Virus record (IMG/VR): IMGVR_UViG_3300014962_000041
Coordinates: 1 to 29,551 of that record
DNA length: 29,551 nucleotides
Source: a virus
Direction: 5' to 3' (one strand)
In this document: piece by piece, positions 1 to 29,551 of the stretch
Position numbering within the stretch: position 1 is the first letter of the stretch
How the letters are laid out: each line of letters opens with the position of its first letter
The notes under the pieces: generated by a model
Databases searched by the model: none
The model's input: the letters and a program-made list of their open reading frames with translations, nothing else
What the model was told of the DNA's origin: nothing
Made by a program: the position numbers and the translations under genes

Positions 1-226
1 ACGCCATTAGGTGAACCAATCGCCCTACCGTGAAAGCATCGGATTCGTCTTGTCCGTATTTCGTAACGTAGTGGTACGTTTTGGGTGAGGACAAGAGCAG
101 TTTACAAGCGGACGAGGACAAGGCGTACTTGGCAAGGTGGCCGTAGTAAAACGAATCGTCCTGCATCTTTTCAAGAATGGTAGCCCTATCCCAAGTGCTA
201 CCGTCCAACAGTTCGATAATTTTCAT
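1..226 (-). CDS. RecB-like PD-(D/E)XK nuclease, N-terminal part (gene spans the contig ends)
   Basis: This is the 5' part of the nuclease gene that continues at 29453-28898. The ATG at 226-224 starts MKIIELLDGSTW, and the frame runs without a stop to the window edge. Joining base 3 to base 29453 gives a 780-nt gene, 259 residues plus stop, with the frame kept. This part encodes about residues 1-75, including the GRLVH segment (His72) typical of exonuclease VIII/RecB-like phage nucleases. The ATG overlaps the stop of the upstream 53-residue gene by four bases (ATGA), so the two are probably translationally coupled. The catalytic core is described in the right-end entry. Confidence 0.85.
   Translation of the reverse strand, partial: MKIIELLDGSTWDRATILEKMQDDSFYYGHLAKYALSSSACKLLLSSPKTYHYVTKYGQDESDAFTVGRLVHLMA
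3..100. repeat. 98-bp terminal direct repeat, left copy
   Basis: These 98 bases are identical to 29454-29551 at the other end. The first two bases of the window (AC) do not match the two bases before the right copy (GA). This is the signature of a circular or circularly permuted genome whose assembly overlaps itself, or of a short real terminal redundancy. The copy lies inside the RecB-like nuclease gene, which reads through in frame when the ends are joined. Confidence 0.95.
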
Positions 227-384
227 AGCATCTTTTTAATACGCTCGTGTGCTGCTGCTCCGCCATTGTTAAAAGCAATATCCATACGCATCGATTCGTA
301 ATTAATAGCTCTGTCTATTTCCTCTTGCGGGATGTCCCGGCCGTACTGCTTTGCAAGCAAGTACATATATTCAACAGTCGTCAT
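223..384 (-). CDS. Small hypothetical protein, 53 aa
   Basis: An open frame of 53 residues starts MTTVEYMYLLAKQYG and ends with a Lys-Met-Leu stop. Its ATG shares one base with the stop of the upstream gene (TAATG at 386-382), and its TGA overlaps the ATG of the nuclease gene (ATGA at 226-223). The two exact junctions support it as a real gene. The sequence is soluble, charged and probably helical, with no recognised domain. It sits in the nuclease/replication transcription unit begun by the promoter near 828. Function is unknown. Confidence 0.7.
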   Translation of the reverse strand: MTTVEYMYLLAKQYGRDIPQEEIDRAINYESMRMDIAFNNGGAAAHERIKKML

Positions 385-686
385 TACCAAGCAAGGTTTT
401 CGGCACGGAACTCCGCACGTAAATACAAAGGCGAAATATCAAACTCCTCTGGGAAGTTTATCTCTCTCGGCTGTTGGATAAACCCGCCGTAAAACTTAAC
501 GCCATCGGGAGATTGCTGGTATTCGCCATCAAGCTCTAAATGCCAATCGTAGAACTCCTCTACATTCTTGAATCCTGCCCAAGCAGCAAACGCTTCGTAG
601 AAAGCAGTTACGGTATCGAAGTTATCCTCCGGGCCTACATTCTGGTCTGCCGCAGCATCCATTAGGTCAACGTATGTTACTTGCAT
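384..686 (-). CDS. Acidic hypothetical protein, about 100 aa
   Basis: The protein is acidic and rich in aromatic residues (for example FYEAFAAWAGF and EEFYDWHLELDGEY). No family is recognised. I chose the ATG at 686 (MQVTYVDLMDAAADQ), which overlaps the end of the upstream membrane-protein gene by 10 nt; an ATG at 698 would add four residues (MESA). Longer extensions use non-ATG codons and run deep into the neighbouring gene. The stop is shared with the next start (TAATG). High acidity and small size would suit a protein-interaction or inhibitor role, but that is only a guess. Confidence 0.65.
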   Translation of the reverse strand: MQVTYVDLMDAAADQNVGPEDNFDTVTAFYEAFAAWAGFKNVEEFYDWHLELDGEYQQSPDGVKFYGGFIQQPREINFPEEFDISPLYLRAEFRAENLAW

Positions 687-805
687 AGCAGATTCCATAA
701 AAGTTGAGGGAAGAGGAACATCACAAATACTGCGATGGATGCAATAACAAACCACGCCAACGGCACGGTAATGTTAATGATTAGGTCTTGGAGTTTTTGA
801 TTCAT
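677..805 (-). CDS. Small single-pass membrane protein, 42 aa
   Basis: The ATG at 805 starts MNQKLQDLIINITVPLAW. Residues about 12-38 form one continuous hydrophobic segment, so an inner-membrane helix with a short polar N terminus is expected. It is the first gene after the promoter at 828-866, and the start lies directly after the leader element AACACCTAAAAC that is shared with the promoter near 5053. No family is recognised. Early phage membrane peptides often act on host physiology or superinfection, but nothing here shows that. Confidence 0.6.
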   Translation of the reverse strand: MNQKLQDLIINITVPLAWFVIASIAVFVMFLFPQLLWNLLCK

Positions 806-827
806 TGTTTTAGGTGTTTTGTTTGTA

Positions 828-866
828 CAAACATAAATAAAAAAACAATACACCAAACATTCGAGC
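828..866 (-). promoter_or_regulatory. Bacteroidota-type promoter A (TATGTTTG)
   Basis: Read on the minus strand, the -7 box TATGTTTG (835-828) fits the TAnnTTTG consensus. A TTTG at 857-854 lies 18 bp upstream and fits the -33 element. TATTG lies 10 bp upstream of the box, as at promoters B and D. An eight-T tract followed by G ends 30 bp upstream and is the tail of the terminator at 867-890. It should drive the membrane-protein, 100-aa, 53-aa and nuclease genes. Confidence 0.65.
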
Positions 867-890
867 AAAAAAAATAGAGCCGAAGCTCTA
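867..890 (-). terminator. Rho-independent terminator with UUCG loop
   Basis: On the minus strand the stem is TAGAGC-TTCG-GCTCTA, followed by eight Ts. It ends the helicase-to-46-aa-gene operon. The first bases of the stem include the TAG stop codon of the 46-aa gene, and the T tract touches the upstream boundary of promoter A. Confidence 0.9.
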
Positions 891-1028
891 CTTTTCTTTC
901 CATTGCTGATAACACACGGCTACCCTTTGGTCTCTTTGCGGAAATTCTTTGGCCATTGTGTTATCCGTAACGCAACGCTGAATAAACTCCTTTTGTTTTT
1001 CTCCGGATTTTGGTTTAGGTAGTGGCAT
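888..1028 (-). CDS. Small conserved-type phage protein, 46 aa
   Basis: The ATG at 1028 starts MPLPKPKSGEKQKEFIQRC; the protein continues through KEFPQRDQRVAVCYQQW to a TAG at 890-888. The pattern (Pro/Lys-rich start, FIxRC, EFPxRxQRxAVCYxxW) recurs in my recollection in many phages, often fused to or beside prohead protease genes. Here it stands alone at the end of the replication operon. Its start overlaps the PD-(D/E)XK gene by 14 nt and its stop codon lies inside the terminator stem. Two cysteines (about 19 and 39) might bind metal or form a bridge. Function is unknown. Confidence 0.75.
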   Translation of the reverse strand: MPLPKPKSGEKQKEFIQRCVTDNTMAKEFPQRDQRVAVCYQQWKEK

Positions 1029-1521
1029 AAAGCTCTATTTGTTTAATGAATGAATTAGTTTGCATAAGAACAGCAAGCGGAGGAATCCACCCCATAGCGT
1101 TATCGTCCCCGGTTGCGCTATTCCCAACGCTCTTGTAATTAGCACTCGTCAGGTGGGTTCGTAGTTTGTCGGTACTAAATAAATAAGCAATATCGGTTTG
1201 TGCTTTGATAATATAAACGTAGAAGTCCGCCTTGCTCATTAAAATACCGGAATCCTCGTTTCTGTTGGTATTTCGGTATTCAATATAAAGGTTCGGGTTA
1301 TCCGGAGTTCCTCGTTTATTTGCCCACCAATACGCTTTCTCGTCGTACTTAACCTCGAAGGTATATACGGGCTGGAAGTTTGTGTGTTGGTCTGCCTCTC
1401 GCTTTGTTGCACGCAAGTCCCAGTCGTAGAACTTGTAATTCGGGGCTTCCTCAACGTCGTATCCCTTTGATTCAAGATACGCCTTCCAGATTGCTTCGCC
1501 GTACTTACCCGAGTGGTTCAT
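1015..1521 (-). CDS. Putative PD-(D/E)XK endonuclease, 168 aa
   Basis: Residues 5-25 form a helix with KYGEAIWKAYLESKGYDV, followed by DWDL (Asp33 and Asp35) and the strand FEVKYD with Glu56-Val57-Lys58. This order (helix, Asp, E-x-K) is the usual PD-(D/E)XK fold core. Many small phage and restriction nucleases of this fold bind DNA or act on branched DNA; the substrate here cannot be told. The gene overlaps the 140-aa gene by 17 nt upstream and the 46-aa gene by 14 nt downstream, within the helicase operon. It could alternatively be a nuclease-like protein without activity, since the remaining motif is weak. Confidence 0.6.
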   Translation of the reverse strand: MNHSGKYGEAIWKAYLESKGYDVEEAPNYKFYDWDLRATKREADQHTNFQPVYTFEVKYDEKAYWWANKRGTPDNPNLYIEYRNTNRNEDSGILMSKADFYVYIIKAQTDIAYLFSTDKLRTHLTSANYKSVGNSATGDDNAMGWIPPLAVLMQTNSFIKQIELYATT

Positions 1522-1927
1522 AGGCAGTATAAACGGAACGCAACTCCTCCACCCATTGCTTCCATAGCTTCGGGTTGCATCCGCAAGGCACGTGGTATTG
1601 GTGGTTAAATACTCGTGCGTGGATTGTTGCTATTTCCTTGGTTTGCTCTCCCGACAAAGTGTTTTTGTATTCCTTGTAAAACTGGTCAAGCCATTTGTAT
1701 TCCGATTCCTCCAAACATTTAGGATTCTTGCTTGGGAATAGTCGGTTTAACTTTTCCTTGCGGGCTTCGCATCCGCAGTCGATACCCGTTGCTTCGGCAA
1801 ACCAATCGACTACCGCCTTGATTCCGGTGGCTTCGGTTATCTGCTCGATTCTATCCCCTAACCCTTTTGGCTTCCGCCCACGTTTGGTACTCTTTGTCGC
1901 AGGTTGTTTTAATTCGGTCTCTGCCAT
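1505..1927 (-). CDS. Cysteine-motif protein with basic N terminus, 140 aa
   Basis: The N terminus carries a basic stretch KRGRKPKG (about residues 15-22) resembling an AT-hook. Two CGC motifs (51-53 and 115-117) and Cys71 are spread through the protein and could bind zinc or an iron-sulfur cluster. The middle contains KEKLNRLFP and the C-terminal part is rich in Trp, Tyr and His. The gene overlaps the sigma-like gene by 77 nt, unusually long even for this compact genome, and the next gene by 17 nt. I recall similar proteins beside sigma-like genes in other Bacteroidota phages. A DNA-binding role is plausible but unproven. Confidence 0.65.
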   Translation of the reverse strand: MAETELKQPATKSTKRGRKPKGLGDRIEQITEATGIKAVVDWFAEATGIDCGCEARKEKLNRLFPSKNPKCLEESEYKWLDQFYKEYKNTLSGEQTKEIATIHARVFNHQYHVPCGCNPKLWKQWVEELRSVYTAYEPLG

Positions 1928-2387
1928 TTTTCAAAGTATTGTAAATTGAACGAAGTGAAATCTTTGTTGCCTCCGATAACTTGCGGAGTGATACATCGCC
2001 GTCGTGGTAAATAGTAAAGAGCTTGTTATCGTACCAATCCCATTTAGCAACCTCCTCGTTAACGGCATCCAATAGCATCGTCAGGGCTTGGTCGGATTCG
2101 GTATTGTAAATTTCCTCCTTATCGTCAAACTCCTCGATTGATACGAATTTGATTCTTGCTCGCTGGGTCATCTCCCGCAGGTACATATTCCGCAGCGTAA
2201 TGTAAACGAAAAACGTGTTAACGTCATCGTCCCCGTATTCCAGCTTTTCGGGATTGTCCACGTATTGATGCAGACGCAAGTACATATCTTGTACCAGGTC
2301 GTGAGCATCGTCCCGGTCAAGACCGAAGGACTTTGCCATACGCAACCAATCGTCGTGGCGCTTTGCTAATCGGGGTAGGATTCCCAT
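1851..2387 (-). CDS. Sigma-factor-like protein, 178 aa
   Basis: Residues 20-75 resemble sigma region 2: GLDRDDAHDLVQDMYLRLHQ followed by a helix TFFVYITLRNMYLREMTQR. Residues 131-160 (VSLRKLSEATKISLRSIYN, then NGRDRIK) resemble the region 4 helix-turn-helix. Size and order fit small ECF-type sigma factors that direct RNA polymerase to alternative promoters. I chose the ATG at 2387; the frame extends 10 codons upstream only from a TTG. It overlaps the 50-aa gene by 22 nt and the 140-aa gene by 77 nt. A role in switching transcription to phage promoters is an inference. A terminase-small-subunit-like DNA-binding protein is a weaker alternative. Confidence 0.7.
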   Translation of the reverse strand: MGILPRLAKRHDDWLRMAKSFGLDRDDAHDLVQDMYLRLHQYVDNPEKLEYGDDDVNTFFVYITLRNMYLREMTQRARIKFVSIEEFDDKEEIYNTESDQALTMLLDAVNEEVAKWDWYDNKLFTIYHDGDVSLRKLSEATKISLRSIYNTLKNGRDRIKTTCDKEYQTWAEAKRVRG

Positions 2388-2518
2388 AAAATTTCCACTA
2401 ATATAATACCGAGGCAAATCTCCACCGTGTGCAGGTCTGCATCTTCGAACTCGGTCTTACTCCAATTAGCACCCAGCAAAAAGCCGTACAGCGGGTAGAA
2501 GTTAACGCTAAATCCCAT
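2366..2518 (-). CDS. Small hypothetical protein, 50 aa
   Basis: The ATG at 2518 starts MGFSVNFYPLYGFLLGANW; the frame runs through TEFEDADLHTVEICLGIIL to a TAG at 2368-2366. It overlaps the DnaA-like gene by 11 nt and the sigma-like gene by 22 nt, so it fills what would otherwise be a 90-nt hole in a fully packed operon. The C-terminal third is hydrophobic, so membrane association is possible. I recall small proteins of this pattern (a hydrophobic LLG followed by acidic residues and a hydrophobic end) in other phages. Function is unknown. Confidence 0.65.
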   Translation of the reverse strand: MGFSVNFYPLYGFLLGANWSKTEFEDADLHTVEICLGIILVEILWESYPD

Positions 2519-2900
2519 TTATGTATTTTTTAACTTCTGCCAACTTCGCCTCCAAGTTCTTTACTTGTTGTACTAATTCAGCATTCCGTTCCAATAAATA
2601 ATCATAGTTAATAACCTTCGTAACCATTACCGCTTGCTCGTCCTCTTGTGGCTCTGGAATATCCCCTCGTAATTTTTGTGCTACATCGTATGCTGATTCG
2701 TAGAATTTATCTCGTGGGAATTTTAATTTTAAGTAATGAATAATCGTAGCGTGGGACTTGCCCATTTGCGTTCCCAACTGCTCCAACGTAAAGAACGGGC
2801 GGAATGCCTTTGCGTATGCTGCTCGGATTTTTACGTTATTCCAATCCCGACGGCCATTATCCTTGTAGCCGATATTCTGGCAAAATTGTTTATAATTCAT
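2508..2900 (-). CDS. DnaA-C-terminal-like HTH protein with coiled-coil tail, 130 aa
   Basis: Residues about 20-60 read KIRAAYAKAFRPFFTLEQLG followed by KSHATIIHYLK. This matches the layout of DnaA domain IV, where the signature helix carries a HSTV-x-HA type motif that contacts the DnaA box. Residues about 98-128 form a heptad-like helix (LLERNAELVQQVKNLEAKLA) likely to dimerise. There is no AAA+ domain, so this is only the DNA-binding part of an initiator. It lies two genes below the helicase (ATGA overlap with the 70-aa gene). A role in origin recognition or in loading the helicase is an inference; a transcription regulator is the alternative. Confidence 0.65.
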   Translation of the reverse strand: MNYKQFCQNIGYKDNGRRDWNNVKIRAAYAKAFRPFFTLEQLGTQMGKSHATIIHYLKLKFPRDKFYESAYDVAQKLRGDIPEPQEDEQAVMVTKVINYDYLLERNAELVQQVKNLEAKLAEVKKYINGI

Positions 2901-3109
2901 ACTCTTGTACCAACGTATTTAGCGTTGCCTCTTTCTTTTTGAATTAGGATATGGAAGTACGGAACTTCGTATTGCTTGCCGTACTCATCCTCGATTAAAT
3001 ACCACGCACTCCATTGCTTCCAGCTAACAGGACGCCAATAGTCCAATACCAAGAACTTCTTGCCATTGATTGCAAAAACCTCATTCGGTGCGAATGGAAC
3101 TGGTATCAT
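2897..3109 (-). CDS. Small hypothetical protein, 70 aa
   Basis: The protein starts MIPVPFAPNEVFAINGKKFL and is rich in Trp and Tyr (WRPVSWKQWSAWYLIED). It looks like a small beta-strand domain, with alternating hydrophobic residues and a YEVPYF strand near the end. It is joined by ATGA overlaps to both neighbours (3109-3106 and 2900-2897), so it is translated with the coiled-coil gene and the DnaA-like gene. No family is recognised. Its place between helicase and initiator-like genes suggests a replication accessory role, but this is context only. Confidence 0.7.
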   Translation of the reverse strand: MIPVPFAPNEVFAINGKKFLVLDYWRPVSWKQWSAWYLIEDEYGKQYEVPYFHILIQKERGNAKYVGTRV

Positions 3110-3423
3110 AACGAAAGATTGTCTTTAATCTGTTCAAGTTCTTTTTTCAAAGCGTCAATCTCAATAGCACGTTCCCGATTCTGAATAAGCAAGCGGGCGT
3201 TTTCTACTCGTGCCTCGTTTATGCGCTTGTCCAAGTGCCGTTTCATCTCTACCATATCTTCAAGCATCTGCGTTGCCCGCCATACGGATAGCATATAGTC
3301 GACTACGTGCCTTTCGTTTGGGTTGGCCAAGGCCATCTCATTTAACCAGCGCACAACGTCGCTTACTTGCAGGATTTTATCCCGAACGTAAATCTCCCAA
3401 GAATCTTGACTAAAATGGGTCAT
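3106..3423 (-). CDS. Coiled-coil protein downstream of helicase, 105 aa
   Basis: The N-terminal half is helical (VRWLNEMALANPNERHVVDY), and residues about 55-100 form a long charged helix rich in Glu, Arg and Lys with Leu/Ile at heptad spacing (ENARLLIQNRERAIEIDALK), a likely coiled coil. It overlaps the helicase gene by 14 nt and the next gene by 4 nt. A helicase loader or scaffold is conceivable because loaders often sit beside phage helicases, but there is no ATPase motif here. Function is unknown. Confidence 0.7.
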   Translation of the reverse strand: MTHFSQDSWEIYVRDKILQVSDVVRWLNEMALANPNERHVVDYMLSVWRATQMLEDMVEMKRHLDKRINEARVENARLLIQNRERAIEIDALKKELEQIKDNLSL

Positions 3424-4348
3424 CGCTATAAATTACGGTTTGAATAGGTGCTTGAACATCGAGCAAGTTAACATTATTGTATGTAAATCCAACATTACCT
3501 TTCATCGAGCGAATGCGGATTGGTTCGGATAGCGGAGTGGGTCTGCCTCCGGTTTCCATCTCCTTTGTTTTTCTAACGTGAATCTCGGTAAACACCCAGT
3601 CCGTTAAGTGCTGTGCGTAACGGTGAATGATAACCACGGAATCGGCACGGTTGCCCCATTTACCCCCTCCTTCAATATCCGAGGTCATTGGCGGGGTTGG
3701 TAGTCCGGAGTATTGATGCCCATTAGGATGCGTGCGGCGCATTGCCTCCGTAACCGGGTGCGTGTTAACGATTGTTGTTACGGAGTTCTTATGGGCGAAG
3801 ATTCGCACGGCGGACGCTACCTCGTAGTGGTATTCGTGCATCCCTGCTTTTCCAAGTTTCTTTTGGTCTGTAACAAGTGAGTTGTACGGGTCAATAAGGC
3901 ATCCGGTGTACTGCCATTCCTCGTGAATTTCTTGCATTACCCGAAGCAAATCGAATGCGTTGTATAGGTTGTTGCTATCAATGAAACGAAAATGCTCATC
4001 AATGTAATCAAGGTGGCGGTACATCTTGGCCTCGGTTACATTCTGGATTGGTTCGCACGACAAGAACTCAATCAACTTGCGCTTCAACGAGTGTACCTCG
4101 TTCTCCGATGAATACACAAGCCACTTCTTATCGTAATTCATTGTTTGCATCAGCATCAGGTAAATCAGCGTGTGCGTTTTACCTACGTTGGCGTGGCCAG
4201 TTACAACAACAAACTCTCCGTCTTTGAATCGCAGGAACTCATCAATAGCCGGGTGGCCAAGTTTACCGGTGTCGTAGTATTTACCGCCTCTTGCTCTTTC
4301 CAAGAACGGCAATACCTTTTCGTTAGGAATTAGGTCAGGGTGTTTCAT
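3410..4348 (-). CDS. DnaB/Twinkle-type replicative helicase domain, 312 aa
   Basis: This RecA-fold ATPase should unwind DNA at the phage fork. The Walker A motif is GHANVGKT (51-58), the Walker B-like strand is CLIDP (150-154), followed by VNTHP (194-198), the IEGGGKWGNRADSVVIIHR segment (about 225-243) that matches the DnaB/Twinkle motif around the sensor region, and VRKTKE (258-263) as candidate arginine finger. At 312 residues it has only the ATPase core, with no primase or DnaB N-terminal domain. It is the first gene after promoter B, with the ATG four bases after the -7 box, suggesting a leaderless message. A RecA-like recombinase is less likely, given the helicase-like middle. Confidence 0.85.
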   Translation of the reverse strand: MKHPDLIPNEKVLPFLERARGGKYYDTGKLGHPAIDEFLRFKDGEFVVVTGHANVGKTHTLIYLMLMQTMNYDKKWLVYSSENEVHSLKRKLIEFLSCEPIQNVTEAKMYRHLDYIDEHFRFIDSNNLYNAFDLLRVMQEIHEEWQYTGCLIDPYNSLVTDQKKLGKAGMHEYHYEVASAVRIFAHKNSVTTIVNTHPVTEAMRRTHPNGHQYSGLPTPPMTSDIEGGGKWGNRADSVVIIHRYAQHLTDWVFTEIHVRKTKEMETGGRPTPLSEPIRIRSMKGNVGFTYNNVNLLDVQAPIQTVIYSDDPF

Positions 4349-4352
4349 ACGA

Positions 4353-4391
4353 CAAACGTAAACAAAAAATCAATACAAAAAAACATTGGGC
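4353..4391 (-). promoter_or_regulatory. Bacteroidota-type promoter B (TACGTTTG), likely leaderless
   Basis: The minus strand carries TACGTTTG (4360-4353), TATTG 10 bp upstream and the last G of an eight-T tract 30 bp upstream. The T tract is the tail of the terminator at 4392-4417. Only four bases separate the box from the helicase ATG, so the transcript would have little or no leader. Confidence 0.65.
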
Positions 4392-4417
4392 AAAAAAAAG
4401 CCCCTCCGGAGAGGGGC
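4392..4417 (-). terminator. Rho-independent terminator after SSB-like gene
   Basis: On the minus strand the stem GCCCCTC-TCCG-GAGGGGC (4417-4400) is perfect and is followed by eight Ts. It ends the transcript of the SSB-like gene, and the tail runs straight into promoter B. Confidence 0.95.
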
Positions 4418-4442
4418 TAAAAACCAGTCATTATTGAAACAC

Positions 4443-4871
4443 CTAAAACGGACTGGATTCTTCTACACGAGTTGCAAAGTGTTCTTGGTGGGTAGAACCA
4501 TTGGTTCCGCTCATCCAAGCGTTGAACTTCTCTGCAAGCTCGAAGATTTTTTCTGGGGCGATTGTTGCTCCTTGTGAAACATAAGCGGCACTCATTTCAA
4601 CAGCTGACTTTAATGCCACTTGGCGAATGATTGATGCGCTGCGGTCATCGTTGGACTTGGGTGCAGAAGGCGTCCAAGCGGGCTTATCGCCACGTTGAAT
4701 CTTGATTGTACCTTTCTCGTTCTTGGTGTACTCAACCTCGTCGCCTACTTTGTAGGAAGGAGTTTGGGACTTGGCGAAGGCGGTTCCAAAGTCGCCGTTA
4801 TCAAAACGGATATCCAACTTAAAGAACTCTTGCCATTGGCCGTTTGGGGTGATGCTTGTGATTTTAGGCAT
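4443..4871 (-). CDS. Probable OB-fold ssDNA-binding protein, 142 aa
   Basis: Residues 1-60 look like a small beta barrel (WQEFFKLDIRFDNGDFGTAF, then YKVGDEVEYTKNEKGTIKI). Residues about 80-98 form the helix ASIIRQVALKSAVEMSAAY, and the C terminus is VEESSPF, an acidic tail ending in Pro-Phe as in classical SSB, where it binds partner proteins. The sequence is not a canonical SSB, so the call rests on the fold pattern, the tail and its place between RusA and helicase genes. It overlaps the upstream 53-aa gene by 8 nt and is followed by a strong terminator, so it may be expressed at a high level. Confidence 0.6.
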   Translation of the reverse strand: MPKITSITPNGQWQEFFKLDIRFDNGDFGTAFAKSQTPSYKVGDEVEYTKNEKGTIKIQRGDKPAWTPSAPKSNDDRSASIIRQVALKSAVEMSAAYVSQGATIAPEKIFELAEKFNAWMSGTNGSTHQEHFATRVEESSPF

Positions 4872-5025
4872 TGTGTAATTCGTTTAATAGGGTTTGCTTT
4901 AATACTTCGTTTTCTGCTTCGAGGAACTGCATCCGGGATGCCATCGCCTCAATTCGATGTTGTAAAAACTCAACCATTTGTGCGGCTGATTCTTGCGACC
5001 AGTTTGTTCTTTGTCCGTAGTCCAT
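4864..5025 (-). CDS. Small coiled-coil protein, 53 aa
   Basis: The ATG at 5025 starts MDYGQRTNWSQESAAQMVEF, and residues about 12-48 form a helix with heptad-like hydrophobic positions (RIEAMASRMQFLEAENEVLK). It is the first gene after promoter C, and the ATG lies just past the AACACCTAAAAC leader element. The stop overlaps the SSB-like start by 8 nt. No family is recognised; it may dimerise. Confidence 0.65.
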   Translation of the reverse strand: MDYGQRTNWSQESAAQMVEFLQHRIEAMASRMQFLEAENEVLKQTLLNELHNA

Positions 5026-5052
5026 AAGAATAGTTTTAGGTGTTAGACAGGA

Positions 5053-5091
5053 CAAACATACGCAAAAAAATTAACATACAACACCTTTGCC
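5053..5091 (-). promoter_or_regulatory. Bacteroidota-type promoter C (TATGTTTG)
   Basis: The minus strand has TATGTTTG (5060-5053) and, exactly 30 bp upstream, an eight-T tract followed by G (5098-5091). Unlike promoters A and B the T tract is not a terminator tail: it encodes the end of the RusA-like protein. Eight bases after the box begins AACACCTAAAAC (5044-5033), as at promoter A. Confidence 0.6.
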
Positions 5092-5520
5092 AAAAAAAAT
5101 TACTTGCCCGGTGTTTTTTGTTATCTCGTGGTCTCGGCTGATAACGATTTTAGTTACAAAGTTGGTACTATCGTCCTCGATGCCTCCCCACTTGCGTAAC
5201 GCATCCAAGGCAAACTTAATCGCCATAATGCAGTTATCGTTATCGTATCCGTAGTTATGGCGTAGCGTAGCCGTTATCGTTCGGAATCTTGTTTTGTCGT
5301 ATGCTGCTAACTGTGTAAGCACCTCCTCGGTAAACTTGTCTTTGGCCTTTTTTCGGACTATCCAATGCTTTGAGGCGTAGAACTGATTAAGGGACGGTAC
5401 TTTGGATAGTACAACCTTAATCTCTATATCCGCAACGGGCTGCAAAGGCCGGGTCGAGCTTGTGGACTTCTTTGAGCAAGGTTTGTTCCTGCTCCTTGGC
5501 GTAGGCACGGCTTTGGTCAT
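5071..5520 (-). CDS. rusA: RusA-like Holliday junction resolvase, 149 aa
   Basis: RusA enzymes cut Holliday junctions and help resolve branched phage DNA before packaging. The family core is clear: LNQFYASKHWIVRKKAKDKF, then YGYDNDNCIMAIKFALDALR, WGGIEDDSTNF, where the Asp residues of DNDN and EDDS are the usual metal ligands. I chose the ATG at 5520, giving a basic Ser/Pro/Lys-rich N-terminal extension of about 28 residues that overlaps the 61-aa gene by 104 nt. A start inside would remove that overlap, but there is no later ATG before the core. The 3' end contains promoter C. Confidence 0.85.
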   Translation of the reverse strand: MTKAVPTPRSRNKPCSKKSTSSTRPLQPVADIEIKVVLSKVPSLNQFYASKHWIVRKKAKDKFTEEVLTQLAAYDKTRFRTITATLRHNYGYDNDNCIMAIKFALDALRKWGGIEDDSTNFVTKIVISRDHEITKNTGQVIFFGKGVVC

Positions 5521-5602
5521 CGCAATTAGCGAAAAGATTCGCAACCTCCGACAGAATCAAATCTATCTGCCTCTTGACTTCTGGGTTGGTATAGTACGGC
5601 AT
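5417..5602 (-). CDS. Small helical protein, 61 aa
   Basis: The ATG at 5602 starts MPYYTNPEVKRQIDLILSEV. The protein is helical and ends KEVHKLDPAFAARCGYRD. It overlaps the DUF3310-like gene by 77 nt and the RusA gene by up to 104 nt. Despite that, its amino-acid pattern (VKRQIDLILSEVANLF and an LDPAFAARC end) looks natural rather than a shadow, and the frame fills the junction between two good genes. No family is recognised. An upstream GTG at 5626 would add eight residues. Confidence 0.55.
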   Translation of the reverse strand: MPYYTNPEVKRQIDLILSEVANLFANCDDQSRAYAKEQEQTLLKEVHKLDPAFAARCGYRD

Positions 5603-5846
5603 AATCTTCGAGTTGTTGGAGTTCACGTTGTAAGTGGATTATTGCTTTGGTAATATCTTGCTCGGCAGGGTTTCCGGGTTTCTTTCCGGCACGGAGTAAA
5701 TAGGCGATTGCTACGCCCAAGTTGTAATTGTCGTGGGCGAAGTCTTGTACCACGTCAAAAGCTTCAATGCCTTTGAACTTACCGATGTAGTAATCAGGGA
5801 CGTTCGTCCCAATAGATGAATACTTGGTGGAATCCTTGGTGTTCAT
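5526..5846 (-). CDS. DUF3310-like phage protein, 106 aa
   Basis: Residues about 18-75 read YYIGKFKGIEAFDVVQDFAH, then NYNLGVAIAYLLRAGKK and EQDITKAIIHLQREL. This matches the short DUF3310 (nucleotide kinase-like) phage domain, with its Gly-x-Glu-hydrophobic start, the KYLxRAGKK-type helix and the DLxKAxxYL helix. The role is unknown in most phages; a link to nucleotide metabolism has been proposed only from gene context. The ATG overlaps the upstream stop by four bases. The C terminus overlaps the next gene by 77 nt. Confidence 0.8.
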   Translation of the reverse strand: MNTKDSTKYSSIGTNVPDYYIGKFKGIEAFDVVQDFAHDNYNLGVAIAYLLRAGKKPGNPAEQDITKAIIHLQRELQQLEDYAVLYQPRSQEADRFDSVGGCESFR

Positions 5847-6031
5847 TCAGCGAAGTGTTTAGTTCCGTTTTCCCACGAGTTGTATTTACGCAGGGCTTCT
5901 GCTTCGTTCTCGCTTCTTGGGTAGTCGCAGAATCCGAAGTGATTAAGGAAGGCGTTGGTGTAGTCATTCGGAATTTGTTTTAATTCCATAGCAAGATACT
6001 TCTTGCGTCGGTCGTTTCTTTCTGTTGCCAT
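5843..6031 (-). CDS. Small hypothetical protein, 62 aa, first early gene
   Basis: This is the first gene after the iteron region. It starts MATERNDRRKKYLAMELKQI and ends GTKHFAE. The N-terminal third is basic and the rest has scattered aromatic residues (NAFLNHFGFCDYPRSE). The ATG at 6031 lies four bases after the TAGGTTTG box, as at the helicase gene, so the mRNA is probably leaderless. The stop overlaps the DUF3310-like ATG. No family is recognised. Its position as the first gene of a unit suggests an early takeover or regulatory role, which is only context. Confidence 0.65.
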   Translation of the reverse strand: MATERNDRRKKYLAMELKQIPNDYTNAFLNHFGFCDYPRSENEAEALRKYNSWENGTKHFAE

Positions 6032-6035
6032 ATTG

Positions 6036-6058
6036 CAAACCTAAAAAAGAAAACAATA
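6036..6058 (-). promoter_or_regulatory. Bacteroidota-type promoter D (TAGGTTTG), likely leaderless
   Basis: The minus strand reads TATTG, 10 bases, then TAGGTTTG (6043-6036), the same spacing of TATTG to box as at promoters A and B. It lacks the eight-T tract 30 bp upstream. Four bases separate the box from the ATG of the 62-aa gene. Confidence 0.55.
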
Positions 6059-6144
6059 GGTCTAACCAATGTAGATAACTAAAAAGTTATCAACACTTGT
6101 CGGGCGTATGCGCCCAATGCTTATTTTTTACAACTTAGTTAAGT

Positions 6145-6210
6145 TAACTAACTATATAACTAACTAACTATATAACTAAATATCTAACTAACTATCAAGT
6201 TAACTAACTT
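6145..6210. repeat. Iteron-like direct repeats, core TAACTAACTAT
   Basis: Exact 11-base copies begin at 6145, 6161 and 6185, with a shorter copy TAACTAACTT at 6201 and a two-unit-linking variant at 6173. Distances are multiples of about 12 (12, 12) or 16 bp, so several could lie on similar faces of the helix. Each core is itself made of TAAC quartets. Confidence 0.7.
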
Positions 6211-6215
6211 GAGTT

Positions 6216-6252
6216 AAAATTAAAAATAAAAGAAAATTTGCGTTTACACGCA
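6216..6252 (-). terminator. Candidate terminator of the late/lysis transcript
   Basis: On the minus strand the hairpin TGCGT-GTAA-ACGCA (6252-6239) is followed by AATTTTCTTTTATTTTT. The five-pair stem is short, so the call is tentative. A second palindrome, ATGCGTT-AG-AACGCAT at 6296-6311, lies between it and the spanin gene and lacks a good T tract. Confidence 0.45.
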
Positions 6253-6322
6253 TTTTATTAGTCAAGTGGTATAATCTATACAATTTTGGATAATAATGCG
6301 TTAGAACGCATAAAAAGTACCT

Positions 6323-6733
6323 CTATTGCCTTATTAGCACTACAAGCAGCATACCAACTGCAAACAGCATCAGGTATTTCTCCCAATCGCCTTTTTCTTT
6401 GGTGGTAACCTTGGTGTTAATATACTTGGTTACTTGCACCGTATCCGGCAAACACGTCGCTTGCAATCGGATGGTATCAAAGTTTCTAACAATCTTAATT
6501 CGGATGTTGTCCTTTTGTACAACTACGGTATCAACATCGGTAAGCGTAAGCGTATCCCATAAGTTACGCTCTTTGGTTACAATAGTCGTATCCCACTTGG
6601 TTTGCCAAACATCAGCACCTTTCTTTACGGCCTGACGCAAATGATATTCGGCACTACAACTACCCAGAGCAAGACTCACAATCAGGATTATCAATAGAGC
6701 AAGCAGGGGGTGTGGGTACTTCTTCGAGTTCAT
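6323..6733 (-). CDS. Probable unimolecular spanin, 136 aa
   Basis: The N terminus is a lipoprotein signal: MNSKK, a hydrophobic stretch (about 9-22), then LGSC with Cys26 as the lipidated residue and Ser at +2, which fits outer-membrane sorting. The middle is Thr/Val/Asp-rich with alternating residues (WDTLTLTDVDTVVV), as in beta strands. Residues about 117-134 (WEKYLMLFAVGMLLVVLI) form a C-terminal membrane helix. An outer-membrane lipid anchor plus an inner-membrane anchor in one chain is the layout of one-gene spanins such as T1 gp11, which fuse the two membranes at lysis. It directly follows the endolysin, which supports this reading. Confidence 0.7.
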   Translation of the reverse strand: MNSKKYPHPLLALLIILIVSLALGSCSAEYHLRQAVKKGADVWQTKWDTTIVTKERNLWDTLTLTDVDTVVVQKDNIRIKIVRNFDTIRLQATCLPDTVQVTKYINTKVTTKEKGDWEKYLMLFAVGMLLVVLIRQ

Positions 6734-6744
6734 TTAACCAGTCG

Positions 6745-7173
6745 TTAAAATTGGATGTATTTTGTTTTTCCACCTTTCTTGATTGCTTTTAATACTTCTC
6801 CTTTGTTGTTATTAGCGTCGTAGGCAATGTGAATCCACTTCGGTTGAGCATCTGTACCAAATTCCCAAATAAGTTGCTTAAACGGCAGATATTTGCGTAT
6901 GTACTTAAATACCTCTGCCATATCCTCGCATTGAATATCTGCGGCTCTGCCGTGTACGTGGTCGGATGTTGCACTACCGCCTACCGCAGAATTTACTCCC
7001 GGTGAACGATAACCACTTGTTACGTTTATCACTCCAAACTTATCCCGTACGGGTTGCAGGACTTTTTGCACCAATAGTTTTAGATTCCTAATTTCCTCTT
7101 GGCTTGGATTGTTGGGTAGCCCGGTATCCGTATCCGTAAGTTCAGCAAGAGTAAAGTTCCTTGAAAGTAGCAT
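6745..7173 (-). CDS. Endolysin, M15-family peptidase, 142 aa
   Basis: This zinc peptidase should cut peptidoglycan cross-links at lysis. It starts MLLSRNFTLAELTDTDTG, has SGYRSPGVN (about 53-61), the S-x-H-x-x-G-x-A-x-D zinc motif (Ser70 to Asp79, with His72 and Asp79), catalytic Glu104 in LIWEFG, and His115 in WIHIAYD. Size and motifs match M15A/M15_3 phage enzymes. I chose the ATG at 7173; an upstream TTG at 7215 lies in an inverted repeat. There is no signal peptide, so it needs a holin for release. Confidence 0.9.
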   Translation of the reverse strand: MLLSRNFTLAELTDTDTGLPNNPSQEEIRNLKLLVQKVLQPVRDKFGVINVTSGYRSPGVNSAVGGSATSDHVHGRAADIQCEDMAEVFKYIRKYLPFKQLIWEFGTDAQPKWIHIAYDANNNKGEVLKAIKKGGKTKYIQF

Positions 7174-7202
7174 AAGTATAGTATTTTGTACCTTTAAGTG
7201 CA

Positions 7203-7233
7203 AGTTATTGCACAATAACTCGGATAAATTCCG
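7203..7233. repeat. Two adjacent inverted repeats upstream of the endolysin
   Basis: AGTTATTG-CA-CAATAACT (7203-7220) is a perfect 8-bp inverted repeat. Directly next to it is CGGA-TAAAT-TCCG (7221-7233). They lie in the 87-bp gap between the 80-aa membrane protein and the endolysin start. Neither has a T tract, so an operator or an RNA structure controlling the endolysin is more likely than a terminator. Confidence 0.5.
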
Positions 7234-7260
7234 AATTACCTCCCTTGGCCTCGATACGGC

Positions 7261-7503
7261 TTACTCGTCGACTTTTTGTTTTGGCTTTTTGTGTGCCGTC
7301 CGAGTTTTCTTTTGGACTTCTTGATTCTTGTTATCTCCTGCTGCTTCGCCATCTTTACTCATCATTAAAGCAAATCCGCCCATAATAAACGCACTAAACT
7401 CCGTTAGAGACGCTTTCTCAAACCAAACGAGGATACCCCCGAATGAAATAAGAATAAGCCCTATAACGGTCGTTTTTGGATTTGCAAAGATTCTATTTAT
7501 CAT
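7261..7503 (-). CDS. Two-helix membrane protein, holin candidate, 80 aa
   Basis: The ATG at 7503 starts MINRIFANPKTTVIGLILIS. Hydrophobic segments lie at about 11-28 and 36-48, followed by a strongly charged tail (KKTRTAHKKPKQKVDE). Size, two helices and a basic C-terminal tail fit class II holins, which make the holes through which the endolysin leaves. It overlaps the upstream 53-aa membrane gene by 11 nt, and together they precede the endolysin. One of the two may be the holin and the other an antiholin or accessory protein. Confidence 0.6.
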   Translation of the reverse strand: MINRIFANPKTTVIGLILISFGGILVWFEKASLTEFSAFIMGGFALMMSKDGEAAGDNKNQEVQKKTRTAHKKPKQKVDE

Positions 7504-7654
7504 TACGAATATCTCGGTTCCAACGCCACAAGGTGTACACAAAAGAGGTCAGCATCACAAATAACCCCGCTATCTGATGCACCTCGGCAATCGTTAATCC
7601 GCCAACGGCTAAACTCCAACTTGTCGCTACTGCGCTTGTGCTATCTGTTTTCAT
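7493..7654 (-). CDS. Small membrane protein, holin/pinholin candidate, 53 aa
   Basis: This frame starts MKTDSTSAVATSWSLAVGGL, with one clear helix (about 27-43, IAGLFVMLTSFVYTLW) and a weaker hydrophobic stretch before it (about 13-22). It ends RWNRDIRNDK, a charged tail. Small size, Ser/Thr/Ala-rich first segment and a charged end resemble phage 21-type pinholins. The ATG overlaps the upstream stop (ATGA at 7654-7651), and the stop overlaps the next start by 11 nt. Confidence 0.65.
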   Translation of the reverse strand: MKTDSTSAVATSWSLAVGGLTIAEVHQIAGLFVMLTSFVYTLWRWNRDIRNDK

Positions 7655-8034
7655 AATTCAATCGGTGCTGGGGGTTGGCAATACTCGGCATCGGGGTTGG
7701 CAACGCAATACGCTTGGGCGTATTCGGTATCTAACGTGTACCCAAAAGAGTTTACACCAACGGGGTTAGGCCATACCAACGCACTATCGTAAGCGGTAAG
7801 AGCTTCGTTCTGCCATACGATGTCAACGGCATAGAGCGGGTCTGTTGCCTCGCATACTTGCATACCTTCGGCATCGGTTCCCCATTGCGTACATAGGTGG
7901 CCAATTTCCACAACGCAAGAAACGAGTTCTTGATTCCAGACGAGTTCTGTTCCTTCGGGTGTTGTTACTTCTGTTTGGATTGCTGCTTTGGCTGTTGCCC
8001 AGTCAGCAAAGGCGTATTTACGAAAGTGTTGCAT
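7651..8034 (-). CDS. Tail-fibre-associated hypothetical protein, 127 aa
   Basis: The protein starts MQHFRKYAFADWATAKAAIQ, has three Cys around residues 40-61 and two more near the end (AYCVANPDAEYCQPPAP), and is acidic and Trp-rich. It begins one base after the receptor-binding protein gene and is joined to the small membrane gene by ATGA. Small genes in this place often encode a fibre chaperone or a fibre-tip partner. No family is recognised, so the role is inferred from position only. Confidence 0.65.
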   Translation of the reverse strand: MQHFRKYAFADWATAKAAIQTEVTTPEGTELVWNQELVSCVVEIGHLCTQWGTDAEGMQVCEATDPLYAVDIVWQNEALTAYDSALVWPNPVGVNSFGYTLDTEYAQAYCVANPDAEYCQPPAPIEL

Positions 8035-8035
8035 C

Positions 8036-9871
8036 TTAAAGAGTGGTAAGTTCTGCCAAGGAGGCGTTTGAAAGTCGGGTCTTGAATAGTAGGGCTTGGC
8101 TAACGTAGTTCGTTTGAGAACTGTTTACAGTTTCATAAGAAGCGATTTCGTAAGCCGTGCAAACTGGAATAGTAGCCGAAGTGTCAGTTCCTATTTGAGT
8201 GCCGTTGATGTATAACACTACGTCATTCGCCTTGTACGCAAGTGCCATTTTAATCCTTGTTCCAGCGGCATAGGCAGCGGTTTGAATATCCACTTGCGAA
8301 GTTCCACCCGCTACAATGTTACCACGAAGGTTACCGTTTGTTTCTACGTCAAGGTTAATGCTATTGGCAAAAGAGTTCCCACTATCGGTAAGCAAAGCCG
8401 ATAGTCGTGCAATCTTTGTGCGTGGTGTTCCAGTTGGCGGCTTGATAAAGTCAGCAAACAAAACACCTTCTGTAGCACCAATTAAAGAAGAAATGGAACC
8501 TTTGTAGGTAGCGTCTGCCCCACGGGTTGCGGATGCTGCAAGGGTTGGAATGTACGAGGTTGCGTAGGCTCCTGCTTCAAGTTGTGCGCCCCATAGGTAG
8601 ATGCCACTTCCAGCAGTACCAACATAAGAAATTGTCCCGTCTGCCGTTGCAGTAATAACACCGCCATTCGCAAGTGCCGAGCCAGCTACTGCAAGGGTAA
8701 TAGAACAGCGATACCAGCCGTTTCCATAAGATTGAATTGCCGAAGTTACGCCACTTGTAACGCTTCCTTTTACTCCTGTGGTTAAATTAAAATATGCGAC
8801 AAAAGAGCTCGTTCCATTGTAAATGTAAAGCGCTACCCAATTTCGTTCTGCTGCTTTTAAGAAAGAACTAAATGTGTATGTATTTGCAGAACTCATCAAG
8901 CCAGTTTGAAAAGCAATGACGTGAGCCGCATTTGCAGTAGTTTCCTGCAATTTATCCGCACCATAATACCCGCTTGGGTCAAGCGTGGCGGTTACATTGA
9001 TTGAATCAGTTGAATCAATATTAGTCCAGTTTGAGCCAGAAATGTTTTCGCTATTTGTTACCAAGTTCGTCCGCTGCGGTTCCAGCAAAAGGCGGGGGCA
9101 AGTGCTACCTAAATAGTCAAGGCGGGGGACGTTTGCCACTGGCCCAACACTTACCGCTGCGGTGGTGGTGGGTATGTAGGCGGTTGCTACTTCGCTTGTT
9201 TCAAGTTGTGCTCCCCAAATATAAACGGACTTTGGTACTGCATTGATATAGAAATTATTTAATCCGTCTGCGGAAAGCCCGATATATACCGCAAAGATTG
9301 TGCTTACGGTTGTAGTGGCCGATGCGCTTGCGGTACAGCGATACCATCCGTCACCTACCGCCGTAATTGTTGCGGTAGTGCCAGCGTCTAATTTTGAAAT
9401 AACGCCATCTTGTAGGTCAAAGTATGCGTACTTATTACTACCGAATGCGTTGGTTACAAAGCGAATGTACATATAACGGCGGTCTACGTTCTTGGCGTAG
9501 AAAGAAACCGTGTAAGGTGTTCCGCTTGTGTATGAAATTGGACTGGTAACATTTAACAAATAATCCAAGCTAATTCCTACAATATCGGAAAGGGTGTCCG
9601 CTGTTGTAGTTCCGTTTGGAGCGGTGGCCGTATTTGCGGTTACGGTGCTGTTAGATTTTGTCCAACTTGCGTTATTAAACTGCTCTGAGTTTAAATAAAT
9701 GTTAGTCCGCACTTTTTCAATCAGCCCAGCCGAATTTACACGGGTAGCCGTATCCCCTGTGCGGGTGAAGGCCAAGTCCCCGCTTCCGTCGGTTGGCTTC
9801 TCGGCATATACCTTGCTCGTTTTGTATCCGCTTGGTATAACTACCAGCGAAGCATCATCGTAATAACTCAT
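8036..9871 (-). CDS. Receptor-binding tail protein with tandem carbohydrate-binding-like domains, 611 aa
   Basis: Two repeats of about 180 residues lie at roughly 55-235 and 267-442. Each begins RTN with NSE, carries a G(D/N)GWYRC strand (173-179 and 383-389) and ends Y(I/L)WGAQLE (217-224 and 425-432), the pattern of jelly-roll carbohydrate-binding modules of phage fibres. A C-terminal region (about 455-611) with DFIKPP, NLDVETNGNLRG and VVLYINGTQIG resembles a LamG/concanavalin-like fold. The protein is Thr/Ser/Ala-rich without Cys-rich motifs beyond those strands. It should recognise surface glycans of the host. Its start shares a base with the upstream stop (TAATG). Confidence 0.75.
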   Translation of the reverse strand: MSYYDDASLVVIPSGYKTSKVYAEKPTDGSGDLAFTRTGDTATRVNSAGLIEKVRTNIYLNSEQFNNASWTKSNSTVTANTATAPNGTTTADTLSDIVGISLDYLLNVTSPISYTSGTPYTVSFYAKNVDRRYMYIRFVTNAFGSNKYAYFDLQDGVISKLDAGTTATITAVGDGWYRCTASASATTTVSTIFAVYIGLSADGLNNFYINAVPKSVYIWGAQLETSEVATAYIPTTTAAVSVGPVANVPRLDYLGSTCPRLLLEPQRTNLVTNSENISGSNWTNIDSTDSINVTATLDPSGYYGADKLQETTANAAHVIAFQTGLMSSANTYTFSSFLKAAERNWVALYIYNGTSSFVAYFNLTTGVKGSVTSGVTSAIQSYGNGWYRCSITLAVAGSALANGGVITATADGTISYVGTAGSGIYLWGAQLEAGAYATSYIPTLAASATRGADATYKGSISSLIGATEGVLFADFIKPPTGTPRTKIARLSALLTDSGNSFANSINLDVETNGNLRGNIVAGGTSQVDIQTAAYAAGTRIKMALAYKANDVVLYINGTQIGTDTSATIPVCTAYEIASYETVNSSQTNYVSQALLFKTRLSNASLAELTTL

Positions 9872-10083
9872 TAGTTAAAGTTTAATTTATCAATAGCAAC
9901 AACTAAACAATCGTACCCTTCGGTGGTTCCGCTATCGGCGGCAACACGAGCAACATACGCATCCGCATATATGTAAGCATTACCAAAGCAAGTAGGTACA
10001 TCGCCTATTGCTCTCGTATTGTAGTCCTCATCTCCCCACTCCGTAGAGCAGTAGATATTACCCCACCCGATGCTATTTGCCAT
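9871..10083 (-). CDS. Small virion-region protein, 70 aa
   Basis: The protein starts MANSIGWGNIYCSTEWGDED and has Cys at 12, 32 and 59. I recall proteins beginning MANSIGWG at this place in other Bacteroidota phages, just before the receptor-binding protein gene. It may be a tail-tip part or a fibre attachment protein, but no fold is recognised. The stop overlaps the fibre gene by one base, and the start overlaps the 39-aa gene by 11 nt. Confidence 0.7.
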   Translation of the reverse strand: MANSIGWGNIYCSTEWGDEDYNTRAIGDVPTCFGNAYIYADAYVARVAADSGTTEGYDCLVVAIDKLNFN

Positions 10084-10192
10084 TTTCCAAGTACTTTTTT
10101 AGTTTAATTAGATTCTCGGTCTTTACCTTATAGCACCCACGAGGCCGGGCGGGAATCTCGGTCTGGATAGATGTCTTCGTTGACGTTTTCAT
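10073..10192 (-). CDS. Very small basic protein nested at a gene junction, 39 aa
   Basis: The ATG at 10192 starts MKTSTKTSIQTEIPARPRG, and the frame goes on with CYKVKTENLIKLKKYLENGK to a TAG at 10075-10073. The first 65 nt overlap the end of the connector gene and the last 11 nt overlap the start of the 70-aa gene. It fills the only gap in this stretch, and its second half (KVKTENLIKLKKYL) reads like a designed amphipathic helix rather than a shadow. It could be translated by coupling. No family is recognised. Confidence 0.5.
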   Translation of the reverse strand: MKTSTKTSIQTEIPARPRGCYKVKTENLIKLKKYLENGK

Positions 10193-10628
10193 TGTACTCC
10201 GGAAACAAGGATTGGTTGAAGCTCATATAGTCGATAAAACGCTCGGTATAATACTTGGCAATCGTGCGTTCCTTCTCAACTAAATAATCAATTTCGACTT
10301 TCTCTGCGTTAACAGAATTTTCGCTTGTATGCTTAAATACACCTCCGTTGGCTACCGTGTAAGCAGCAAACGGCAAGTATTCAACTAACGCCCAATGGAT
10401 AAGCATCGGTTGCAAGTAGTCGGTTACAAGGGATAGGTAATTACCCGCAAGCGTGTTAGCAATAATATCCGAGGAAATTTTGTCGTACAACTTGGTTCCC
10501 GTGTAATTCTGAACGTGAATCTCTTGAGCAATCTTAATAAATTGGATAAACTTATCCGTATCGACGTTGCCGGAAATTACCGTGTTGCGTACAATATCCT
10601 CACGCTTGATAAAAAGAGCCGTAGCCAT
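10128..10628 (-). CDS. Head-tail connector (head completion) protein, 166 aa
   Basis: The protein is mostly helical with FIKIAQEIHVQNYTGTKLYD, LQPMLIHWALVEYLPFAAYT and a C-terminal SFNQSLFPEY segment, the pattern of small adaptor proteins (DUF6712-like) encoded next to portals in Bacteroidota phages. It should bind the portal ring and form the first neck ring. The start shares one base with the portal stop (TAATG). Confidence 0.7.
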   Translation of the reverse strand: MATALFIKREDIVRNTVISGNVDTDKFIQFIKIAQEIHVQNYTGTKLYDKISSDIIANTLAGNYLSLVTDYLQPMLIHWALVEYLPFAAYTVANGGVFKHTSENSVNAEKVEIDYLVEKERTIAKYYTERFIDYMSFNQSLFPEYNENVNEDIYPDRDSRPASWVL

Positions 10629-12391
10629 TATTTACGAGGTTTTAAGAATCCTTCATTCGGCATATCAACTGGACGCTTTGCAACCTTTGGGTTATTCACT
10701 TCCGGCTTAACGCCTGCCTTACGAGCTTGGTTAACTGAAATATCGGCATTCGGGTTTTTAGCATCTGGAGTTACGCCTTCGGCTTTTGCTAAATACGTCT
10801 TACGCATCCAGAAGTGGTGGCAACGTGCGCCTCCTTTGTAGAGCCATATATCGTATGTTGCTGCGCCACGAGGGCCGAATCCAGCGTTAACCTCCTGCTT
10901 GCGCATACGCATAATATCCTCCTTGCGGTACACCTTGTTTGCGTTTACCATAAGTTTGCAAAACTCACGGCTATTGGCTTTGGTTGTACCCGGTGCATAC
11001 GAATAACGAATCTTGTACTTGCGTCCGTCTTTTGTTACTCCGTCTTGCTCGGACTTTGCATTGGGAAACGCATCTCCGGTCTTGGCGAACTTTAAGATTG
11101 AATCTAAATACTCCTCTTGCTCGTAGTCAACGGGACGCTCGTCAACAAGCTCCCATTCGTCCAAGTCCTCGTCTTCGCCAAATTCATTCAACGCCTCGAA
11201 CATTCCATTAAGCAACTCGTCGCTCACGTCGGCGGAGAATCCGAATCCGCTGCTTTCAACTCCGGTGGATTCCTCCACCACGTCAGAAGGGGCAACTACG
11301 TCCTCCTTAAATTCCAACGGCTGCAAGGTCTTAAAATAGACGTTTAAGGACGCTCCGTTAAAAGATAGCACTTCCTCTACCGCATCGAGTAAAACTTCTT
11401 GTAATGGGCGGATAACGATGTTATCGAACAGAATAGAAGCGGTCTTTAATTCGTCTGCGTTATTACCAAGTCCGGTTTGGTCTTTAATACCTAAAAGCAT
11501 CGGGCTTGTTACTCGGTGGCCTACCATAATCTTCTTGGTGCATTCCTCCGATAAGAATTGGTACTGCTCGCTTGCGTCTGATAGTTGTACGGGTTCGATT
11601 GTTGCTGCGAGTTCCTTGTTATCGTTAAATGCAAGGATAAACCTACCAGCATTCGAGCTACCAGAAAACTTATCCGCAATCCGTGCCTCGATTAAGGTCT
11701 GCTCGTCTTCGGTAGGTGTGCCGTTGTTAAAGTTAATCAGCATCGACGGCGCTAAGCCGTTCTTGATATTGCTGATATGGTAGTTGGCTACTTCCTCCTC
11801 CAATTCGGCATACGGAAGTGAACCTTGGTAGTCCGTTGGGGCGTAGTAATAGTATCCTGCTTTGTAGGGCTTAATATACAGAATCTCGATACCCGCTTTG
11901 CTGGTTCCATAAGCATCAATGCGTACGGGAACCTCTTTGCGCTGTGCTACCCTATCCCAGCTCTTTGCGTAGTAGTAAGCAGGAATAAATCCCTCCTCAT
12001 TTGCCTTTTCAGCACGCAAGGTTTCAACCGGGATATGTTCAACCTTTACAATCTTGGAATGGTCTTGGTTGTAGATTACTTGAATAGCAGCATTGCCCAT
12101 CATTTTGAAGTCGGCAACAACTTTTTTCATACAGTCCTTCGTAAACAAGGACATAAGCATTGCGTACTCGTCGGGCTTTTGTGCTGCGTCTGTTGCTGCA
12201 AGACCCTTGCCGTAAATCATATCGATAACGCCATTAATAATAGCATTATTGGTAGGACTTCCGTTGTATCGGTCGATTAGGTATTGGAAGTAATTGTTAT
12301 CGCTTCCGTACTCAATCCATTGCTTTCCGCTAACCTCTTTAACCTCCGGCTTAACGTAGGAGTTCAAGGCCATAAATCTCACATTGCTCAT
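10628..12391 (-). CDS. Portal protein with C-terminal extension, 587 aa
   Basis: Residues 1-360 look like a phage portal: RYNGSPTNNAIINGVIDMIYG near the N terminus, MGNAAIQVIYNQDHSKIVKV, VANYHISNIKNGL, then TSPMLLGIKDQTGLGNNADE (about 310-330), a strong portal signature for the crown/clip region. After an acidic linker (about 361-435), residues about 440-560 form a second domain (REFCKLMVNANKVYRKEDI, YDIWLYKGGARCHHFWMRK) followed by a basic, Pro-rich tail. The portal forms the dodecameric DNA gate at one vertex. The ATG overlaps the upstream stop by four bases. Confidence 0.85.
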   Translation of the reverse strand: MSNVRFMALNSYVKPEVKEVSGKQWIEYGSDNNYFQYLIDRYNGSPTNNAIINGVIDMIYGKGLAATDAAQKPDEYAMLMSLFTKDCMKKVVADFKMMGNAAIQVIYNQDHSKIVKVEHIPVETLRAEKANEEGFIPAYYYAKSWDRVAQRKEVPVRIDAYGTSKAGIEILYIKPYKAGYYYYAPTDYQGSLPYAELEEEVANYHISNIKNGLAPSMLINFNNGTPTEDEQTLIEARIADKFSGSSNAGRFILAFNDNKELAATIEPVQLSDASEQYQFLSEECTKKIMVGHRVTSPMLLGIKDQTGLGNNADELKTASILFDNIVIRPLQEVLLDAVEEVLSFNGASLNVYFKTLQPLEFKEDVVAPSDVVEESTGVESSGFGFSADVSDELLNGMFEALNEFGEDEDLDEWELVDERPVDYEQEEYLDSILKFAKTGDAFPNAKSEQDGVTKDGRKYKIRYSYAPGTTKANSREFCKLMVNANKVYRKEDIMRMRKQEVNAGFGPRGAATYDIWLYKGGARCHHFWMRKTYLAKAEGVTPDAKNPNADISVNQARKAGVKPEVNNPKVAKRPVDMPNEGFLKPRK

Positions 12392-12723
12392 ATAATAACG
12401 AACGTATTATCTCCTGCGGTTTCTTGGTCGTACACCCCGGCGTTCACGGTGAACTTCTCGAAATTAGTTTGGTCGGTGCAGAATACCCGACCACGATAAA
12501 TCAAATTTAAGCCACTAAACACCTCCAACAAATAAAAGTTTTGCGCTACCAAAGTCCAAGCAGCATTTAAGGTCATATAGCCATTTGCGCTTGTTGGTGC
12601 GATTGTTTGCGTTTGGGTAGTATTGGTGGATTCGTTCGTTAGCCGTGCTGATACAGAAGCAGGAAACGAGCGAGGGATGATTACTAAATTCTGCGCTGAT
12701 GCGCTTGTAGTTAAAATGTTCAT
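12388..12723 (-). CDS. Small virion-region beta-rich protein, 111 aa
   Basis: The ATG at 12723 starts MNILTTSASAQNLVIIPRSF; the protein is Thr/Ser-rich with alternating strands (YLLEVFSGLNLIYRGRVFCT). It looks like a small beta-sandwich and may be a head decoration or neck part. Longer starts upstream use non-ATG codons and cross the terminator at 12761-12785. It begins a new unit below that terminator and is joined to the portal by ATGA. Confidence 0.65.
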   Translation of the reverse strand: MNILTTSASAQNLVIIPRSFPASVSARLTNESTNTTQTQTIAPTSANGYMTLNAAWTLVAQNFYLLEVFSGLNLIYRGRVFCTDQTNFEKFTVNAGVYDQETAGDNTFVII

Positions 12724-12760
12724 CTTACAAATAACTCGTTTGTTGCTTTTTGTTTTAATT

Positions 12761-12785
12761 AAAAAAGCCACCCCGAAGGATGGCT
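12761..12785 (-). terminator. Rho-independent terminator with UUCG loop
   Basis: On the minus strand AGCCATCC-TTCG-GGGTGGCT (12785-12766) is followed by a run of Ts. One T-G wobble lies in the stem. It ends the transcript of the tail-tube and coiled-coil genes, so the portal needs read-through or its own start. Confidence 0.9.
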
Positions 12786-12808
12786 CTCTTAAATTGCGAT
12801 TAAAACAA

Positions 12809-13162
12809 TTAAAACTTGGTAATGCCAATTGCGGCTTGCGAGTAACGCTGCGACTTGCTTGCGCCTGATTCGGATTCTGTTTTCAGTTTTTGAATCGTTG
12901 GCTTCAAGTTGTTTTGAGGGAACCCACGAGATTCTGCATCTTTAATGAATTGCTCCATCTCTGCAACTTTTTTAGAAGCTTGGATGTATGCTGATTGTGC
13001 CTCGTCAAACGCTTCCGAAGCTCGCATTGCTTGACCCGTTGCTTGACGAAAAGCTTGGTCTGCCTTATCTAATAAAGCACGAGTGTCCTCGATAAAACCA
13101 AGTTCTACTTTGATTGGCTCTGCCTTGGCGGCAAGGATGTTATAGATAGATTGCTTACTCAT
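12809..13162 (-). CDS. Helical coiled-coil protein after tail tube, 117 aa
   Basis: The protein starts MSKQSIYNILAAKAEPIKVE and is almost fully helical (LLDKADQAFRQATGQAMRAS, EAQSAYIQASKKVAEMEQFI), with a Ser/Gly/Lys-rich C terminus (ESGASKSQRYSQAA). It begins two bases after the tail tube gene and ends at a terminator. A tail assembly or minor head protein is possible. No family is recognised. Confidence 0.7.
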   Translation of the reverse strand: MSKQSIYNILAAKAEPIKVELGFIEDTRALLDKADQAFRQATGQAMRASEAFDEAQSAYIQASKKVAEMEQFIKDAESRGFPQNNLKPTIQKLKTESESGASKSQRYSQAAIGITKF

Positions 13163-13164
13163 AA

Positions 13165-13698
13165 TCAGAAGTCGGAACCAGTTACAATAGTCGAAATTCC
13201 AGCAGCAGATAAAGTGCCGTCCAAGAAGTTAGCAGGAACCTGCTCTTGTCCGTTCAGCGTCAAGGTGTAACCGGAAAGGTCGCCCATAGCAGCACCTGTT
13301 ACAATCGTTCCTCCGGTTACCTCGCAACCGTGCTCCAAACCAGCAACAAAGTAATTACCATTATAGTCCTCGACGATAACAATCGGACGGCCATAAGCCA
13401 TCAATTTGATTTCCTTGTTGGACTGCTTGCTCAATTTGTGCAAGGTCAAGTTTAAGGTTTGGTCGAAGAACGTAGTTCCGTTTTCACGGCTGGAATTTAC
13501 GGTCTGCTCGAAAGAGGAGTTACCCTTCAATTCGTATTTATACGCAGTCAAACCACTACCCAACGTATCGATAGCGTCTGTGTTTGTTGCGTCATAAGTA
13601 ACCGTCAAGTTCTGATAGTTCAGAAAGTAAACTGCCGTGATTCCACCTACAACGTCCTTGCAAGGTTCGATACGGCCAAGGGATAAAGCACAAGCCAT
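13165..13698 (-). CDS. Probable major tail tube protein, 177 aa
   Basis: The protein starts MACALSLGRIEPCKDVVGGI, has the strands FEQTVNSSRENGTTFFDQTL and IKLMAYGRPIVIVEDYNGNY, and AGLEHGCEVTGGTIVTGAAM. This pattern recurs, as I recall it, as an abundant structural protein of flavobacterial phages and fits a tail tube subunit. It lies between terminators after the capsid and coiled-coil genes, suggesting its own expression level. A head decoration protein is the alternative. Confidence 0.65.
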   Translation of the reverse strand: MACALSLGRIEPCKDVVGGITAVYFLNYQNLTVTYDATNTDAIDTLGSGLTAYKYELKGNSSFEQTVNSSRENGTTFFDQTLNLTLHKLSKQSNKEIKLMAYGRPIVIVEDYNGNYFVAGLEHGCEVTGGTIVTGAAMGDLSGYTLTLNGQEQVPANFLDGTLSAAGISTIVTGSDF

Positions 13699-13718
13699 TT
13701 TATTTGTATTTATATGGT

Positions 13719-13762
13719 TAAAAAAGAAAGGGAGGACGAGGGTTAGTTACCCAAGCCCTCCC
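13719..13762 (-). terminator. Bulged-stem terminator after major capsid gene
   Basis: On the minus strand GGGAGG pairs with CCTCCC (13762-13757 and 13735-13730), with an inner stem GGGT/ACCC and an unpaired internal part, followed by TTTCTTTTTT. It would limit read-through from the capsid gene to the tail tube gene. Confidence 0.75.
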
Positions 13763-13781
13763 AATCAGGATTCTAATTTAA

Positions 13782-14708
13782 TTAGGCGTAGTAAACGATG
13801 TCGCTACCGATTCCGTACTGGATACCTGCGCTCATACGCATAATCAAGCGGAAGTTTTGCGAGCCGTCGATGTCAGCCATATCAATCAAGCGAACCTCGT
13901 TCTTGTCGCTCAACAAGCCAGTTCCGAAGAACAAGTTGGACTTCTGGGCAGCAACGATTTTGTTAGAAGGCAAACCTTCTGCCAAAGCAACCTTGATACC
14001 GTCGAAGTACAAGTCCTGCGAACCGTACCACATAGTGCCTTTGTTATCAACACCGTTAGCACCTACTCCGGAAGCGGCGAAGCCACCCAAAGCACGTACA
14101 TAGGCCTTTGCTACGTTCTGTGGAACGAAGATAGTCAAATCTTGCTTACCGTACAGAGCAGAAGGGATAGCGTCAACTACCTTGCCCAATTCGGTGATTA
14201 CGTTAGAAGCAGTAACGGTAGTTCCGGTTACGTCTACAACGTCAGCGTCAGCAGCGAACAATACGGTGAATCCGTCGAACTGGCCAGCAGAAGCGTTAAC
14301 ACCAGCCCAGATGTTTTGCTCGATACGAGCGGCAACCTTCTCAGCAGCGTAAGCTACGATAAAGTCGGTGAAAGAGGCAGGTACATTCTTGAAAGCGGAG
14401 TAACCCATCTCAACGGCTTGCCAAGTTTGTTCAAAGTCCTTTTTGCACATTTGCAAGTTAACTTGGAACTCCTCGGTAGTCAAAACACGCTCGGTCAAGG
14501 TAACGGTAGATGTAGGGTCGAAGTCGCAAGTAGCATTCTTCAAGATATCATCCGTACCAACCTTTTGGATAACGGATTTGTAGTATACGTTGGGCATTAC
14601 CTCGATGAGGCCTTTGTCCAAGGTAGGAGCGCTCAAAAGAGCAGCGGCAACGTATTTGCCAGCAAATTCGCCAGCATACGTAGTAGTGATTGAAGTGGTC
14701 GTAGCCAT
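13782..14708 (-). CDS. Major capsid protein, 308 aa
   Basis: The protein starts MATTTSITTTYAGEFAGKYV and has AALLSAPTLDKGLIEVMPNV, KSVIQKVGTDDILKNATCDF, a long spine helix (TDFIVAYAAEKVAARIEQNI), and KQDLTIFVPQNVAKAYVRAL. Order and length fit an HK97-fold capsid subunit. It lies after the scaffold gene and before a terminator, as expected for a high-yield protein. The virion position is clear from neighbours; which HK97 subfamily it belongs to is not. Confidence 0.85.
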   Translation of the reverse strand: MATTTSITTTYAGEFAGKYVAAALLSAPTLDKGLIEVMPNVYYKSVIQKVGTDDILKNATCDFDPTSTVTLTERVLTTEEFQVNLQMCKKDFEQTWQAVEMGYSAFKNVPASFTDFIVAYAAEKVAARIEQNIWAGVNASAGQFDGFTVLFAADADVVDVTGTTVTASNVITELGKVVDAIPSALYGKQDLTIFVPQNVAKAYVRALGGFAASGVGANGVDNKGTMWYGSQDLYFDGIKVALAEGLPSNKIVAAQKSNLFFGTGLLSDKNEVRLIDMADIDGSQNFRLIMRMSAGIQYGIGSDIVYYA

Positions 14709-14724
14709 TTTTTATTTGTTGATT

Positions 14725-15282
14725 TTATTTGTTAAGACGTGCAAGAACTCGGTCGATAGCAGTTTCCGGTGCATTCTGTGCGAGGTTAACTCGTGCAGGT
14801 GCGGGGGCTGCTTCTGGGTTGTGGCGGATTGGGGTAGCGGCGGGCATATCGCTTGACATCTCCTGCTTCTTTTTGTACGCTCCCATTTCCTCCTTCATTG
14901 CGGACAATTCAGCCCGCATCTCTTCAAGGATAGGCATTACTACCTCCTTGATTTTCTCCTCCATTGTTGGCTCGACGGCTGCTTCAACCTCAATTTCAAC
15001 AGACGGAGCTTCTTCTTCTGCCTCGGCTGTTGCTTCTTTGATTTCACCGATAACACCTTCTTCGGCTACAACCAAGATGCGGCCATCCTCCATTTCGTAC
15101 TCACCGACTGGGACTGCAATACGGTCTTCCTCTGATACGATGAAAATGGGTTGGCCTGCCTCAAATGATTCAGCTTCCAAGACAGTGCCGTTATCGAGCT
15201 TGGCTTGCGCCAACTCAACCTCGGTGGTCTCAACTGCGGACAGCTCGGCAAAGAATTTTTGGAAAATTTCTGTTGCTTTCAT
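14725..15282 (-). CDS. Scaffolding protein, 185 aa
   Basis: Residues 80-145 are extremely rich in Glu and Ala (EIKEATAEAEEEAPSVEIEV, then KIKEVVMPILEEMRAELSAM), a long acidic helix typical of scaffolds that guide capsid assembly and are removed later. The first 80 residues form a small beta-rich domain (VLEAESFEAGQPIFIV), and the C terminus is Pro/Ala-rich followed by AIDRVLARLNK, which may bind the capsid subunit. It directly precedes the capsid gene in the operon. Confidence 0.85.
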   Translation of the reverse strand: MKATEIFQKFFAELSAVETTEVELAQAKLDNGTVLEAESFEAGQPIFIVSEEDRIAVPVGEYEMEDGRILVVAEEGVIGEIKEATAEAEEEAPSVEIEVEAAVEPTMEEKIKEVVMPILEEMRAELSAMKEEMGAYKKKQEMSSDMPAATPIRHNPEAAPAPARVNLAQNAPETAIDRVLARLNK

Positions 15283-15319
15283 ACTCGAAATAATTGATTA
15301 GTTATTGATTGTTACATTT

Positions 15320-15460
15320 TTATACCGGAACCTTCACGGTAACGCCTACGCCTTGTGCTTGCAACGAACCATCGCAGCATTTTGAGGAGTAGGTGTTATC
15401 CTTGCAAAGGCATCCACGCTTGCCCCCTTTTGGGGAGGAACGACTTGGGGTCTTTTTCAT
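15320..15460 (-). CDS. Cys-rich small protein, 46 aa
   Basis: The ATG at 15460 starts MKKTPSRSSPKGGKRGCLCK, followed by DNTYSSKCCDGSLQAQGVGV. Four cysteines lie in C-x-C and CC pairs at about 17, 19, 28 and 29, fit for a zinc or disulfide knot. A basic N terminus precedes it. I recall this motif (KRGCLC, CC, G-QxQG) in Bacteroidota phages near head genes. The ATG overlaps the upstream protease stop by four bases. It could be a minor virion or assembly factor; function is unknown. Confidence 0.75.
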   Translation of the reverse strand: MKKTPSRSSPKGGKRGCLCKDNTYSSKCCDGSLQAQGVGVTVKVPV

Positions 15461-16392
15461 AGTTTACCTAATTCTTTGAGTTTAGATTCTGCCCAACGCT
15501 TGGCGGCAAGTCCGCCCCATAGCAAGTAGGAAATAGTACCGCACGCCTGCGTATCGTTCTCATCGTAGTACGTTTCCGCACGGGACAAGTAAGAATACAT
15601 ACGGGTAATGGTCTCTACGCTGATAGGTTTGCCGTCGGCAAGTTGTTGTGCTCGAATCTTGCCTACTGCCGTAGCGCATTTGTTACCGCCTTTCTCGTTT
15701 AAATCGATTCCACGCTTGGCATTGTTGCGTACCGCTTCTGGATAGTCGGTGTACGATTCCATCTCGATTCGCTTCTTGCTCTTTAAGCGGCCGTCCTTTT
15801 TAATCTTGGCGATAATGTTAGAAAGCATAAACTCCGCTTCCTCCTCCTCGATGCGTTCAAGGTGGGATTCCATTTGCATCTTGTCAACGAAGTACCCCTC
15901 GATTGAAAAGCCCTTAACACGCCCGGTCTTAACGTAATTGTTCCAAATGTCTTCGTTGTTGACTTTCATTGATACCATCCACGTACCTTCCGGTAATTCC
16001 ATTCCGTAGATAGCCGTCTTGTCTTTTTGTGGGTCTTCGACAATCCAAGATTCGACTACCGACAAACCGCTTAACTCGGCGGCGTGTTCAAGGGTGGTGT
16101 TTCCCTGATACCCACGCATTAAAAACAACTCCGATGCCTTGCGTACCGTTTCTTTTGAGAAGTACACATAAAACTCCTCACCACCTTGGTTACGGTAGAT
16201 TGTTTTGTTTGGGATAAGGGCTGCGCCCATTAAGATACGCTTCTCTTCGTCCTGCGCTTTGAACTCTACCTCGTATTCTTTTGCAAGGGTGATAAAGTTC
16301 TCCTCAATCGCTGGATGTTCAACGATAGATATTGCGTTAATGCCATTTAGTCCTTCGGTTTCTTCAAGGACAAGTTCAATTACTTTTTTCAT
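15457..16392 (-). CDS. XkdF-like prohead protease with C-terminal fused domain, 311 aa
   Basis: The first about 170 residues match the XkdF-like phage serine protease layout: LNGINAISIVEHPAIEENF, then TLEHAAE (His103) with SVVESWIVED, and KGFSIEGYF with Ser163 as likely nucleophile. The enzyme should cut scaffold and capsid precursors during head maturation. Residues about 217-311 form a separate helical domain (KCATAVGKIRAQQLADGKPI, then TQACGTISYLLWGGLAAKRW) that, as I recall it, recurs in Bacteroidota phage head proteins. Together with scaffold and capsid genes downstream it forms the head assembly cluster. Confidence 0.8.
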   Translation of the reverse strand: MKKVIELVLEETEGLNGINAISIVEHPAIEENFITLAKEYEVEFKAQDEEKRILMGAALIPNKTIYRNQGGEEFYVYFSKETVRKASELFLMRGYQGNTTLEHAAELSGLSVVESWIVEDPQKDKTAIYGMELPEGTWMVSMKVNNEDIWNNYVKTGRVKGFSIEGYFVDKMQMESHLERIEEEEAEFMLSNIIAKIKKDGRLKSKKRIEMESYTDYPEAVRNNAKRGIDLNEKGGNKCATAVGKIRAQQLADGKPISVETITRMYSYLSRAETYYDENDTQACGTISYLLWGGLAAKRWAESKLKELGKL

Positions 16393-17961
16393 TTATCCGA
16401 ATGTTGCTGTTCTTGCTCGTCTACGTGCTAATTGTTGTGCGTTAGTAACCTCACCCGCTACAACGTATGCTTGGATTGGTTGTTGGTTGCGCTCGTTAAC
16501 CGATTGTGCTAATTGATTAATTCCAGAACGCCCAACGATATTAAATTGTGGGGTCATCTGCGATTCAGCAGGCGCACCGAATCCTCCACCTCCGGAATCA
16601 ATGTTTGTATCTGGGGATTCAAATTGTGTTCTTGCGATTGTTGCTACTTGCGCCCCGGCAAATGCTGCGGCAAGTCCCGCTTGTACATATGGGTAACCGG
16701 GGAAGACGGCAGTAAACGGTGAGGCTTGTGCGGTCTTGTATGCGTTTTGTACCGCCTCCACTCCGGATACCACAGCTGATGCAAGAGAAAGTTTCTTTTG
16801 AAATTCAAATTGGCGTTTCTTTGAAGCCTCGTCCTCTCCTGCAAATGCGGCGGATAACGCACTTATTGCAGCGATTCCGTCCTTCGCCATTTGAAACTTT
16901 GCGGCAGTAACCTCTTGGTCAAGTTCCTTACTATCCCGTGCATATTGGGAGTCTAATTCACCCTTTTGTTTTATTAATTCAGAATACTCACCAAAAGCTT
17001 CTTGTGCTGCAACAGTTCCTTTGAAAGTATTGTCTAACCGTTTTTTTGCTATTTCAATCTCTTGATTTAATAAACTTTCATTTGCCCTGTACTCGGCATC
17101 TAATTGTGCTCTGCGAGTTCTGTAAAGACCGATTTGAGCCCTACCGTTTTCATAAACTACCTCGCCATTCTTTTGTAACAATAGGTTGTAGTCCTGCAAC
17201 TCACGATTAAGGGACATTTGATTCATAAGGAACTCCGAGCGCTGCCCTGCAACACGTTCCTCAATATCTACCAATTCGGTGCGGGCTTGGATTAAAGCAA
17301 CCTCGTTTTCAATGCTTGGTATTTTAGCAAATTGCGCTTGGGCTGCTGCGACTACTTGCTCAACAAGCTCCTTTTCCTTTTGTAATTGTTCTGTTAAAAT
17401 CTCATTCAAATCCGTATTTGCCTCGATTCTTGAATTGATGCTATTTAACTCGTTATCTCGTTCTTGGCGTGCTTTTTCCGCAAGTAACTGATAAGATAAT
17501 TGAACTTCCGTGCGCTTTGCTGATGCTAATGCACCTTGCTTTTCCAATTCCACAATTTCACGAGAATCGGAAATAACGCTACCAAGATTCAAAGTAGTAC
17601 CCTTTGTAATAGAATCGAAGATTCGGGATACGCTTAATTGAATCGCACCAAGAGCCGTATTAAATACATCCACAACGGCTTGGTTAGCCGTGAACGCTTC
17701 CTTGGCAGTATCCATAGCAACGGATACCAACGCAAGACCTTTTGCGCTATTGGCGAGTTCCTTAAAAGAGTTGTTGGTTTTCTCGGTTTCCTTGCGAACA
17801 CCCTCAACGCTCTGTTCGGTTTTATCGAACGCTTTTTTGCTTTCTACACCTACTCTTTTGATAGAGTTATTTAACTCCTCAACGCTTTTGGTGAGTTTAT
17901 CAAGGGTCGAATCTAATTCAGTTCCGTCCCCTTGGATTTTTATAGTTTCGACAACCGCCAT
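16393..17961 (-). CDS. Short tail tape measure protein, 522 aa
   Basis: The N-terminal 70 residues are coiled coil (LTKSVEELNNSIKRVGVESK), then a hydrophobic region (ALVSVAMDTAKEAFTANQAV), long helices with many Gln, Glu and Ala (about 130-370) and a C-terminal membrane-prone segment (ASAVVSGVEAVQNAY, PYVQAGLAAAFAGAQVATIA). This is the tape measure layout. With the usual 0.15 nm per residue, 522 residues would set a tail near 78 nm. An internal core protein of a podovirus is the alternative, but the tail tube, chaperone and completion genes argue against it. Confidence 0.75.
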   Translation of the reverse strand: MAVVETIKIQGDGTELDSTLDKLTKSVEELNNSIKRVGVESKKAFDKTEQSVEGVRKETEKTNNSFKELANSAKGLALVSVAMDTAKEAFTANQAVVDVFNTALGAIQLSVSRIFDSITKGTTLNLGSVISDSREIVELEKQGALASAKRTEVQLSYQLLAEKARQERDNELNSINSRIEANTDLNEILTEQLQKEKELVEQVVAAAQAQFAKIPSIENEVALIQARTELVDIEERVAGQRSEFLMNQMSLNRELQDYNLLLQKNGEVVYENGRAQIGLYRTRRAQLDAEYRANESLLNQEIEIAKKRLDNTFKGTVAAQEAFGEYSELIKQKGELDSQYARDSKELDQEVTAAKFQMAKDGIAAISALSAAFAGEDEASKKRQFEFQKKLSLASAVVSGVEAVQNAYKTAQASPFTAVFPGYPYVQAGLAAAFAGAQVATIARTQFESPDTNIDSGGGGFGAPAESQMTPQFNIVGRSGINQLAQSVNERNQQPIQAYVVAGEVTNAQQLARRRARTATFG

Positions 17962-18095
17962 TCCTTTAACCCTTCTTCAATTTTATCTTCCGTAAACTTA
18001 TACGTTCCTTTTGCAATCTCGATTTCGTGGCTAACACCAACGTAGGGTTGGCTATTAAGCACCTCAATCAAATAACTCAAATAAGATTCCCTCAT
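17940..18095 (-). CDS. Small hypothetical protein between tail genes, 51 aa
   Basis: The ATG at 18095 starts MRESYLSYLIEVLNSQPYVG, and the frame ends KEWRLSKL with TAA at 17942-17940. The start overlaps the large tail gene stop by four bases (ATGA) and the end overlaps the tape measure gene by 22 nt. These junctions make it a real gene. It is helical at the N terminus and charged at the end. Small proteins here may assist tape measure assembly. Function is unknown. Confidence 0.7.
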   Translation of the reverse strand: MRESYLSYLIEVLNSQPYVGVSHEIEIAKGTYKFTEDKIEEGLKEWRLSKL

Positions 18096-20116
18096 ACATC
18101 ATTTAATAGTTCGAACTCTGCCTTGCCCGTGGTAAGGTTAATCTGTACGTTGTTAACTATCCACTTCTCGCCGTTCCAAATTAGCTTGTTGGCAAGGTTG
18201 AAATTTAGAATCTTGCCCAAAGGCAATATAGCAGGAATGCGTACCAATCGACGGGAAGGGTCGTACAAATCCGTAACATAATCTTTCCAGTATACATTAT
18301 ACAACGAGTTGTTTACCGATTGCAAAAAGTACGGGTCGAGGTCTGCTCCGTAGTTTGTGGAATAGGTTGCTGCTGTGTTGGTCTGTTCGCTCGATGAGTT
18401 TGCATATACGATTTCACTTACCTCAATAGCCGTATTCCCGGTTATTGGGTCTGGGGGCGTAATAAATGAAATAGTATTTGCACTTATATCAAGCAAGGTG
18501 TTGACATAAAACAAAAACGGCTGCCCCAAGTACGTTTCCAATTCACGGGTTATTGAATACCCAGCAAGTACGTTGGTTAGCGTTCCGGTATTTTCATCCG
18601 TCAATCGATTAAATAACATCTGGTCGAATTGCGGTTGCACCGTCAACTCCTCGTCGGTATCAAACACAAACTCCGAGCGCAAATCGCCGTAGCCAACATC
18701 GTTAGTCAGTCGGTACTGTTCTCCGGTAATTGCTCCCGTTTCGTTGTACTGAAATTGAATCTGCTTGTAAAGTTGCGGACGCTCTACTTGGCTTTCCGTA
18801 ATATCAAAGTATTGGGATAGGTCAACGTCTATACCTTCTGCGTACCAATCTTGCAGCGGCTTAAACTCAAACTCGTTGCTGTTTATTGGCACAATTACCA
18901 AATTAAACATCTTACACAACGAGGAAAGAAAGTCCACTACTCGTTGCTCTGGCATCAAAGAAGGAATATCAATCGTTCCGAAAATCTGTTGGCTCGCAGA
19001 GTTGTAGGCGTTAGCATAAACCGTATATGGAGAAAACGTGAGTTCAACACGAATCTCGTTTACGGTTAGTGTTACAATCTCATTCGTCGACGGCTGTATT
19101 GCAAGATAAACAACGCTGTTATTTGTTATTGCTATCTCGTTAAACGTGGTGCTTGCGTTTCCATTTAGCGTTTGTTGCGCTATCAATACGTCATCGATAA
19201 ATAGGCCAATGGTGTAATTACTTGCGTAACCACCAACATTCAAATCAAGGGAAACATTATACACATTTCCAGACCCCGTTGCCCCCTGCGGAGTAAACGT
19301 GCTATTCGAATAATCCCACCAATCGGTAGCAACTGGGGCGTACTCGTCGGGGGCTACTAATTGCGTCCACGTTGTAGCGTTTGGTATATCCTTGTACATA
19401 TACCCTGCCCTGCGATGACACCACATATACAAGTTCTCAAACTCTTGAATACCGCTATCAATTATGTTAATGCCGTACTTGTTCTCAATAGCGTCAATAA
19501 TTGCCCCAACGGTAATGGCTGGTTTAAGGTCGTAGTATTGTACGCCGTGTGTTTCGTTTACGTTGTGGAAGTGAATGTTGTTCGGGTCGTGATTTCCATT
19601 GTTTGAGTTGTAGAACCAAACGTCCTGCGGCGTGATTAAAGGAAATACAAGCGGGTAATAATCAAACGTAGTAAGTCCCGTGTAAACAATACTTGGAGAT
19701 AAATCTTTGTTATGCGTTGAAAGGGCTTCAAGGTCGTACAAATAGTCCTCACCAAACAAGTCCGTAAGGTTCACCAATAACCCATAGAACGTAATATCGT
19801 AAGCGTATGGCGAGTTTTGGCGCATCTGTACACCTTCCAGTTCAATCGACCCATAACGGAACAGCAGGCCGTTAATTTCAATATAACCTTCGGCACGCAG
19901 TCGGTAGTCCGCACCACCGACAATATCCGTGCGGTAGTAATGCGAAAAGATAGCGTTATTCCTTGGCGTTGCAGGAACGCTGAATCCTTGTGTGAAGTCG
20001 GTAAAGACCTTGCTTATATCTTGAATGTTTTGGACGGATAGATTGATTACAATATCCTCATCGCCGAACATATCAAGTTCCTCGTCCCCTACAAATATCG
20101 TTACCTTATTTTTCAT
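18092..20116 (-). CDS. Large tail/baseplate protein, 674 aa
   Basis: The protein starts MKNKVTIFVGDEELDMFGDE and has VFTDFTQGFSVPATPRNNAI (about 35-54), YGSIELEGVQMRQNSPYAYD and a later region with MPEQRVVDFLSSLCKMFNLV. Together with a long beta-rich middle part (GSGNVYNVSLDLNVGGYASN) it resembles tail hub/distal tail proteins of siphoviruses in flavobacterial phages. It should be at the tail tip next to the receptor-binding protein. The start overlaps the upstream stop by four bases. Assignment to one tail part is not possible from sequence alone. Confidence 0.65.
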   Translation of the reverse strand: MKNKVTIFVGDEELDMFGDEDIVINLSVQNIQDISKVFTDFTQGFSVPATPRNNAIFSHYYRTDIVGGADYRLRAEGYIEINGLLFRYGSIELEGVQMRQNSPYAYDITFYGLLVNLTDLFGEDYLYDLEALSTHNKDLSPSIVYTGLTTFDYYPLVFPLITPQDVWFYNSNNGNHDPNNIHFHNVNETHGVQYYDLKPAITVGAIIDAIENKYGINIIDSGIQEFENLYMWCHRRAGYMYKDIPNATTWTQLVAPDEYAPVATDWWDYSNSTFTPQGATGSGNVYNVSLDLNVGGYASNYTIGLFIDDVLIAQQTLNGNASTTFNEIAITNNSVVYLAIQPSTNEIVTLTVNEIRVELTFSPYTVYANAYNSASQQIFGTIDIPSLMPEQRVVDFLSSLCKMFNLVIVPINSNEFEFKPLQDWYAEGIDVDLSQYFDITESQVERPQLYKQIQFQYNETGAITGEQYRLTNDVGYGDLRSEFVFDTDEELTVQPQFDQMLFNRLTDENTGTLTNVLAGYSITRELETYLGQPFLFYVNTLLDISANTISFITPPDPITGNTAIEVSEIVYANSSSEQTNTAATYSTNYGADLDPYFLQSVNNSLYNVYWKDYVTDLYDPSRRLVRIPAILPLGKILNFNLANKLIWNGEKWIVNNVQINLTTGKAEFELLNDV

Positions 20117-21363
20117 CGAATGTTGTTCCTAATGTTCCAAGCGATTTCAAAGGTCAAGGTGTAATTTATCATTTTGGCGTTTACCTCCTTAAAATACTCA
20201 ACACCTCCGTCGGTTGGGTTGGCGGTAAACTCCTGCCCATCGTACAACAACGATACTTTCTCGCTCATTAAAAGCTCACGAATAACATCGTCGTAATTCT
20301 CGTCTACCCATCCGGTGTTTACGGTTATCGTTTCTCGGCTGTTGACATCAAAGTTACGATACTGCAACTGCTGGGTTACGTCGTAAGGACGTGGTAACTG
20401 CGGCATATAACTTTCCCGTGTGAAGTTGCCGCTCCGGGTTGATACCTTAAAGCAAGTCAGGTAGTCGCTAACTCCATAGCGGTTGATAAACGTAACCCGT
20501 ACCGGAGTGTACTTTGGTTCGCAAACCAACTCGTAATTGTAGTCGGTAGCGTTCTCCTCGTAACCCAGTTCGGCAAGCGCCTCACGCAAGCAAGCAAACC
20601 CTTCGCACGTTCCTCCGTCGGCTTCTACTCGTGCTTTGTAGTTGACTGCTGCGCTATCGCTAATCAAAGAAATAGTATAGTTCTCAATCGGTTCAACACC
20701 CAAAAAAGAATCAATGCTGTTTACACCTGCTGGAATGTAAATAATCTTTTGGCTTGATTCGGTGCTTGTATTGGCAAAGCCAAGCTCGTCGGATAGCACG
20801 TAAAAATAGTCTGTACCATTCACGTTGTACAGAACGCCATTAAGGTCGGTATTGGTATCGTACAAAGCAGGCAAGGACTGCTCATAACCTTCGACTACTT
20901 GAATAGTGCGGTTGGTGATTAAGCCAGCACCCGCAACGATGCCTCCGGATTGCGTTGTAAACGGCAACCATCCGTCCGTACATAGGAACGATTGATTGCT
21001 TACAATTAGACCCGTTGCAGGCGTTCCCGCATCCACGTAGTCGGCCGATATGGTAAACTTGCACCATACGTCCTCGGTTGTTGCTGTTTCCCAGTCGCTA
21101 ATCGCATCGTTCTTTAATACGGTTGTAATTTTCTCACGTATTAAGTCGCTGATTTCAAAGACAATAGGTTCGTCGTTAATCGAGTTTTTGGTTAACGTGT
21201 ACTCCGCCGTTGGGCTGCTTGCGCTGCTACCTTGGAAAATACGCAAGGTAAGTAGCGCATTAACAAGGCCGTCGTTAACGGCTGTGCCTTTGGTTAGCGT
21301 GATAAATATCGGAGACCTTGTAAACTGCAACGAGGTCGGATAGGTGGCTATTGGTAGTCCCAT
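20113..21363 (-). CDS. Tail protein, 416 aa
   Basis: The protein starts MGLPIATYPTSLQFTRSPIF and has IVFEISDLIREKITTVLKND, VYCxP-like CEPKYTPVRVTFINRYGV (about 290-307) and TRSGNFTRESYMPQLPRPYD. It is beta-rich throughout, with no membrane segment. I recall the ECxxKYTP...FINRYGV pattern in structural proteins of flavobacterial phages. Tail location is inferred from the tail completion genes on one side and the 674-aa tail protein on the other. Start overlaps the gp10-like stop by one base. Confidence 0.65.
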   Translation of the reverse strand: MGLPIATYPTSLQFTRSPIFITLTKGTAVNDGLVNALLTLRIFQGSSASSPTAEYTLTKNSINDEPIVFEISDLIREKITTVLKNDAISDWETATTEDVWCKFTISADYVDAGTPATGLIVSNQSFLCTDGWLPFTTQSGGIVAGAGLITNRTIQVVEGYEQSLPALYDTNTDLNGVLYNVNGTDYFYVLSDELGFANTSTESSQKIIYIPAGVNSIDSFLGVEPIENYTISLISDSAAVNYKARVEADGGTCEGFACLREALAELGYEENATDYNYELVCEPKYTPVRVTFINRYGVSDYLTCFKVSTRSGNFTRESYMPQLPRPYDVTQQLQYRNFDVNSRETITVNTGWVDENYDDVIRELLMSEKVSLLYDGQEFTANPTDGGVEYFKEVNAKMINYTLTFEIAWNIRNNIR

Positions 21364-21869
21364 TATTTACGTGTAAATGCTTGGAAGTCATCCGGCGTAA
21401 GTTCGAACGCTTGTACGATTTCCGGTGGTAGTTTCTTGAAGTTTACTTTGAATGGTGCGCTAAAAAAGTAACTCGGCTTAATGCCGTTGTTGTACACCGA
21501 CTTTGCTATTGCCCATTGTAAGCTCTTGCGTGGTATAAATCTGCCGTTCTTATCTCGTACACCTTGCAGCCCCTTACGCACTACCCAGTTAGCAAATGCC
21601 TTGGGTGGTGGCATCTTATTGGTGTATTTATATGGCGTGTTGAACTTACGCTTTACACCGCTTACGCCTTTATCTTGGTATTCTCCGTAGTCCTCCATTT
21701 TGAAGGATAGAGAAAATGAATTAGCACCAACCGACAAGTCGTAGTCAAGAGAATTATACAGCTCCTTTGTGCTGTTCTTTCTTTTCTTGGTGAGATTCTG
21801 CTTCGCCTGCTGAATTACACGCTTTGCAAACTTCGTTAATGCGGCTTGTACGAATTCTTTGCGGCTCAT
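21363..21869 (-). CDS. HK97 gp10-like tail completion protein, 168 aa
   Basis: The N terminus is basic and helical (AALTKFAKRVIQQAKQNLTK), then ELYNSLDYDLSVGANSFSLS and DYGEYQDKGVSGVKRKF, followed by NGRFIPRKSLQWAIAKSVYN. This order fits the HK97 gp10-like neck/tail terminator family. Basic residues suggest contact with DNA or the negatively charged portal neck. It directly follows the 155-aa gene with no gap. Confidence 0.7.
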   Translation of the reverse strand: MSRKEFVQAALTKFAKRVIQQAKQNLTKKRKNSTKELYNSLDYDLSVGANSFSLSFKMEDYGEYQDKGVSGVKRKFNTPYKYTNKMPPPKAFANWVVRKGLQGVRDKNGRFIPRKSLQWAIAKSVYNNGIKPSYFFSAPFKVNFKKLPPEIVQAFELTPDDFQAFTRK

Positions 21870-22337
21870 TTAGCAAATAGATATTTCCGTATTCGGTACA
21901 ATCAAATCAAAGGTCAGGTTCCAGCCAGTGAGCAGATTCTCAAACCGCTCGGTAAACGGCTCGCAGGTAACGTCCCCTTCGATTTCGTACTTCTCTGTGT
22001 ACAACGTACCACGGCGTAATTGGGACTGCAATCCGTTTAAGATAGCCAAGGTTGTGTTTAGAATATCCTGCTGGTTATCCACGCCAAAGAACGGCTCGTT
22101 CTGGTCTCGTATATCCTGCTTTGTTTCATCCACAATATCCATACACAACACCGATACGTTGAATCTTATTACGTGGTCGGCGAATGTTGCTTGGTTAACC
22201 ATAATATGTGCAAGCGGGAATATCGTTTGCTTGTTAAGGTCAACGTCGAAAATATCCCCAAACGTAACAACCTTCACCAATGGATGCGAGGAAAGGTAGT
22301 CGTTTATCTTTTCGGTGGCTAAATAAAAACTTCTCAT
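21870..22337 (-). CDS. Tail completion/terminator-like protein, 155 aa
   Basis: The protein starts MRSFYLATEKINDYLSSHPL, has TFGDIFDVDLNKQTIFPLAH and later FNVSVLCMDIVDETKQDIRD, a strand-helix pattern common to tail terminator proteins. Cys at 85, about 134 and at the end. The ATG overlaps the TGA of the frameshifted chaperone product (22337-22334), not the stop of the zero-frame product at 22405, so its translation is probably coupled to the frameshift. Confidence 0.65.
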   Translation of the reverse strand: MRSFYLATEKINDYLSSHPLVKVVTFGDIFDVDLNKQTIFPLAHIMVNQATFADHVIRFNVSVLCMDIVDETKQDIRDQNEPFFGVDNQQDILNTTLAILNGLQSQLRRGTLYTEKYEIEGDVTCEPFTERFENLLTGWNLTFDLIVPNTEISIC

Positions 22338-23058
22338 TTTTTAATCATTGCTATTTCAATATCGTTTTTCTCTTTCTCAAAAGTTAGATAAGTCAATGCC
22401 TGATTTATTGGAAGTTGAGTAACTTCTCCAAATTTGAGGACATCTCCCTGAGCAAGCGCATAGATTGATTGATACCATCCCCATCGTTGTCCGAACTGGG
22501 CTTCTCGTGTGTATGGATTTTCATCTCTCGTTCCAAAGAGCGAAGGGTATGAGCTGCTAATACGTTCCCTAAACGATAAAAAAAAACCAGCGCACCAAGC
22601 ACTACCGAAGCGGGCATCTGCTTCATTAGTTCGTCCCGCTCGTCTGTTGCGGTGTACTTTTCAATATCGTAGCGTTCTCCTTTCTCTTTAACCACGGGTC
22701 GGTACAGTACCGCCATTGCACGGTGCATAGTAGCCCAATCGGATAGGTACGAATCAAGGTCTACAAACTCACCCAATGAAATTTCGTTGAGTGCTGGGAT
22801 AAATCCGTATTTAACCTCGTTGAGTTCAAAGAATTTCGTTAATCCAGGCTTCTCGGACAGCGTTTTGGTTAGTCGTTCCAATACGCTTACCGCATCCACC
22901 AATCGGACATTGGGCAGTTCTGAAAATGGAACCCCGCAGAAGATTTCAAGCATCTTCATTTGCTTGAACTCACCCTCACCTTCAATACGAGCGAACCGCT
23001 GGTATTGTTCGAGCGTGATTTCGTCTAACGAGGTTGGTACTACTAATTTCAGTTCCAT
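22334..23058 (-). CDS. Tail assembly chaperone-like protein, -1 frameshift product, 241 aa
   Basis: After Phe160 the -1 frame continues for 81 residues with no stop (LSFRERI to AMIKK) and ends in a TGA at 22336-22334 that overlaps the ATG of the next gene. The tail has a highly natural pattern: QFGQRWGWYQSIYALAQGDV, FGEVTQLPINQALTYLTFEK. That zero-frame bases could by chance encode this is unlikely. The long form would be made when ribosomes slip on U UUU UUU (22585-22579). If the genome has 10 rather than nine Ts, the same protein would be made without slipping. Confidence 0.75.
22405..23058 (-). CDS. Tail assembly chaperone-like protein, zero-frame product, 217 aa
   Basis: The zero-frame protein starts MELKLVVPTSLDEITLEQYQ, is helical, and ends NLEKLLNFQ. 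Residues 158-161 (Val-Phe-Phe-Tyr) are encoded by the nine-T tract. Up to residue 160 it is shared with the frameshifted product, and from 161 its tail (RLGNVLAAHTLRSLERE and so on) is unique. This is like the gpG / gpGT pair of phage lambda, where a short and a long form help the tape measure to assemble. The place after terminase is unusual for such a gene, so the identity is inferred mainly from the frameshift design. Confidence 0.7.
   Translation of the reverse strand: MELKLVVPTSLDEITLEQYQRFARIEGEGEFKQMKMLEIFCGVPFSELPNVRLVDAVSVLERLTKTLSEKPGLTKFFELNEVKYGFIPALNEISLGEFVDLDSYLSDWATMHRAMAVLYRPVVKEKGERYDIEKYTATDERDELMKQMPASVVLGALVFFYRLGNVLAAHTLRSLEREMKIHTHEKPSSDNDGDGINQSMRLLREMSSNLEKLLNFQ
22579..22585 (-). 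promoter_or_regulatory. Ribosomal -1 slippery site, U UUU UUU
   Basis: The minus strand reads CTG GTT TTT TTT TAT in the zero frame, with nine Ts at 22586-22578. The heptamer U UUU UUU lets P- and A-site tRNAs for Phe re-pair in the -1 frame. I did not find a clear strong stem or an SD-like stimulator downstream by eye. Confidence 0.7.
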
Positions 23059-23070
23059 ACAATAAATAAC

Positions 23071-24228
23071 TCAACGGATAGAATACCTACCGTAGTTTGG
23101 TTTAGAAAGTTTGTTATAGACGGCGTAACGTGCCGCATCGAGTGCGTGGTTCATTACGTCTATCGGCTTATTAAGCAGGTTGCCGTTCTTGTCCTCCGTC
23201 CACTTATAGTTTTGCAATTCTTTAATTAGATTGCTGCTCCGTGAGGTTGCAAACAACTTATGGCGTTTGAGAATATCAATACCTGCATTAATCGAATCTT
23301 GCCCCTTGGCGGTTGGCTTTACGTTCCAGCCGAATCGGTGCAGTTCCTCGATTGATTTTGGTTCGGCACTATCCGCAAAGATTTCGTCCCTTCGGTCAAG
23401 GCCAAGTGATTGCAAGTGGTTATGAATATCCCGGTTGGTCATCCCCGTTCGGTAGAGCAGTTCGTCCAAGTAAAGGTTATCGCCGTGCTGGTAGATTGCC
23501 ACAATAGCGGACGGGTCATTTGTAAAACCAAAGTCAAGTCCATAGGAAAGTAATTTTGCTTCTTGTGGGATTTCGGACGTCCCAAATTGAAAGATTGTTG
23601 CTCGGCTCATACCACGCTCACCCAAGCCGTAGATACGCCAATAGTCCTCGTCGGTTTCTTTTAAGCGTTCGATTTCCTGCTTAATCTGCTCGTCAAGGAA
23701 CGGGTTATCCCGGTACGTGGTTTGATAAAAGTCGCAGTCCTCACGGGGTATTACTTTGTCGTAAATCCAATGGAAAGATTCGGACGGGTTGTAGTCCAAA
23801 ATAATACGCCCGTCGGTACGGAATATAAGCTGCTGCCAGTCCTCGTAAAACAATTCATTTGCCTCGTTTATGTACAGCAGGTTTCGTTTGCGTCCTCGAA
23901 TCTTTTGCGGCTGGTCAAGGGAGATAAACTCAACAAGGTTTCCGTTCAAGTGGTACTCGTGGCTGGACTTGTTATGATACTCCTCCCGGTATAAATCGTG
24001 GTTGCGTAGAATATCAAAAAAGTCCCGCATTACGGAAGCCCGCAGGGATGGGAACGACTTACGGCAAATGGTTATGGTCTTGGCGGTGTTGCGTTCGGTA
24101 TAATAAAAGATAAGCCAGAGCAGGATGTTGTAAGTTTTCCCACTCCGTGTACCGCCTTGCTCAACGATAATGCGCTTATCGCTTTTGATTAGGTGGTTAA
24201 ATACCTTATTCGTCTGAATCTTCCCCAA
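23071..24228 (-). CDS. terL: Terminase large subunit, 385 aa
   Basis: This motor packs DNA into the prohead and cuts it. Walker A is GGTRSGKT (25-32), Walker B is LLYINEAN (117-124) with catalytic Glu122. The nuclease domain carries GLDFGFTNDP (Asp232), FADSAEP (Asp286) and HALDAARYA (Asp364), the RNase H-like metal ligands. The pattern matches PBSX/phage terminases of the 380-450 aa class. It overlaps the small subunit by 23 nt. Confidence 0.95.
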   Translation of the reverse strand: MGKIQTNKVFNHLIKSDKRIIVEQGGTRSGKTYNILLWLIFYYTERNTAKTITICRKSFPSLRASVMRDFFDILRNHDLYREEYHNKSSHEYHLNGNLVEFISLDQPQKIRGRKRNLLYINEANELFYEDWQQLIFRTDGRIILDYNPSESFHWIYDKVIPREDCDFYQTTYRDNPFLDEQIKQEIERLKETDEDYWRIYGLGERGMSRATIFQFGTSEIPQEAKLLSYGLDFGFTNDPSAIVAIYQHGDNLYLDELLYRTGMTNRDIHNHLQSLGLDRRDEIFADSAEPKSIEELHRFGWNVKPTAKGQDSINAGIDILKRHKLFATSRSSNLIKELQNYKWTEDKNGNLLNKPIDVMNHALDAARYAVYNKLSKPNYGRYSIR

Positions 24229-24553
24229 GAACTTCTATTTGAAACATCTTGCCCGTTGATACGTCCAATTCCTGCCGTTCAACGTAGCCACGCTTCTTGC
24301 CTTTTGTTTTTAGGAAAAAGATTGTTGCGGTTGAGTTACCATCCTTGATTTGTTTATGCAGTTGGCTTTCTGCAAAGTCAAGAGCAACGTCTGATAGTGA
24401 TTCAACTGCTGCTTTGTAGTCAGGGTCGGTATCCATCCAAAGGTAATGCGTAGTCCTTCCAATGCCTACAACTTTGCAAGCGGCAGTAACAACTCCGAGG
24501 GATTTTTCCAACGCATCGAGCATTGCCTTTTTATGTTGTTCAGTTTTGTCCAT
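24206..24553 (-). CDS. terS: Terminase small subunit, 115 aa
   Basis: The ATG at 24553 starts MDKTEQHKKAMLDALEKSLG; residues about 15-45 (VVTAACKVVGIGRTTHYLWM) form a helix-turn-helix that recognises the packaging site. A helix DYKAAVESLSDVALDFAESQ may form the oligomer core, and the end (MFQIEVLGEDSDE) is acidic, as in the tails that contact the large subunit. I chose this ATG; the frame upstream up to 24622 runs across the plus-strand promoter and the tRNA-like element and starts only from a non-ATG codon. It precedes the large subunit with a 23-nt overlap. Confidence 0.85.
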   Translation of the reverse strand: MDKTEQHKKAMLDALEKSLGVVTAACKVVGIGRTTHYLWMDTDPDYKAAVESLSDVALDFAESQLHKQIKDGNSTATIFFLKTKGKKRGYVERQELDVSTGKMFQIEVLGEDSDE

Positions 24554-24576
24554 ACCATATCTTTGTTTTATATTTG
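24545..24576 (+). promoter_or_regulatory. Plus-strand Bacteroidota-type promoter for the tRNA-like RNA
   Basis: On the plus strand TTTG (24545-24548), a 20-bp spacer and TATATTTG (24569-24576) fit the -33/-7 consensus with near-ideal spacing. A second candidate box, TATCTTTG, lies at 24558-24565. Transcription would begin just before the tRNA-like 5' end at 24585. The promoter overlaps the terS start region on the other strand. Confidence 0.65.
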
Positions 24577-24584
24577 TTTCACCT

Positions 24585-24655
24585 GCGAGGGAAGTGTAAT
24601 GGTTGCACGCTTGGTGTTCCAATCAAGAAGTGGCGTTCGAATCGACCTCCTCGCT
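24585..24655 (+). tRNA. tRNA-like element (Gly-UCC-like), degenerate
   Basis: This plus-strand element folds as a cloverleaf. The acceptor GCGAGGG pairs with TCCTCGC (24648-24654), the D arm is GTGT-AATGGTT-GCAC, the anticodon stem is CTTGG/TCAAG and the T loop TTCGAAT is canonical. The oddities are an eight-base anticodon loop (TGTTCCAA, with TCC as anticodon if T24618 is position 33) and a T stem with two mismatches (TGGCG/CGACC). The variable region is three bases. No CCA is encoded. It is flanked by its own promoter and a terminator. It may be a decayed tRNA or a structural RNA with another job. Confidence 0.6.
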
Positions 24656-25246
24656 CAAAGTAGCCCCGCTTGTCGGGGTTTCTTTTTTGGGATAAGGTTT
24701 ACTTAACGATTGACACATAGGAATTAAACTCTTGTCAAGTGGATAAATATACTTATGTTTCCCTGCTTTTTTTCGCTTTGGTAACTTCTTAAAATCAACA
24801 CCCCAATTGTATCTTCCTCTATCGTGCTTCCATATTCCGTTTAGTAGATATTCAGTTCCGCTACTTTCTATATTTTCAATATAATACCAGTTTGTCGCTT
24901 GATAAATTGTACCATAATGACTTTGACCTTTATCAGCATAACTAAATAACAGCTTTACAGTAGGGCAATTTTTCCTTATTAACCTTATCGCAGACGCTAA
25001 TACCTTACTTGTTGAAGATTGTTTCCCATTAAGTGCCATTCTATTTAATTCAAGATATTGCCCGTTTCTTAAATTAAACTTTGTAGGCATATTTACAGAT
25101 GCGCCACCTCCAAATAAAACAACACCGCACCAGACGTCATTCTCAAAAACAGAATATCCAATAGAATAAGTTGGAACTGCCTTTGCGTAATGAAAGTTTA
25201 AGCAAGCGTATTTTACTGCCTTATTTGATGCAATCTCTAATTTCAT
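24623..25246 (-). CDS. Mom-like DNA modification protein, 207 aa
   Basis: The protein matches the layout of phage Mu Mom-family enzymes, GNAT-like proteins that modify adenines and protect phage DNA from host restriction. The signature stretch is CLNFHYAKAVPTYSIGYSVF, FGGGASVN, QYLELNRMAL, KLLFSYADKGQSHYGTIYQA and WYYIE, followed by YLLNGIWKHDRGRYN. The last about 20 residues (ETPTSGATLSEEVDSNATS) are encoded by the reverse of the plus-strand terminator and tRNA-like element, so are probably not conserved. The gene is more A+T rich than its neighbours, suggesting separate acquisition. Start overlaps the ParB-like gene by four bases. Confidence 0.75.
   Translation of the reverse strand: MKLEIASNKAVKYACLNFHYAKAVPTYSIGYSVFENDVWCGVVLFGGGASVNMPTKFNLRNGQYLELNRMALNGKQSSTSKVLASAIRLIRKNCPTVKLLFSYADKGQSHYGTIYQATNWYYIENIESSGTEYLLNGIWKHDRGRYNWGVDFKKLPKRKKAGKHKYIYPLDKSLIPMCQSLSKPYPKKETPTSGATLSEEVDSNATS
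24662..24688 (+). terminator. Plus-strand rho-independent terminator of the tRNA-like unit
   Basis: On the plus strand CCCCG-CTTGT-CGGGG (24664-24678) is followed by TTTCTTTTTT. The stem is fully paired and G+C rich. Read on the minus strand it lacks a T tract, so it works for plus transcription. It lies within the C-terminal coding end of the Mom-like gene. Confidence 0.85.
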
Positions 25247-25782
25247 ATTCCGCCTGCACTAACTGAAAAATAAGCCCCTTGATACTTTCTATCTAAAAGC
25301 TCTTGTATATCAATCTCTGCCTTCTGTAATTGCTCTGGACTATCAAAGGTTATTTTCATAGTCGCTGGCTTTCCCTTCTCCTCTCCAATTAACTCATCGT
25401 GAGACGGCTCTTCTAAAAAAACAGGTAAGTCAAGACCCCATTCTTGCAGAAGCGTCTCATCCCATTCATTCGCTAACAAGTCCCAGTCCCATTCACCGAA
25501 CCCTACATTGTCTTTTATTATGAACTCCGCCTGCTGCTCCTCCGTTAGATTATCGGCAATAACAATCGGCACTTCTTTAAGCCCTGCGGCCTTGCACGCC
25601 TTTAAGCGCATATTGCCACCCAACACCACCATATTTGCATCCACAACGATAGGACGCAAGTCAAGCATTTGTGGGAACTCTTGGATTGATTTTACGAGCT
25701 TCTTAAACTTATCGTCCTTGATAATTCGTGGGTTGCTCGGATTCGGTAGTACCGTTTCAATTTTTACTCGTGAGGCGTTCAT
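25243..25782 (-). CDS. ParB-like nuclease-domain protein, 179 aa
   Basis: The first 75 residues are a ParB/sulfiredoxin-type domain: NPSNPRIIKDDKFKKLVKSI (box I-like) and VLGGNMRLKACKAAGL (box II, GGNMR at 55-59). Then EEQQAEFIIKDNVGFGEWDW, a segment common in phage and methyltransferase-linked ParB proteins. Here it sits next to a Mom-like gene, a pairing I recall from other phages. It may bind DNA or CTP and help modification or packaging. It overlaps the glycosyltransferase gene by 26 nt. It is not a partition ParB since there is no ParA. Confidence 0.8.
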   Translation of the reverse strand: MNASRVKIETVLPNPSNPRIIKDDKFKKLVKSIQEFPQMLDLRPIVVDANMVVLGGNMRLKACKAAGLKEVPIVIADNLTEEQQAEFIIKDNVGFGEWDWDLLANEWDETLLQEWGLDLPVFLEEPSHDELIGEEKGKPATMKITFDSPEQLQKAEIDIQELLDRKYQGAYFSVSAGGI

Positions 25783-26728
25783 AGCGAATATCGTTAAAGT
25801 CGTGGATGTTAAAGTTGGTGGTCATCTCCTCGTGTAAAGTTAGGGCAATATCCCCGGCCTTGTTTGGATTGTCGTGCAGGTATTTAATTGCCTTATTCCA
25901 ATCGCCTTTATGCTTTACTGCGATGCAGTTGTTTTTATTTAGGTGTTGTGAGTATGGTGCTACATCACTTACAATTAACGCACAACCAGCAAACCCTGCT
26001 TCTACCATTTTTAGGTTTGATTTGCAACGATTGAACTCACTTGGTAGTAATGGAGCCAATGCAACGTCAAATGCTTGGTATAACTTTCCGTATTCCTCTG
26101 GGGATTGTGTTTGTAGTGCGAATCTTGCTTTTGCAGCTTGTGGGTATCCGCCAAGGTCAGCAACGTATGATTGGTAAGGGGATAGGTCGATTTTGTTTTC
26201 TACAAGGTCTGGAAGGTGGGATATTCCCGCCACGTAACCAAAACGCACTTCGTCGGATTCTTGGCGGGTTATTTGCCATTGCGGGTCGGCAGGGTCTAAT
26301 CCGTTTGGAATGATATGTACATTGCGGTTTACCTTCTTGATTTTATCGGCAAGGTACTTTTGGGTAGTCCAGACCTCGTCTGCAAAGTACATTGAGTTTA
26401 CAATCCGTCCGGATAGGTTTGCTTTATCGTATGTTGTTTTGCTGGGGTGGTCAAGAGCCAAGTGCCACCAATCGTCATTGTCGATTATTACTTTTTTGCC
26501 CGTTGCTTTGCAAATAGCAAAGAAGTTAGCAAAGGATTCACCGGAGAACGGCAAGGCACGAGAAAAGATAACGTGGGTAACGTCCTCCCAATCGGCTTCG
26601 GGTATTGGCTGCTTGTAGTTGAGTATCTGAAAATCCAAAAGCCCTTTCTCCTTTAACAGAGTGAAGGGCTTGTAAATCCGGTGGTACACCACGCCGGATT
26701 GTTGGTCTCCAAGGCAAAGGACTTTCAT
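25757..26728 (-). CDS. GT-B type glycosyltransferase-like protein, 323 aa
   Basis: Two Rossmann-like halves can be seen: MKVLCLGDQQSGVVYHRIYK (1-20), IIDNDDWW (81-88), NVHIIPNGLDP (136-146), then VRFGYVAGIS and ALAPLLPSEFNRCKSNLKMV followed by EAGFAGCALIVSDVAPY (about 243-259), which is like the donor-binding E-x7-E region of GT4 enzymes. It should move a sugar from a nucleotide donor to an unknown acceptor, either modified phage DNA or a host surface glycan. It is joined to the GT-A gene by ATGA. Confidence 0.75.
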   Translation of the reverse strand: MKVLCLGDQQSGVVYHRIYKPFTLLKEKGLLDFQILNYKQPIPEADWEDVTHVIFSRALPFSGESFANFFAICKATGKKVIIDNDDWWHLALDHPSKTTYDKANLSGRIVNSMYFADEVWTTQKYLADKIKKVNRNVHIIPNGLDPADPQWQITRQESDEVRFGYVAGISHLPDLVENKIDLSPYQSYVADLGGYPQAAKARFALQTQSPEEYGKLYQAFDVALAPLLPSEFNRCKSNLKMVEAGFAGCALIVSDVAPYSQHLNKNNCIAVKHKGDWNKAIKYLHDNPNKAGDIALTLHEEMTTNFNIHDFNDIRYERLTSKN

Positions 26729-27255
26729 TTCAAATAGTTATAGTAACAAAGATAGGCATCGAGCGTCTTGATATTCCACTTTGCCATTTGTTGAGCGAAT
26801 AACCCATCTGCTTCGTATTCAGTTCCAAACCTTACATCTCCGATTGCATCGCAACGTACCATAAACGAAGCGGTATCTATTGTGCCTACTCTTGGTTCCT
26901 TTGTCGGATGCAATCTTGGTTGGCCATTGCGGAATACCTGCCCCCACGTAACAAACGGATAAGATTCGTTTTTAACGGCTTCATACCAATCTGGGTGGAT
27001 TATGTTATCATCGTCGAGAAAGTATATGTAGTCGCCTCTTTTGGCTCTTAATGCCAATATAAACTCCATACCTATATTTCGGAGTGGGTGCCCCCAGTAA
27101 CCGGAGACGTTTGGGCGTAGGTAGGTAATTCCGTTTGGGAACTCGCCTTTTGCTTTATCGTCAACGACTACCGTCCAACTGCAATCTTCCGGAATGGTTG
27201 CTTTGATTGTTGACAAGTTCTCTGGGCGTGAGCAAGGTGTAATGATATGAATCAT
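26725..27255 (-). CDS. GT-A type (family 2-like) glycosyltransferase, 176 aa
   Basis: The protein starts MIHIITPCSRPENLSTIKAT, has the DxD metal site in IYFLDDDNIIHPDW (Asp81-Asp83), and GYWGHPLRNIGMEFILALRA. At 176 residues it is a minimal GT-A domain without membrane parts, so it acts in the cytoplasm. Two glycosyltransferases of different fold side by side suggest a two-step glycan or a sugar added to a base modified by another enzyme. The start overlaps the HNH gene by four bases. Confidence 0.8.
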   Translation of the reverse strand: MIHIITPCSRPENLSTIKATIPEDCSWTVVVDDKAKGEFPNGITYLRPNVSGYWGHPLRNIGMEFILALRAKRGDYIYFLDDDNIIHPDWYEAVKNESYPFVTWGQVFRNGQPRLHPTKEPRVGTIDTASFMVRCDAIGDVRFGTEYEADGLFAQQMAKWNIKTLDAYLCYYNYLK

Positions 27256-27506
27256 TTGTTGAGCTTTTTTAGGTGGACGGCTTTTAAGAAGTCCCTTGAC
27301 AATTCAACACCAAAGTCGGCTTCGTGGTGACATTCCCGGCACAACGCCATCAAGTTCTCAGGTGTATCTAAAAGTTTACTGCCACCCATACCACGAGGTT
27401 CGATATGGTGGATGTCCACCGCACGGCGATTGCAAACCTCGCAAGGAATAAACTCGACTGGGGATAACCCCATTGCTTTTAGATAAACCTTAGTGTGCTT
27501 CTTCAT
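27252..27506 (-). CDS. HNH endonuclease, 84 aa
   Basis: The ATG at 27506 starts MKKHTKVYLKAMG. Metal site: CEVC (Cys22, Cys25) and CRECH (Cys56, Cys59, His60). The HNH core is DIHHIEPRGMGG (His33, His34), ENLMALC (Asn51) and HHEAD (His60-His61). Stand-alone HNH proteins in phages nick or cut DNA and can work with terminase. An upstream TTG would add 10 residues. It overlaps the next gene upstream by 17 nt. Confidence 0.85.
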   Translation of the reverse strand: MKKHTKVYLKAMGLSPVEFIPCEVCNRRAVDIHHIEPRGMGGSKLLDTPENLMALCRECHHEADFGVELSRDFLKAVHLKKLNK

Positions 27507-27729
27507 AATGCTCTCCGGTGTTGCCGTTCTGCCCAATGATATTCATTCGTCTGTTTAATTCCTCCTCCTCGTCTTGCCAGCGTGCGTGATTAGCGCATAC
27601 GGACTTTTTAGCAAGGCTCTTGTCAACAAACCGAACCCACATCTTCGCTGCAACTGCTCGGCGTTGGGGCTTGAATGGATAGATACCTCGCAAACGAGCC
27701 ATTGCTATCCGCATAAATTGGTCTTTCAT
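27490..27729 (-). CDS. Basic hypothetical protein, 79 aa
   Basis: The N-terminal half is very basic (MRIAMARLRGIYPFKPQRRA), and the later part is acidic (WQDEEEELNRRMNIIGQN). A DNA- or RNA-binding role is possible from charge alone. The start overlaps the 72-aa gene by four bases and the end overlaps HNH by 17 nt. No family is recognised. Confidence 0.7.
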   Translation of the reverse strand: MKDQFMRIAMARLRGIYPFKPQRRAVAAKMWVRFVDKSLAKKSVCANHARWQDEEEELNRRMNIIGQNGNTGEHYEEAH

Positions 27730-27944
27730 TCGATTGTCAGATTATTGGCGTTAAGTAACGAGTGCAAATCTTTGCGTATCGTTTCGTAGCATTTGTATTC
27801 GGCTGGTGGTAATTCTCCGTATTTCAAATTAGCCCGCAAGTTTTGGTCTAACTCCCAAAGGACGTGCTTAAACATACCTCCGTTGACGGCTTCCATAAAC
27901 TCGACTTGCTCGTCGGGAAGTTTGAACTCCAATACGCATTTCAT
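27726..27944 (-). CDS. Conserved-type phage protein, 72 aa
   Basis: The protein starts MKCVLEFKLPDEQVEFMEAV, then GGMFKHVLWELDQNLRANLK and ends LLNANNLTIE. I recall the pattern (LEFxLPxxQxEFxxAxxG...LWELDxxLR) in small proteins of many phages, but no function is known. It is linked by ATGA at both ends. Confidence 0.75.
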   Translation of the reverse strand: MKCVLEFKLPDEQVEFMEAVNGGMFKHVLWELDQNLRANLKYGELPPAEYKCYETIRKDLHSLLNANNLTIE

Positions 27945-28156
27945 AAGGTAAAGAATAATTTACCTACCATTGCGGCAACGCCGCCAACCAACGTGTACAC
28001 AACGTCCCAAATGCTATCGTTGTAGTCCCTGCGTCCGTCGAGCAAGATTCCTTTTAATTCACGTCCGAATGCTGCTGCGATAAGAATCGGCCAGCTACCC
28101 GTAACGGCGAGGATTGCCATCCCAGCCCAGAAGTGTGCGATGTGGTCTATTTTCAT
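27941..28156 (-). CDS. Small membrane protein, 71 aa
   Basis: Hydrophobic helices lie at about 10-30 (AGMAILAVTGSWPILIAAAF) and 50-70 (VVYTLVGGVAAMVGKLFFTL). The polar loop contains GRELKGILLDGRRDYNDSIW. The His-bearing start (MKIDHIAHFWAG) plus the D-x-x-x-D loop resembles small VanZ/DUF2279-like membrane proteins seen in phages. Inner-membrane location is expected. A role in host surface or lysis control cannot be told. Confidence 0.7.
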   Translation of the reverse strand: MKIDHIAHFWAGMAILAVTGSWPILIAAAFGRELKGILLDGRRDYNDSIWDVVYTLVGGVAAMVGKLFFTL

Positions 28157-28173
28157 TTGGTGTTAAAGGTTTG

Positions 28174-28262
28174 TAGTCAGGACAGGATTCGAACCTGCAT
28201 TTCCTAAGTCTCAGATTTTCACTGAATTTGCCGTAGCAATGCGGATATAACGCCACCTGACT
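28174..28262 (-). tRNA. tRNA-like element with an extra hairpin
   Basis: On the minus strand the acceptor AGTCAGG (28262-28256) pairs fully with CCTGACT (28181-28175), and the T arm GCAGG-TTCGAAT-CCTGT is complete with one wobble. The D arm is small (GCG/CGC). An extra hairpin TTGC-TACG-GCAA comes next, then TTCAG-TGAAAAT-CTGAG as anticodon-like arm, and a long 11-base link. Length is 89 nt. A Phe-like GAA lies in the loop but not at the standard position. The two clean outer stems argue for selection, the inner part for a non-standard role or decay. Confidence 0.55.
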
Positions 28263-28275
28263 ATTTTCATTTTAA

Positions 28276-28494
28276 TTATCTAAATGTTTTGTTATAATAA
28301 TCCTCACCGTTTTTACAAGATTTACCTCCAACCCAAGCTTTTTCTATTTCTTTTTTATGCATTGCAATACCTTCTTCAATAATTCTTAATGGAATTGAAG
28401 ATTCACCGTAGAAAGTCATTTGATGTTTTAAAATCTCGCCTATAACCCAATCAACTGACGTTTGATTTGGATTATGGTTAAATACCTTTTCCAT
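28276..28494 (-). CDS. Hypothetical protein, 72 aa
   Basis: The protein starts MEKVFNHNPNQTSVDWVIGE and ends CKNGEDYYNKTFR. It has helices (ILKHQMTFYG, LRIIEEGIAMHKKEIEKAWV) and no known motif. It is A+T rich compared with structural genes, as is the next gene, suggesting a later gain. The tRNA-like element follows 14 nt downstream. Confidence 0.65.
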   Translation of the reverse strand: MEKVFNHNPNQTSVDWVIGEILKHQMTFYGESSIPLRIIEEGIAMHKKEIEKAWVGGKSCKNGEDYYNKTFR

Positions 28495-28500
28495 CTAATA

Positions 28501-28791
28501 TTAAAGTTTTATGATTTCATTTTTGACCTGCTGCCAATAATCAGTCATTATGCTTACTTCTTTCAAGTCGTAACCACCACTCCAATTTTCGTGGTTAAAA
28601 CAATTCTCGTAGCACATTAACGAGTTTTTAATTAATTCATTACATAGAATTACCGCAAACTCTTTGCTTGATTCGTGAGTAAGAAATCCAGACGGTATTG
28701 ATATATTATCATTTTTCTTTTTAGTGACAACAGTAATTTCCTTATTGCTTATGTCATATAAAAATTTATGCGCTCTGTTTTTTGGTGTCAT
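28501..28791 (-). CDS. Hypothetical protein, 96 aa, A+T rich
   Basis: The protein starts MTPKNRAHKFLYDISNKEIT, with VVTKKKNDNISIPSGFLTHE and later a helix ILCNELIKNSLMCYENCFNH. It is rich in Asn, Lys and Ile, consistent with its low G+C. No family is recognised. It lies six bases from the next gene and forms a two-gene accessory block with it. Confidence 0.65.
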   Translation of the reverse strand: MTPKNRAHKFLYDISNKEITVVTKKKNDNISIPSGFLTHESSKEFAVILCNELIKNSLMCYENCFNHENWSGGYDLKEVSIMTDYWQQVKNEIIKL

Positions 28792-28803
28792 TCCTCTTTG
28801 GTT

Positions 28804-28887
28804 TTAAATATATTCATAAAAGTTAAATCCAATCAAACAACCAAGTACAACGCAAAGCACTATAACGTCCCTCATAAACTTGTCCAT
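28804..28887 (-). CDS. Very small membrane peptide, 27 aa
   Basis: The ATG at 28887 starts MDKFMRDVIVLCVVLGCLIG and ends NFYEYI. Residues 8-22 form one hydrophobic helix with two Cys. It starts 10 bases after the nuclease stop and so probably shares its transcript. Single-helix peptides of this size are common in phages and hard to assign. It might be a shadow, but the clean helix and place support it. Confidence 0.45.
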   Translation of the reverse strand: MDKFMRDVIVLCVVLGCLIGFNFYEYI

Positions 28888-28897
28888 ATTGTAAAGG

Positions 28898-29551
28898 TTA
28901 AAGTTGACCAATGATAGTGTAGTTATCAAGCTCTGGGTTTTCTTTTCCCCAAAAAAACTCTTTGTATATGGAAATTGCCTCTTGCGCTTTGCGCTCACCT
29001 TCCGCAACAAATTCCGGTGATATGGTATAAATACCAACATCAAGCGAAGCTTTGTCAACGGCAATAAATACAAACTTATCAATAGGCACTCCGAACAATC
29101 GGGTATAGATAAACGCTTGCAAGTCGTATCCGTACTTCTTTGCGGAGTAAGGAAACGCACGGAGGTCGGTAGTCGTTTTAAGGTCGGCAATAAAGTTATC
29201 CCCTAAAATATCCGCCTTTGCTCGAAAGGGCAACCCTTCAATAACACCAACGGCAGGAACCTCGAACTCGCAACCTTGAATGTAGCCCAATACGTGTTCA
29301 TTGCGCAATAAGGCATCAGCAATCCTACGGGCTTCGTTGTATTCCTTCTTGGTTATTATTTGCCCGCCTCTTGCTTTTGCATCCTGCCACATCTTCGTAT
29401 TCTTGCTTTGTACGTCGATAATATCGTACTCGGCTACCCGGTGCGGTTCCAGAGCCATTAGGTGAACCAATCGCCCTACCGTGAAAGCATCGGATTCGTC
29501 TTGTCCGTATTTCGTAACGTAGTGGTACGTTTTGGGTGAGGACAAGAGCAG
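28898..29551 (-). CDS. RecB-like PD-(D/E)XK nuclease, main part (continues across the ends)
   Basis: This holds about residues 43-259 of the 259-aa protein. In full-length numbering the active site is His72 (GRLVH), Asp156 (RAKADIL), Asp165-x-Lys167 (IADLKTT) and the RecB-type Q-x-x-x-Y motif Gln187 to Tyr191 (YDLQAFIYTRLFG). This is the pattern of the Exo VIII/RecB-like family (PDDEXK_12-like), exonucleases that make single-stranded ends for recombination. There is no clear annealing protein (Erf, Beta, Rad52) nearby; the SSB-like protein may take part. The stop at 28898 precedes a small peptide gene. Confidence 0.9.
   Translation of the reverse strand: MLLSSPKTYHYVTKYGQDESDAFTVGRLVHLMALEPHRVAEYDIIDVQSKNTKMWQDAKARGGQIITKKEYNEARRIADALLRNEHVLGYIQGCEFEVPAVGVIEGLPFRAKADILGDNFIADLKTTTDLRAFPYSAKKYGYDLQAFIYTRLFGVPIDKFVFIAVDKASLDVGIYTISPEFVAEGERKAQEAISIYKEFFWGKENPELDNYTIIGQL
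29454..29551. repeat. 98-bp terminal direct repeat, right copy
   Basis: This copy matches 3-100 base for base. Joining at the repeat gives a circle of about 29,451 bp. It lies in the nuclease gene. Confidence 0.95.

Follow-up and report, generated by a model that had tools for sequence, protein, structure and literature searches.

Probable transcriptional slippage on a conserved run of nine Ts in a tail-chaperone-like gene of Bacteroidota phages

In phage lambda, a short tail protein, gpG, and a C-terminally extended form, gpGT, have their N domain in common and are encoded in the virion gene block, between the tail tube and the tape measure. The frame change in systems of this kind is ribosomal (-1, -2 or +1) and takes place on a heptamer that varies, and ribosomal frameshifting is presented as the normal device of tail chaperones (PMC5009743, which cites Xu, Hendrix and Duda, 2004). 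Another way of changing the frame is known from bacterial genes such as Shigella mxiE and spa13, Thermus dnaX and some IS elements. These carry a run of about nine As or Ts of conserved length, and the frame is set by realignment of the polymerase; in mxiE the run consists of Us and an added nucleotide is required for the long product. Bacterial RNA polymerase usually slips on runs of nine (PMC1088944; also PMC3711429, PMC5009743), and selection against slippage generally becomes apparent at nine nucleotides (Baranov, 2005, PMC1088944). Runs of nine A/T slip efficiently in vivo (PMC5009743), and where homologues keep a 9A/9T run at the same length, transcriptional slippage that serves a purpose is very likely (PMC1088944). 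No phage tail gene using transcriptional slippage was found in the literature searched, which was covered in part. Here we describe a gene that resembles lambda G/GT in its two predicted forms and virion gene block, and the bacterial slippage genes in its run; unlike the latter, it is a structural-block gene of phages and is spread over hundreds of lineages.

The window, i.e., the whole stretch of DNA that was analyzed, is a 29.6-kb virus record, and the gene lies on its minus strand. The zero-frame ORF at 22405..23058 codes for a putative short product of 217 aa (phrog_32199, E 1.1e-20), composed of an N domain (residues 1-160) and a zero-frame tail of 57 aa. Nine consecutive Ts (T9) are found at 22578..22586, with the codons GTT TTT TTT TAT starting from 22587, and they include an in-frame heptamer T_TTT_TTT (22579..22585), the alternative site for a ribosomal slip. 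The -1 frame is without a stop from 22660 down to a TGA at 22336-22334. Past the slip it would add 81 residues, LSFRERISSSYPSLFG...AMIKK, which together with the TGA occupy 22334..22579 and would form the C-terminal domain of a long product. In the sequence ATGA (22334..22337), this TGA overlaps the start codon of the gene that follows (ATG, 22337-22335), and the zero-frame stop leaves a gap of 67 nt before the same ATG. A previous account based on the letters of the window, here called the sequence-only reading, had described the coordinates, the run, the heptamer, the 81-aa tail, the overlap and the gap, and re-reading of the sequence found each of them correct.

Relatives of the gene are numerous. 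When IMG/VR was scanned, the zero-frame protein as the query gave 79 relatives with identities from 95% to 35%, and a tblastn search of phage records added Nonlabens phages P12024L and P12024S at 31% identity. Four alignment-based scans yielded at least 592, 587, 566 and 469 confirmed stretches, and three contigs from bacterial genomes also match, one of them from Flavobacterium sp. MFBS3-15. The family is very large, with several hundred members in IMG/VR at minimum, belongs to viruses of Bacteroidota bacteria and is unannotated as a frameshift gene. Among the matches listed, 347 distinct loci (duplicates removed, down to approximately 30% identity) have both the N domain and the tail. Several of the scans were queried with the tail only and therefore did not select for the T run or for the frame relation.

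In 345 of these 347 distinct loci among the matches listed, the tail is in the -1 frame; this shared layout and the absence of T runs of nine or more from the other genes surveyed (see below) rule out a chance overlap. Stops in the -1 region of the relatives were not found. The T tract, whose conservation that reading had suggested looking at, precedes the -1 tail as T9 in 317 loci, T10 in 27, T8 in one and T7 in none (n = 345). The length is thus 9 or 10 in 344 of 345, which is the pattern taken as a mark of transcriptional slippage in PMC1088944. The sole relative with a run of eight, L354 (GTT TTT TTT CAG), offers a natural test of the length requirement. A sequencing error is ruled out as well, since T9 is present in the isolates P12024L and P12024S, each independently sequenced, in one Flavobacterium genome contig and in hundreds of separate metagenomes.

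Two of the 347 loci are exceptions. One (L057) has an indel at another place. The other, L214 (478-1242), has T10 and a single frame of 254 aa that spans N domain and tail; it is the only relative in which 10 Ts make a plain gene, as the sequence-only reading had supposed such a run to do. This fusion may be natural or may come from an error in assembly. If L214 is real, the long form would be its default product. This locus is also what could be expected from replication slippage, i.e., phase variation, in which the run mutates between 9 and 10 Ts and the population holds both split and fused genes. The -1 relation is, however, kept in the other 345 loci, including the 27 with T10. Those T10 loci that were inspected have re-phased codons (GTT TTT TTT TTC or NNN TTT TTT TTT TAT), so that T10 does not act as a frame switch there, and we consider phase variation a very improbable explanation.

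Nonlabens phages P12024L and P12024S (Inhavirus) have direct homologues with both T9 and the -1 tail (phrog_32199, phrog_38404). Their annotation lists two unrelated hypothetical proteins (genes 40/41 and 38/39), leaving the frame change unannotated; the missed recoding is located in JQ823123.1 at 23946-24640 (L081:9001-9695) and in JQ823122.1. Taken at face value, such an annotation, as for genes 40 and 41 of P12024L, would mean two separate proteins, the -1 ORF being translated from an internal start of its own, and GenBank indeed lists a separate small ORF in both phages. Against this stand the conservation of the -1 frame, which begins right at the T run (L, F and R within six residues) and before most of the possible starts, the invariance of the run and the existence of natural fusions, and it is hard to give the two-protein explanation any real weight. 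The fusions are single-ORF viral proteins among the predicted structures of BFVD that match the N domain as well as the tail: A0A516L5A8 (260 aa), A0A516L611, A0A6J5SVK3 (241 aa), A0A6J5N0W0, A0A6J7XA66 and A0A6J7WDG4. Fused homologues had been suggested as a check by the sequence-only reading.

Both frames are conserved past the run. The residues of the -1 tail retained across 97 diverse members are F3, W33, G34, W35, Y36, G45 and L65, among which F3, W33 G34 W35 and L65 are nearly invariant. In the zero frame of these members, little or no variation is seen at L163 and L167, three and seven residues past the slip. Pairs whose N domains share 45-55% identity are 50-51% identical in the -1 tail and 45% identical in the first 15 zero-frame residues. 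In the later part of the zero-frame tail the identity of the same pairs is 38%, where the -1 frame has 50%. The long form is thus more strongly constrained, and the zero-frame form is constrained at its start at least. The conserved site, the -1 tail, the zero-frame continuation and the natural fusions support a programmed -1 frame change that would yield a short and a long protein. Farther away, Flavobacterium phage 6H has a distant homologue of the N domain (protein at 10352-10927; hhalign E 5.8e-5) with a -1-frame ORF next to it. In phage 6H (L337 10044-10927) the homologue ends with RCFFYSTR at a T6C run instead of T9, the -1 stop comes right after the run, and no similarity was found between the C-terminal ORF and the tail.

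The frame change could be made by the ribosome or by RNA polymerase. A -1 ribosomal slip requires the seven Ts of T_TTT_TTT, and this heptamer is in phase in all 345 loci with the -1 arrangement. The locus could then be a site of classical -1 programmed ribosomal frameshifting at U_UUU_UUU, with the extra Ts resulting from amino-acid constraints or boosting the slip, and ribosomal frameshifting in tailed phages can do without stimulators. A heptamer would nevertheless need no more than seven Ts, and among the 345 loci runs of seven are lacking and a run of eight occurs once. In addition, the Ts beyond the heptamer on its upstream (U) and downstream (D) sides compensate for each other. The (U,D) counts are (1,1) in 311 loci, (1,2) in 22, (2,1) in five, (2,0) in three, (0,2) in three and (1,0) in one. 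The usual site is NTT TTT TTT TNN, and the run length is kept across three codon phases: where the upstream Ts are absent (AAT, GGT or AGT TTT TTT) the following codon is TTG, and where the downstream T is absent (CTG or CTC) the preceding codon is TTT, as in GTC/GTG/TTG TTT TTT TTT CTN. When U and D were shuffled independently, with one count per cluster and type, 5.5 runs shorter than nine were expected and one was found (P<0.0001); this compensation signal rests on six cluster-level cases and is consequently strong, not broad, and the flanking Ts are partly set by amino-acid needs (a hydrophobic NTT before, an aromatic TNN after).

The last base of the heptamer also never varies, although U_UUU_UUC should work for the ribosome too. 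At the second Phe codon TTC never occurs (TTT in 255 of 255 cases), compared with 22-39% TTC at other conserved Phe positions; TTC at this position would preserve the zero-frame Phe, and also the -1-frame Leu where its codon is TTA or TTG. A stimulatory structure, usual but not required at ribosomal frameshift sites, was not detected: no RNA folding stimulator was seen on either side of the run, the mean z being near 0 (downstream side: 49 diverse loci). A +1-frame stop right after the run (170 of 180) was considered as a mark of transcriptional slippage and discounted, as the dual coding there (LG in the zero frame, FR in the -1 frame) nearly forces a stop.

Other genes of these phages avoid long runs. 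Synonymous codon shuffles of 604 genes of 97 phages lead one to expect approximately 9.6 T runs and 46.6 A runs of at least nine, whereas the genes themselves contain 0 and 11. Already at a length of eight or more, A and T runs are strongly depleted in the coding sequence (604 genes, 97 loci), which suggests that slippage is a real hazard in the hosts of these phages.

The run length, its independence of codon phase, the avoidance of TTC, the depletion of runs, the lack of a folding signal and the literature make RNA polymerase slippage probably the better explanation on sequence grounds, and we regard classical ribosomal frameshifting as about half as probable. The sequence-only reading had called the site a programmed -1 frameshift at the slippery heptamer U UUU UUU. 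Its frame change and its two forms are supported, and a slip of the ribosome at that heptamer is probably wrong, because a run of at least nine Ts is kept in any codon phase, pointing to the polymerase. Both mechanisms could act at one site, and sites with both types of slippage may exist (PMC5009743).

The gene sits between the large terminase gene, directly upstream (23071..24228, minus strand; phrog_2, E 7e-49), and a gene of 155 aa (21870..22337, minus strand; phrog_30964, E 5e-15), which appears tail-terminator-like by its position. The latter is followed by a gene of 168 aa (21363..21869, minus strand; phrog_29822, E 2e-39), putatively neck-like by position and sequence style. A homologue of the 155-aa gene is found downstream in 228 of 234 relatives and one of the 168-aa gene in 182 of 208. 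The tape-measure candidate (16393..17961, minus strand), a helical/coiled protein of 522 aa matching phrog_21537 "virion structural protein" (E 7e-11) and weakly DUF948, is approximately 4.4 kb downstream. The sequence-only reading had pointed out this place, directly after terminase and far from the tape measure, as unusual. In lambda, G/GT stands between the tail tube and the tape measure, and the classical chaperone position between the major tail protein and the tape measure is not the case here. The run differs too, being a T9 whose length is conserved where the lambda-type genes have a heptamer that varies, the N domain is longer (approximately 160 aa) and a family-level match is lacking.

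Several other features of the window were noted. Beside the terminase block there are a ParB-like protein (25243-25782) and two glycosyltransferase-like proteins (25757-26728 and 26725-27255), all named by eye. The gene order at 8036-17961 is unusual: the tape-measure candidate is followed by protease, scaffold-like and capsid-candidate genes, then by the tail-tube candidate (13165-13698) and, almost at the opposite end of the structural block, by the portal (10628-12391). A terminator-like hairpin, GCCATCC TTCG GGGTGGC TTTTTT (12761-12790), separates the 117-aa gene, which itself comes after the tail-tube candidate, from the gene that follows it. The overlap of the 117-aa and 146-aa genes (12809-12828) was considered as a second frameshift and rejected, the hairpin and an internal ATG at 12721 explaining it.

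No chaperone family match was obtained in Pfam, NCBIfam or PHROG; 17 of 97 members matched phrog_166 "tail protein" weakly (best E 1.8e-4). The N domain/short form and the tail were modelled separately with AF2. The short form has a pLDDT of 84, with a confident N domain (blocks mostly 87-94), and the tail is helical with a mean pLDDT of 90.6. In the PDB, Foldseek returned no match at E 0.001 or better for the short form and VIA-align gave only generic helical pairs; the outcome for the tail was alike. The closest named structural match is weak, a BFVD entry named tail assembly chaperone (ctCpR1; E 0.055, TM 0.38-0.41). The description as tail-chaperone-like made in the sequence-only reading may be right: the gene resembles lambda G/GT in genetic design and sits in a tail module, but chaperone sequence models gave no match, a single, weak structural match carries the chaperone name, and the place of the gene with respect to the tape-measure candidate is atypical. 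Since one gene within a tail-gene block appears to encode both a short and a long form, the role of a G/GT-like tail chaperone is the most likely one by analogy, and we hold it with considerable confidence. That the protein works like a tail chaperone is what we claim; membership in a chaperone family, plausible but unproven, is not.

We find it reasonably probable that this is one two-product gene of the G/GT design, whose long form would be made through polymerase slippage and whose tail-chaperone role is suggested by analogy. Most transcripts would be faithful (U9) and give the 217-aa short form, in which the final helix of the N domain would extend into the zero-frame tail. In part of the transcripts, RNA polymerase would realign on T9 and add one U (U10), and normal translation of these would give the 241-aa long form, i.e., the same N domain with a compact helical C-terminal domain bearing the WGW motif. 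If gpG/gpGT are a guide, the tape-measure protein may be coated by many copies of the short form, and the less numerous long form may recruit tail-tube subunits.

Gene callers either overlook the C-terminal domain of 81 aa or list it as a hypothetical protein in its own right, and the frameshift is unannotated even in cultured phages. For the family as a whole, the balance inclines slightly toward a very widespread family of Bacteroidota phages whose tail-chaperone pair is made through programmed slippage of the transcribing polymerase on a conserved T9, in place of ribosomal frameshifting. Known slippage sites give 25-50%, and if this reading is true, the ratio of long to short form could far exceed the 1:30 of lambda. 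Bacteroidota ribosomes seldom use Shine-Dalgarno signals, and the site could readily serve for testing slippage in these bacteria. Should the ratio be set by polymerase slippage, the phages would depend for tail assembly on the RNA polymerase of the host (or of a phage) and not on the ribosome.
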